From positions 523,162-587,161 of the forward strand of contig JAQOOI010000012.1 of NCBI GenBank assembly GCA_028554645.1: a stretch of DNA of 64,000 bases. The letters run 5' to 3'. The notes under the pieces are model-generated. The model did not search any database and was not told the DNA's origin. It worked only from the letters and a program-made list of their open reading frames with translations. A program made the translations under genes and the position numbers. This stretch comes from Omphalotus guepiniiformis. Its lineage: Eukaryota > Basidiomycota > Agaricomycetes > Agaricales > Omphalotaceae. Shown one piece after another: positions 1 to 64,000 of this stretch (positions are counted from its first letter, which is position 1; every line of letters begins with the position of its first letter).

Positions 1-3000
1 GTCTGCCTTCGTTATTGGCCAGGAACTCCACCAGTGTGCAAGGCGCGGTGTCCTACTCCGAGTAGTCAGGTTCCCTGCAAGTCTAAAGCAACAAATCATG
101 GAAATACACACCTCGCTGGAACTGATGGAATACGACCGCCAAAGGTCGTCCGCTGACCTAAGTGTAGTCATGTTCACCGTGTGTATTGGAACATCGAGAA
201 GAGAGCCAACTGCAGTGCCTCGGTTAATCAGTCGTCGCATCACCGAGTCGTTATAGTTAAAAACTCACATTGATGCGCCAGCAGAGTTTTACCATGTCCA
301 CTTGGGCCTATGTAGACATGCTTGAGCATAGCGAACATATCTCAACAAAAACAAAAAAGTCACCACAGAGAAACACCACGATTGGAGCTTTCGAAATCTT
401 CTCAGACTGTATACTCAACACACGGAATAGCTGTTCCAATGCACGATCCTGTCCAATGAGTTTGTATCTTGCCCGAGCCAGAGGCCGGAAAGCTGATCGC
501 GACATCAGAGCATCAATGCGGCGCGTCAAAGGTGCCTCGGCTCGCGAAAGGTAGTACCTTGATGAATGCGAAACATCAGTTACGGTGTTTCAGGCAAGGG
601 ATTTTGGACAAGCGAAGATGAATAGAGTTTTAATTATATGATACATACCTAGTTGCAGCATCGATCTCTGGGCTGTCCGCCGAAGGAGCCACATTACTCT
701 CGCTATCCGTCCCTAATTTCGCTTTACCCGGGTCAGCTCCATGCCCTAGCAGAACTTTGACAATTCCAAGTTTGTTCTTCAATCCTTCGTTTGCCAACGT
801 AAACGCAAGTGCAGATTCAGATTGCGGTCCAATTGCATCGTTGACATCCACAGAAGTCTTATTCCCCTTACCTCCGACCGCCGCGTTCCTCTCAAGCACA
901 CGCTGCACTTCTTCTGGATCATCGCTCGCGATTGCAAACAGTAATGCAGGTCGAGGTGTGATGGGCGCAGCAGCAGAGTTTGGAGCTGTGTGAGGAATAA
1001 GAGCTTGTGAACTTCTTTTCGAGGAGCGGGCGCTGTGTGCGGGTAGAGGGATAGAATGAACAGATGAGGGTGGGGATTGGAGAAGAGGACCGGATGCAAA
1101 TGGACTCGCAGAACGGAGTTGTGATTGACGATGAATAATTTGAGCCTGAAGTTGTATAGATTCCCTCGCGCCTCGCGCCGATCCTAAAGGCGAGCTGAAG
1201 GGAATGACAGGATTTCCATGAATTGTCGTATCAAGTTCTTCTTCGTTCCCCTGCTCAAGAACTGTGGGTGTCAGTCCAAACCCGTCTCCGTACCCTGCAT
1301 GATTGTTATGCCGAGAAGACCGAGTTGCAGAGTTACTCAAGGAAGAGAACGACCCTGTCGAGTCAATAGAACCCCTTCCAGCGCCCCACGACGGAGGGCG
1401 AGATAAGGGTGCTGATCGAGCTCCAAATCCACTTTCAGACTCGCTATCCGAGCGAATATAATAAATATGACTACGCCTTTGTTCAGCAGCTGAACTCGAA
1501 CGATAAACAGAGTTGCGGTTGCTTGAGGGTATAGATGATGTCGTTTGAGATGAAGTTGGTCCAGATATCCAAGAAGATCGTGCTCCTGCCGCTGGCGAAG
1601 GAGCTGAGTCATAATTATGTCCATGAATGTGTGAAGATGAAGGATCGTTGATGAAACTATGTCGAACGTGTTCTGGTATAAGCAATGATGAACGTGCAGA
1701 AGAAAGCTGAAGAATAGCGACAGTCAAAACGGAAGTACGTGAAGCATTGACTAAAACATACCAATGCGTTATTAGACGAGGAGAAATCCGACGAGGATGC
1801 GTTTGATGTTGATACAGATGCGATAGATAAACGATTACGCTTGGATTGAAGAGAACGATCCACCGCTGAAGCAGGACCAGGGGGTAATGGTGTGGCAGAT
1901 GGATGAATGAGATTGAGAACTTGTAGAGAAACACAGAAAACAAAAGCTCCTACCAGATGCACGACTAGCATCCCTTGATGACGAGGATGTACTCGAAGAA
2001 GGGGATGCCACAATGGGCACGGGAGTGAAATGTGTTATGATTGTCGACTGCGAAAAACATCAGTAAAAGAGGACGCACAATGCAAATACATATGACGCAC
2101 CAATCGTAATGGCCGCAACCCTGTATTCTTTCTTGCTGGACTTCGAAGAGAGCTTGCACTTGAGGTAGCTTCAGGTTCGAAGGAAGATGTTACAGGAGAT
2201 GATAAGTCAACGATTCTAGCTCCGGAATTTGAGGGAGATGGCGAAAGAAGGTTCGAATCCACGTCAGAGGTGGGAATATTTGCAAAGCCATGAACAGTCG
2301 AAGTTGTAGTTGCCGTCGAAGGAGACGGAGACGGAGGCTCTCTCAAGCTTCTTATGGGCGTACCATCATCCACAACACTCTGTAGGACAGGAGTTGATTG
2401 TCCAGCCTGTGAAGGAGGTGAAAGCGTTGCGCTCGGGTCAACACTAGGAACTCGAACGGGGCCTTGAGCAATCGAAGAGGTCGAGGGTGACGAACGAGAC
2501 GAAGACAACAACACTTCCGATCCTGAAGGTGTACCGACTGTCATAGGCTTTCGCAAATCGGGACTCGATTCTACAGATCGTGAAGGGGGTGAAGAGAATG
2601 CGCTCTGACTGACAACGGCGGCAGGAACGCTAGTAGACGGAATCACATCTTGAGCGGCTGTAGTCGACGAAGGAGCGTCGGATTCCGTACCACTAAGACT
2701 AGTGGGAACGGTTGTAATCGAAGTTGACGAAGGAGATGGCGATAGCCGCTCTCCTAAGCTTGAAGGTGTATTGACTTCCGTACCACTCTGCAAAGCAGGA
2801 CTTTGCTGTCGGGATTTCGGGGGAGATGTGAGAAATGTGCTCGAACCAACATCATGGTTGGGAATACTAGTGGGCCGAACAAGCTCTGAACCAGTTGTAA
2901 TCGACATCGACAAAGGGGCCTCAGACAGTAACTCTTCTGGACTAGAGGGTGTGCCAGTTGACGCAGTGCTCTGCAGAACGGGACTCTGTTGTCGAGACTT

Positions 3001-5838
3001 CGAAGGAGGTGAACGATAGATGCCCGAATCAACATCGGAGGCGAGCACACTGGTGGACTGAACAAGCTCTGGACTAGGTGTCGTCGAAGTCAACAAAGCG
3101 GACTCAGACACTGACTCCCTGGAACTTGAAGGTGTGCCAATTGTCGCAGAGCTCTGCAGAACAGGGCGCGATTGTCGAGACTTTGAGGGACCCGACAAGG
3201 AAGTGCGTGGGTCAAGTTCAACAGGGTCTTGAGCTATGGAGCTTGTAGTCGACGACAACAAAGGAGTTGAAGACAATACCTCTCGTGAGCCGGGAGGTGT
3301 GTCCATCTTGATAACATTCTGCAGAACAGGACTCGGTTGTCGAGTGTCTAAGTTAGTGATAATCTTCAGAGCAGGACTCGGTTGTCTGGACCGCGAGCGC
3401 TGTGATAGCGAAGTGCTCGGGCTAGCGATGGAGGCCGGGGTACTAGTAGGCAGACCAAATTCTTGATCAGCAACAGTCTCTGTCTCCTCTATCGACGAAG
3501 GTACCTGTTCCTCAGGCCCATGATGAGCGTCAACCTTCGTAAGGGGGTGCAAGTCAGGACTTGGCTGTCGGGATTTGGAGGGAGGCGAGAAAGAAGGGCT
3601 CGGATTGACACCGGACGTAGAGGGAGTTGAGAAAACCTGCGGGACAGTCGAGGTTGAAGGTGAATTCAACGAAGGAGACGGAGATGAGAAACCTCTTGAA
3701 CCGGGAGGCGTGCCAAATTTTGAAAATTTCTGCGACCCCAGACTCGACTGTCGATGACCAACAGCAGCATGATTACCGGAAGTGTTTAAAGAAGGAGACC
3801 ACACCGGTAGTGGTGGCGAGATCCTATTAGAGAACGGAGAATTCTCAGCATGAGGCGGAGGAGTGAAAACCCTCTCTCTCAGAAGGGATAATGACGACGC
3901 AGGTGAACCATTGGACATGGGAGAAGTAATCTCAGCAAGTATACGCGTGGTTTGCTTCTGAGACGAGGTTAGATTGCGAGATGGTGTAGATGGTATACCC
4001 CTCCTTATAAACACCTCCTCCTCCTCCCTTTCCTGCGATAGTGGATCCTCCTCGTCACTCTCCTCATCCAGCTCGACCTCTGCCATGTTCATAACAGTAG
4101 CTTCTCCATCAACCAGAAGGGGTGATGCCATTTCTGCTCCATGTGTTACTTGTTCTCGAGCGAAAGGAGAAGCTTGAGATGAGGTTCCCCAAGCGACGGA
4201 GGCCTCTTCTTCTGTCTCCTGCGGATCCCCGCCTACATCGCTATCAGCAGTTTCCGACTCAATATCTGAATACGCGTCATAAAGTGAGTTCAATGTGTCG
4301 TTCTCTCCCGGTGCTTCAAGTTCGTCATCTTCCTCGACTTCTGGACTGTTTGAAAGATATGCAAGCTTCGCCGTCACGTCGATCGTATCATCGTTCTCGT
4401 GAATGAGTGATGAGGTACCCTGTAGCTCTGCATCTGTGAAACCCGGCACGCCGATATTTAGGGGCGACTTCTTCAAAGTATCCAAGAACTCGAGAGGACT
4501 AGCAACGCTTCTCTTCCACGCGTCTCTAACATCATCCTCGAGCTCACCGGCAATTTCGCCTTTAGCCTCATCTACAACAAGCGAAAGACGACGCGTCTCG
4601 GACGCGTCCGACTGCGCCTGAGCTCGTGTCAATGGAGGTTTGCCTATGAAGACGGCCGTCTCCCGGTTTTCTGAATCCCACCTTGACGTTGGACCAGTCA
4701 GATCCTCGTCTAGTTCCGGTTGATTGTCGTCAATCACATCGCGACTTTCGTGGGTAGAGACCGGTATCTGCGCCACAGACGCCGTGCTCTCGCCCCTATG
4801 TTCGTGCTCCGCGTCATGCATCCACAGGCCATAAGGCTTCTCTTCTCCTTTCTTCTCCTGATGGTATTCGGTGGGAGAGTCCAGCGTCATGTCGAGTTCT
4901 GCAGGTTCTTCGTCCGGGAAGAAGGATGCCTGCGCAAAAGGCGAAGGTGATTCGGGAATCCGTGGAACGAAAGCACCTCCGATACGCGGAGACATCATCC
5001 CCATTCCTGCATTCATGGCAATCTTAGATGATGGACTGCCCAGAGGAAATGACAGAAGCTCAAAAGTGGAGGATAGCGCGGGGCTCCTCGGAGGTGAAAG
5101 AGCCATCGGGGATGGGGAGACCCATTGGGAGCTGGGAGTACCAACAGAATCGTAAAAGCCAGAGTCTTGGTATTTATGGAAAGAATGCCGGTCGGTGTTG
5201 TGTGATTGAGAATGAGAGTATTGAAGAAAGGAAAGGTGTTTGAGCTGCAGGTCTGAAAAATCAACGGGGGAAAGGAGGCCTGTATGAGGACTTTGTGGTG
5301 GTGGATTCTCAAAATCTCGAGCGAAAGGATCGTCGTGATGGGCCAATTCGGATGGCAACAAGTTGCCGCCTATATTCAAATCCGCATCATTATTTTGGAC
5401 AGGCGCAGACTCGTTCTGGATTTCTTTCGGCACATCTAGAGAGGGCTCATCATCACTGACTGCTTCATATGACAAGTCATCCTCCTCATATTCTTCGTCG
5501 TCCGAGCCGATTACATCCTTCAATGCCAATAACAAGCTGGCTGTCTTAGGCGAACGAGGAGGCGACCGTATGGACGCAAAAACGGCAGAAGGAGGTGTTT
5601 CCGGTAATATCTTCACAGTGGGTGCCTTCATGGCTCTGGCCTCGATCAGAGTTTCTTCGTTTAGACTCCATTCAGACTGCGTATGGAGGAAATTACAGCG
5701 ATCCTCTCCAAATATGCAACGGCCCGCCTTGTGAAACTGACACGGTTTCGCTGCAATTATTGAAGTTTAGTAAGGCGACTGTAGAATCACAATGCACTTA
5801 CTCTTCACTCTCCATGAAGGGTTGGCCGTTACAGACAT
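1..5838 (-). CDS. CCCH zinc finger / ankyrin / Clp-type AAA+ ATPase protein, C-terminus beyond left edge
   Basis: One large gene joined across introns, about 1775 residues visible. I place the start at 5838, not at the ATG at 5631: exon 5838-5802 splices over a 51 bp intron to 5750, and the joined sequence makes a CCCH finger (C-x7-C-x6-C-x3-H, residues about 17-36) running in frame into the long exon. Exon 5750-2101 is a Ser/Pro-rich, acidic, probably disordered region with degenerate repeats. Further exons (2047-1954, 1865-1762, 1706-649, 557-364, 307-269, 209-112, 52-1) keep frame and give ankyrin-like sequence (LGIVKVLLGHGADP) near residues 1530-1625, then a Clp/HSP100-like AAA+ start (IGQDRALEQL) with Walker A GPSGHGKT split by an intron. 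The rest of the ATPase lies off the edge. The AAA+ part suggests a remodelling or chaperone ATPase; substrate and location are unknown. The last two visible introns are the least certain. Confidence 0.8.
2330..3600 (-). repeat. degenerate tandem protein repeats in the Ser-rich region
   Basis: Inside the long exon, a unit of roughly 55-65 codons recurs about seven times. Each has a core like SPPSKSRQ-SPVLQS followed by GTPSS and a Ser/Thr-rich spacer. Cores lie near 2380-2400, 2570, 2800, 2980, 3160, 3320-3390 and 3550. The units keep the Lys/Arg-Ser-Arg-Gln and Ser-Pro positions while the spacers drift, which suggests duplication followed by selection on short phosphorylation-type motifs. Confidence 0.65.
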
Positions 5839-6315
5839 TAGTTATACATTCGTCAAGGACGACTGAAAGTTTTGAAGTTTAAGCGCTCACAGCAGTTCCT
5901 TCTTTGGGTTTCAACCGCTCTCACGACCAATATATGATCATGTGACGAAGGCGCGTTGTCTCAGACGCGTCAGGACGCGCTTTCCTGGCTGATTGTTACA
6001 TCAATGAATAGCAAATCCTAGCAAATCTTCTTCGTAGGCCTATAAGGTATACTTGATATCGCATGTACCAATTCTTACAGCTCAAATCTCAACTTTTACT
6101 TATGTGGCTAGTCTCGAAGCTGCCATGCACGGTGTCCGGACCGGAGTACTTACCGCCGGCAGCTTACCTCACCATTCGATGCGACATTCGCTGGGTGGCT
6201 CTAGCCAGTCTCAACGCCCTCAGCTCTGGTGAGATAAATAACGATATTCATTACTTTTTCTTATACTTCTTTCTAATGAAACCAGGACTTTCTCAACAAA
6301 GCAGGATTATCGTGA
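5839..6315. other. divergent intergenic region
   Basis: This 477 bp stretch separates two divergently transcribed genes and presumably holds both promoters. Short ORFs at 6063-6323 have no recognisable protein character. I see no repeat or RNA gene. Confidence 0.5.
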
Positions 6316-7548
6316 ATGGATGAGCTGGCTGTCCTTCCTCAAGAGCTCATCGACCATATCATCGACTTCTTGCAGGACTCCCAAGCTGATTTGTTATCCT
6401 GCGCAAAAGTCAGCCGAGCATGGCTACCACAAAGTCGGAAACATATCTTCTCGTCTGTCCGTGCACATATTCCTATTCAACTTTGCCAACTTGCGGCTCA
6501 ATCTTTCACCCATAAAACCCCATATCTTTCGACGCTGGTTCACTCTTTTCGGGTTGACTTCAATACGAAGATTCACTGCGACCCTTCTTGCTCATATGCT
6601 GCTCCGATCTTAAAAGATGTGCTGTCAGGTTCAAATTTTTCTCATTTGCGACGATTGTTCATCTCCTACCTGAGCATGACAGACGATATGGATCCTCCTT
6701 ATCTGCTACCCACCGCGATTGCTACGCTAACATCTCTTGAACACTGCACCTTCTCACATTTCGACATCACTACGCTCCAACAGTTCCTCATCCTCCCCAC
6801 TCGTTCTACTTCGCTTCGTTCACTGGCCGTACACGACGTGTCAGTGTGGACAAGTTCCGCTGATGATCACCACCAACCAACTGATGCCGACATTACGCAC
6901 ATCCGGTCATTGCTTGACGCATCCACAGGGCGAATACACCTCACTGCGTTAGATTTCAGTGATATCATGTGTTCTTCGCTGATGGACATGTTGTTTTCTT
7001 GGCCAAATGCATGCTTTCCGTGGCATTGTTTCCGTAAAATATTTCTTGATCAACCTCATCCTCGATTTAGAGAAACGTTACAGGAACTCGGCCCATCCCT
7101 AACTCATCTCGGCTGCTCATGCAGCTCAATTCGACCTAACCTAGACCTGCTAAATGAATCCGTTTTACCTGCCCTCACTCATCTCAATATTATGAGCGAC
7201 TCTTGGCCTTGGGGATCCGATTTCTTTCGCGATGTCTTGGTACACCTCATCACTGAAGCACCCTTCAAGAAGCTCACTCATCTAGTAATATTGGCGTTCG
7301 AGGGAAAGGTCACTAAACAAATTCCAGCTAGCATGGACAGTGTCTTAGCCAGATTTGCCAAGGCAACGCCCAGTTTGAGACGTATCCTCGTCGTACTTCA
7401 GTTCGAAGAGAATGAAATTCACGAAGAGGAGATGATTTGGCTCTTGAAATGCCTTCCAAAGACGGTAGCGACCGATCTCCTTGAAGTTACCCACAGGAGT
7501 CGATTTGAGTGCGAGAGTCTGTACTGGGAAGATGTGTGTCCTTGGTAG
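6316..7548 (+). CDS. F-box protein
   Basis: Single-exon protein of 410 residues. The N-terminus (residues 4-45: LPQELIDHIIDFL, then CAKVSRAWLPQSR) fits the F-box consensus, which binds Skp1 in SCF ubiquitin ligases. The rest is Leu-rich with repeated T-H-L segments resembling the irregular repeat or solenoid tail of the expanded agaric F-box families, probably the substrate-recognition part. The first in-frame ATG directly precedes the F-box, and length is typical. No transmembrane segment or frame break is visible. Substrate unknown. The family is large and fast-evolving, so no specific symbol can be given. Confidence 0.85.
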   Translation: MDELAVLPQELIDHIIDFLQDSQADLLSCAKVSRAWLPQSRKHIFSSVRAHIPIQLCQLAAQSFTHKTPYLSTLVHSFRVDFNTKIHCDPSCSYAAPILKDVLSGSNFSHLRRLFISYLSMTDDMDPPYLLPTAIATLTSLEHCTFSHFDITTLQQFLILPTRSTSLRSLAVHDVSVWTSSADDHHQPTDADITHIRSLLDASTGRIHLTALDFSDIMCSSLMDMLFSWPNACFPWHCFRKIFLDQPHPRFRETLQELGPSLTHLGCSCSSIRPNLDLLNESVLPALTHLNIMSDSWPWGSDFFRDVLVHLITEAPFKKLTHLVILAFEGKVTKQIPASMDSVLARFAKATPSLRRILVVLQFEENEIHEEEMIWLLKCLPKTVATDLLEVTHRSRFECESLYWEDVCPW

Positions 7549-7857
7549 GCGCATATACGACACCGTCGACACATTATCTTGTATTCACCTTGTCGATGCT
7601 ACTTGTTCGTTGTCTGAACTGTGTTTGTAGTTTTTGTGATATCATAACGTTCAATGGTGCTATGAACATTATTGTTCCAAGAACATCGTCCATATTCGAA
7701 CTGAGATCCCTTTCGGCAAAGCAAGCCAGCTTCTTGCGGCTATTATATTTCCAAATTCATAATACGCTAAGCATTCAACTTGCCACTTCAGAACAAAAAT
7801 GGATTCTCAGAAACAAGCCTTTTGCAGGTCAAATTCATGACTTACGAATAATCTGGT
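7549..7857. other. intergenic, nothing recognised
   Basis: AT-rich sequence after the F-box stop. Short ORFs cross it but none resembles a known protein. Confidence 0.4.
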
Positions 7858-8289
7858 AATCAGTCCTTGCGGGAACGTCAGGAACAACCAACTCGACAAA
7901 GCCAGTGCTCAAGTCGAAGTGCTGAGGGTCGGCGATGAATCTACTAGGCTAACTGTCATAACAGAACCGATTAATATTCGCAGAACACGGCCGCAAAATT
8001 GCAAGACTTACGTCCGGTGTTGAGACCGCCTTTAACCAGCTGAACACTTCCATCCAGCATTGGATTCATTGGACGTTTCGTCAGCGAGGATCCTTATAGA
8101 ACGAAAGGAACGCGTTTTTGTGGTAAGAAACGCTTTCGAATAACGATTTCGCCGGAAAACACTCACCAGAGTCACCACTGAGACCATCTGATCGACAGTC
8201 CAAATAGTCCCAGTGGTCGGAGAAAGCTTGCTAGAGGATGTATGGCTGGAGACGTGATGTGTAGACAAGGTCAGCTCCGGAGTCGGCCT
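7858..8289 (-). pseudogene. fragment of a KRE9/KNH1-like secreted or GPI-anchored wall protein
   Basis: Three short blocks on the minus strand resemble the fungal KNH domain in order: a GTIWTVDQMVSVV block (about 8230-8167), a block ending LDGSVQLVKGGLNTG (about 8090-8010), and HFDLSTGFVELVVPDVP (about 7940-7870). The family pattern is W-x-VG-x-x-V-x-V-x-W followed by S-G-x-V-x-V-x-VP. The blocks do not join in one frame with the splice sites present, no signal peptide precedes them, and the usual closing V-x-x-F-G-D-S-G-N part is missing. I read it as a relic. Resemblance is by eye and the coding parts are short. Confidence 0.45.
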
Positions 8290-10480
8290 GAAACTGAGTG
8301 CGATGCGAGTTACGAGTTTATATTGTATTAACTGTTGGAGAATACGGTCAAAAAACAGAGCGTGAAAGTCGGAATACTGAACTTGAATATTTTGAACAAG
8401 CCTTTGATCATCGCGATCATATTATTGTTCCAGCCTGATAAGATTGGTATGAAAGGAAGTCGAAGGAAAATCTGTTGCTGTTTTCTTCGCTCTTTGCATT
8501 GTATAGTGGACAAGAACGTCTCATCGTTAACTTCTGGAGAATCATAGTTGCTTCGCTATTCGCAAATGAGCCTAGCGAAGTCCGAGTTTGCGAAATTTGC
8601 CTGTTCAAAAAAAGTTGAGTGGAACGAATCGACGAGATTTCGGGGACAAACCATGCATTCAATTTTTGTGTTCTTGAGAACTCCCATTACATCGATTAAT
8701 ATTTGAGCTCCTGGGTGAATTATCTACAAACGAGATGATCCGTCCAGCCAGGAATGCACGGGCAAAATTCTTCAGGCATCAGAAGGCCTTGAGAGGGTGC
8801 GTCCAAGGTGCGTCGATCATTTCCTGTCCTTGCGCCTGGACTTGAGCTTGAAGAGTTATTCACCGTTCGAGAATCGAGTGCAAAATATTTTTGAGTTGCG
8901 AATGCAGTACAGAGCGACCAAAAAAATTGCTTAGTGCTATGGCGGAGTTGAGTGAAGAAATACGGCACCGTCATGGTGGCGTTCGAGCGAAATGTGGCTT
9001 CGTCTCTGCACTCACCATCACGCTCAGTCCTTTCGTCCCTTGGTTATTGACAGCCTGAAGATCACAGGCTCTGCATCCTACGACGCTATCCCAAGCTGTT
9101 CATACAGAGGATGAACATCGCTGAATTAACTGAAACCTTGCTCATTGATTCAGAACCATTGTCGACAGTTGGTCACCGGCCTATTTTTCGCTCGAGAGTC
9201 ATTCGTTAATTTGGCGGCTTTCATATCTTCAGGGTGGCTGCTGTATTAGACTTTCCATTGAGGTCTGTGTAGTTATCGCCACCTGCAGTGTTTTTGACTG
9301 ATTCTTCAGGCTTTCAGGCAAACAGGTGTCCTTGAAAGTGTCGACTTCGCCTTGAAGCTCAACTTTGCATTGGTCTTGCTCCCGATATACCACGCCAGTA
9401 CAGAAATTACTCTGAACGACTACAGTGGCAGAGTGAACAGTGACTACTCTCTCGAGTTCATCACATTTGGCCTTCTCATGTCCCACAATGTCGGCTCCGG
9501 GAAAATTAGCGAAACACACCTTTCATTTGAAAAAGGTAGCTGTTATGTTGGATTCTGCTTCACTTCGACCTGTCGCTGAACAGACTTGCATCTACTTCCA
9601 TAGAAACATTTGCACCACCGTGGAATCTGCCGAGCAAACGGCGGGGAAGGATTTTCGGAGGACAGGGTTCCAATATATGGGAATTTCTGTGTGTATCTGG
9701 ATACTGTGCTCCTGGGCGTAATTGAATTGTTCTGTTCCAGGGTATTCTGATGTTGCCGTCACCCCACTCGCCACCACCGTCTATCACCGTGAACTTGGTA
9801 CACAGGCCAGGTTAGGTTTGTTGGAATCACATATCGATGTTTGGCTCTTGGTGCCAATACATGAAGTACACCTGGACACCATCATTCTGGGGGTGAACTG
9901 AAGCTCGAGCTAGTGACTCATCAGTACACGCCATCACAGATAATCACATGACCCGCTCGGACCACTTTGGCAGAGGGCGATCTCAGGAATCGGAATCGTG
10001 TGCGTTCCCCGAAAGGCCAAAAGGGTCCCAGAATGATCCTCGAAAGACACGAAGGCGTCCCAGTGATCTTTTGCCCCATATCGAATCGTTTCTTGAAAGA
10101 TAAAACAAGTTGAAGGGTTGACACATTGACGATGCGGAAATGCGGAGGAAGCCCTGGAAGCTGGCAGAGACGACTCGTTACTGGATGGACACCCAAGATC
10201 GATGAAGTGTTCATTTTTCTCCATTCGCGGCCATTTTGGAGGAATGAAGGCTCACATCAAACGAGAATGTAGTTTGAAAAATGGAAGCGTTGGTTTGTAA
10301 AATTCCAGTGTAGGTTTCGGCATATTCCTGCGTGTACGTTATTCTCCTAGGATTGTGAAATATTTTGCTGATAAAAATAACAGCTCCGTGCCATACATGG
10401 TCTTGTCGTTTTCCTTATAAGCCCTTCAATCGCTGTCACTTTCACTAGAACTCTTCTTCCCACATTCCCTTGAAACTACA
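8290..10480. other. gene-poor region, nothing firmly recognised
   Basis: About 2.2 kb with only short ORFs (for example 8720-8974 and 9229-9519, both minus) without family features, signal peptides or coherent exon chains. No LTR or simple repeat array was noticed. It may hold decayed gene remnants like the neighbouring KNH fragment. Confidence 0.4.
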
Positions 10481-10991
10481 ATGTCGTGCGTAGCATTTTT
10501 TTCTCTCGACTTTCGGTTCTTTGAATGAACATAATTGGCAGTGCCACTCGCTCTTCTTACAGAACACAACGGTCTGACTCTGGTCACCCCTACAGACGTA
10601 GAGGCTTTGTTGACAACGAAGTTCCGCTTGTTGAGTGGACTAATGACAACAAAGTTCTTCATTTGAATCCACCTCCTCAGGTTGCTGTTCCCATGGTATG
10701 TTGATCGCCAACTTTCCTTCGTCAGCTCTTAACATTATTGATCATATTCAGCCGGTCGCACCTCATACTGGCTTTGCTCAAGGAGCAGATGAAGCAGGGG
10801 ATAATGAAGATCTGCGGTATCTGTTCATCGTAAGCTCTGATTTACTTCTTACAACAGTAATTCACTGATAGCTTACTATCGTCGCTTGGCAGGTGGTTTT
10901 TGCCAACTTCTTGTTCGCAACCATCCGATTCGTCGTCACTCATATTCTTATTGAACGTGTTCAAGTGGGGATGAACTTTGCCGCCGAATGA
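10481..10991 (+). CDS. small protein of an unrecognised family, paralogue of 46791-47341
   Basis: Four exons are inferred: 10481-10485, 10542-10695, 10752-10829 and 10893-10991, giving 111 residues with phases 2, 0, 0. I do not know the family. The start is supported by the paralogue at 46791: both begin with a five-base first exon (ATGTC here, ATGCC there) followed by an intron in phase 2, and all intron phases match. Shared features are an N-terminal S-x-Y-x-x-Q-x-R ... HP-Y/F-R/K-RR motif, a PPP motif, an acidic stretch (GDNEDLRYLF) and a hydrophobic C-terminal helix (FLFATIRFVVTHILI) that could be a tail anchor or amphipathic helix. Expression is unproven. Confidence 0.6.
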
Positions 10992-11718
10992 ATCAACCAT
11001 CTGCATACTCAACTAGTTCTACGTATTCGAATCTGTGTGTTCTCGCAATTCTTGTGCTCATCCGGCCTGTCTTTGACCACCACCATACAGTTATCAGACT
11101 TCTTTATGAACCTTTGGAGGTCAAACTTGCTCAGCTCATTCTTATTTTGCGATCTCAAATTAAATAAAACAAGTGACCTTACCTTGTGTGAGCACATCTT
11201 GTTTGTCATACCGAAGTAGTCCCGTCAAGGCCAAATTTCTTAGCTTACAAGTAATTAGATACATGCTACTTATACAGAATCAAACTATCAGTGAACTAAT
11301 GGTGTGCAGGGCGTAAACCGTGACGAAAAGACAGATGTAAGTACACGGGCACGCGTTTGTCATTTGAGCGAGCCGCCCGCCCGCCCGTGCACGTCTGTGC
11401 CCACGAGTTCCATCACTTGTTGTCCAAGAGAAACAAATGGTGTTTTGATTACGAGCTGCCACCTTCTATCTGAACCATGGCCACTGTCGAGCTCATCAAC
11501 CTGTCCAGGACAAACACTGATATTGACTACAAGTAAGTGTCATGCTACTAGTACACTTCGTGTTTCAATGATTGCTGACTGAATAAATAGTAATGAGTCA
11601 CTTCAACTCGCAAGCTCGACGTTGGAAGGGGAAACCCCTCGTTTTCAAGTGCAATTGCCAGGACCTAGTATTAGGCCATCTTTTCAGAGCTTGCACTCCA
11701 CTCACGCTAAGTACAGAC
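10992..11718. other. intergenic region with one unexplained ORF start
   Basis: A short ORF opening at 11477 (MATVELINLSRTNTD) stops at an intron-like GT and has no convincing continuation. Nothing else is recognised. The transporter promoter probably lies here. Confidence 0.4.
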
Positions 11719-14700
11719 ATGGCGCAGTCACCGAGCACCGTCAGTTACACTGCTGTGGATCTTGCCACTCAAGTGAATGCTGAGCCTGAAAATGCTGTCT
11801 CTTTGCCCCCGGCGGTATGTACATATCTCCCAACCACGTTTTCGCTCCCATACTTACTTTGAGAATCGTCTATAGGACAAAGGCTTTGATGCATGGGCAT
11901 ATCTGATCAGTGGTTGGTTCATCGAGTTCATCGTATGGTAAGTACGGCAGGTTCATCACACACTCGATTGTTTACATTCTCAACTCAATGACTGGTGCGA
12001 TTGTCAAGGTCTTTGCCCTTTTCCTTTGGTGTTTTTATCAACTATTACACTGCGAACGGCTTCAGAAAAAGCTCCTCAAGCTCCCTTGCCATTGTAGGGT
12101 CTCTCATGTCTGAGAACAACTTTACTCTCGATGGTGAGCTCTCCAAACACTTAGACACTGGCATCAACGTGACATTTTTCATAGGCAGTGTTGTTTCTAG
12201 TCATATCATTAATGTGCATCCCATTCCTCAAGCCTAGAGCCCCAGTCGCCCAAGTTGTGGGTCCACAATTGTTCAACATGGAATTCATGGCATATAGTCC
12301 TTTCTGGATCCTCTTTGTAGCAAACCTGCTGCAGGCGCTGGGTAGTTACCTACCCATCTTATACATACCCTGTAAATCTCTTCACAACTTCTGTACCACT
12401 GACAGCTAACTCTGACTCTACGACAGCCTTTGCCTCCGATCTGAATCCCGGTAATGCATCCGGAACATTGGCAGTATCTTTGATGAATGGTGTGTCGATC
12501 TAGATCTTGGCTTGATGGCGCCCACATTTCATGATGATTCAACAATCTCACCTTGATCTACTGTAACAGGCGCATCTGCACCAGGTCTGATTTTCATGGG
12601 ATGGCTCTCAGATTGTCGTGATGTGCGCCTCTCCATCATCCTCTCCTCTGTCGGTTTGGGACTTGCAGTATTACTTCTATGGGGATTTGCAGGAAATTTT
12701 GCTTTGCTGTTTGCTTTTTCTTGTATCTATGGATTTGTAGCACTGAGTTGGGGAGCACTGTGGCCGAAATTTGTGGCTACGGCTGACAGTGGCAATCCTC
12801 GACAAGCTTCCACCTTGATATGTATTTTTGAAGCTGGTACGCCCAAAATTCATGCATCTTTTTGAATTGTTCCTGATATGGTGTTGGCACACTTAGGAAA
12901 GGGCATAGGAAATGCGTTGTCAGCTCCTATTGCATCTGCGTTGCTGCATCCATGGCACTTCACGAACAAGACGTCCTTGGGATATGGGCTTAAGGGCTAT
13001 GTAAGTTGAGCCTGATTTGTCTTCTAGATGTTTTCTTACCTGTGTCAGCAACTCGAGTTATTAAACTCAAATAACCAAACACAATGATCTTAGTTTCACA
13101 CGAGTAAGAGAAAAGCAGAAAGTGGAATTGAGAAAAGAGACGATACAAGGAAGTATGCTAAGTACAAGTCTAAACTCGAGGAGTTATTGACAAGATCGAA
13201 GCTAAAGAAATATCTACCTAAGCGGACTTGTTATATACGTAAATAAAACCCTAAACCCTGGGCTATAACCCTTGACTAATCCACCGTGTGTCTACCATGA
13301 GTTCGATCGCCTCAAGTGTTTCATTAATGATCGTGATCGCCTTGAGGTCTACATGCTTGATCTCGATCATCATGCTACCTACGTGTGTATTTAATATAAC
13401 CCTAGATCTATAACTTAAGATGCTATCTACTGATAATAAAAGTGTCTATATATACAAACAATGAGATAAGATGAAAAAAGAAAACGTTCGTAACATGACC
13501 CCCTCCTTAGGGACGATGTCCCCATCGTCCTAACTTCACTGCTAATGCTTCTGTCGGCATCTTCTTCGTTTCTACTACTTCCGTACATGCTTCAGGGATA
13601 GGTCGTAACAATGATGTCGGGAATAAGGAAATTGGGACCTCAATCTTTCTTAACTGAGGTGGTCGTGGTTTAGTGGGGAATTTTTTATGGAACTCTTCGA
13701 TTGCTTCTTTTGCGTTTGCAAGGTTTGCTAATGGTTCCCATGTTTGTTCGTGCCGCGAGTATCCCTTCCATTGGACTTTGTATCCGAATCTCCCTCCCCT
13801 ATATTTCCCTGAATCTACTATCTCTTCCACTTCGAACTCCGGTTCTTCTCCTTCTATCACTGGTGGCGGATTATCATTCTTAGGCTGCTCGGGGAATTCA
13901 GGCGGATGATAGGGTGACAGTAGAACTTCGTTAAAGACTGGATGTATCCTCTTCCAAGTCTTCGGTATCTTTAGTTGATACGACGTCGCTCCAACTTTCT
14001 TTACGACTTCAAAAGGACCAAATCGTTTATCATCCAACTTCTTCATTGGTCGATCAGAAGTCAGGTTTGTCGCTTCAAGCCATACTTTGTCATTAGGCTT
14101 ATATTCGACTGATGGTTTCCTCTTCTTGTCATAATACCGAGTCATGTCTTCCTTTGCCTTCTTAAGCGCTGCCCCTACTTTGTCCCTGATCTTGATTATC
14201 TTATCGGCAAATTCCTGTGCTGTGGGATTTGCCGACGGAGTTCTTGGAGCTGTTCCCTTATACGGATGTCGTCCCATATCCGCATAGAACGGAGTGACAC
14301 CCGTTGCTGAGTGTATTCTGTCATTCAACACGAACTCTGCTGTCGGTAACCATTCATGCCAGTCGTTCTGATGTTGATTGATGAATAACCGGAGATAATG
14401 TTCAATCTCTTGGTTCATCTGTTCCGTCTGTCCATTCGTCTGTGGGTGATATGCCGTTGTGAAACTCCCCTGAATGCCTAATAACCGGTATAGTTCCTTC
14501 ATGAATCGGGAATGATATTGAGGTCCCCGATCATGAATAATCTTTCTCGGTAATCTATGTATAGGAAAGATTTTGTCCCTATAAATTCTGGCCATTCCTT
14601 CAGACGTTAACGACATGTGTGTGGGTATCAAACATGTTCGTTTGGTGAAATGGTCCACAGTCACACTTATGGCATTAAAACCTCCAGCTTCCGGTAGTTC

Positions 14701-17700
14701 TCCGATCAGATCCGTTCCTATGACTTCCCAGGGACCTTGTGGAACATTGTTTGTGACTAGTGTTCCCGTTGGTTTGGTTCGATGAATCTTAGTGGCCTGA
14801 CACTTTTCACACCCTTTAACGTATTTCCGTACATCCTGAGTGATTCCCGGCCACCAATAGTTTCTCGTCACCAATTCCATGGTTTTGAACTGCCCTGGAT
14901 GTTCCGTCAGAACGGTATCATGATGTAGTCCGATGATCTTTCCCCGTAACCTATTATCAATAGGCACGTAAATCCTATCCTGCCACATCACAATTCCTTC
15001 CCCTGATTCGACCCAATCCTTCTCTTTTCCTTCTAAAGCCTTATTCACTAGATTATCCCGCACTTTTGACTTTTTCTTGATAAGATCTAAGATCTCGTCC
15101 TCGGGCATTTCTAGTCTGTTGATCAAAAAAAGTTCCGGCTTTAAAAGTACCACATCCTCATTGTCTTTCTCCCCCATCTCATGATTGGCCATCCTGGACA
15201 ATGCATCTGGCTTTCTCATCGACTTTCCAGGTTTATGAATCAATGTAAAGTCGTATTCGGATAATTCAGTGATCCATCGGGCTTGTCGACGATTCAATTT
15301 CTGAGGTTTTTTGAAATACTGAAGATTTTGATGATCTGTATAGATCTCAAATGACTCTTCCGCACCCATCAGATACTGTCTCCAATCTGCTAAGGAATCC
15401 ATAATGGCCATCATTTCCTTATCATAGATCTCATAATTACGTTCTGTTTCATTTAGAGATCTAGATCTGAACGCAATAGGCCACCATTTTCCATCTATCT
15501 TTTGTAATAAGACAGCTCCGTTTGCATAATCTGATGAATCTGCCTCGACTCTGAATTGTCCATGATCACGGGGTATGGTTAGAACAACTTCTTCGGCAAT
15601 TCTACTTTTGAGTTCTTCGAATGCCTGCTGTTGCTGCTCTGTCCATTCCCACTTTGAATTCCCAGTCAGTGATGACAATGGTTTCGCCACTTGACTGAAT
15701 CCTCGGATAAATCGTCGGTAGAAGTTGCAGAAACCCAAGAAGGACTGTACTTCCTTCTTGTTTCCTGGTATTTTCCATTCTTTTACCGCTTTGACTTTCT
15801 TTGGATCCATCCGCACTTGTCCATTTCCTACAAACACTCCAAGGTACTCAACATTACTGGTCTCGAATTCGCACTTTTCAGGTCTAAGATACAACTTGTG
15901 TTGTCGTAATATATCTAACACCTGTTTTACAATTGACTCGTGCTCTTCAATTGTATTTGTGAAAACCAAGATATCGTCTAAGTACACCATGACGTGACCT
16001 TCGTTGATCAAATCCCTTAAGATATGATTCATGAATGCTTGGAAGGTCGCCGGAGAATTTGTAAGACCAAAGAACATAACCGTTGGTTCAAAGAGCCCCC
16101 GATTAGTTCTAAATGCCGCCTTCCACTCATCACCTTCTTTGATCCGGTAATAGCAGCGAAATGAGCACTCTAAGACGTAGGAACTCGTCTAAACTCAAAG
16201 GTTGCCTTGTAAAAGCGAGTGTAGTCTGGCGTTGGCAAAGATTCCGCACGCAGAAAACTGACTAAAGTCGAGCTAGACTGTTGGAAAGACTAACTGAACT
16301 GTAAGATCACCGTCTAGACCCTTCGACGAGTACCAGAAACAGCAAAACAGACAGACACAGACAGACAGACACAGACAGACAGACAGACAGACAGACAGTT
16401 CAAACACAACAGATGTTCAGATATTTAGCACTCTATTAAAGCACTGCAATTCCTAATAGTCTGCCTCTACCAGCTCGAAGAACCGGGGCCTGACGTTCAC
16501 AATCAAGAGGCCTTCTGCGATTTAACGCTCTAGAAGATACGTAAAGTACTCCAATTTGGCGGGCAGTCGTAACCTGGGGCGCTCGACCCTATACATGACA
16601 GTATATGTACTCTACTGCTTGTAAGTATTTCATAAATAGATAGAAAACTGAGTGGAGTAATTAAAAGGAACAGAGGGATAACATCGAGTATAAAATGGAT
16701 ATAAACAGAAACAATATGACTGAGTTGGGTAAGTAGGCACGTCTAGCGGGTAATTATGTGCAGTTCTTGGGTATATATGTGTAAGTATTATGTTTTAGTG
16801 ATGTTTTTGGTACATCTAGACCCTTCTTATCATGCGCTCGAGCCATTCTAAACGAACTACTCCTATGCATTTCGTTATTATTCATCTTCGTAACTGTTTT
16901 ACAGTGTACTTATAGGGGCGCCGAGGGCAGTTTCTAGTCATTTATCCCGTCGGGCTTCCGTATTTTCTCCTATTTCAACATCTAGACTCCATAGCACCTC
17001 GTAGATATACCAATATCCAGCGCTCGAAGGTCAATTCTGTCATTACTTTACTAATAAGTTATTATACAGTCATCGAGACTGATCATTTTCATAGCTTTGA
17101 CCATCTAGTATCTCGGAACGGAATCGTCGATCATATATTTCCGATCATAAAGCGTTATCTCCAGTATATCATCAATCTGCAGGTTCTAGGAGGTCGGCTA
17201 AGTTCGAACAAACCATTTTGATGGCTCGGCGATACCTCTAGCTTTGTCCTTTCGACGTTATCGAGGCTCATGAGGCTATTACGCCTGTGTGTGTGTAGTT
17301 TCTTCCTTCCTAAGTCCCGTGGATTACACAGATACTTGAATAGCGACTTCCAGACGAAGGGCTCTTTGCCAGGCAGGGTGGGTCTGACCATACTGTACAG
17401 TCTCGCAGCAGGTAGTTACTTCGCCGAAGGTCTAGAGGCATATCAGCCATAAGGTCTTGATGCATACTCGTACATCGTAGTCCTTTCACTTCGAGCCTTT
17501 AACTATTCGTGTTCTATGTTTTAGCTAGCACTATGGGACATAGTCTAGCCCTTTATTCCCATCATATTCACAGTAGAAATCGTTTAATTTCAGGTATTTC
17601 AGGTGTGTATGCGTTTTCAGCGCAACACCGGATATTATTGTATCCCCATCGAACATCCATTTTCGAAAATACTTTCGAATCCTTCAGTTTATCAATGAGT

Positions 17701-20700
17701 TCTTGAATGAGCGGCAACGGGTATTTGTTCTTTATCGTTGCTTCATTCAATTTCTGATAATCCTGGACGGGTCGAAGTTTCCCATCTTTCTTTGCCACAA
17801 AGAAGAATGGTGAGGCCATCGGTGACTTTGATGGTCTAATTCGTCCAGATTTCAGATTTTCCTTAATGAACTCATCTAAAACTTTCTGTTCCGAAGGATT
17901 TAATGGATAGACCTTGCAATCTACTGGTGTAATGGCTTCAGTTCAATTGCATGGTCCCAGGGTCTTCGTTCGGGTAAATTTTGGAAATCGGCTTCATCAA
18001 AAACATCCTTGTACTCATTGACGTACTTGTCTGCTTTTGACTCAGTCTTTTTGCCTTTTTCAAAGTTCATACTCCGAAGATATCCGTCCCAATTCAGGTA
18101 AAACAACCGATCCCCTTCTTCCAGTTCTCGGACTTCAGCGTCGGATTCAGGTTTTAGGTAATACGGTATGTAACCACACTTCTTAGGACATCGGTCAAAC
18201 TTTAAAGTCGAGTCATTCCAATCTATATTGGGGTTATGACGTCTTAACCAATCGAGTCCTAAGAAAATGTCCGTTTTGCCTAAATTTGTAACAGCAAGTT
18301 CAATGCGTTCTGCATGATCTCCCATTACCAATCTGACTTCTATGAATCCTTCAATTGAACCGTCCTCGTTTAAGGTACCATCCGCATTGTATACCAGCAT
18401 CTTTACTGGTAATTTCTTAACAGTTAAGCCATGTCGCTCTACGAATTCTTTATTGACGCAAGAACCTGTTGCTCCACTGTCAAGTAATGCCGATGTCTCT
18501 ATCTGCTTGCCACTTTCGATGTCTTCGATTGTAACAGACAGCTTGAGATCTCTTCCTTTAGTACCTTTTACGAACCGCAAGTTTTTCTTAAGCGACTTTA
18601 CGGCTGTGACGGCTTCGCTGATGTCCAATGACCGGATCTGGGCAATCGTGTCTTCTGATGCTTCCCTGGCCCGACAGGTTGGCATCCATGCTCTCAGAAT
18701 TCCCACCGCTCGTTCTGACTCATCCTCCCTTACTCTCTGTGCTATCCATTCTGGTGAATTCGGCGGATAACGTTCTCTCACAGGTTTTGAATCGGACTTT
18801 GTAGATACTGACGCAAATTTATTCTCAGGATGATTAAATACAAAGTGAAAATTGCTGTCCTTGTGATCTACACTAGACTGTTCCGATTTTAACTCAGAAG
18901 GACCTGTATTCACTTCTGAGCTCTGACAAAACCCGTATCCGATTTCAACCAGTTCAAGAACCAGCTCGGTGGCTGTTCTTCTTTCTTCTCTTCCTCCTGT
19001 ACGTTCACCTGCCTCACTCTCTGACCCCGCTTTGCTGGACAATCCCGCGAGATATGCCCCCTCTGTCCGCAATTGAAACACTGCCCATTCCTTCGGGCCG
19101 CGTCAATGTCCATGGGTTTACCTGTACCCCAAAAGGTCGTTCCTGTGGCGTCTCTCCGATCACCACTTCCTGCTGCTTGCTGCGGACTTTGTTCCCTTCT
19201 TGGCGTAAACGCCGGTCTGTTCTGGTTCTTGCGCCATTCCTGACGCCTTCTCCATAGCTGATCAATCTTGATCACTATGTCCTTCCATTCGTCGTACACT
19301 TTGGGTAGCTCATCCCTCGTGTAAATGACATCAATTGTTTTTTCATTAATGCCCTTCTCGATGAGCCGCACCACGTACGGGTCATCCTTCTTGTAATCCG
19401 CCTCCGTCAACAGTATCTCCAACTCCTGGAAATACTCCTCCGCTGTTCCCGCTCCCTGCTTCAACAACTCCACCTTCTCCTGCGCTGTCCTCTGCAGACC
19501 GGAGTCTAGGAACGCCTTGTTCAAGGCTTGCTTGAAGTGCGCCCAGTCCTTCTGCCACTTCTCGTTGTCTTGGTCAAAATGGGTGTTGTAGTAATTATTC
19601 ACCCATCCGTCCACAAGCTTTCTGTCAGCGACTCGAGTTATAAACTCAAATAACCAAACACAATGATCTTAGTTTCACACGAGTAAGAGAAAAGCAGAAA
19701 GTGGAATTGAGAAAAGAGACAATACAAGGAAGTATGCTAAGTACAAGTCTAAACTCGAGGAGTTATTGACAAGATCGAAGCTAAAGAAATATCTACCTAA
19801 GCGGACTTGTTATATACGTAAATAAAACCCTAAACCCTGGGCTATAACCCTTGACTAATCCACCGTGTGTCTACCATGAGTTCGATCGCCTCAAGCGTTT
19901 CATTAATGATCGTGATCGCCTTGAGGTCTACATGCTTGATCTCGATCATCATGCTACCTACGTGTGTATTTAATATAACCCTAGATCTATAACTTAAGAT
20001 GCTATCTACTGATAATAAAAGTGTCTATATGTACAAACAATGAGATAAGATGAAAAAAGAAAACATTCGTAACATGACCCCCTCCTTAGGGACGATGTCC
20101 CCATCGTCCTAACTTCACTGCTAATGCTTCTGTCGGCATCTTCTTCGTTTCTACTACTTCCGTACATGCTTCAGGGATAGGGCGTAACAATGATGTCGGG
20201 AATAAGGAAATTGGGACCTCAATCTTTCTTAATTGAGGTGGTCGTGGTTTAGTGGGGAATTTTTTATGGAACTCTTCGATTGCTTCTTTTGCGTTTGCAA
20301 GGTTTGCTAATGGTTCCCATGTTTGTTCATGCCGCGAGTATCCCTTCCATTGAACTTTGTATCCAAATCTCCCTCCCCTATATTTCCCTGAATCTACTAT
20401 CTCTTCCACTTCGAACTCCGGTTCTTCTCCTTCTATCACTGGTGGCGGATTATCATTCTTAGGCTGCTCGGGGAATTCAGGCGGATGATAGGGTGACAGT
20501 AGAACTTTGTTAAAGACTGGATGTATCCTCTTCCAAGTCTTCGGTATCTTTAGTTGATACGACGTCGCTCCAACTTTCTTTACGACTTCAAAAGGACCAA
20601 ATCGTTTATCATCCAACTTCTTCATTGGTCGATCAGAAGTCAGGTTTGTCGCTTCAAGCCATACTTTGTCATTAGGCTTATATTCGACTGATGGTTTCCT

Positions 20701-23700
20701 CTTCTTGTCATAATACCGAGTCATGTCTTCCTTTGCCTTCTTAAGCGCTGCCCCTACTTCGTCCCTGATCTTGATCATCTTATCGGCAAATTCCTGTGCT
20801 GTGGGATTTGCCGACGGAGTTCTTGGAGCTGTTCCCTTATACGGATGTCGTCCCATATCCGCATAGAACGGAGTGACACCCGTCGCTGAGTGTATTCTGT
20901 CATTCAACACAAACTCTGCTGTCGGTAACCATTCATGCCAGTCGTTCTGATGTTGATTGATGAATAACCGGAGATAATGTTCAATCTCTTGGTTCATCCG
21001 TTCCGTCTGTCCATTCGTCTGTGGGTGATATGCCGTTGTGAAACTCCCCTGAATGCCTAATAACCGGTATAGTTCCTTCATGAATCGGGAATGATATTGA
21101 GGTCCCCGATCATGAATGATCTTTCTTGGTAATCCATGTATAGGAAAGATTTTGTCCCTATAGATTCTGGCCATTCCTTCAGACGTTAACGACATGTGTG
21201 TGGGTACCAAACGTGTTCGTTTGGTGAAATGGTCCACAGTCACACTTATGGCATTAAAACCTCCAGCTTCCGGTAGTTCTCCGATCAGATCCGTTGTAGT
21301 GACTATGAAATGAATGAGAGAGATACTCAAATGAGCACAATCCAACTCAAATCAAAATGATGTAGGTTGAGGTGTGACTGGCGTTGTCAGAGATTCCGCA
21401 CAGTTAGACGCAACAATTGAACTTTGAATCTGCAGGGTTACAGATGTCTTTATCTCAATCTGGGTGAAAAATGGCAGAGGGTATCTCAAAACACAAGATT
21501 CAGACAGAAGGTAAGGGTGGTTTTCAGGGTTCAGGAGGGAATCAGGACAATCAATCTCGATGTTTAAACTCGATCCAATGGTCAGACAATGCAGGGAACA
21601 GTTTCAGATGCAGCACAGACAGTTTCAGCAGGCAGATTCAGCACAGACAGAACAGTAGTTTCAGCAAAGATTCAGTATCTCTTTCAATTTATCTGCCACA
21701 AGGGACTTTACAGAAGTTTTCACAACTGGATATTTCTCGAACTGAACTCTAAAGAGCCAGGCTATATTTCGTCTAAGAAGGTTTTCCTGCTTTGGCTTGT
21801 AGCTTTGGGCAGTACTTGCTTAAGAAAATCTAAATAGATACTCTGTAAGCTATATATACTAAATCATAAAATCAAACATATATCTCGAAATTAAAAGAGT
21901 AATCTGAACAGTAAATGAGTCAAAAGTAAGTAAGTATCAATTGAGCAGAGATTGGATTCTTTTTAGGTAGTTTTCTAGGTAATTTTCCAGTTAGATAGTC
22001 AAAATGTAGGAACTTTGGGTATAGATTGGTATAAAAACAGAAATATATCGCTTTGTCCGCGTTCTAGGTGTGTTAGGGCGTACCCAGGGTATCTAAATAA
22101 AGGTCCAGCACATGTAAATAGCAACCAGTATCCTGACAGGTGACATTCTCCTCAGTGCATTGCAAATCTGGTCCCCTATAAGTTTCTCCAAAATTGGCAC
22201 ATCCTCCTCTACTAGGGCAGCATTAGGAGTTGTGTAGAAGCTCTAGAGCTTATCTAGACCCTGCTTCATCGTTTCTATCAGCCACAGTAAGGTACAGTAA
22301 CTGTTTATTTCAAGTTTTACCCCTATACATCTCTTTTTGGTCAGATTTGTACTCAGGTTATATTTCTTGTTTAGGATAGCTCTCAGCTTCTCCTAGGACA
22401 GTATTCTATCCCATAGTTTCGTCTAAGACCTCCAATTAGAGCGCCTTTGTCTTTCATCAAGTTCAGAGGGTTACTGAATTTCAGAGAGATACTCAGATCC
22501 AGAGAGATACTCATTTTCAGTATCTAACTCCTTCCAGCATGAGTATTGAGTATCTAACTCATTTGTGCAGATGTAACTTTTGAATCTACTTCCATTATTA
22601 CACAGATTGGCATTTCATCTCAGTGACATTATATCCACATAGTACTCAATGTACAATATTTCTCTGGTAATACAATCTTTAAGATTGCCCATATTCTCAG
22701 CATTCAATCTTATAGTGCCAACTTAGTTAGCAAGACCAGCTGGAACTTTTGATCAGTCCAAAGGACTTAGATAGTTGTTCAATTGAAGTGAAAATCCATC
22801 AACCCCTTGGATTACAGTCAACAACACTTGGTAGAGTCTCTAGTTATTAGAGGGTGGGTCTGACCAACTCAATCTGGTATGGAACATTGGAATTCCAACA
22901 CATCTGGAGAGGCATAACTAGTATCTCTTTGTATAACCCATTGGTCACAGTTGCTTAGTACCAGATTCAGTACTGTAGCAAATACTACACTTAGGTATTG
23001 TGAGTACAAGTATGTTTCATGTCTTAACTAGCAGTCTGGGGTGACTCTAGTCCTTTATGTTCAGTTTCCAATGCTTGAACCTTCCATATTTACTTCAATC
23101 TGATAGATTTCAGTACTGAAAGGCTTTTTGACGCAACATCTCCCCCAAAGTAAAATAAGATCGTCCCCGATCGTACCAGATTGGCCAAAATCGAGTTAGA
23201 TACAATTATTACTAGCAGATTGGTCATAGAAGCGCATTTCGTACTGTTCAATATCACAATATCACGTTTCACGGACTGCCATTAGGCAAAACTTTTCTCG
23301 ATTGATCGCCAGTCAATACATTTACATCGGCATGTGACGGCAATGTCAGACTTCGGCGAAACCCGCAATCTACTTCTGTCGAAGTTTCGACTTAAACAGA
23401 CAGTGATTCTTGTTTTCTCTTCACATCTCACTTCGTCCCCCGATGGATGACTTTTCAAGGCAATTGGCTTCCTCTATCACTCTCAGTAGGGAGCCTTCCG
23501 AGGTACCGGTAAGTCCTTTTTAATTCCTTTCTCTCACGCGCTGCTTTTCACAGTGTGTCACATATATATTCGAGAACCGCTCTCAATTGACGGCCTCTTT
23601 CTTTTCTTTTCCCTCTCACAGCTCTCAGACATGAACGAAGAGGATTACAAGGCTCTTTCCGCCATCGTTTCAAGACTAGGCGACTTGGACCGTCGTTTAC

Positions 23701-26700
23701 GAGATCAATCGTTTAAGGATTTCGGCAAGGGTCTCAGGTTGAAAACCATTACCTCCGCCTTTGACGACTTGAATCTTGCCTTGGTAGGCACCAATTTCTT
23801 TTCATCTTTGTTATAGCTAACCTCATCTTTACAGACTCGCGTTGCTTTGACTTTCAATCGGTGCCAGCGGGCACATACACATCTCCCCGACTATTTTACT
23901 GGCTCCTTTCTTTCTGCATGCAATCTCGCCTTATGGCTACATCAGGCAAAGCCAACGTCATTTATTGTGCCGCCCTGGGGGCTAAATCGCGCTAAACTTG
24001 ACTCTTTCTGCCTCAAGTATACAGTAAGTATCTCTCAGACTGGTTTTCATTTCTTTTGCTAACTCTTTACAGCTTCGCAATTTGTGGGAACCACTACCTC
24101 CATTTCCTAAGCTTAAGCAAACTCCGCAGCTCGAGGAAGACAACGACGACGATGAGATCTTACTCCCGCCTCTCGCCACACTTGCTTCGTCCGCCAAGGT
24201 TGCTCGCGCTGAATCTTCGAAGGTTTCGGCACCGGTTTCAAAACCAAAGCCAAAGCCAAAGCCAAAGGCCAAGACTAGTGTAACGCCCTTACCGGGTCGT
24301 TCGGTATGTCTTTTCTTTTTGTTTGAAGAGGTCCTTCTTATTTTATCATTTTTAGATGAAACGCAAGATCTCCGACGTTGAAGCCACGGCCGAATCTACT
24401 GAGCTGACTGACGACGACGACGATGATACTGACTTCGAGTCCGAGAACTCTGAGCCTCCGGTCAAGAAGTCTCGCGTTTCTGAGGGTAAGAAGCCTGCAG
24501 CTGCAGCTTCAAAGGTACGTTTCCTTATAGATTTATTTATTCTTTTCTCATGTTTTCTTACACAGGGCAAGGGTAAACAGGTGGTCAAGCCAAAACCGAA
24601 GATCCGGAAGATGCGTGTGGAAGAGCCTGCCGATGACCCAGCGTCTCGAAAGACTCGCTCCAAGGCGACTTCAATTACTGTTCCTGCATCCAGCGACGAG
24701 GAAGAGGAGAAGAAGGAGGATGAGAAAGCAGTCAAGACTGAGGGTACTAAAGCCCCAGTCAATCTTAACGTCGACTTCGAGGCACCTCTATGGGCTTCTC
24801 GCGCTGATTTCTCTACTTCTTCTGTTTCTCTTGCTCCGGGCACTCGTTACGAGGCCCCAAATCTTCAAGTAAGTCTTGTCATTTCTTTTTATTTCATTTC
24901 CTTTTACTGACCATGCCTTTCCTTAGCGATCGGATGGACGAACACCTCAAAATCGTGCGAAGGAGGACTTTGAAGCGATACCCGGTAAGTATCTCTTTTA
25001 TTTCATTTTTCTAGTGTTTGTCTAACGGTTCTTTTACAGGCCGTGTTGTCTTTGGATGGCCTTATGGCCGTCCTGTTACTTTACAGCAACTCGTTTCAGT
25101 CAACCGCACATTCGATAGGGTGAGTATCTTTCTGACTCGAGACTAATACCCGCTAAATTTTCTTTTCGACACTCTTTTAGTTCTTCGGCGACTCCATTTG
25201 TGCTGCCTGCGTCGGCGGTACTCACACTGAAGGTAGAGAATGCCGTCCTCAGTTCAACAGCAAGACTTTCGAATGGCGCTGCGCGACTTGCGCGAAGGAC
25301 AATCATACCTGTAGCTGGTCGTACGGTTTGGAAGGCAGCGATCAGTTGCGATGCCTTTCATACACATTGGCTCGCAGCGGCAGTACAGGTAAGTATTCCT
25401 TTCATTTCTTTAGACATCTTTTACTAAAGGTTCTTCGTTTCTTAGTTGTCTCTCAGGAAGCTGAGCAGTTGCAGATTCTCATCGACACCTACGAGGACAT
25501 GCAGAACAGCGTCTCCGCGCAGATGCGGGCGATGGAACGGGTACACCGAACGATTTTGCAGCGTCAAGATCATATCAAAGCTTCGTGTCGCGATCCTCGT
25601 CTCGTTTTACATCAGGTCCAGACTGGCGACCCGTCGTTCGACTATTCGGACGAACAGCTCAAACTACTGGCTACCGCGCTTGGATGGGACATCAACCTGG
25701 TGTCTCGGGCCAGCTACATCGCTAGGAACGAAGCAGGTCATTTCATCGTGGTGGATCCAGAGGTCGAGCCGCAGCCCGGTCCTTCCAATATCCGTTCCAC
25801 TCCCGTTGCTACCGTCATCGACGAATCGCCTCAGGCGGTCGGTGCCTCGCAAGTCACGGTCGAAGAGGATGAGGACAAGGAGGACGAGCTGGAGGAGGAG
25901 ACGACGGGCAGGGTACTGGTGCCAGAAAGCAGTCCACTAGCTGGGAGGGACGATCCCCTCTCAGAGTGACTTTCAAGGCTCGGGTGCACGCATAGTTCGT
26001 ACCCCTTTTTCCCTTTACTTTCTCCATCTCTCAGTCCCAATCTCACAGATCTGTCGCTTTCTTCGCTTGGCTGGGACCTGCCGTATCCGTTCGCATTTCG
26101 TCGCGGGTAGCCTTGGTGTTCAACACACCAGGTTGCCCAAATATATAAAAATTTTATACCTCGCTTTTTCTGTAGATACTCCCTGTACTTACTTTATAGT
26201 AGTATAGGTCGAAGTATCTCTTATTATAGTCCTGAGCTTCTATGCTCAAAAATACATATTTCATTTTTCTTGGCATGAATCTGGTGTGAAACATAAGAAA
26301 TCATATTGAGAGTCTCCTTCAAATTGAGTATCTAACTCGATTCTAGAGGGAAACAATTCTTTAAATGACTTAAGCCCACAATTTTCAATAAGTATCGTTT
26401 CTTTTTGAGGATACATTGAATTTAATAAGTCCTTTCTGTCAAGGTTGAGAGCTCTCGGTTACTCGGCAATGCTATTCGGCTAAGTCCTCTGCGGTCAAAG
26501 CTGTCTAGATCTCCAGATTTGAGATATTTGAAATTTCAAAAATTCAAAATTTTGGCCTTGTAAACTTTGTGTGCTCTCTCCCCCCAAGTAAAATTAACTT
26601 CAACGTCCCCGTTGATCAATCTGCTACGCTGGCTAGGCCTCATTGTGCCTGTTTGAACAGCATAGGAGTAATGACCAACTTGCAGATTTAGACGGGGTAG

Positions 26701-29700
26701 ACCAGATATAAAAGGTGCAGCGCAGATTCAGAACGACTCAGCACCATCTATCCCTTGGTTCTACAACCCCTCCACTTTTATCATTTCTCTATCTCTACAT
26801 TTTACAGTTATGGCCCCTAAAGGTCCCAAGACTTGGCCTGAGCGTCCTGAGTGGGTTGCCACAACGCAGCGATATCTTTCTCGAGCTACTGGAGCCATGG
26901 AGGCCAAAGATGCGGATACTGAACTGCTTGGGATGCTTATTACAGCCCTTGCTAGTCATCTTGTAAATGTTCAATCTTTGATTCCAGGTCCAGTATCTAA
27001 CTTGATTTCTTATTACAGAAGAAGTCTCTTCCTGCATATGCAGTTGCTAAGTCCGAGGAAGCGTTCACTTTGTTCGACAAAGGTGTCAATCTGGTCGCAG
27101 ATGCAGTCAAGAAGTTCCCATCTGTAGGTGAACCTGACACTTTCTCCGCCATTAAAGCTTTCCGGGACGACTTGGCAAAGCGCAGAGAGACTCTTAGTGG
27201 GTCTAAGAAGCGCAAAGTACGTTTTTATTGACCATCCCTCTCATTTCGAGTATCTAACTGCCTATCGGTGTGTAGCCAGCTAAAACTCCCGAACTTATTG
27301 AGGATGACGATGATGACGATGAAGAGATTGAGGTCATTACTGGTGACGGAGACGTTACTGTAAGTATCTAACTCCTTGGTTACTGAGTATCTAACTCAAA
27401 TCCCAACATGGTCTTTCTTTTCTCAGATGGCAGATGGACCTTCTCTTGGGCTCTCTGCGTCAATCCACGCTCCCAATAAGGATAACAAGGACTCTAGCAA
27501 GGACAAGACCAAAGGTTCTTCCACTACTACCACAGTTCATAAGTCTTCCAAAGTAGTAATCACTTCTCCAAGGGTAAGCAGATTTATGTTCAGAACTGTT
27601 TATTCGTTTCTCTAGACTGATGTACCATGGTAACTTTGCAGGCTACCTCAGTTGGACCCAAAGATGTAAGTTTTTAGTTCCATCTGGAGATATTCATGCA
27701 GTTTCATGTACTGACTATAAATGTTTGTGTAGAATGAACCTATTCCTGAGCCCCACAAGGTGATTGTCATGAAGAAGCCTCGTATTGAGAACCCAATCGT
27801 CAACCTTAGAGAGGAGACAGACCGTGAGTAGTCACCCAATCTGCGGCTTTTTCGAGTATCTAACTCAATTATCCTGCAGATGAGCGCAAACTCCGGGAGA
27901 GTGGAGAAGAGATTGTGACTCGTATCACTGCTCTGTTCCCTTTCATGGACTTGGACCACTTCTCTCCTGAGGTTCTTCAATCAATTTCCAACTTCTTGAA
28001 GACAGAACTCAGTGTTCATCAACATGCCATTCAGTATCATCATTCTCAGTACAGATTTGCCTACAAGGAGTTTTCCCGTCTGGAATTGCTCCGAAGACAG
28101 AAGGAGAAGGCTTACAGGGCCAACCAGAGTCCCTTGGAGTCTGGTCCAGGTACTGCTGATGATCCAGCTCCTTTCCATGCCTTCCCATCTGCAGACATTT
28201 TCTGACTTTAATGTTACATCTGGACATCTCAGTATCATTTATGGGCAGTTTACACGGTATTGGTACATCGTATAGGACATCCTCAGACACCCTTTATGTT
28301 TATCTTAGTAGTGCATACTACTGTTACCCACTTTTTACTTTCATCTGCAGTTAGGTAGTCACTTTTCAGTGTCTATCTCTTACTTTGTTCAAATATAGTG
28401 TGTTTATCATTTATTTTGTGAAGATTGAGACCTGGTCTGGACTGGAGCGTCCCAATCTGGTTCTTCTTCATCTGCATCGTTTGCAGATTGTAGTTCTTCA
28501 TCACTGGACTCATCAAGATCTTCATCTTCAGCAGGAATTCTCAGTTGAGGAATACTGTCAAAGATGTAATCTCTCTCAAGTTCAGAGTCTAACTCATTGT
28601 TATCATTGACCATCTCTTCTAGCTGTTCACTAGTTAGGTCTATAAGTTCATGAATGTTCTCAGGCAGTTCAATTGGTTCATATCTAGCTACATGGGGTAG
28701 CACTCTGAAGGCAGCAACCTTTTCTCTGAGCACTGTACCATCCATCTGGGCCACAATGTAGGATCCCCCTTTGGTTCTCCTTATTACAATCATGGGTCCC
28801 AGGTATCTAGGATACATCTTTCTGTCCAAGTTCTTCTCAACTTGTGTATTTCTGACTTGTATAAGTGTACCAGGTTTGAAATCAAAGTCTCTGATAACAT
28901 TTCTGTATTCTTCTTCATATTGTCTAAGAGTCTCTTTCTTGGTTGTATCAATTCTAGATATCATCTCCTGCACATGGGTTCTATGCTTAGCTAGAGCTTG
29001 AGCTCTGTAGCCAATAAGTTCCTCATATGTCAAGATTCTATCTGGAAGTTTCACTAACCATGTAGATTCAACAATATCCAAGGGTAGGATAGGTTCAGCT
29101 CCAGTAACAAGGAAGTATGGTGAACATCCAAGTCCTTTTCTAGCTGTAATTCTATCTGCCCAGAAGACATGTTTGAGAAACCACCACCATCTCTTTAGAT
29201 CTCCACCTGTAGCTTTTGCCAAGGCAGTTCTAATGTCAAAGTGGGCTCTCTCAATCTTGCCATTTGCTTGGGAATTGTAAGGAGATATAGTAATTCCTTT
29301 AATTCCATATTTATCTTCTAGCCATTTAAGCATAGCTCGCATCTGGGGTGCATTATCAGTTACTACTTCATCCGGACATCCCCATCTGCATATAATATCA
29401 TCAAAGAACCATTCCCCCAATGATCTAGCATTGTCAGATCTTAAGGCTCTTCCTTCAGACCAGGATGAGAGTGCACATCTGCCATGTACAACATCCTTGC
29501 AACCATTACTTGGAGGTGATACTTTAAATACATCCACATGAATCTTCTGAAACAGGGAGGGAGTGTGTGTAAGAGTGGGAGGAATCTTCAACAATTCTAA
29601 TTTTCGGTTCTGGCAGATTTGGCAGGATTTGACAAACCAATTGACATCTCCATTCAAATCTGGCCACCAAAAACGCTTCTCTATGAGAGCTTTTGTTGCA

Positions 29701-32700
29701 AACATTCCTTTATGTCCCAGATGGTCATGAGCAGCATGCATCATGTACATCCTTTTCTCTTTAGGCACAACCAGTCTATGCTGGCCTCCTGTATCATCAT
29801 TCCTTCTATAGAGTCTCCCATCTCTGTCTACAAAGAACTTTACAGCCCTGGAAATGAACTTTTTCATAGCAGTCTCACCTAGGTGAGCTAGAGGCTGATT
29901 GCCCTGCAGGTACCAATCTTTGATTAGGTCGAGTTGTTCATCCAGTTCCTTTGTAGATGCAGATCTGTGATCCTCTCTATATGGGTGTTCATGTTTCCAT
30001 TCAGTACCTCCTTCAGGTATAACCAAGGTCTGTGCAAACTGCAACATCGAGTTAGATACTGGATGTTGAATTGCTAACAGCTCTCTAATGGAATTCAAGT
30101 GACGTTCTTCTTCAAGAGCTTCTTGCAAATCGTCCTCAAAGTCGTCTATTGACTTTGCAACTTCCTGCAAGTAACCACCTCGAGTATCTATTTCATCTTT
30201 AAAGGCTTCAAAATCAAAGGGTACCTCAGATTCACCATCTCCCATTCTGAATTTCACCGGCAGACCATCATCTTCATCAACAAATGAATCCGGATCTCTA
30301 GATGCCGCTCTTTCAGTTGGTATGGTTCCTCTAGGTGGTCTAGATAGTCCATCTGGTCCCTTATGTTCAGTGCCCTTGATGTGTACCAAGGTGAAGTGGA
30401 ACTTCCTTATTTCTTCAATCCATCTGTTTATAGTTGCATTGGGACCACTACTGGGTTTGTCAAGCATTCCTTTAATATAGCTTGCATCTGTTTCCACAGT
30501 AAGATCCCTACATCCATATGTCTGGTAATATGTTTGTTGTAAGGCCAACATCAAGCCATATAGTTCTCTCTTGGGTTGAGAAAACCTTGCTTCTCTTTCA
30601 TTTAAAGTAACGGAACCCATCCAGTTGTAGAACTTTTTCTTTGAATCTGCAGGGTCTCTCTGATATAGTTGGAAACCTACTGCCATCCAGGAAGTATCTA
30701 CTGAAAGGGTGATTCCAGTACTTAAATCATAGTCAATAGGACGAAGTGCCGGAGCATTTCTGATCCCATCTTTAATCATTTCTACAGCTTCCAGTTCTGC
30801 AGGACCCATTTGAAAAGGTACATCTCCAGTTAAGATTGTCAAAGGTTTTGCTTTCTTGGCATAATCCTTTATGAACATCCTCATCTGACCAGCAGTGCCC
30901 AAAAATGACCGGATATCTTTCTTCTCAGACCATTTTGATGCATCACAAGTCAGGACAACTTCAGCTAGCCTTTCCACTGGCTTTTCTCCTTCATAACTGA
31001 CATGATGTCCAACAACATCTCCTTCAGCTACACAGATAAAAGCTTTAGTACCTGCAAAGGTACCACCAGCATGTTTCATTCTTTGCACAATTCTGTTCAT
31101 ATTCTGCAGATGCTCCCACACAAATCTTCTGATGCCAGAATTTTCAGGGATAGTTTCATAACCTCCATCTGCAGTTTCATATCTGCTGACAGGCCCTTTT
31201 ACTGGTACATCATCAATGTAAGGTTTAGTTACATGTGGAATTTCATCTCTGAAGATATATGTAACATCATCATGATAGATAGGGACAGAGTTTGTCCAAC
31301 CCATAGGTAACTTCACTAATCTATGTGGGCCAAAAGGTGTTTGGAAGGTTGTAAGATCTCTTGAACTTTCATCAACCAGCCTCTCATCATACCCAACAAA
31401 GATATCCAGTAATCCCAAACATGCTCTTCCAGAGAAGCTTCTAGCTATATCTGCAGTTGCAGGAGGAATTCCTGAATGTTGAATAGTCACTTTATTGAGT
31501 GGTTCTAAACTATGGACCAATCTTAAGCTTTTTCCATCTTTCTTTAAGACACAGAACCATCTGGATCTATAGGATGAACTAGAAGGCTCATATACACCAG
31601 CATCTATTTTGTCCTTAATCATTTTACACACTTGATCATAGATCCCTGGAGGTATAGGAATATTCCTTTCTACCCAAGGAGTGTGTGGTAACACTGGAAA
31701 CTTTACTGGAGGAAAGAACTCTGTATTAAAGGTTCCTCCTTCAGATGCTTCCCATGCAAATGCTTTTTCTTGGACTTTCATAAGATGGTGTACAAGTTTC
31801 ATTTCTTCAGGCCATAAGAAACCTTCATTATGATTCTTGTCTACAATTTCTTTTCTTTCTTGAGAGTACCTCTCACCAGGAGTGAAATCTGGAGGATGAG
31901 TAGGTAACCCAGGCATATCTTTTAACGGATCTCCAATTATTTTTCTTTCAATCCGGAACTCCGCAGGTAAGGTAGCTTTAACAGGTTTGACCTTAATAGC
32001 AACTGGTTTGTACTTTCTAGAAGCCAAAACAGTCACCAATCTGGCCATTTTGTTGCCATTCTTATCTCTACTCCATCTGGGTCTTGAAGATTGGACTGGT
32101 TTCGGTTCTCTTTTGACCGTTTTACCCTTATTCATCCTCTTTTCAGTTCCAGATGCGGGTTCCGAAGTGTGATTAAGTACCGTGCAAGTATCTAAGTCTG
32201 AATTCTGAGTATCTAAGTGCTCTTTTGAATTCAAATTTAAATTTTCTCGCCAGGTACAGAACACTTGTTTCTTTTCTGAGTCTACAGACCGATTTAAATA
32301 CGATCTAACCGAATCTGCAGCCGCTATATCGTCTTCTCTTATGATGGATTCAGCTGCAAACACAAATGCCTCAGCCTTTTCAGGTTCTGAAAACAATTCA
32401 TTGTCTGGCAGCTTATATCCAGCAATTGTGGCATTGCCATCTTCATCCATTTCAATACAAACAGCTACCTCTCCCTGATCTCTTATCAGTTCATTGAGGT
32501 CCGATGAAAATTTTGAGAGTCTCCCTCATTTTTCACAGGGACACTCGCAGATTTCTGTGTTTCTGGGACAAGCTTTGGTTCACCAGGAATAGGTTTAACC
32601 TTAATTCCTCTACCTCTGTCATATGTTCCCATTGTACACTTCATTCCACTGTTTGGATCTGTAATGGTGATCTCTTGTTCTCCAGTTTCAAAGTTTCTGA

Positions 32701-35700
32701 CTACACTGCTTGTTAACACATCAAATGGTCTTCCCAAAAGAACATCATAAGGCACTTTATCTATTATGTGAATCTGCATATAGATAGTTATTTCTCCAAA
32801 GGTAAATGGTACATTTCTTGCTAGTCCCCTAGTAGCCTGTAATTGACCATTTGCACTTTGCATATGGATCACAGTCTCTGGGTCCCATCTTAAACCAAGT
32901 CCAATAGCTACTCTTGTATCCATGGACACGATTTGAGAACCACTATCAACTACTGTCTCAACTTGTTGATCAGAGTGATTAATCTTTGGGTAGATTGCCT
33001 TTAGACTGTCAGTCTGGCTGGCTACTATAATGATCTTGTTCCTCTCATCTGGAGGTACATCTTTCTGATACTGGTCCACAACATCCTTGTGTACCACTGA
33101 GCCTTTCTTAAGGTCATCTGTGTCTTCATCTAGGACAATAAACACATCTTCCCTTTCATAGGCCATATCTTCAATAAAGACCATATAATTTGCCTGTACC
33201 AGATTGACATCTTCTTCTGGTAGAATACCATCAGGATCATCTTCATCCCTTACTTCATGAACAAAAGCCTTTACAGGCCGCTTATACACCCTGTTGTTCT
33301 TCAATTTTCTCTGCATAATCTTCTGAAGTGCCGGAGATATAGCAATGAGGTCCCCACTACTTATATCTATCTCAGATCTAAAGATTTTGTCTGCAATTTC
33401 TTCTGCTAGACCCGGTTTGAATAGTGAGTTTCTAAGCTTGAAATCAGGCTCAGATTTACGTGGAGGCTTTGTGTATACAATAGCATTCCTTGTGTCAATA
33501 TTCATTCCATCTTTAGTTCCAGATTGAGCTCCTTCAGTCTCATTTGACTTGTTCTGGCTCCCTACAGGCATTCCCTTTGGTATAGGTGGCCTATCTATTG
33601 CCTTTACATGATCAAACGGACGGTTAGATACTCTCCGTGCAACATCGTTGTTATTTTCAGAGGGAGATTCAATCTCCTCAGTGTCAGAATCAACGGGTAG
33701 TTCAAAACGAACGGGCTCTCTTCTCATAGCAGGGGGTCTGTATTTCTCCCTTTCAGATGGTCTTAGTGTAGGTAGTAACACTTCAACTCTCTTTTTCTTT
33801 ACAAGTTTATTTTCCTCAGGAGATTGACCTGTTTTGTGAGAAGGATTCTGAGTATATACAGCTTCTTCACCAATCTCCTTCATTGGAAACTCTAGTTTTT
33901 CGACTCAGAGTTGTTTTCTCGTTTCAAAATCTGCTTAGTTTCAGATTTAGCTGCTGGTGCCAGATTCTGCAAAGTATTGCAAACCTGACTGAATTGAGCA
34001 ACAAGGCTGTTGATAGCATCTAATGAACTACTTTGAGAGGGACCTGCTATAGCCGAATCCTCATCTTCAAAAGCATACAAGTTCTGGTCAACATGAGAGG
34101 AAGGTTGTTCCCATCCATGTCTTTTGGCAATTTCCTCAATCTTCTCTTTCTTAGACCGAGTATCAGACGGATCAGCTCTTGGCCAATATACTCCATCTTT
34201 CAATGCCCATTTACCAGCACTATTCTTGATCATCCACCCCAACCTGATAAATCTAAGTTGATGTGGACAGTCCATAGATCTATGTCCAGGCTCGTCACAC
34301 ATATAGCAATTGGAGTCAGCATGAGTATTGTTATTCACAGATGACATCTGGGACGATCTTTGTACACTATTGTGTCCATTAGAGTTCATTCCAGGTCCAG
34401 ATTGGGAATTTGGAGCATTCATGTTCATCCTAACTGAGCTAGAAGTTGCTTGGGTCATTTTTGCCAAGTTAGCAACTGTCTCAGATAGCTTTGCAAGAGC
34501 TGCCAGATTCGTTTCCTGGGCTTGTCTAATCTGGTTAAACTGGTTCTGGTGACTATCCACTGTTGCAGACAATTTCATCGCCCACTGATCTGGTTCTGAC
34601 TTCACAGTAGATGCTACTTGGTAAGGATCATATAACTTCCTTGTAGCATTCTGCTCAGTTGTTGGGAGTATCCTAGAGTATCCTTCTGCCAGATTTGGAC
34701 CATTCAAGAATAAACCAAAGTTGTATCCCCCTGCTCTTTTTACAGAACAGAGTTTTTCAGCCTCAGACATTACATCTTTCAGAGTAAAAGGGTCATCCTC
34801 TCTCTGAACTTGTAAGTGGCCATTGATCACTTTGTTTTCTAAGCGGTCCAGAAGTTTCCTTCTGAAGGGTTCATCTAGTGCACTCAAGAAACCAGCTACA
34901 GCTTCTGAGTTTGATACTACAGGTGTAGTACCAGAAGATAGTTTCTCATACTCAATCTCATACTCTCTTTTAAATGCCATCAGTTTCTGAATAGCACCAA
35001 GCACTATGAGCTTATATGCATCAATGATAGCATACAATCTTTGTCTAGATCCCAGTCCTCTATCTGCAGATTCAGGGAAATTTTTCATTAATGCCTCTTT
35101 GAAAGCATCCCAATCCAAATCTTTAACAGCTTGAAGCCGTTGAAACTCTTCACGGGTATGGAACTCCATATATCTGAGTGCCAACATCACTTTAGCCGCA
35201 TCTGTTTTAGTTCCGGTTGACACAAAGATGCCTTCCAGCTCTGCCAACCATGCAACCAATTCAGATGGATGTTTCTTATCGAAGATGGGGGCCTGCTTAG
35301 AGACTTTAGGTAGTTTCTCATTTTGCAACTCTTTAGCTGCAGGAACAGGAATCTGCATTCCTGTTGCATTTCCAAAAATGAAGATCTCTTCCATCTCAAC
35401 AGGTCCTTGGGTAGGTCCTTGTTGTTGGGGAGCTTCATTCCCAGTAGCATTGTCATGAGTAGACATATTGTTTCTCGGGTTCCTTATTATTTTAACAGGG
35501 ATTCTTTTATGTGTCAAGGCAAAATATTGAGGACTGTTAACAAAGTTCCTCTTATTTTTCTTGTATCTAGCTGAGAGTTCAGATAAATCTGGAGGTGTAT
35601 TCCGTTCAGGAATCGTACTTAGGGACGAAAGAGACGAAAGGGAACTTGAATCTGGTTCAGGTATAACTTCTCTCTCTTTTCCTTTGGAACTTTTCCTTCT

Positions 35701-38700
35701 GGATGACTGGTTCAGTGACAATTCTTCTGTTCCAGCTCTCTCAGAATTCTTAGTCTTTCTAGGACGTGTGTTTCTCTGTGAGCTGCTAATTTTGACAAGC
35801 AAACTCTAAGTTATAAAACTTATAGATGGTTCAACAACTTCAAGGAAATTGTTGCTAAGTGAGGAACAGGGCAAAGTTCAACACAGAAAAAGTCCAGATT
35901 TATTTCCAGACACGTGTAAATACACAGATAGTTCAATTATCAAGTCTAAAGCCACCCCTCGCGGTGGGCTCCAGATGTAGTGACTATGAAATGAATGAGA
36001 GAGATACTCAAATGAGCACAATCCAACTCAAATCAAAATGATGTAGGTTGAGGTGTGACTGGCGTTGTCAGAGATTCCGCACAGTTAGACGCAACAATTG
36101 AACTTTGAATCTGCAGGGTTACAGATGTCTTTATCTCAATCTGGGTGAAAAATGGCAGAGGGTATCTCAAAACACAAGATTCAGACAGAAGGTAAGGGTG
36201 GTTTTCAGGGTTCAGGAGGGAATCAGGACAATCAATCTCGATGTTTAAACTCGATCCAATGGTCAGACAATGCAGGGAACAGTTTCAGATGCAGCACAGA
36301 CAGTTTCAGCAGGCAGATTCAGCACAGACAGAACAGTAGTTTCAGCAAAGATTCAGTATCTCTTTCAATTTATCTGCCACAAGGGACTTTACAGAAGTTT
36401 TCACAACTGGATATTTCTCGAACTGAACTCTAAAGAGCCAGGCTATATTTCGTCTAAGAAGGTTTTCCTGCTTTGGCTTGTAGCTTTGGGCAGTACTTGC
36501 TTAAGAAAATCTAAATAGATACTCTGTAAGCTATATATACTAAATCATAAAATCAAACATATATCTCGAAATTAAAAGAGTAATCTGAACAGTAAATGAG
36601 TCAAAAGTAAGTAAGTATCAATTGAGCAGAGATTGGATTCTTTTTAGGTAGTTTTCTAGGTAATTTTCCAGTTAGATAGTCAAAATGTAGGAACTTTGGG
36701 TATAGATTGGTATAAAAACAGAAATATATCGCTTTGTCCGCGTTCTAGGTGTGTTAGGGCGTACCCAGGGTATCTAAATAAAGGTCCAGCACATGTAAAT
36801 AGCAACCAGTATCCTGACAGGTGACATTCTCCTCAGTGCATTGCAAATCTGGTCCCCTATAAGTTTCTCCAAAATTGGCACATCCTCCTCTACTAGGGCA
36901 GCATTAGGAGTTGTGTAGAAGCTCTAGAGCTTATCTAGACCCTGCTTCATCGTTTCTATCAGCCACAGTAAGGTACAGTAACTGTTTATTTCAAGTTTTA
37001 CCCCTATACATCTCTTTTTGGTCAGATTTGTACTCAGGTTATATTTCTTGTTTAGGATAGCTCTCAGCTTCTCCTAGGACAGTATTCTATCCCATAGTTT
37101 CGTCTAAGACCTCCAATTAGAGCGCCTTTGTCTTTCATCAAGTTCAGAGGGTTACTGAATTTCAGAGAGATACTCAGATCCAGAGAGATACTCATTTTCA
37201 GTATCTAACTCCTTCCAGCATGAGTATTGAGTATCTAACTCATTTGTGCAGATGTAACTTTTGAATCTACTTCCATTATTACACAGATTGGCATTTCATC
37301 TCAGTGACATTATATCCACATAGTACTCAATGTACAATATTTCTCTGGTAATACAATCTTTAAGATTGCCCATATTCTCAGCATTCAATCTTATAGTGCC
37401 AACTTAGTTAGCAAGACCAGCTGGAACTTTTGATCAGTCCAAAGGACTTAGATAGTTGTTCAATTGAAGTGAAAATCCATCAACCCCTTGGATTACAGTC
37501 AACAACACTTGGTAGAGTCTCTAGTTATTAGAGGGTGGGTCTGACCAACTCAATCTGGTATGGAACATTGGAATTCCAACACATCTGGAGAGGCATAACT
37601 AGTATCTCTTTGTATAACCCATTGGTCACAGTTGCTTAGTACCAGATTCAGTACTGTAGCAAATACTACACTTAGGTATTGTGAGTACAAGTATGTTTCA
37701 TGTCTTAACTAGCAGTCTGGGGTGACTCTAGTCCTTTATGTTCAGTTTCCAATGCTTGAACATTCCATATTTACTTCAATCTGATAGATTTCAGTACTGA
37801 AAGGCTTTTTGACACAACACCGTTCCTATGACTTCCCAGGGACCTTGTGGAACATTGTTTGTGACTAGTGTTCCTGTTGGTTTGGTTCGATGAATCTTAG
37901 TGGCCTGACACTTTTCACACCCTTTAACGTATTTCCGTACATCCTGAGTGATTCCCGGCCACCAATAGTTTCTCGTCACCAATTCCATGGTTTTGAACTG
38001 CCCTGGATGTCCCGTTAGAATGGTATCATGATGTAGTCCGATGATCTTTCCCCGTAACCTATTATCAATAGGCACGTAAATCCTATCCTGCCACGTCACA
38101 ATTCCTTCCTCTGATTCGACCCAATCCTTCTCTTTTCCTTCTAAAGCCTTATTCACTAGATTATCCCGCACTTTTGACTTTTTCTTGATAAGATCTAAGA
38201 TCTCGTCCTCGGGCATCTCTAGTCTGTTGATCGAAAAAAGTTCCGGCTTTAAAAGTACCACATCCTCATTGTCTTTCTCTCCCGTCTCATGATTGGCCAT
38301 CCTGGACAATGCATCTGGCTTTCCCATTGACTTTCCGGGTTTATGAATCAACGTAAAGTCGTATTCGGATAATTCAGTGATCCATCGGGCTTGTCGGCGA
38401 TTCAATTTCTGAGGCTTTTTGAAATACTGAAGATTTTGATGATCTGTATAGATCTCAAATGACTCTTCTGCACCCATCAGATACTGTCTCCAATCTGCTA
38501 AGGAATCCATAATGGCCATCATTTCCTTATCATAGATCTCATAATTATGTTCCGTTTCATTTAGAGATCTAGATCTGAACGCAATAGGCCACCATTTTTC
38601 CATCTATCTTTTGCGATAAGACAGCTCCGTTCGCATAATCTGATGAATCTGCCTCGACTCTGAATTGTCCATGATCACGGGGTATGGTTAGAACAACTTC

Positions 38701-41700
38701 TTCGGCAATTCTACTTTTGAGTTCTTCGAATGCCTGCTGTTGTTGCTCTGTCCATTCCCACTTTGAATTCCCGGTCAGTGATGACAATGGTTTCGCCACT
38801 TGACTAAATCCTCGGATAAATCGTCGGTAGAAGTTGCAGAAACCCAAGAAGGACTGTACTTCCTTCTTGTTTCCTGGTATTTTCCATTCTTTTACCGCTT
38901 TGACTTTCTTTGGATCCATCCGCACTTGTCCATTTCCTACAAACACTCCAAGGTACTCAACATTACTGGTCTCGAATTCGCACTTTTCAGGTCTAAGATA
39001 CAACTTGTGTTGTCGTAATATGTCTAACACCTGTTTTACAATTGACTTGTGCTCTTCGATTGTATTTGTGAAAACCAAGATATCGTCTAAGTACACCATG
39101 ACGTGACCTTCGTTGATCAAATCCCTTAAGATATGATTCATAAACGCTTGGAAGGTCGCCGGAGAATTTGTAAGGCCAAAGAACATAACCGTTGGTTCAA
39201 AGAGCCCCCGATTAGTCCTAAATGCCGCCTTCCACTCATCACCTTCTTTGATCCGGATATTATTGTATCCCCATCGAACATCCATTTTCGAAAATACTTT
39301 CGAATCCTTCAGTTTATCAATGAGTTCTTGAATGAGCGGCAACGGGTATTTGTTCTTTATCGTTGCTTCATTCAATTTTCGATAATCCTGGACAGGTCGA
39401 AGTTTCCCATCTTTCTTTGCGACAAAGAAGAATGGTGAGGCCATCGGTGACTTTGATGGTCTAATTCGTCCAGATTTCAGATTTTCCTTAATGAACTCAT
39501 CTAAAACTTTCTGTTCCGAAGGATTTAATGGATAGACCTTGCAATCTACTGGTGTAAAGTCTGGCTTCAGTTCAATTGCATGGTCCCAGGGTCTTCGTTC
39601 GGGTAAATTTTGGAAATCGGCTTCATCAAAAACATCCTTGTACTCATTGACGTACTTGTCTGCTTTTGACTCAGTCTTTTTGCCTTTTCCAAAGTCCATA
39701 CTCCGAAGATATCCATCCCAATTCAGGTAAAACAACCGATCCCCTTCTTCTAGTTCCCGGACTTCAGCATCGGATTCAGGTTTTAGGTAATACGGTATGT
39801 AACCACACTTCTTAGGACATCGATCAAACTTTAAGGTTGAGTCATTCCAATCTATATTGGGATTATGACGTCTTAACCAATCGAGTCCCAGGAATATGTC
39901 TGTTTTGCCTAAATTTGTAACAGCAAGTTCAATGCGTTCCGCATGATCTCCCATTACTAATCTGACTTCTATGAATCCTTCAATTGAACCGTCCTCGTTT
40001 AAGGTACCATCAGCATTGTATACCGGCATCTTTACTGGTAATCTCTTAACAGTTAAGCCATGTCGCTCTACGAATTCTTTATTGACGCAAGAACCCGTTG
40101 CTCCACTGTCAAGTAATGCCGATGTCTCTATCTGCTTGCCACTTTCGATGTCATCGATTGTAACAGACAGCTTGAGATCTCTGCCTTTAGTACCTTTTAC
40201 GAACCGCAAGTTTTTCTTGAGTGACTTTACGGCTGTGACGGCTTCGCTAATGTCCAATGACCGGATCTGGGCAACCGTTTCTTCCGATGCTTCCCTGGCC
40301 CGACAGGTTGGCATCCATGCTCTCAAAATTCCCACCGCTCGTTCTGACTCATCCTCCCTTACTCTCTGCGCTATCCATTCTGGTGAATTCGGCGGATAAT
40401 GTTCTCTCACAGGTTTTGAATCGGTTTTTGTAGATACTGACGCAAATTTATTCTCAGGATGATTAAATACAAAGTGAAAATTGCTATCTTCGTGATCTAC
40501 ACTAGACTGTTCCGATTCCGACTCAGAAGGACCTGTATTCACTTCTGAGCTTTGACAAAACCCGTGTCCGATTTCAACCAGTTTAAGAACCAACTCGGCG
40601 GCTGTTCTTCTTTCTTCTCTTCTTCCTGCGCATTCACCTGCCTCACTCTCTGACCCCGCTTCGCTGGACAATCCCGCGAGATATGCCCCCTCTGTCCGCA
40701 ATTGAAACACTGCCCATTCCTTCGAGCCGCGTCAATGTCCATGGGTTTACCTGTACCCCCAAAGGTTGTTCCTGTGGCGTCTCTCCGATCACCACTTCCT
40801 GCCGCATTTTGCGGACTTTCTCTTCTTGGCGTAAACACCGGTCGGTTCTGATTCTGATTCTTGCGCCATTCCTGACGCCTTCTCCATAGTTGATCAATCT
40901 TGATCACTACGTCCTTCCATTCATCGTACACTTTGGGCAACTCGTCCCTCGTGTAGATGGCATCAATAGTTTTCTCGTTAATGCCCTTCTCGATGAGCCG
41001 CACCACATACGGGTCATCCTTCTTGTAATCCGCCTCCGTCAACAGTATCTCCAACTCCTGGAAATACTCCTCCGCCGTCCCTGCTCCCTGCTTCAACAAC
41101 TCCACCTTCTCCTGCGCTGTCCTCTGCAGACCGGAATCTAGGAACGCCTTGTTCAAGGCTTGCTTGAAATGCGCCCAGTCCTTCTGCCATTTCTCGTTGT
41201 CTTGGTCAAAATGGGTATTATAGTAATTATTGACCCATCCGTCTACAAGCTTCCCATTCATGAAAGAGATCGCAACATCAATCCTTTCATCGTCGGTCGT
41301 GATACCGTTTTTCTTATCACGGATATATGTGAAGAGTCTTCGACGCCAATTCTTGAATTCGGATTTGACGCCAGTGAAGTTATCGGGTTTGTTGAGGAGT
41401 GATTTTCCTCGCGGAGTTTCGATTTCAGACATTCTGATAGGAGTATGAGGTCGGGTAGAATAGGGAGATGATGCAAGAGATTTGTATGAAGGTGTGACAG
41501 GTGATGGAATAGTGGTTTCTTCGAAGAGACTGCTAAAGTTCCCCCAAGATTCCGTAATGGTAGAGTTTACTTCGGTCCGTCAGTAACCTCACGAAGAGAT
41601 TTCGGGACCTTTTCTGCCTCTAATAAACGAGTTCCTAAATCCGTGCTCACTTGCTGAGTAAACCTGGGCGTGCCTTTCTAGGAGTGCACCTCGTTCCCCA

Positions 41701-43702
41701 AGCGCAAAGTCCCCTCCCCGAAGGTTGGTTATCAGACAATGCTTTCTGCTGCCAGTACCGAGTCGGACTCAACGTTACTCGTTTGTACTATAGGCGCAAT
41801 TACTCTAATGGAGCACAGATTCCTAATCCGGACGGAAACCCGAATATCAAAGGGAGAAAATGAAGTAAGCGTGTGAAGGTGAAGAGAAACTTACTTGCTA
41901 CTGAAATAGCAACAAGAAGGCAAACTTGAATTGTGTTGGTCGGGTGAGTTGTGTTAGCTTCGATCTTATGTCAGCGACTCGAGTTATAAACTCAAATAAC
42001 CAAACACAATGATCTTAGTTTCACACGAGTAAGAGAAAAGCAGAAAGTGGAATTGAGAAAAGAGACAATACAAGGAAGTATGCTAAGTACAAGTCTAAAC
42101 TCGAGGAGTTATTGACAAGATCGAAGCTAAAGAAATATCTACCTAAGCGGACTTGTTATATACGTAAATAAAACCCTAAACCCTGGGCTATAACCCTTGA
42201 CTAATCCACCGTGTGTCTACCATGAGTTCGATCGCCTCAAGTGTTTCATTAATGATCGTGATCGCCTTGAGGTCTACATGCTTGATCTCGATCATCATGC
42301 TACCTACGTGTGTATTTAATATAACCCTAGATCTATAACTTAAGATGCTATCTACTGATAATAAAAGTGTCTATATGTACAAACAATGAGATAAGATGAA
42401 AAAAGAAAACATTCGTAACACTTTCCATTCATGAAAGAGATCGCAACGTCAATCCTTTCATCATCTGTCGTGATACCATTCTTCTTATCACGGATATAGG
42501 TGAACAATCTCCGTCGCCAATTCTTAAACTCAGATTTGACGCCGGTGAAATTGTCGGGTTTGTTGAGGAGTGATTTTCCTCGCGAGGTGTCGATTTCAGA
42601 CATTCTGATAGGGGTAGAAGGTCGGGTAGAATAGGGAGATGATGCAAGAGATTTGTAGGAAGGTGTGATAGGTGATGGGATAGTGGTTTCTTCGAAGAGA
42701 CTGCTAAAGTTCCCCCAAGATTCCGTAATGGTAGAGTTTACTTCGGTCCGTCAGTAACCTCACGAAGAGATTTCGGGACCTTTTCTACCTCTAATAGACG
42801 AGTTCCTAATCTGTGCTTGCTTGCTGAGTAAACCTGGGTGTGCCTTTCTAGGAGTGCACCTCGTTCCCCAAGCGCAAAGTCCCCTCCCCGAAGGTTGGTT
42901 ATCAGACAATGCTTTCTGCTGCCAGTACCGAGTCGGACTCAACGTTACTCGTTTGTACTATAGGCGCAATTACTCTAATGGAGCACAGATTCCTAATTCG
43001 GACGGAAACCCGAATATCAAAGGGAGAAAATGAAGTAAGCGTGTGAAGGGTCAAGAGAAACTTACTTGCTACTGAAATAGCAACAAGAAGGCAATTTGAA
43101 TTGTGTTGGTCGGGTGAGTTGTGTAGCTTCGATCTTATGTCAGCGACTTGAGTTATTAAACTCAAATAACCAAACACAATGATCTTAGTTTCACACGAGT
43201 AAGAGAAAAGCAGAAAGTGGAATTGAGAAAAGAGACAATACAAGGAAGTATGCTAAGTACAAGTCTAAACTCGAGGAGTTATTGACAAGATCGAAGCTAA
43301 AGAAATATCTACCTAAGCGGACTTGTTATATACGTAAATAAAACCCTAAACCCTGGGCTATAACCCTTGACTAATCCACCGTGTGTCTACCATGAGTTCG
43401 ATCGCCTCAAGTGTTTCATTAATGATCGTGATCGCCTTGAGGTCTACATGCTTGATCTCGATCATCATGCTACCTACGTGTGTATTTAATATAACCCTAG
43501 ATCTATAACTTAAGATGCTATCTACTGATAATAAAAGTGTCTATATGTACAAACAATGAGATAAGATGAAAAAAGAAAACGTTCGTAACAACCTGGCTGC
43601 AGATACCAAAAGGGTCCACTCATTGTTTTTACAGGGGTGACACTTTTGGCTAGCTGCTTGGGTATGTCGTATCAGGCTTTCGAGAGGAGAAGCTCAGGTT
43701 GA
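11719..43702 (+). CDS. MFS monocarboxylate-transporter-like gene, split by a 30.5 kb retrotransposon nest; lacks TM2-TM6
   Basis: Exons are 11719-11814, 11876-11937, 12009-12133, 12189-12371, 12427-12489, 12570-12836, 12897-13000 and 43613-43702; they join without a stop into 329 residues. The sequence matches the fungal MCT-like MFS family: [14 protein letters not shown] and FGVFINYYT around TM1, YLPSFASDLNP after TM7, NGASAPG, GLSDR-like GWLSD in the TM8-9 loop, and [12 protein letters not shown] near TM11. After IVGSL (start of TM2) the frame jumps to the end of TM6, so about 140 family residues are missing. The last intron (13001-43612) contains element A; removing A and one TSD leaves a 59 bp intron, normal here. 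With five helices gone transport is doubtful; it may be a decaying gene. Confidence 0.8.
13043..13495 (-). repeat. element A 3' LTR
   Basis: 453 bp, TG...CA ends (minus strand TGTTACGAAC...CTGACA), matching 43138-43590 with about four differences. It is preceded by ACCTG, which recurs after the 5' LTR. Confidence 0.92.
13507..16147 (-). pseudogene. element A pol, RT C-terminal half, RNase H, integrase and chromodomain
   Basis: The open frame 16077-13507 starts inside reverse transcriptase just before the catalytic YLDD box and continues through the RNase H ([20 protein letters not shown]), an HHCC integrase zinc site, the DDE integrase core, a GPF/Y-like module and a C-terminal chromodomain ([24 protein letters not shown]). 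The chromodomain places it among the chromoviruses, whose chromodomain can direct integration to marked heterochromatin. The frame is intact here, but the N-terminal part of RT is cut off by the solo LTR at 16148. Apart from point changes it closely matches element B. Confidence 0.9.
16148..17627 (-). mobile_element. solo LTR of a family related to element C, inside element A RT
   Basis: The RT frame stops at CCGG and resumes at CCGG after 1480 bp, giving a 4 bp TSD (16144-16147 and 17628-17631), the same TSD length as element C. The insert shares blocks with C's LTR: a similar start (TAATAGCAGC versus TGTAGTGAC, then GAAATGA), AGGGTGGGTCTGACCA near 17375, a TAGCTAGCA...CTAG...CCTTTAT block near 17525-17555, and an AACA end. 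Overall divergence is large, so it is a different subfamily. Its first dinucleotide has decayed. It contains a (CAGA)n microsatellite at about 16346-16398. Confidence 0.75.
17628..19622 (-). pseudogene. element A gag C-terminal part, protease and RT N-terminal part
   Basis: Segments 19614-18910 (gag), 19081-17921 (overlapping pol with protease) and 17819-17628 (start of RT) match element B. Gag has a CCHC zinc knuckle [14 protein letters not shown]. The protease has the LLDSGATGS active site. Relative to B a 4 bp deletion near 17932 shifts the frame between protease and RT. The first 61 gag residues lie on the other side of element B at 42421-42603. The GGGTTTT slip site is conserved at 18928-18934. 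Confidence 0.88.
19623..20074 (-). repeat. element B 3' LTR
   Basis: 452 bp, near-identical to 41969-42420; the only difference noticed is a C/T near 19896. Confidence 0.93.
20086..21294 (-). pseudogene. element B pol, integrase core to chromodomain
   Basis: This is the 3' part of B's pol: [17 protein letters not shown], the DDE core (TVDHFTKRT ... HDRGPQYHS ... [16 protein letters not shown]), the GPF/Y-like module and the chromodomain. The first 26 or so residues of the open frame above 21294 belong to element C's LTR and are spurious. The true upstream part continues at 37820 on the far side of element C, with CCGT duplicated at the junction. Confidence 0.9.
21295..23138 (-). repeat. element C 3' LTR
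   Basis: 1844 bp with TG...CA-type ends (plus strand TGTAGTGAC...CGCAACA). It is near-identical to 35976-37819; visible differences are at 23060-23062 (CCT versus CAT context) and 23133 (G versus A). ORFs inside, such as 21471-21752, recur in each LTR copy and are not convincing genes. Confidence 0.93.
23139..23152 (-). promoter_or_regulatory. element C polypurine tract
   Basis: On the minus strand the sequence CTTTGGGGGAGA abuts the TG of the 3' LTR, the position of the plus-strand primer in LTR elements. Its location fixes the downstream end of the internal region, so the cargo genes are inside the element and not in a separate insertion flanking it. Confidence 0.75.
23443..25969 (+). CDS. 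cargo gene C1 of element C: 659-aa protein with cysteine cluster, antisense to gag-pol
   Basis: Ten exons are inferred: 23443-23508, 23622-23783, 23835-24023, 24073-24303, 24356-24514, 24566-24868, 24927-24984, 25040-25119, 25181-25388 and 25446-25969. All junctions are GT-AG, introns are 49-113 bp, and the frame is unbroken. I do not recognise the protein. Parts in order: a helical N-terminal region; a Lys/Pro repeat (KPKPKPKPK) and acidic, basic nuclear-like segments (residues about 190-370); a GWPYGRPVT segment; a Cys cluster spaced C-x2-C-x10-C-x12-C-x2-C-x6-C (about residues 420-460), suggesting metal binding; a coiled-coil-like stretch (about 490-545); and an acidic tail. The gene begins 305 bp from the 3' LTR and is transcribed away from it. 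Nuclear localisation and nucleic-acid or chromatin contact are inference only. Confidence 0.75.
25970..26809 (+). promoter_or_regulatory. spacer between cargo genes with a second PPT-like unit
   Basis: 840 bp without a gene. It contains the 13-mer GAGTATCTAACTC at 26326-26338. From 26577 (TCTCCCCCC, then AAGTAAAATT and CGTCCCCG) it resembles the sequence beside the 3' LTR at 23139. In both places the unit lies 230-305 bp before a cargo ATG. The C2 promoter probably lies here. I cannot tell whether the unit works as a central polypurine tract, a promoter block or neither. Confidence 0.45.
26810..28205 (+). CDS. cargo gene C2 of element C: 340-aa unknown protein, antisense to gag-pol
   Basis: Seven exons are inferred: 26810-26962, 27019-27216, 27276-27359, 27427-27573, 27642-27665, 27733-27823 and 27880-28205. 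All junctions are GT-AG and in frame; one exon is only 24 bp. The protein is not recognised. It has a helical N-terminal part ([15 protein letters not shown]), a basic nuclear-signal-like SGSKKRK followed by a six-Asp acidic run, a Ser/Thr/Lys-rich linker, and a helical C-terminal domain (about residues 205-320) rich in Gln, His, Tyr and Arg/Lys. Three introns carry the element-wide motif AGTATCTAAC. It is tail-to-tail with pol, 201 bp apart, and co-oriented with C1. Partnership with C1 is suggested only by arrangement. Confidence 0.72.
28206..28406. other. convergent gap between C2 and pol
   Basis: Some 200 bp separates the ends of two opposing genes. It is T-rich and presumably holds both 3' ends. 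No repeat is seen. Confidence 0.4.
28407..32513 (-). CDS. pol: element C pol: reverse transcriptase, RNase H, integrase
   Basis: Frame of 1347 codons from its first ATG at 32450; the frame is open up to the overlap with protease, so it is probably entered by -1 slippage at 32513-32507. RT occupies roughly residues 260-480 with a YIDD catalytic box ([11 protein letters not shown]), RNase H about 560-700 ([19 protein letters not shown]), then an HHCC zinc site (HDHLGHKG ... CQICQ), the integrase DDE core ([25 protein letters not shown]) and a GPF/Y-like module ([13 protein letters not shown]). No chromodomain is visible. The C-terminus is acidic. No stops or shifts are seen. Confidence 0.92.
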   Translation of the reverse strand, partial: KFSSDLNELIRDQGEVAVCIEMDEDGNATIAGYKLPDNELFSEPEKAEAFVFAAESIIREDDIAAADSVRSYLNRSVDSEKKQVFCTWRENLNLNSKEHLDTQNSDLDTCTVLNHTSEPASGTEKRMNKGKTVKREPKPVQSSRPRWSRDKNGNKMARLVTVLASRKYKPVAIKVKPVKATLPAEFRIERKIIGDPLKDMPGLPTHPPDFTPGERYSQERKEIVDKNHNEGFLWPEEMKLVHHLMKVQEKAFAWEASEGGTFNTEFFPPVKFPVLPHTPWVERNIPIPPGIYDQVCKMIKDKIDAGVYEPSSSSYRSRWFCVLKKDGKSLRLVHSLEPLNKVTIQHSGIPPATADIARSFSGRACLGLLDIFVGYDERLVDESSRDLTTFQTPFGPHRLVKLPMGWTNSVPIYHDDVTYIFRDEIPHVTKPYIDDVPVKGPVSRYETADGGYETIPENSGIRRFVWEHLQNMNRIVQRMKHAGGTFAGTKAFICVAEGDVVGHHVSYEGEKPVERLAEVVLTCDASKWSEKKDIRSFLGTAGQMRMFIKDYAKKAKPLTILTGDVPFQMGPAELEAVEMIKDGIRNAPALRPIDYDLSTGITLSVDTSWMAVGFQLYQRDPADSKKKFYNWMGSVTLNEREARFSQPKRELYGLMLALQQTYYQTYGCRDLTVETDASYIKGMLDKPSSGPNATINRWIEEIRKFHFTLVHIKGTEHKGPDGLSRPPRGTIPTERAASRDPDSFVDEDDGLPVKFRMGDGESEVPFDFEAFKDEIDTRGGYLQEVAKSIDDFEDDLQEALEEERHLNSIRELLAIQHPVSNSMLQFAQTLVIPEGGTEWKHEHPYREDHRSASTKELDEQLDLIKDWYLQGNQPLAHLGETAMKKFISRAVKFFVDRDGRLYRRNDDTGGQHRLVVPKEKRMYMMHAAHDHLGHKGMFATKALIEKRFWWPDLNGDVNWFVKSCQICQNRKLELLKIPPTLTHTPSLFQKIHVDVFKVSPPSNGCKDVVHGRCALSSWSEGRALRSDNARSLGEWFFDDIICRWGCPDEVVTDNAPQMRAMLKWLEDKYGIKGITISPYNSQANGKIERAHFDIRTALAKATGGDLKRWWWFLKHVFWADRITARKGLGCSPYFLVTGAEPILPLDIVESTWLVKLPDRILTYEELIGYRAQALAKHRTHVQEMISRIDTTKKETLRQYEEEYRNVIRDFDFKPGTLIQVRNTQVEKNLDRKMYPRYLGPMIVIRRTKGGSYIVAQMDGTVLREKVAAFRVLPHVARYEPIELPENIHELIDLTSEQLEEMVNDNNELDSELERDYIFDSIPQLRIPAEDEDLDESSDEELQSANDADEEEPDWDAPVQTRSQSSQNK
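32486..33901 (-). CDS. pro: element C protease-containing frame
   Basis: 465 codons from the ATG at 33883; the frame also opens a few codons upstream, overlapping the gag stop in the -1 frame. The retropepsin-like active site is [13 protein letters not shown] near residue 320, followed by a flap-like region and VLLGRPF (hydrophobic-hydrophobic-Gly). The N-terminal 300 residues are charged and low-complexity, longer than in most Ty3 elements. Having protease in its own frame between gag and RT resembles the gag-pro-pol layout of some retroviruses and differs from family A/B, where protease is fused to RT. Confidence 0.85.
   Translation of the reverse strand, partial: EKLEFPMKEIGEEAVYTQNPSHKTGQSPEENKLVKKKRVEVLLPTLRPSEREKYRPPAMRREPVRFELPVDSDTEEIESPSENNNDVARRVSNRPFDHVKAIDRPPIPKGMPVGSQNKSNETEGAQSGTKDGMNIDTRNAIVYTKPPRKSEPDFKLRNSLFKPGLAEEIADKIFRSEIDISSGDLIAISPALQKIMQRKLKNNRVYKRPVKAFVHEVRDEDDPDGILPEEDVNLVQANYMVFIEDMAYEREDVFIVLDEDTDDLKKGSVVHKDVVDQYQKDVPPDERNKIIIVASQTDSLKAIYPKINHSDQQVETVVDSGSQIVSMDTRVAIGLGLRWDPETVIHMQSANGQLQATRGLARNVPFTFGEITIYMQIHIIDKVPYDVLLGRPFDVLTSSVVRNFETGEQEITITDPNSGMKCTMGTYDRGRGIKVKPIPGEPKLVPETQKSASVPVKNEGDSQNFHRTSMN
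32507..32513 (-). promoter_or_regulatory. candidate -1 frameshift heptamer, protease to pol
   Basis: On the minus strand the protease frame reads ca-A-AAT-TTT, a consensus X-XXY-YYZ heptamer (AAATTTT). It lies eight codons before the protease stop, within the short window where the pol frame is open, and a -1 slip enters pol exactly. Confidence 0.6.
33892..35802 (-). CDS. gag: element C Gag
   Basis: 636 residues. The middle has a helical capsid-like region with the retrotransposon-gag pattern ([18 protein letters not shown] ... [10 protein letters not shown] ... [13 protein letters not shown]). A CCHC zinc knuckle ([14 protein letters not shown]) lies near residue 500. The N-terminal 110 residues are basic and Ser-rich. 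The frame ends at TAG 33894-33892, where the protease frame takes over by a -1 step. The ATG at 35802 is about 170 bp inside the 5' LTR. It is longer than the 297-residue Gag of family A/B. Confidence 0.9.
   Translation of the reverse strand: MLVKISSSQRNTRPRKTKNSERAGTEELSLNQSSRRKSSKGKEREVIPEPDSSSLSSLSSLSTIPERNTPPDLSELSARYKKNKRNFVNSPQYFALTHKRIPVKIIRNPRNNMSTHDNATGNEAPQQQGPTQGPVEMEEIFIFGNATGMQIPVPAAKELQNEKLPKVSKQAPIFDKKHPSELVAWLAELEGIFVSTGTKTDAAKVMLALRYMEFHTREEFQRLQAVKDLDWDAFKEALMKNFPESADRGLGSRQRLYAIIDAYKLIVLGAIQKLMAFKREYEIEYEKLSSGTTPVVSNSEAVAGFLSALDEPFRRKLLDRLENKVINGHLQVQREDDPFTLKDVMSEAEKLCSVKRAGGYNFGLFLNGPNLAEGYSRILPTTEQNATRKLYDPYQVASTVKSEPDQWAMKLSATVDSHQNQFNQIRQAQETNLAALAKLSETVANLAKMTQATSSSVRMNMNAPNSQSGPGMNSNGHNSVQRSSQMSSVNNNTHADSNCYMCDEPGHRSMDCPHQLRFIRLGWMIKNSAGKWALKDGVYWPRADPSDTRSKKEKIEEIAKRHGWEQPSSHVDQNLYAFEDEDSAIAGPSQSSSLDAINSLVAQFSQVCNTLQNLAPAAKSETKQILKRENNSESKN
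33895..33901 (-). promoter_or_regulatory. candidate -1 frameshift site, gag to protease
   Basis: The gag end reads tcG-AAA-AAC-TAG. The -1 frame is open only from the codon overlapping this point, because a TGA precedes it. The heptamer GAAAAAC differs at one position from the strong A-AAA-AAC site and directly abuts the gag stop. Confidence 0.5.
35951..35975 (-). promoter_or_regulatory. element C primer-binding region with hairpin
   Basis: Directly inside the 5' LTR the minus strand reads TCTGGAGCCCACCGCGAGG. TGG two bases after the LTR is the usual start of a tRNA-primed site (tRNA 3' CCA). The stretch also forms a 5 bp hairpin (CCACC / GGTGG, loop CCTCGC). I could not assign the tRNA, and found no matching self-primer in the LTR. 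Confidence 0.5.
35976..37819 (-). repeat. element C 5' LTR
   Basis: 1844 bp partner of 21295-23138. It contains two copies of the AGTATCTAACTC motif at 37200-37211 and 37229-37241. Confidence 0.93.
37820..40710 (-). pseudogene. element B pol, protease to start of integrase
   Basis: Frame 40710-38569 carries protease (LLDSGATGS), RT with YLDD and the first part of RNase H. Frame 38603-37820 carries the rest of RNase H and the HHCC zinc site of integrase, then is cut by element C. The two frames meet at 38595-38599, a run of five T where element A has four (15487-15490), so B has a one-base insertion. The pol frame is entered from gag by a -1 step. The integrase core continues at 21294. Confidence 0.9.
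40539..41432 (-). CDS. gag: element B Gag
   Basis: 297 residues, the only unbroken Gag of this family in the window. It has a capsid-like helical region ([12 protein letters not shown] ... [12 protein letters not shown] ... [11 protein letters not shown]) and one CCHC knuckle [14 protein letters not shown] near residue 245. The pol frame overlaps its last 172 bases in the -1 register. Element A's Gag starts with the near-identical [10 protein letters not shown]. Confidence 0.92.
   Translation of the reverse strand: MSEIETPRGKSLLNKPDNFTGVKSEFKNWRRRLFTYIRDKKNGITTDDERIDVAISFMNGKLVDGWVNNYYNTHFDQDNEKWQKDWAHFKQALNKAFLDSGLQRTAQEKVELLKQGAGTAEEYFQELEILLTEADYKKDDPYVVRLIEKGINEKTIDAIYTRDELPKVYDEWKDVVIKIDQLWRRRQEWRKNQNQNRPVFTPRRESPQNAAGSGDRRDATGTTFGGTGKPMDIDAARRNGQCFNCGQRGHISRDCPAKRGQRVRQVNAQEEEKKEEQPPSWFLNWLKSDTGFVKAQK
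40557..40563 (-). promoter_or_regulatory. candidate -1 frameshift heptamer GGGTTTT, gag to pol (A/B family)
   Basis: Within the gag-pol overlap the gag codons read ac-G-GGT-TTT, a consensus X-XXY-YYZ heptamer, five codons before the gag stop. A -1 slip leads exactly into the protease-RT frame. The site is conserved in element A (18928-18934). Confidence 0.6.
41433..41968 (-). other. element B 5' leader
   Basis: Untranslated region between the 5' LTR and gag, about 536 bp, nearly identical to A's leader at 42604-43137. It has a GTAAGT-type site near 41896, so a spliced leader cannot be excluded. No gene is seen. Confidence 0.6.
41954..41967 (-). promoter_or_regulatory. self-primer binding site of element B
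   Basis: One base inside the 5' LTR the minus strand reads AAGATCGAAGCTAA. It is the exact reverse complement of the minus-strand LTR segment starting at 42130, expected to be the RNA 5' end. This is the arrangement of the Schizosaccharomyces pombe Tf1 group. No tRNA-like TGG start is present. Confidence 0.75.
41969..42420 (-). repeat. element B 5' LTR
   Basis: 452 bp, TG...CA ends, with a TATATAAC box at 42162-42155 and predicted R start at 42130. Confidence 0.93.
42130..42162 (-). promoter_or_regulatory. LTR core promoter and predicted transcription start (element B)
   Basis: TATATAAC on the minus strand (42162-42155) begins 32 bases before 42130, where the 14-base segment TTAGCTTCGATCTT complementary to the primer-binding site begins. 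The spacing fits a TATA-driven start at 42130, giving a U3 of about 290 bp and R-U5 of about 162 bp. The same arrangement is in A's 5' LTR (TATA 43332-43325, start 43300). Confidence 0.65.
42421..43137 (-). pseudogene. element A gag N-terminus and 5' leader
   Basis: Codons 42603-42421 give [16 protein letters not shown]... to FMNGK, the first 61 residues of A's Gag. They continue at 19622 once B and one CTTTC are removed. The leader to 43137 matches B's leader. Beside the LTR, the priming site reads TAAGATCGAAGCTACAC, one base shorter than in B. Confidence 0.9.
43138..43590 (-). repeat. element A 5' LTR
   Basis: 453 bp, partner of 13043-13495. It is followed by ACCTG, the right copy of A's target-site duplication. 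Confidence 0.92.
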
Positions 43703-44327
43703 GCCAAGATGATGAGAAGAAGACATTTTGTTGCTGCAACATGATGTAGTGTAGGTGGTACCAATGCAGAGCCTACAAATATATTGTACGTTGTAGGTCA
43801 ACGATGGCGGCTCCAAGAATGTGGGCTGTCTTGAGATAAAGCCCTGCTGTTGGTTTCGGGTGTTGATGTTTAATTTGACACCAAGTCTTGAATGGTTGTA
43901 GTGGTAATGCCTGGTATCCTGAAGATGTCTTGTTGGTTGGTGTGCGAGGATGGTGAAAAAGCATCGTAATTTGTTCCGTTGCCAGGAGGTTGCAAATCCA
44001 CAAGCGAATTTTTTTGAATTAAGAGCTGAGAGGGCAGTAGATAGTTCAGTGTCAGAGTAAAGCAAGAGAAGACACTTTAGATGTACCACTAATTTTCTGT
44101 TCTGCTCAGAAAAATTCTTGGAGCAAGAAATTGTTAGGAGCCATTCAAGTCTGGGCATATTTCGACACTGAGTGAGGTGACAGGGGGTGCAAACAGGCAA
44201 AAAAATCCATTGGGTACACCTTCGACGAGTTTATTGAGCCGCAAGAAGAAGAAGAGGTCAACTAGAAGAATGAGAAAAAGGAAGAACAATTACCGATGTC
44301 CAAAGGTGGAATTTGTCATATTCTTGC
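43703..44327. other. transporter 3' flank, nothing recognised
   Basis: Holds the 3' end of the transporter gene. A 168-codon minus ORF (44200-43694) has no family resemblance and partly overlaps the transporter's last exon, so I do not call it. Confidence 0.4.
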
Positions 44328-46026
44328 TGTAGTGACTGTGAAATGAACGAGAGAGATACTCAAATAAGCACAATCCAACTCAAATCAAAATGATGTAGGG
44401 TGAGGTGTGACTGGTGTTGTCAGAGATTCCGCACAGTTAGACGCAACAATTGAACTTCAAATCTGCAGGGTTACAGATGTCTTTATCTCAATCTAGATGA
44501 AAATGACAGAGGGTATCTCAAAACACAAGATTCAGACAGAAGGCAAGTGTGGTTTTCAGGGTTCAGGAGGGATTCAGGACAATCAATCTCGAAGTTAAAC
44601 TCAATCCAATGGTCAGACAATGCAGGGAACAGTTTCAGATGCAGCACAGACAGTTTCAGCAGGCAGATTCAGCACAGACAGAACAGCAGTTTCAGCAAAG
44701 ATTCAGTATCTCTTTCAATTTATCTGCCACAAGGGACTTTACAGAAGTTTTCACAACTGGATATTTCTCAAACTGAACTCTAAAGAGCCAGGCTATATTT
44801 CGTCTGAGAAGGGTTTCCTGCTTTGGCTTGTATCTTTGGGCAGTACTAGCTTAAGAAAATCTAAATAGATACTCTGTAAGCTATATATACTAAATCATAA
44901 AATCAAACATATATCTCGAAATTAAAAGAGTAATCTGAACAGTAAAGGAGTCAAAAGTAAGTAAGTATCAATTGAGCAGAGATTGGATTCTTTTTAGGTA
45001 GTTTTCTAGGTAAATTTCCAGTTAGATAGTCAAAATGTAGGAACTTTGGGTATAGATTGGTATAAAAACAGAAAATATATCGCTTTGTCCGCGTTCTAGG
45101 TGTGTTAGGGTGTATCCAGGGTATCTAAATAAAGGTCCAGAACATGTAACCAGTATCATGACAGTTGACATTCTCCTCAGTGCATTGCAAATCTGGTCCC
45201 CTATAAGTTTCTCCAAAATTGGCACATTCTCCTCTACTAGGGCAGCATTAAGAGTTGTGTAGAAGCTCTAGAGCTTATCTAGACCATGCTTCATCATTTC
45301 TATCAGCCACAGTAAGGTACAGTAACTGTTTATTTCAAGTCTTACCCCTGTACATCTCTTTTTGGTCAGATTTGTACTCAGGTTATATTTCTTGTTTAGG
45401 ATAGCTCTCAGCTTCTCCTAGGACAGTATTCTATCTCATAGTTCCGTCTAAGACCTCCAATTAGAGTGCCTTGATCTTTCATCAAGTTCAGAGGGTTACT
45501 GAATTTCAGAGAGATACTCAGATTCCATAGTACTCAATGTACAATATTTCTCTGGTAATACAATCTTCAGGATTGCCCATATTCTCAGCATTCAATCTTA
45601 TAGTGCCAACTTAGTTAGCAAGACCAGCTGGGACTTTTGGTCAGTCCAAAGGACTTAGATAGTTGTTCAATTGAAGTGAAAATCCATCAACCCCTTGGAC
45701 TACAGTCAACAATACTTGGTAGAGTCTCTAGTTATTAGAGGGTGGGTCTGACCAACTCAATCTGGTATGGAACATTGGAATTCCAACACATCTGGAGAGG
45801 CATAACTAGTATCTCTTTATATAACCCATGGGTCACAGTTGCTTAGCACCCAATTCAGTACTGTAGCAATCACTACACTTAGGCATTGTGAGTACAAGTA
45901 TGTTTCATGTCTTAACTAGCAGTCTGGGGTGACTCTAGTCCTTAATGTTCAGTTTCCAATGTTTAAACATCCAATATTTACTTCAATCTGATAGATTTCA
46001 GTACTGAAAGGCTTTTTGACACAACA
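44328..46026 (-). mobile_element. solo LTR of the element C family, partly deleted
   Basis: 1699 bp matching C's LTR from TGTAGTGACTG to ACACAACA with scattered substitutions and small indels. About 150 bp is missing near 45523, including both AGTATCTAACTC copies. Flanks TTGC and ATGC fit a 4 bp duplication with one change. No internal region is attached, so it is a recombination remnant older than element C. Confidence 0.88.
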
Positions 46027-46790
46027 ATGCACTCTTGTATTGTTGACGATGGGGTATAACATTCTGTCAAGATACACATGCAGAATTAAGAACATTTTAC
46101 CTTGCTACTCAGTGACTCATTGTTTGCTGTCATGTGCATGACACACCCAACCCGATGTTGGGTGGCTCGGCGCCACTGTAAACCTCGGGAACCTAGAATT
46201 GCAGTATGAAATAGATCAAACTTGTGGAGAGGACACCTGAAAGAGCTACCAATAGAACAGATCTGAAGTTTCTCTGAGCGGTACCACATCTGTGGGTGTG
46301 TTTTGCCTTCTTTTTGGTTGGACAGCTATTGCATGAGTAGGGTCTGCCGGATAGCTTGAATTGTTGCAGCTGGCTGAAACATAGGATGTTGTTATGAAGA
46401 GGTTCTTCTATCTCAGTGAAAGGCTAAAATATTAGGCTTTGCACAATCCCCTCGCGCCCAACTGCTGGAACTGCTTGTACATACATACACATTTCACAGG
46501 AGTTTTGAGAGCATAAAGGGCTTATGTCTCCTGATTCTTCAGACAACCTGATATGATCTATTAATTGTAGAACTAAACAGAGGTTATTGAAGAGGATAGT
46601 GGCAGAGTTTGTTACCTTTGTTGTTGCACACCTTTCATATTGGTGATTGGTTGATCACTTTTAGGTTCTCCGCTTAGTTGGAACTTGCATCGACTACAAA
46701 TGACCCTCCTGTTTCTTCTTTGGCCTTCTACCACTTGCAACAACCACTAGCTTGCTCTTACTGGTCTCTTTTGTGTCCTAGTTGTTGATC
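46027..46790. other. intergenic, nothing recognised
   Basis: Short ORFs only. It presumably contains the promoter of the small gene at 46791. Confidence 0.4.
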
Positions 46791-47341
46791 ATGCCGTGAG
46801 TGATTTTTCAGATGATTGTCGTACCACACACACTTTTTGAACATACATTGCTTGCAGTCCGTCTCGATATTCAAAGCAAACCCTTCGTTACCACCCATTC
46901 AAGCGCAGGGAACTCGCTCAAACTAAAGATGAAGACCCTGGTGCCGAGCAGAATATAATTGCCCCAATTGCAGGGGATCAAGCAGTGGACCTGCCACCCC
47001 CTGCCATGGCGCCACTTGAAGACAGGGTTTGTGTGTTGTCACAATTTACTACAATATTTTTACTGACAATCGACGCCTACACTAAATACATAGCCTGGAG
47101 CAGAACATCTGCAAGTACCTGTTGCCGATGATGCCAGAGACGCTGAGGATCATCGTAGAGAAAATTATAGGTCAATCTACGTGAGTTCTGAACTTCCCTT
47201 CAATGACAAATACAGCACTGAAAGTCAGCTCGTATAATCAATTCATAGGACCTGTGCTTCAGACTGCTGGAATTCCTGATTATTCAGTTTACTGTGAATC
47301 ACATCCTCGCTATAACTGCAGAACATTGTGAACCTCAGTGA
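46791..47341 (+). CDS. small protein of an unrecognised family, paralogue of 10481-10991
   Basis: Exons 46791-46795, 46858-47026, 47094-47180 and 47249-47341 encode 117 residues. Four-exon structure, five-base first exon and all intron phases (2, 0, 0) match the gene at 10481. Both proteins share the N-terminal YHPFKRRE / HPYRRRG motif, a PPP segment and a hydrophobic C-terminal helix with TVNHILA / VVTHILI. The remainder is poorly conserved and acidic. No known domain is recognised. The two copies lie on either side of the retrotransposon-split transporter, which suggests a local tandem duplication older than the insertions. Confidence 0.6.
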
Positions 47342-48172
47342 CTTTGTTGCTTGCGTTTGTACACTGTTCTTCCAACCTATGTGAATGAAGCTCATGTTGT
47401 ATCAACAGTGTTGAAGGCGCTTTGGCTATTTCAATCCCTTGCTGCCAATGCCTTTGCTGGTCAGCATTTTGGCTGACTTATCTACTCGCTCATGAAGAAA
47501 AGCTTAGCTCCCCCCTGTGGTCACGTTTAAATTCTTACTTCCTTGCTTCCTTGGTCTCACTCTTTCACGGTACCGAATGATCGTCCGTTTATCTGTTCTG
47601 TCCTTCTTGGCGTATTACATACAAAAAAAATTGTGCTATATTCTGGGCCCTATACCTACGTCTTTGGTTACAGAATGTGCTCTGTTCTTCATTTCCCAAA
47701 TTGATTTCCTTCATTTTCGTCTACTGCGTGTGCTTGTGGTTCTACATAATGATAAAGCGTATTCAATCCCAAATGTGCCCTCATGATCTTCCGCAGTGCT
47801 ACACGAGGTCGCGCTTCTATATAGGTAACAGCTCAGAAGAACCGCGTTGCAAAGAAGCGAAAATGTTCAAAGAATATGACACTGATCTCGAATGTGCATG
47901 CTAGATGCTATTATTGCAGAGAAACTATTTGCTACAGCGAGGACTACGTAGAGCCCTAAAATCCCAAGATATACAGAAAAGAAAACGAAATACAATAAAT
48001 GCTAAGCTAAGAGAAAGCACTATTAAGACTGCCTGTAATATATCGTGCCGAGCATAAACGAACGTTACTCAGTCAGAGACGTAAGGAAGTCCATGAGTAG
48101 ATCAAAACCGTCCGAAAGAGATGTGGGTTAGGCTAGGCAAGGCCTGCATGCTGCCAGTCCATCTAGTGGCAA
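47342..48172. other. intergenic, nothing recognised
   Basis: Contains short plus-strand ORFs (47517-47786, 47677-47904) with no domain features. Probably 3' flanks of two converging genes. Confidence 0.4.
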
Positions 48173-49415
48173 TCATAGTGCGGTGGGGCTCGATTTGAAC
48201 ATGTGGCCTTGTCCTTGAGCATTGGCATGATGAGAGGAGTGTTCTTCCTCCTCCTCTTCTTCTTCTTCTTCCTCACCCTCGTAGTGCGAAGCACTTTGCA
48301 CGCTATGACGAATGGGACCAGGAGAGGCAAAGCTAGACGTTGAAGTTCTGGTCGATTTGTTCCTGCTGAGCGAGGCAGGGGCGGTAGGAGCAGGGGGAGG
48401 TGTAGGCGAAGCATATCTCGGTAGAGTCTCCTCAGGTACACGAAGAATGAACCCTTTCAACCCAGCAGCTTTCTCTCCTTGCCTTCCGAACCCGAATCCG
48501 GCCTTGTCTGTGCTACTCCAAGTACCAAACTCGGATGGCGACTGTGCTTTCTCGTTCATCGTGCTAGAGCTGCCTCCGGTGAACATATTCGAGACGAATG
48601 CTGGGGAGTTGACGAAGACGGGGCGGGTGTCGTTGGTAGTGCTAGGGAGGATGTTCTTGGAGTTGTTGCGCCATATTTTGATGGAACGTTTTTCTTTGGC
48701 TGACTCGCGGAAGATGAGGCCGAGAAGCATGTTGAGACAGCCGATAGAGAATAGGAAGAAGGCGGAGACTAAGGTGAATTTGTCTACGTGGTGTGATAGG
48801 ATTTGAGCTCCGATTCTGTAGAGCAGAGACTTTGTAAATCATTAATCAGAAAGGAAGAATAGATGGGTACGTACAGGCATTGGAAGATTCCAAGAGCACC
48901 GAGACCGAAGTTGGATCCGAGGACGGGGAAGAAGCGGTCGAAGAAAGACAATGGCCAGCTGCATTCGGATACTGTGCGGTACGGTCAGCATGGTACAAAA
49001 AATGATGATGAATTTATAGCTTACGCAGTAAGATGATTGTTTGGAAGATGACTAGAAGAGTGGAAACGATGGCCCAGAAAACACCTGCGGCCTGATTCGG
49101 AACGGTGCTACCTCTAAACGAGTTTGTGAGTATGGCTTTCGAAGAAATGATGTATGAAGGGCAACTCACTCAATGTAGTCGCAGTCTAACATTGAGTCTG
49201 TGCTATTCTTGTTGGCTTGGAAGGCATTTACAGCCTTGATGTTCGTGACCATGACTTCGATGCTGCTCGAGAATACGAGTAGCAAGCCAACAATGCTCAA
49301 TGCACGAACGACATTGAGACCGATGAAAATGTCTAGCAGGAATTAGATTAATATACGACTCGGAAGTGAATGCAAGCCGCATGACTCAGTACTCACAACC
49401 ACGGGGAGGAACCAT
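48173..49415 (-). CDS. four-TM fungal membrane protein (DUF7598-like)
   Basis: Exons 49415-49397, 49332-49170, 49113-49025, 48971-48875 and 48815-48173 join in frame into 336 residues. The short first exon (MVPPRGY) is supported by the family's N-terminus. Four hydrophobic segments follow: IFIGLNVVRALSIVGLLLVF (about 8-27), GVFWAIVSTLLVIFQTIILL, a third around GSNFGLGALGIFQCL, and FTLVSAFFLFSIGCLNMLLG. The tail (about 190 residues) is cytosolic-looking, Ser/Pro-rich, with an 11-Glu run and polar end. I believe this is the basidiomycete family listed in Pfam as DUF7598; its function is unknown. A plasma-membrane or vacuolar role is only a guess. Confidence 0.78.
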
Positions 49416-50166
49416 ATTGATGAAAGTTTTCAGGAATTAGATTTCCGAGATGTTTAGGGATACACTGGGCAGAAGACGTGAAGAAAGTCGATAAACGTTT
49501 CGTAAGTTGTTTAGAGATGGGGTGTCCCAGCACCAGTGTAGTCGTAAAATGAACGTCTAGAGAGTGAAAGTCAAGGACCCAAAAGCCAAAGGTCAAAAGA
49601 TGAGTAAAAGAGTAAGTATTTCCAAGGCTGCACGGTGCTTACCCTCTTATACAAGTGATTCGAAAGCGCAGGCATTGTTCTCGAGGTTTGTACACGTAAC
49701 TAAAAAGTGAGTACAATGTGAACGCGAACAATAAGAATTTCGCGTGTACAAATAAGGCTTTTGTTGTTTTCTGGTTCATCAACAAATCCAATTGTTTTTT
49801 TGAGCCTCCGTCGCCGGTCGTTGGCAACCTGTACATAGCTTGAGAGCCCTCGAGTCCAAATGCAGAGCGACCGTATTACGGACCATCAAAAATGGAAGCT
49901 GCCAGTAAATGTTTTTAATTTCACCAGGCACCGACATACCAAGTTGTTGTAAAAATACTTTTTACGCAGAAGCAGTCAAGTTTCACCGCTTTCCGTGCGC
50001 AGCTGCTCCCGTAGAAGCACAAAACTCTTTGATATTCTGAGCCATCTGCCAGTGGAGGTCGAGAAGAACCGAGAAAGGCGGAAGGCGGCTATTTACATAT
50101 ATTTGTCATAGAGGCTGCCGAGGTACTTACTCAGAGTACATACATCATCAAGCACCTACAACCACC
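49416..50166. other. divergent intergenic region
   Basis: 751 bp between the membrane-protein gene and UPF1, transcribed away from each other. No genes or repeats were recognised; both promoters should lie here. Confidence 0.5.
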
Positions 50167-53100
50167 ATGGATTCCTTCGACAATTTTCAATATGACTCTG
50201 CTTCTTCCTACGGAGGAATAGGCGTTGTTGACGATACATCCTCGATATACACCGCAAATACTCAAGACAATGCATCTTCAGTTGATCTCTCGGGTCTCTC
50301 GATTGTAGATGACCGAAGTTCTGCTGCAAATGACGGACAGGCTAATTCCGTTCGCAATGGGATAGATGAAGACTTTGATGCAGTATTAGATGACTTGAAA
50401 GATGAAGGCGCGGTTGACCTTCCCCCACATGCTTGCAGGTATGCCTTGGATGCAGTAGCAGACTCGCATCTGTACGTTTGGTGCTGATTTCGGTTTTCCA
50501 ATAGTTATTGCGGGATTCATTCACCCGCTTCAGTTGTCAAATGTCTCGTTTGCTCCAAGTGGTTTTGCAACTCTCGTGGAAACACTTCCGCGTCCCATAT
50601 TGTGAATCATCTAGTGCGCGCCAAACACAAGGAGGTCATCTTGCATGCCGAGAGTCCTCTGGGAGAGACTACTCCGGAATGCTACAACTGCGGTAGCAAG
50701 AATGTCTTCATGCTTGGTTTCATTCCAGCTAAAAGTGACACCGTCGTCGTCCTATTGTGTCGGTGAGTTGTTGCCATCATTCCTCGCATCCGCAGAGTGA
50801 CTCATATCGGTCGACAACCTTGTGCTGCTATTTCCAAGGAAATTCAATGGAATGCTGCTCTGTGGGCTCCTCTCATCGATGACAGGTCCTTCCTTTCCTG
50901 GCTCGTCAAGCCGCCGAGCGAAACCGAACAGTTGCGCTCTCGCCAGATTTCGTTTTCCCAAATTAACCGCCTTGAAGATCTCTGGCGTGAGAACGCCAAT
51001 GCTACCCTAGAAGACCTCGAAAAGCCTGGTGTTGATGATGACCCTCTACCTATCCTCCTCCGCTACGAGGATGCGTATCAATATCAGAATATCTTCGGAC
51101 CTCTCGTTAAGATCGAGGCTGACTACGACAAACGGCTCAAGGAGAGTCAAACTCAGACTGACATCACTGTACGATGGGATTTAGGTCTGAATCAGAAGCG
51201 TGTTGCCTGGTTCTGCTTGCCGAAATTGGAGAGTGGTGAAGTTAGGCTGGCTGTGGGCGACGAGTTACGCTTGAGATATTCGGGTGAGCTTCACAAGGCT
51301 TGGGAAGGTGTCGGGCACGTCATCAAAATACCCAACAGTGAGTTGATTTGATTTTGTGTATGCAAACTCTATCTGATTGTCCGCTAGATGTGTCGGACGA
51401 GGTCGGGCTTGAATTGCGCAGAACCGAAGGTGTACCTTCAGAATGCACCCATAACTTTGCCGCCGACTTCGTTTGGAAGTCCACCAGCTTTGATAGGATG
51501 CAGCTCGCTATGAAGACATTCGCCGTAGATGAGAAGAGCGTTAGCGGTTATATTGTGAGTTTTGTGGTTCCTTGTCAACTCGCATCCGTTCACTCATCAG
51601 TCGTATATAGTACCACAAACTTCTTGGGCACGAACTGGAACCTCAGACGCTTCGCACTCAGATGCCGAAGCGTTTCTCTGCTCCTGGACTTCCCGAACTC
51701 AACCACTCTCAAATGTTTGCAGTCAAGAGCGTTCTGCAGAAGCCCATTAGTCTCATTCAGGGACCTCCCGGTACAGGGAAAACGGTCACTTCTGCGTCCA
51801 TCGTTTACCATCTTGCGAAGATGAACCCAGACCAGGTCCTGGTTTGTGCCCCGTCCAACGTAGCTGTTGACCAGCTCACCGAGAAGATCCACGCCACCGG
51901 TCTCAAAGTGGTGCGTCTGACGGCCAAGTCAAGAGAGGCTTTGGACTCGAGCGTTGCCTTCCTCACGCTTCACCAGCAAGTTGCCAACAGCACCACGCAT
52001 GTCGAGCTACAGAAATTGATCATGCTGAAGAATGAGCAGGGAGAGCTGAGTAGCAATGATGAGAGGAAGTATAAGACTCTGATCAGGCAGTGCGAGAAGG
52101 AGATTTTGAGCGCTGCCGACGTTATTTGTTGCACATGTGTTGGTGCAGGCGACCCGAGGTTGAGCAAATTGAAGTTCCGGACTGTGTTGATTGATGAGGC
52201 TACTCAGGCAGCTGAACCAGGTTCGTTCATCTTTTCCCTGCAATTCAAAGTGTATGCTAATTTCGTGTTTTCATAGAATGTATGATTCCTCTCGTCTTGG
52301 GTTGTAAACAAGTCGTACTCGTTGGCGACCACCAACAACTCGGTCCTGTTATCATGAACAAGAAGGCAGCGCGCGCGGGCCTCACCCAATCTCTCTTCGA
52401 ACGTCTTGTCATTCTGGGTAACAGGCCCATCCGTTTGCAGGTGCAATATCGTATGCACCCCTGTCTTTCCGAATTCCCTTCCAACATGTTCTATGAGGGT
52501 TCGCTCCAGAATGGTGTGACCGCCCCTGAACGCTTGAGGAAGAACGTCGATTTCCCTTGGCCGGTTCCTGATACACCCATGTTTTTCTACCAGAATCTCG
52601 GCCAGGAGGAGATTTCTAGCAGTGGTACTTCCTTCTTGAATAGGTAAACATTATGATTGATTTCTATTTATGTTCTACCTCTAATTTTCTGTGTTTTTTC
52701 AGGACGGAAGCTTCCAATGTTGAGAAGATTGTTACCAAATTCTTCAAGTCGGGTGTTGTCCCGGCGCAGATTGGTGTGGTCACCCCGTACGAAGGTCAAC
52801 GTTCCTTCATCGTGAACTACATGCAGTTCAATGGCTCGCTCAAGAAAGACCTGTACAAAGACATTGAAGTGGCTAGTGTTGATGCTTTCCAGGGTCGTGA
52901 GAAAGACTACATCATTCTCAGCTGTGTCAGGAGTAACGAGCACCAGGGTATCGGTTTCTTAAACGATCCCAGGCGACTGAATGTCGCTCTCACGCGCGCG
53001 AAGTATGGAGTAGTGATCCTTGGAAATCCCAAGGTATTGAGCAAGGTCAGTGTTTCAAATGAATCTGGTATATGTTATTGACAGAATGGGCTTTACAGCA

Positions 53101-53844
53101 CCCGTTGTGGCATTACCTTCTTACGCACTATAAAGAGACAAATTGTCTCGTCGAAGGCGCCCTGAGTAACTTGCAGCCTAGTATGATTCAGTTCAGCAAA
53201 CCTAGACGATCTCTGGGCAAGTCGATGGACCAATTCCGTCGTCATGAGATCAACGCTAGGGACTTTATGGGAGGACAACCCCAGGGTGGAATAATGTCTG
53301 ATGGTATGCTCTCCTTAATCCTGATCTGTGTCAAAATTGTCTCAGTGACCAATAAAATCACATAGGACGCCGTTCTGGCACACCTAGTCGCTTCGATGCC
53401 AGTTTCTACCGTACTCACGATGCTCTGGGGTACATCCCATCTGACGTACAGTCTCTTCGTTCTCAAGCGACATACTCCTCCGGTCTACCCATGTTCACCG
53501 CTACCGGTCCTTTCAGTGCCAACGTACCTCGTGGAGTCGGTGCCAAGCGTAGCGCGTATGGTAGTTATGCGTCCTCGATCATTTCTCAGGATGCTGGTCC
53601 GAGTGTCACCGACAATAGCAGCGTCGTTGGTAGCACCACCGGTGGTGATCGCGCAAGCAACTTGGCCTTTTCACAAAGTGATCGTCTGCGCCGTCGTCCC
53701 TCCTTCGGTTCTTCCTCTGTCACTGGTACCAGTGACCTAGGCAGTATCTCACAGTATGACTATAAGAGTCAGGATGAAGCTGGTGACATGGACGATATGA
53801 AGTCTCAATACACGGGAACTCAATCAGGTGTCACTGTTTATTGA
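50167..53844 (+). CDS. UPF1: UPF1 RNA helicase, nonsense-mediated mRNA decay
   Basis: Nine exons (50167-50438, 50505-50762, 50796-51337, 51388-51554, 51611-52220, 52277-52643, 52703-53045, 53099-53303, 53366-53844) give 1080 residues, the usual UPF1 length. After an acidic N-terminus comes the Cys/His-rich CH domain that binds UPF2 (HACSYCG ... CLVCSKWFC ... CYNCGSKN), then domain 1B, RecA1 with Walker A GPPGTGKT and Walker [11 protein letters not shown], RecA2 with [15 protein letters not shown] and [12 protein letters not shown], and a Ser-rich tail containing phosphorylation-type SQ motifs. UPF1 is an ATP-dependent 5'-3' RNA helicase acting on terminating ribosomes in the cytoplasm. The acceptor at 50795 adds about six residues (VTHIGR) before QPC relative to the usual CH domain; this junction is the only doubtful one. 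Confidence 0.95.
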
Positions 53845-54916
53845 CATTTTCCGTGTCCAAGCCATTGGATTGCTTGACATTTGCTGTCTATTGAGAGGGA
53901 CTGTTTAACCCTCTATTGGCTTGCCTTATTGCCAGTTAAATGGCTTGGTCTTTGCATCACATTTGGCCTCGTATGGTCTGCATAGGCACCGAGTCCGAGT
54001 CCATGTCATAGACTCGGACTGCATTTGTGGTTGCGCTCTGATGGTCTGATATTCGTACCAAGAATCCAACGTATCTGAACTGATCAGCAGACATATGCAT
54101 TTGTGTATGGATTTTTGCTGGTCAGTATGCTGCCCTCCCAGATTCATAGGCCTGAGATGCCTTTTTCACCTCGGGGAGGAGGGTCTGTCTTAGAGCTGGA
54201 CTTTATGAGGTTTTTTTTGTGATGTGTCGTATGGTCATTGACAATTCAATATGGTTACTTTTGTTTTTCGTTTACTGAAAAAATATATCCTGAATGTTTC
54301 TGATTGCCCAGTTGCGAGTTTGAATGGATATCAGTGATCATTGTGTTTACGTTAGTGACGGCCGGTCAAAGCTGGGTTTACTGTCCTGATGACGCGTGAG
54401 AAGAATTGCTTTTACTTTTACGGGCGTATTTTTTTTGTACCTAATAACCCAAACAATAATTGACAGCAGTGCATAGAATGCATAGATGAAGAACGCATAC
54501 TCCAAAAACCAAATGAGAGAAACGGACTAGAACATGCTAAGCTATATAGCAGGAAATATAACTGTAAGATGGATGATGACTTGTCCCACTCAACAGGCAA
54601 TTCCGACACAGAAGTAAAGATAATGATCTATGATATGTGATAAACTAACTGAATGCTCGAACATGAGTCATAAGCCGTGGTAGCGATGACACAGGAATGC
54701 TATGTGTTCCACTATTTTTTTGAATGTAAAATAATGTGGGATGATATCGGAGCGAAAAAACGACCGAAAAAAAAAAATCTCCGAGTAAGCGTGATAATAC
54801 AGATGGTAAAGATGCAAATGAAGAGATGATGCGAGAGATGCAGGTGCAGGCTAAGCGTTGGAAATGTAGTAGAAATAAACAGAACGGGGGAAATGCCAAA
54901 CGGAAAAGAATACGCC
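53845..54916. other. convergent intergenic region
   Basis: 1.07 kb between the ends of UPF1 and the minus-strand membrane gene. T-rich with poly-T runs, consistent with two 3' untranslated regions. No gene was recognised. Confidence 0.5.
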
Positions 54917-56441
54917 TTATGCCTCATATGCAGGAGGAGGAGCACCTTCTTGCCCATCGTGCATGATTCCACCGTTGTCATTCCTACCACTTCCACTTTG
55001 ATCGGAAGGAACCAAGACAGCAGGTTGTGATTTGCCACTATGTCTAGCACCAGACGTACTCATCCTCGAGCTATGCGGAGGCTTGGGACCTGAACCACGT
55101 TGATCCGTACTCATAACAGTACTATCCTCAGGAATAACACCGCTAGACCGTAAATCCGTGTGAGGGCTCATCTGCTGCAATCTATGTCCTTCACCCGTGA
55201 AACTACCCGGACTTCCAGCGCGTGGATTGAAGTAATCTTCATTTCCGCTTTGGCCTCTAGTATTAGAAGAACCGGGCCGTGAACCAGGGGGAGACATCCC
55301 AGGAGGAAAAACAGGAGCGAATCCACCGCTGCTCACGCTGAGTGAAGACAAGGGGCGTTGTTGGTGAGGGGGAGACATCCCAGGGGGAAGTATAGGAGCA
55401 ATTCCACCGCTACTAGCACTATGTAAAGACATCGGGCGTTGTTGGGCGTTATTGGATTGTTGTTGATGTAGCACTGCAGTGCCAGAGGGCACCGACCGAT
55501 ATGAACCTCTGTTATCAGAGCCATTGGCTGGGTGAACCGTAGACGATTTACTCGAAGCTGAGTTTGGAGATTGTGCTGGTGGCCGTGTATACGCGTTACC
55601 GACGTATCCGTATTCATAAGGTTTAGGTTCTGGCTCGATATCCGTTGTAGACATATGAGAGAAGTGATTGGGGCCAGAACGACCGTTCCCTGCCAAAGCT
55701 GCATCGGTTTCGTGGATGTCATTCCATCTTTGGCGCCGTTTCATGATGAACCAAACGATGGCTGCGATAGCAGTAATACCGACGATACCTCCCACGATAC
55801 CGCCAATAATAGCACCAAGGTTTGAACTGGAGGTCGCTGCAGCAGCAGCACTTGTGGTCGCGCTGTTGCTGCTGTTCATGGTGACTTGAGTGGGTGGTTG
55901 AGTTGACGTGAAGGTGACTACCTGTACAGTAACACCTCCACCGTCAAGACTGCTGGAACTCGTCAAAGTGACTATCACCGGCGGCGGAGTAGTTGCGCTA
56001 GTTACTACTACCGGAGGCGGAGGGGGCGTGCTCGATGACGATGTAGTCACAGGTGAACTGCCAGGACTATGGGGGGTACTGATGACAGTACATGAGGATC
56101 CATAGAGCGTGCTGTATTGTGTCTGCGTGACATATATTGTGGTTTCAACAGGGACTTCGGTAGTCGTGACTCCCCCTAACAAAATTGTTCACGGGTTTTC
56201 AAAGGCTACAAAAAGCACATTGCTCACCTCCTAAAGTAGTTGTGCTAGAACTAGTAGTGCTGCTAATACACGTCGTGCTATTGTCGCTCAAAGTTGAGAA
56301 CTGAGCACACGAAGAAGTGAGGATGATGCTAGTGGATCCGGGTGCAGTAGTGACACTTGGTGAATAGGAGGTGGAGACACTACTCGTCGTGCGAAGGTCA
56401 GTCGCCGTCGACGTTGCCGAAGTCGTACAAGAAGTCGACAT
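54917..56441 (-). CDS. Ser/Thr-rich single-pass membrane protein with PPxY tail
   Basis: Two exons (56441-56228, 56175-54917) give 490 residues; a frame open further upstream (to 56630) is not needed. The N-terminal 190 residues are very rich in Ser/Thr with VTTTEVPVE and PPPPPVVVTS segments, typical of O-mannosylated extracellular stalks. One transmembrane helix follows (about 197-220, IIGGIVGGIVGITAIAAIVW) with a glycine-zipper pattern, then KRRQR as stop-transfer. The cytosolic tail is Ser/Pro-rich with two copies of a GGxAPxxPPGMSPP block and ends in PPPAYEA, a PPxY motif of the kind bound by WW domains of Nedd4/Rsp5 ligases. No classical signal peptide is seen. The layout resembles Mid2/Wsc-type wall sensors, without clear homology. 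Confidence 0.8.
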
Positions 56442-57312
56442 TTCTCTCGCTGGCAAGAAAGGCGAAAAGGAGGAGAGAATCAAAGTGTGAAAAGCAAGGA
56501 TTCCGTGTGCCCTGAGCGATGTTTGACAAGTACGGCTAATGAATGCCGCGTCGAAAGGAATAAAGAACCCTGGGCACCAACAGTGGTCGTCGCGGGCGAC
56601 GATAAGGAAATGAAGAGGAAAAAGCAACAAATGATAAAGAGAAAATACGAGACAAAGCTGAGTAGATTAGTGACCGCAACCTGCTATTTCAAGCGTCGAC
56701 GGTCTTGGAAGATAAGACATCGTCTGGCACTGGTCAAGAAATCGGCGCTGCTAACGTAACTTCCTCGATCGTATATCTGCCAAATTAGGAGTCAAGTTAG
56801 GCAAGTACTGCACTCTGGGCAGGTCCCTGCAGGTCCTCTGGGCAGTATTCAAAGGCGGTGATTGGTTCCTGTTCCATCATGACAAGAGTATTGAAATGCG
56901 TACAGCAAATATGTAAGTGCCAAAGATGTGAATCAACACCAACCGAAGACTTCATTGCCGATAACTAGAACTATAGCGAGGTTTTGAGCGTTGAAAATAT
57001 AAGAACCCTGGAGGATTTGGGTACTCAGTCAGTCGCAGAGTAAGATTCAGGAAGAAAGAGCTATGCAGGTTACGTAAGCATATGGCAGCAATTGAATCGA
57101 CGGCCAAGAGGAATCATTCAACCATTGATAGCTGATTGATAGTATATGTAGAATGCTCTGTAATTAAGAATAGAGTCAGCAATCACTGACAACGTATGTA
57201 CATGGTATGTATTTTAGACCCTCGATAGCAGAAACAACCTTCAGAAATAAGAAGCAAATACTAAGTTATCTGCAAAGTCCACTCTGTCCACCATGGCACG
57301 GAATCGGTGCTG
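56442..57312. other. intergenic, nothing recognised
   Basis: Upstream region of the membrane-protein gene and 3' flank of the next minus-strand gene. Short ORF 56487-56759 overlaps the promoter and looks spurious. Confidence 0.45.
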
Positions 57313-58278
57313 CTATCTTCCCTCCTTGCCGGGTTTAGGCAGTGTATTGGCTATGTCTTCAGGCGATTTCGAACTTGCGGGTCGTGTCATGTCGCTCTGG
57401 CCAATGTCTTTAGGAGAAGTCTTGACCTTGCCCTCAGACTCTGCATCTAAAAGACGCGGTGAAGAGCTTAAGGTGATATCCACATCTCCAAGGTTCGGAG
57501 ATGGATGTTTGGAAGATGCCTTCTCTCCCTCCGACGACATTCTCCCTGTACCTCTCTCCTTCTCATTACCCCCTTTCTCGCTATCCTGCTTCTCCTTCTC
57601 CTTCTCCTTCTCCTTCCCTTTATCCGCCATTCGCTTCCACGCGTCCTTGAATATCCGACCCAAAGTAATGAATGGATCATCCTCTTCCCCCACTGACTCA
57701 TTTCCCTTTTTCCTCGCAGCTCGTTCTTTCTCTCGTTCCTTCGCCTTCAATTGTCTCCTCATATGTTCCTCTGATTCCTCTTCTGTCCACATAGGAGCAC
57801 TATCGTATTCATCCGCATCTGGGGGCGCATACACAATCCGTTTTCGCCTCTGCATCATCTGGGTCCTCGCTGCGACGCCTAGCGGAACAGTGGACTTGCG
57901 CCTCCGTGGTGCTAACTCAGGAAGAGGTGCAAAACGCACGCTCAGTGTTGACGAAGATCCTTGGGGTTGAGCATCGCCTGGGAGGGAAGCGGCACGCGCA
58001 CGGGAGCCGAGTTTGAGGATTCCTGAGGATTTGGACCTCCGAGGTACTGGACCTGGGATAGGTGAGGCAATAGTGGTGTTGGAGTCAGAAGTCACGGAAG
58101 TATCCAGTGAGGTGCTGCTGTTTGCACTTTCGAGGGTAGTGTCGGTGGGGGAAGAGGAAACGGAGGAGGTGAGGGAAGACGAAGATTCGTACTGAGGCGG
58201 GCTCACAAGAGGCAGGTGGGGGATTTCGACGTTGAGCTTGACCTCTTGTAGTGATTCTGTTAGTAGTTCGACAGCCAT
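57313..58278 (-). CDS. uncharacterised Ser-rich, charged protein
   Basis: Single exon, 321 residues, starting at the first ATG (58278). No enzyme domain is visible. The N-terminal 85 residues are Ser/Thr-rich. A basic conserved-looking core follows (about 85-150) with SGILKLGSRARA, VRFAPLPELAPRRRK and QMMQRRKRIVYAP, then an Asp/Glu-rich EYDSAPMWTEEE stretch, a Lys/Glu/Arg coil (about 175-245, including repeated KEKEKEK), and a polar tail. VRFAPLPELAPRR resembles the RVxF-type docking sequence of protein phosphatase 1 partners; this is a weak hint. Intracellular location is likely, function unknown. Confidence 0.7.
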   Translation of the reverse strand: MAVELLTESLQEVKLNVEIPHLPLVSPPQYESSSSLTSSVSSSPTDTTLESANSSTSLDTSVTSDSNTTIASPIPGPVPRRSKSSGILKLGSRARAASLPGDAQPQGSSSTLSVRFAPLPELAPRRRKSTVPLGVAARTQMMQRRKRIVYAPPDADEYDSAPMWTEEESEEHMRRQLKAKEREKERAARKKGNESVGEEDDPFITLGRIFKDAWKRMADKGKEKEKEKEKQDSEKGGNEKERGTGRMSSEGEKASSKHPSPNLGDVDITLSSSPRLLDAESEGKVKTSPKDIGQSDMTRPASSKSPEDIANTLPKPGKEGR

Positions 58279-59462
58279 GAATAAGGATAGAGAATGCGAG
58301 GGAAAAGTGTTTCGGGAAAATGCAGAAGATCCAGTGCTGATGCCGTAAATAGAGATAAGGTTGAAACGTATAGACTATAGACGGTTGGTTAGGCCCTTCT
58401 GTAACACAAGACCAAGATAATTGGCATACCAGTGAGATTTCAGAGGAATCAAGACAAGAGTCTTCTGAGCGCAGAAGAGCAGCTGCGGTGATTCCAGTAT
58501 ATGGACGGTGATGGAGGCGTGAATAGGTGGATGATTTGGGATTCCTTTCGCCCCGAATATGATATCCGAAGGTTATCTGTGAGCTTCAAGCCTTCAATGA
58601 AGGCAAACCCTGGATGTAGGCGCCCAAGACGAGAGAATAGTACACAGGAGGCTGTCTACAACCTCAATACAAGCACCAGACAATCGCGGGGGCAAAATGA
58701 GCGATTGTAACAAATTGAGAAAGATAAACTGCATACCAATAACGTTTGCGAATGACTAAAATGAGCGGTAGTGTAGGGTAAAAGCTGTATATCAAAGCTG
58801 GAAAGAGTGGAATGTAGAGAGATGGGTTCTCGTCGTCGGGGCGAAAGCAAGTGGAGGGAAAATCCAAAAAAATAATTAGCAGTGATGGAACCAGGGCGCG
58901 ATTAGTGATGGCCGAATTTCGGCATTCTAAAGCCATGATAACAGTGCAAATCTCATTTTTGCAAAGTCTCAGCCTCGACTCTCGACTCTCTGAAAGCTTC
59001 AACAGGCCTTCTAGTCTAACATGTACACTCAAGATTCTTTTCTTCTTATACTGTCTGCTGTCGGTAAGATTAGACAGACTTTAATGCGTGCCAAGAAATT
59101 TGTTTCAACATGCATATCATATCAACGTTAGTCTAGTCAAAGAAGAGCCAGCCGAATCGGATAACCGAATTCCGTGTCGTTTCAGGAGGCAGCGCCGCAG
59201 CGGAAGGACCTGGAATGCCTCAGTAACTTTCAGCGTTCATTTTCAAACCAGTTCTGAACGTCGTAGCTTCGGTGTTCTGAACACCACCAACAGTCTGAAC
59301 TCCTGCGAACTCAAAAGACTCAGACTGCGGTCCGATCATCCATTGATTGACACGTGATGTTTTCTACGCGTCAGCGTCGAGCGCCTCTTTCCCTCTTCCT
59401 CCCAGTCAAGTTTCAGCTACATTTCTCAAGGCTATTCAACTCTGGCATATACGACTACATAC
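58279..59462. other. divergent intergenic region, nothing recognised
   Basis: 1.2 kb between two divergent genes. Minus ORF 59032-58664 is leucine-rich but has no recognisable family, and no splice chain supports it. Confidence 0.45.
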
Positions 59463-62400
59463 ATGCAGAAGCAAACCGTTCGTACCGAGATCTCTATCTC
59501 CTTAGCCCAGAGTGTCGCCGTGGTGCAGACGCTCTTGAGGGCAGGTTTGGGATGCATAACTTTCATGAGGTTCGTCTGCATGTATGCTATCCTTTCGCTA
59601 GTGATTCACGTTATATCATACGATCTAGGGACCTTCTACCACAGGATAACTTTACGGAGAGTAGGTGATGATTCGTACACTTATATCCGCTTTAGATTTC
59701 AATGGCGTGTTGTTTTTCTGTCAGGTCATTTAACTACCGCTGAGGATGACATGTCCTTCTCCTCCTCATCAAGCTCGACATTCTCCACACCTATCAATCA
59801 TCAAAGAAATGTAAATGGATTCAAGATCATGGTGTGTTTTGTGCTGCTATCTATGACGTCGCTACTCATCTTTTCCGTGTAGACTATGTCTCGAGGGTAT
59901 ACCGATGAAGCTGATAGGATCCTCAATTATCTGGTGTGCTGAACGCGCATCTCGCTGAGTCCTAAACTGAACTGAGTACTCAGGAATTTGGAATATTCGA
60001 TGCGTTGCAAAAACAGTAACCTCCGAAGTTTTATTTTCGCAATTTATCTTGTAAGCTTCGCGTTCTCGATATTCTTTCCTGAATCTAGCTGGAGCGCAAT
60101 GCTCATAAATCATTTCTTAAATAGGATAACAAGGATCCAAACAAGTGAGTGCGCATATATGCTCCTTGCACTCTGGCTCATGCATTTCGACTGCAGCATT
60201 GTGGAGGCTTACACTTTCAATTTCAACGTCAGTATCCCTCTTTCGTGTACCTAGGAACTCTTCGCTGAACTGGCCACTTTGTAGTACCACACTATCGAAG
60301 GAACAGACACGACTATACCAATAATGAGCCTTGGGGATGGACTCAAGAAGATGTCATTACGCGGTCATCGAGGTGATCACGATCCTGCAGCAGAGGCGGC
60401 GAAGCGAGGCAAGATTCCGACGCTGAAAGATGTGAAAAGGAGCGTCAAGGTAATTCTTTCAATCTAGTCGATACATTTCACGACTTTGAACAAATGAACG
60501 TTATAGACCTTGCTCAAAACACTCATAACGTCAATGACGCAGATGGATGTTCTACCAAGTACGCCTTTTTTCTTGCTTTGAACGCTTTTCCTGTATCCAT
60601 GAGTTTTTGCAGAACGTCGTTTCGCATCTTTCAAGATTTTCTACACTGATGATACGCCACCAGAATACGAGCCACCACACTTCAAGGCCGGGGATTATGA
60701 GAGAGACAAGTGGTATTTCACCACACACGATTTTGATGAATTGCCAGATACATGGAGCGTCGGCAAGGTCAATTCAGGACATCATTCGTGAGTGCGAAGG
60801 CCGTTGGTGCTCCTATATGCATTGACTACAGTTTTCTGTCATAGAGTTGATGTGTCAGTGAGCTCCATAGCTACCTATCTCCCGTCTTCCACAGAGCACG
60901 AGAACGCACCTTTCGCAGGCACCACGAATGGTGCTCCCCCAAGGTTGACACCAATCGAAAGAGGCCACGCATCGTGCTGAACAATCTGCCAAGCAAATGG
61001 AGGACGCTCAGAAGCGTAATGTCGTCTGGGCAGCCGATGCTCCTGAACAAGATGAGGATGCAGATGCAGATGCAGATATAGACCCAGACTACATTAGGCA
61101 GACTGATGGGTCGTACGTTCCCCGTCCTATAGTGCCCATTGGCCTGAGAAACACGGATCATCAAATAGAGCCCATCTCGATTGAGATGGACACATCTGGC
61201 GCGGAGGTTCACTTCTGTGGCTCCTCGCAGTCAGTGCCAACGAATCTCAAAGACATGGTGAGCTTTGGCTCGCTGTTCCCTCGCTGGAGAGAGGTTCTCA
61301 CAAATTCGATAAAGATCACGAGGAAGGCTGTCGAGTCCTCGAATATTACATTGACGCAACCTGTTGAAGAGACCCAAGTTTTGGTTGAAGATACACCACG
61401 TCAATCGAGTCCTGACTTTAAAATGGGCGATGATGCGGATAGTGTTCTGTGTACGCCAACTCCGGCGATGCGACCAACTACAGTTCGGCATCGGATCCTG
61501 TCGCCTGAATCATCGATAGCTTCGCTAGGAAAAGACTTTGACCCTGAAATGATGAAGAGGCTAGCACTTGACAATTCACCACAAGGCGACTCAGAAATGT
61601 TAGGTTCGTGTGATCTTTCTTTTCTTTTTATACAATTTTCATTAAGCTCACTCAATACTCAGATCTGGAGACGCAAGTTGTGGCATGTGGAGACACTCAA
61701 ACTGCTGATACAATCGAGTCATTCGGGTCTCACACGAACGGAACTGCAGACGAGATTGTCATGCATTCAATTGGATCTTCCACTGTGCGTAAACGGAGGA
61801 AAAAGAAAGTGAAGGAAGAAATCGTTTTCGAGTGTGAATGTGGCGTATCCGTGCGTTGTGCTTTTGCTCTTCATGCGGAAATTACGGTTTTACCGGTGGT
61901 CTAGATGGAAGACGGGTGCTGCGCTTGCGAAAAGCGGGGTGTGAACGATGGTATCACCTGTGGTATGTCTCCAGTTTTGCGGGGTCTGGAAGCCTAAAAA
62001 AAATTAAATTGATGTGCCTAGGTGCATGGGGTGTGCCTTCATTCGATTCTCCGTCGACCCTAGTACAACTCACATTTTGGCAGGTATCATTCAGAAAAAG
62101 ATAAGAGGTTACCAGACGTATTTGTTTGCTTTGACTGTCGTGTCCATGCCGACCCTTCTTGGGAACTTATCAAGGTAGACCTATATCCAACGATGATGTC
62201 CAAGTTTCGCGAGCTCGCTTGCTTTAGGTGTGCACTTTAGTTGTTGGCATCTCTTCGAGACTTTGCGCCCACCATCTTACCTATTCTATTTACAGACGTG
62301 CTATCAAGATCGCAGAAAAGCACAATCCAGGGACTGCGGCGGAGTTTGCTAAGGCTATGGGTATGGACATGACTCTTCTGATTTGCCTGCGTGTGTTCAT

Positions 62401-63114
62401 CTGGGCCTTTGATGTGCCCATTCAGGCTGCGATAATGCACTGGCTCGGCAGCTTTTCAAGAGACTTGAGAATGAAGGTAAGCATGGTCTTTTGACTTGGA
62501 TTCAATGCCTTGAAGCCCCTCGTCCCTCGCAGGCTTTATTGTAGAACAAGAGATTGCTCTAGACGATGCCGGATTTGTCCAGACAAGGACGCGTACTGCG
62601 AAGAACAAAGGCAAGGCCAAGCAGAAGCCCCGAAAGAACATGCAAAAGCCCAAATTTATCTTCAATCGTCAAGTTTTATCTACTGAAGAGTACAAGAAGT
62701 ACTTTAATCCTGATCACGAAGTGGAGAGTCGACTTCTTGGTCTTCCGCAATCGGTCAGTAGCGTCTCTGCCTCCTTGATGAAGTCAACTACTCTAACCTC
62801 AGGTTAACTATGCTATGCAGAAAGCAAGCTTGAGAACTCATAAAATTGCTCCTCGAGTACCTCAACATGACCCCTTGGCCTCCGCTGCTGTTCCAAACCT
62901 GCTTCTTACTCCTCTACCTTTACCTGATGAAACTCTTCCTCGGACGCAAACTGTCATGACTCTAACTCAATCACAAACGCAAGATGAACTGGAGGTGGGA
63001 ACGCGACCGATTTCCGAACTCAAGCGCCCTGGTGGACCCTGTGAAGACGACCTTAGGCCCCCCAAGAAGAAAGTCAAGATTTCGATTGCGCCTGCTATTG
63101 ACCTTGCGGATTAG
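59463..63114 (+). CDS. HOP1: HOP1 meiotic chromosome axis protein (HORMA, PHD-like, winged helix)
   Basis: Many short exons. HORMA pieces in order: SLAQSVAVVQTLLRAGLGCITFMR (59463-59569), DLLPQDNFTES, INGFKIM-like NVNGFKIM, TMSRGYTDEADRILNYL, FGIFDALQKQ, LRSFIFAIYL, DNKDPNN, IVEAYTFNFN, YHTIEGTDTT, then MSLGDGLKKM and FKIFYTDDTPPEYEPPHF (60.6-60.8 kb). After an acidic linker with RKRRKKK come a PHD-like zinc site (FECECG ... CERWYHLWCMGYH ... CFDC, about 61830-62150), a winged-helix part (IKIAEKHNPGTAAEFAKAM ... ALARQLFKRLENEGFI) and a polar tail ending at 63114. HORMA plus PHD and winged helix is the fungal Hop1 layout: axis assembly, double-strand-break promotion and interhomologue bias in meiosis. 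The frame between about 60850 and 61010 could not be joined convincingly. Confidence 0.88.
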
Positions 63115-64000
63115 TGCTGCTTCTTTCCCATGTCAACGGTCGTATGACGGACGCCTTCATCGCCGATGCTTGAGCTTTGATGCTGGACCCTGGTCTCTTT
63201 CGCATTTTTTCTCGCTTTTGTTGTTGCTTGCTAGTGCTTCCTTTGACCTGCATGTTGCTTGTGAATAGAAACTGGTGCACTGTAATTGAATTTGCTCAGC
63301 TAGCCTGTCCCTGTAAGTTGTAGTGTGTCTGTAGCACAAGAGAGCATGTCATACATGTCATACATGGATATTTTTTTATCTACGTATGAGTCGTGCGGTG
63401 ATGAGATCCGACATTACTTCGGCCCTACTACTGCGCGGCGCAAGAAGCAACCCTAAAAGTTCATCTGTAATTACGGCGGTTGGCAATTGATGCCGCCTTT
63501 CGTCTCCAGTGTGGAGAAGAAGCAGTAGGTTTCTTGATGGAGTATTTCAAGATGCAAGTGATGCTTCAAAGGTGTTCCGTTCCGTCTGTGTTTGCCGCCG
63601 ACCTACGCGTATCTGCCTCACTACATTGCTCGACCTCAATCCAAAAGGATAAGCAGAAACACAGCCTCTGACTGCGGCTTGGGACGAGAAAAATGTGGTA
63701 ATGTCACTAATGTCCAGTGAAAGTTGTCCACAGTTGGATATTCCCGTACGCCCAACATTCAGGATTTCACAGAACTCCCTTCTGAGCGTCGCTACTGCTG
63801 TGACCGCTAAGTTATAGGGAGTGAAATGAAATGAAGGTCGATGATAATAGAAAAGTTGAGTTCACCACTGCTTTAAGCCAACGAATAGGAGCGGCCGATT
63901 GGGCGTAATTCTCAACATTTGTAATTTGCTCAACTTGAATTGCAAGCTTTTACGAATTCACATTTCGGAAAATCTTCTTTGAGACCTATTCCAGAGACGA
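63115..64000. other. intergenic to right edge, nothing recognised
   Basis: 3' flank of HOP1, then non-coding-looking sequence. Short ORFs only. Confidence 0.45.

Follow-up and report, generated by a model that had tools for sequence, protein, structure and literature searches.

Boty (BcGypsy1) of Botrytis cinerea carries an antisense gene, brtn, between pol and the 3′ LTR (Zhao et al. 2011, as reported in PMC7264820 and PMC8365987). Antisense additional orfs are also recounted for the plant elements Grande (gene23), RIRE2, Retand and PvRetro13 (PMC7264820, PMC11963269), and the antisense gene HBZ of HTLV-1 is cited in PMC11963269 as nuclear. In the available text of the review PMC7264820, the role of antisense accessory genes is described as still to be determined.

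The window analysed here, a stretch of 64,000 nucleotides from Omphalotus guepiniiformis (assembly GCA_028554645.1, contig JAQOOI010000012.1, positions 523,162-587,161 of the forward strand), contains a Ty3/gypsy element of 16,525 bp (positions 21295-37819 of the window) with gag, protease and pol on the minus strand and, between pol and the polypurine tract (PPT), two predicted genes on the plus strand, opposite to gag-pol. Its features, in window coordinates and with their basis in parentheses, are the following.

21291-21294, no strand: target-site duplication CCGT, left copy (flank comparison; empty site)
21295-23138, minus: 3′ LTR relative to gag-pol, 1,844 bp (repeat search)
23139-23149, minus: PPT1, TTTGGGGGAGA on the gag-pol strand (adjoins 3′ LTR)
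23159-23172, minus: possible small hairpin GATCG-GGGA-CGATC (gag-pol strand), just upstream of PPT1 (weakly supported)
23443-25969, plus: antisense gene 1, 10 exons, 659 aa (rebuilt gene model)
23443-23508, 23622-23783, 23835-24023, 24073-24303, 24356-24514, plus: gene 1 exons 1-5 (gene model)
24566-24868, 24927-24984, 25040-25119, 25181-25388, 25446-25969, plus: gene 1 exons 6-10 (gene model)
25181-25388, plus: gene 1 exon 9, with the seven-cysteine cluster C-x2-C-x10-C-x12-C-x2-C-x6-C-x13-C (cysteine alignment)
26577-26587, minus: PPT2, internal second PPT-like tract (likeness to PPT1)
26600-26615, minus: possible small hairpin TCAACG-GGGA-CGTTGA (gag-pol strand), beside PPT2 (weakly supported)
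26810-28205, plus: antisense gene 2, 7 exons, 340 aa (rebuilt gene model)
26810-26962, 27019-27216, 27276-27359, 27427-27573, plus: gene 2 exons 1-4 (gene model)
27642-27665, 27733-27823, 27880-28205, plus: gene 2 exons 5-7 (gene model)
28407-32450, minus: pol orf, 1347 aa, with reverse transcriptase (by similarity), RNase H and integrase (profiles and similarity)
32486-33883, minus: aspartic protease orf, 465 aa (profile match)
33892-35802, minus: gag-like orf with zinc knuckle, 636 aa (profile matches)
35955-35973, minus: primer binding site-like stretch starting TGGAGCCCACC (adjoins 5′ LTR)
35976-37819, minus: 5′ LTR relative to gag-pol, 1,844 bp (repeat search)
37820-37823, no strand: target-site duplication CCGT, right copy (flank comparison; empty site)

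The element is recently inserted and structurally complete. The original prediction of a giant Ty3/gypsy element with a PPT beside its 3′ LTR and perfect target-site duplications was borne out: the two LTRs have 2 mismatches over 1,844 bp, the primer binding site lies at the 5′ LTR and PPT1 at the 3′ LTR, CCGT stands on both sides, and the coding order is that of Ty3/gypsy elements (protease, reverse transcriptase, RNase H, integrase). A query of 300 nt was made by joining both flanks with a single CCGT. Every one of the 40 places scored (the best 40 of 85 candidates) spans the junction with a match of 98-100%; the empty insertion site is therefore present intact elsewhere in the genome, and the element boundaries and the target duplication are real. 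One of these matches begins at base 2. The element was inserted, in this one case, within another gypsy element. The profile scores of the gag-like orf are weak (CCHC, E 0.0038; Ty3 capsid, E 0.079). In pol, Pfam places RNase H at residues 576-684 and the integrase zinc domain at 895-950, with the protease in the orf upstream; the RVT_1 profile was not matched in the Pfam search, and the reverse transcriptase was assigned from its likeness to other proteins, of which some have PF00078. The chromodomain that marks chromoviruses was not found at the integrase C-terminus or elsewhere in pol (Pfam, E up to 1), and a search of collections of viral contigs and genome contigs with pol returned no match.

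Rebuilding of the two antisense genes reproduced the predicted ten and seven exons, with GT-AG boundaries at all introns. The gene 1 protein has basic and acidic stretches, a coiled coil and the seven-cysteine cluster, and the gene 2 protein has basic stretches too. The cysteine alignment omits the broken copy L049, in which one of the seven cysteines is lost. The GAL4-type Zn2Cys6 pattern is C-x2-C-x6-C-x5-12-C-x2-C-x6-8-C; the gene 1 cluster resembles it in having a pair of C-x2-C units and a similar order of six cysteines, but its first loop has 10 residues instead of 6, it conserves a further, seventh cysteine, and Pfam gave no match to this pattern at E up to 10, so that it does not qualify as a Zn2Cys6 cluster. 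No domain or fold was recognised in either protein, and neither has Pfam similarity to retroelement proteins. The structure models of gene 1 exons 9 and 10 are poor (mean pLDDT 53 and 59), helix 2-46 being the sole confident part of the exon 10 model. A protein database search gave no homologue of either gene outside this genome among the matches listed; the same database includes fungal pol relatives from Lentinula (69%), Moniliophthora (64%) and Armillaria (60%). This result is not to be taken as absence of the genes from other fungi, because both proteins are partly low-complexity and contig-based predictions break up genes of many exons.

At least about 40 copies of each gene are present in the genome, on many contigs (second pieces of one place, two rows of one gene's list and one of the other's, were left out). 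When the best 40 of 144 candidate pol copies were scored, 28 had both genes at the expected spacing, and nine of the other 12 had at least one gene, or a more diverged relative, near the expected place. This colinearity in dozens of copies indicates that the two genes move with the element, as predicted. The antisense block could be imagined as a separate transposon that entered an ordinary Ty3 element on a single occasion, or as an assembly artefact, given that the nearest gene 1 is 12-21 kb from pol in four of the 40 copies and that the one copy examined of a fourth family (C) has quite different predicted antisense genes. Such an origin is extremely improbable in view of an order that dozens of copies on many contigs share with a second subfamily (B), and of a repeat search that found no further repeat pair of at least 60 bases inside the element.

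The whole frame of gene 1 is kept in 25 of 32 rows (the window and 31 other loci) and broken in seven; that of gene 2 is kept in 16 of 22 (the window and 21 other loci), four of the six failing rows being apparently cut merely by the end of the analysed stretch. Such preservation of both frames is far beyond chance. With the intact rows only, dN/dS is 0.090 for gene 1 (25 rows, 300 pairs) and 0.074 for gene 2 (16 rows, 120 pairs), against 0.101 for the pol C-terminus (10 rows, 45 pairs); selection on the two proteins is about as strong as on pol. The original prediction had named values near 1, together with a lack of spliced transcripts, as evidence against itself, and 0.09 and 0.07 were measured instead. 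Conservation like that of other element proteins, which characterizes LTR elements with antisense additional orfs (aORF-3R), was found in comparison with the pol C-terminus (10 rows). Indel lengths divisible by three make up 54 of 68 exon cases versus 3 of 142 intron cases when counted by copy, broken copies included, and in 11 of 25 versus 2 of 36 when counted as distinct events. The antisense unit might instead matter as RNA, through double-stranded RNA and self-limitation, with the proteins secondary, a role that the available part of PMC7264820 considers for the antisense orfs in plants and that suits a layout that implies overlap of transcripts from both strands. This is unlikely, however, because selection acts on the amino-acid sequence and gene 1 varies most at third codon positions (0.151, versus 0.018 at second positions).

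Subfamily B has the same order as the element's own subfamily A (LTR, PPT, gene 1, gene 2, pol), and all 15 intron positions are common to A and the four aligned B loci, as expected if, as had been proposed, antisense orientation lets introns survive. Between A and B, pol is 90-92% identical, gene 1 61-62% over 643 aa (three B loci), and gene 2 73% (241 of 329 aa at one B locus). No intact gene 1 model was obtained at B locus L051, and strict building gave no gene 2 model in the four B loci; freer building gave one at L055. The corresponding dS values are 0.46 for pol (L052), 2.1 for gene 1 and 1.3 for gene 2 (L055), and the LTRs can be aligned only in part, at 77% over about 512 bp. The slight divergence of pol, the great divergence of genes 1 and 2 and the partial LTR match indicate that the antisense genes track the LTR more than pol, as an action of these genes on the LTR would predict; the tie may merely reflect exchange of pol, since the divergence of gene 1 is high also at synonymous sites. 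Positive selection and hypermutation were considered as causes of that divergence and rejected, on the dN/dS of gene 1 and on differences that lie in patches and are ordinary base changes.

In a third family (D), a gene 2 relative lies antisense in the one copy examined (E 8e-10), and at least 10 of 14 pol rows have an antisense match to the gene 1 cysteine exon on the 3′ side (33-35%, E 1e-6 to 1.1e-5); gene models in families C and D are rough, as automatic gene finding misplaces some exons even in the window. Judged by sequence comparison, the combination of selection, the same introns in two subfamilies and relatives in a third family marks the gene pair as an apparently old, selected part of the element lineage and not stray cargo. 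A single capture of two host genes, now hitch-hiking without use to the element, would agree with their lack of Pfam similarity to retroelement proteins and with gene capture by LTR elements, known in general according to PMC7264820, but is rendered very unlikely by a dN/dS as low as that of the pol C-terminus, by the shared intron positions and the diverged relatives in family D, and by the fact that no free host copy of either gene was recognised among the matches with inspected surroundings (few of them weaker ones).

The internal PPT2 is conserved and equals PPT1 at 17 of 18 bases over 26577-26594. A first idea, that PPT2 is an ancestral element end and that family D has gene 2 alone, was dropped: the gene 1 cysteine exon was found beyond the PPT2-like tract of family D, and the stretch beyond that tract, which occurs once per element among the matches listed, is probably not an LTR.

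It is fairly probable that these elements form a lineage of giant Ty3/gypsy elements with two intron-rich accessory genes that are antisense, have their own promoters and work for the element. Each gene would be transcribed from a promoter of its own, immediately downstream of a PPT-like module, and the host would make a spliced antisense mRNA of each, while the sense full-length RNA would carry the introns as reverse complements, unspliced, so that they survive reverse transcription. Less certainly, both proteins may serve the element in the nucleus, that of gene 1 binding nucleic acid or chromatin and so regulating LTR transcription, silencing or integration, and that of gene 2, which is basic, as its partner. 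That this role lies in transcription, rather than in integration or the forming of particles, is guessed from the composition of the proteins. They could also function within the particle or during integration (in nuclear import or the choice of target) and not as regulators of transcription or silencing, which is possible but doubtful: the basic stretches and the gene 1 cysteine cluster suit nucleic-acid binding, nuclear roles are suggested without being decided in the plant review (PMC7264820, in the portion available), and this one insertion lies within a gypsy element, evidence that fits the regulatory reading alike. A more specific form of that regulatory reading can be offered only tentatively, namely that in a giant Ty3/gypsy lineage of mushroom-forming fungi an ancient antisense two-gene block, encoding a nuclear protein with a cysteine cluster and its basic partner, has stayed with one type of LTR, its own, while pol was exchanged between subfamilies, each gene standing behind its own module of PPT and hairpin and one of the two modules acting as a second, internal PPT. 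If true, fungal retrotransposons would have a retrovirus-like regulatory layer in an orientation that preserves introns through reverse transcription.

The findings indicate that a retrotransposon can hold multi-intron genes as stable, selected parts, provided that they are antisense, which bears on how retroelements carry genes. With dozens of copies, and with related genes in no fewer than three families or subfamilies, this single genome is an unusually rich natural data set for asking what antisense accessory genes do. HBZ is spliced, and the likeness to it, as an antisense nuclear regulator in a reverse-transcribing element, is one of layout only. Boty, also a Ty3/gypsy element of a fungus, has its additional antisense gene in the corresponding place, from pol to the 3′ LTR, but one such gene is reported there, brtn being compared by its published description, versus two here, and its gag-pol has a chromodomain (according to PMC4227169) whereas none was found in this element. 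The plant elements share the long internal region and the suspected nuclear role, but their antisense proteins, as far as described, differ from those of genes 1 and 2 (Retand has a TRP28 domain); the available text of PMC11963269 does not contain the word intron, and the accounts there and in PMC7264820 include no internal PPT or multi-intron gene pair. The original prediction knew of no described fungal family with such a pair; Boty brtn is a precedent for one antisense gene, so that the kind is not entirely new: single antisense genes at this place are known, and two intron-rich ones together with a conserved internal PPT are a new form of it.

The element inserted into a second gypsy element, within the pol of the latter. 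It did so recently, since its LTRs of 1,844 bp mismatch at just two positions. Its principal features and the comparable tracts of two related families are as follows.

21295-37819: Ty3/gypsy element, 16,525 bp
Within the element, minus strand: gag-like, protease and pol ORFs
23443-25969, plus strand: gene 1 (ten exons; exon 9, the cysteine exon, at 25181-25388)
26810-28205, plus strand: gene 2 (seven exons)
23139-23172: polypurine tract beside the 3′ LTR (PPT1) with inverted repeat
26577-26615: internal PPT-like tract (PPT2) with inverted repeat
L059 (family D copy), near 2669: PPT-like tract with inverted repeat
L058 (family C copy), near 5702: PPT-like tract with inverted repeat

The target site duplication is CCGT, and the pre-insertion site reconstructed with one CCGT was found elsewhere in the genome (42.5 Mb, 80 contigs): every one of the 40 places scored (the best 40 of 85 candidates) matches the 300-nt joined flanks over the junction at 98-100%, one of the matching rows beginning at base 2. 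Other gypsy elements flank the element at 13507-21290 and 37824-41432, one of them having the interrupted pol region, and the joined flanks also match a nearby copy of the interrupted family at 14566-14865, within a chromodomain-bearing ORF. The closest named fungal pol proteins are those of Lentinula edodes (69%), Moniliophthora perniciosa (64%) and Armillaria ostoyae (60%) by protein similarity search, with identity of up to 74% to unnamed proteins; these matches point to a host that is probably a mushroom-forming member of the Agaricales. A 14-base part of the primer binding site stretch (35957-35970) occurs 156 times in the source genome, often adjoining related elements; the discriminator base U suggests tRNA-Cys as a possible primer.

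The original prediction of two multi-exon antisense genes was borne out by stop-free models of 659 and 340 amino acids with nine and six introns of 49-113 bases, all GT-AG. A word, GAGTATCTAACT, is repeated in the gene 2 introns (27217-27275, 27360-27426, 27824-27879) and partly also in introns of a second subfamily, B. Genome searches with gene parts returned at least 42 rows for gene 1 and at least 41 for gene 2 (the best 40 of 60 and of 64 candidates being scored), or 40 rows per gene for counting co-occurrence once second pieces of one place were merged. The genes do travel with the element, as had been proposed: both stand at the spacing of the window in 28 of 40 pol copies (the best 40 of 144 candidates). 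Under this strict spacing rule the remaining copies have gene 2 only (4/40), gene 1 only (1/40) or neither (7/40). On inspection, both genes are present at C33 (one match partial) and at C42, where gene 2 is intact in locus L045 though absent among the matches listed. A partial gene 2 stands at the expected position in C63:356229; at C18:1115342 and C46:290438 gene 2 is where expected, with gene 1 some 20 kb distant; C59 has gene 2, with gene 1 absent among the matches listed; C71:544971, C71:516517 and C78:630480 have diverged relatives of gene 2 in place; C14:474364 and C20:2285182 have a gene 2, but no closer than 10-12 kb; and C65:1613556 has neither gene. Far-off partner genes would fit later insertions. 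In a rearranged copy (L053, 3361-4030), an inverted, diverged LTR (73%) lies directly behind a gene 1 relative.

In a block alignment of 41 rows covering both genes, the frame is intact in 25 of 32 rows for gene 1 and 16 of 22 for gene 2, four of the six failing gene 2 rows apparently being clipped where the fetched sequence stops. Splice dinucleotides are preserved in almost every row, apart from single AT..AG readings in L026, L043 and L047 and gaps in the truncated rows L044 and L048. Instead of being near 1, the dN/dS ratio (Nei-Gojobori means of intact rows, a restriction that may bias dN slightly downward) is 0.090 for gene 1 (dN 0.019, dS 0.213) and 0.074 for gene 2 (dN 0.0055, dS 0.074), compared with 0.101 for the pol C-terminus (dN 0.0033, dS 0.033; 10 rows). 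Counted by copy, indel lengths are divisible by three in 54 of 68 exon cases and 3 of 142 intron cases; as distinct events, the figures are 11 of 25 and 2 of 36. Therefore, the antisense proteins are about as constrained as pol.

Subfamily B (L051, L052, L054-L056) also carries both antisense genes. The main alignment puts its pol at 90-92% identity to that of the window element, with 68% across 204 N-terminal amino acids in L051, and its inner LTR is 77% identical in three loci. Gene 1 was found in three of four fetched B regions; in the fourth, L057, the pol of a different element occupies that position and a gene 1 exon is listed farther away (C75:530238), a layout that nested insertion would produce. 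The four aligned B loci share all 15 intron positions with the window element, with splice sites slightly shifted at a few. Gene 1 is 61-62% identical between B and the window element's own subfamily, A, in three loci, L051 yielding no intact model; the strict model builder produced no gene 2 model in B, and a freer gene finder gave one in L055 with 73% identity.

Fourteen pol rows were assigned to family D by ORF length and identity. The single copy read has an antisense gene 2 relative behind pol, and at least 10 of the 14 rows have an antisense match to the cysteine exon (33-35%) 3′ of pol, lying past an inserted element in L059; the other four have no such match on that side among the matches listed. 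Family C comprises 22 pol rows, and its paired LTRs are separated by about 13.1 kb; the single copy read, L058, has a 4.9-kb antisense region (832-5700) behind a related pol with two predicted multi-exon genes that lack clear similarity to gene 1 or gene 2. Additional weak cysteine-exon matches (31-43%; e.g. C18:311376, C20:1858886, C46:88672), at least 12 rows of them with a 76-amino-acid frame, perhaps represent more element families with a gene 1 protein.

The blocks of the element appear to have uncoupled histories. Diversity within A, measured in 150-bp bins, is 0.05-0.12 between about 23600 and 26300, against mostly 0.01-0.03 to either side (0.05 in one gene 2 bin), and differences between pairs of single copies are patchily distributed. 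Among gene 1 copies (L009-L050), synonymous divergence is 0.21, far exceeding both the 0.06 of the gene 1 introns and the diversity of about 0.01 at the LTR end. The A-B comparison gives a dS of 2.1 for gene 1 and 1.3 for gene 2, both near saturation, versus 0.46 for pol. The simplest reading is that blocks were exchanged between element lineages, for example through template switching.

PPT2 repeats 17 of the 18 bases from the start of PPT1, 233 bases ahead of gene 2; it is preserved in four B loci amid poorly preserved surroundings and has a counterpart in D. Each PPT-like tract adjoins a small inverted repeat with variable stem letters and a GGGA, GGGG or AGGT loop. The hairpin is the best predicted structure for PPT1 (z -0.9) and PPT2 (-1.0) of A, PPT2 of B (-2.05) and D (-1.8), versus a different structure for PPT1 of B (0.05) and C (-1.5). 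The association is a lead, not proof.

The location, copy number, layout, mostly kept frames and introns and purifying selection of genes 1 and 2 are established. The genes most likely encode nuclear accessory proteins that serve the element itself. Antisense promoters would drive their transcription and the transcripts would be spliced; the introns would outlast reverse transcription because the genomic RNA contains them in reverse complement. Basic stretches in gene 1 (such as PVKKSR) and gene 2 (such as KKRKPAK), presumably nuclear signals, and seven cysteines of gene 1 that are invariant in 12 of 12 aligned rows (excluding the broken copy L049) suggest that the proteins may bind nucleic acid or chromatin. 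Regulation of LTR activity or silencing is somewhat favored over a role in particles or integration.

A literature search, largely of papers open without subscription, recognized no description of paired multi-intron antisense genes in one element. The word "antisense" is absent from the consulted portions of LTR Retrotransposons in Fungi (PMC3248453) and of a study of transposable elements in 18 fungal genomes (PMC4905642). Single antisense genes in LTR elements are already known; the comparison of known with new draws on portions of PMC8365987, PMC4227169, PMC11963269 and PMC5408684.
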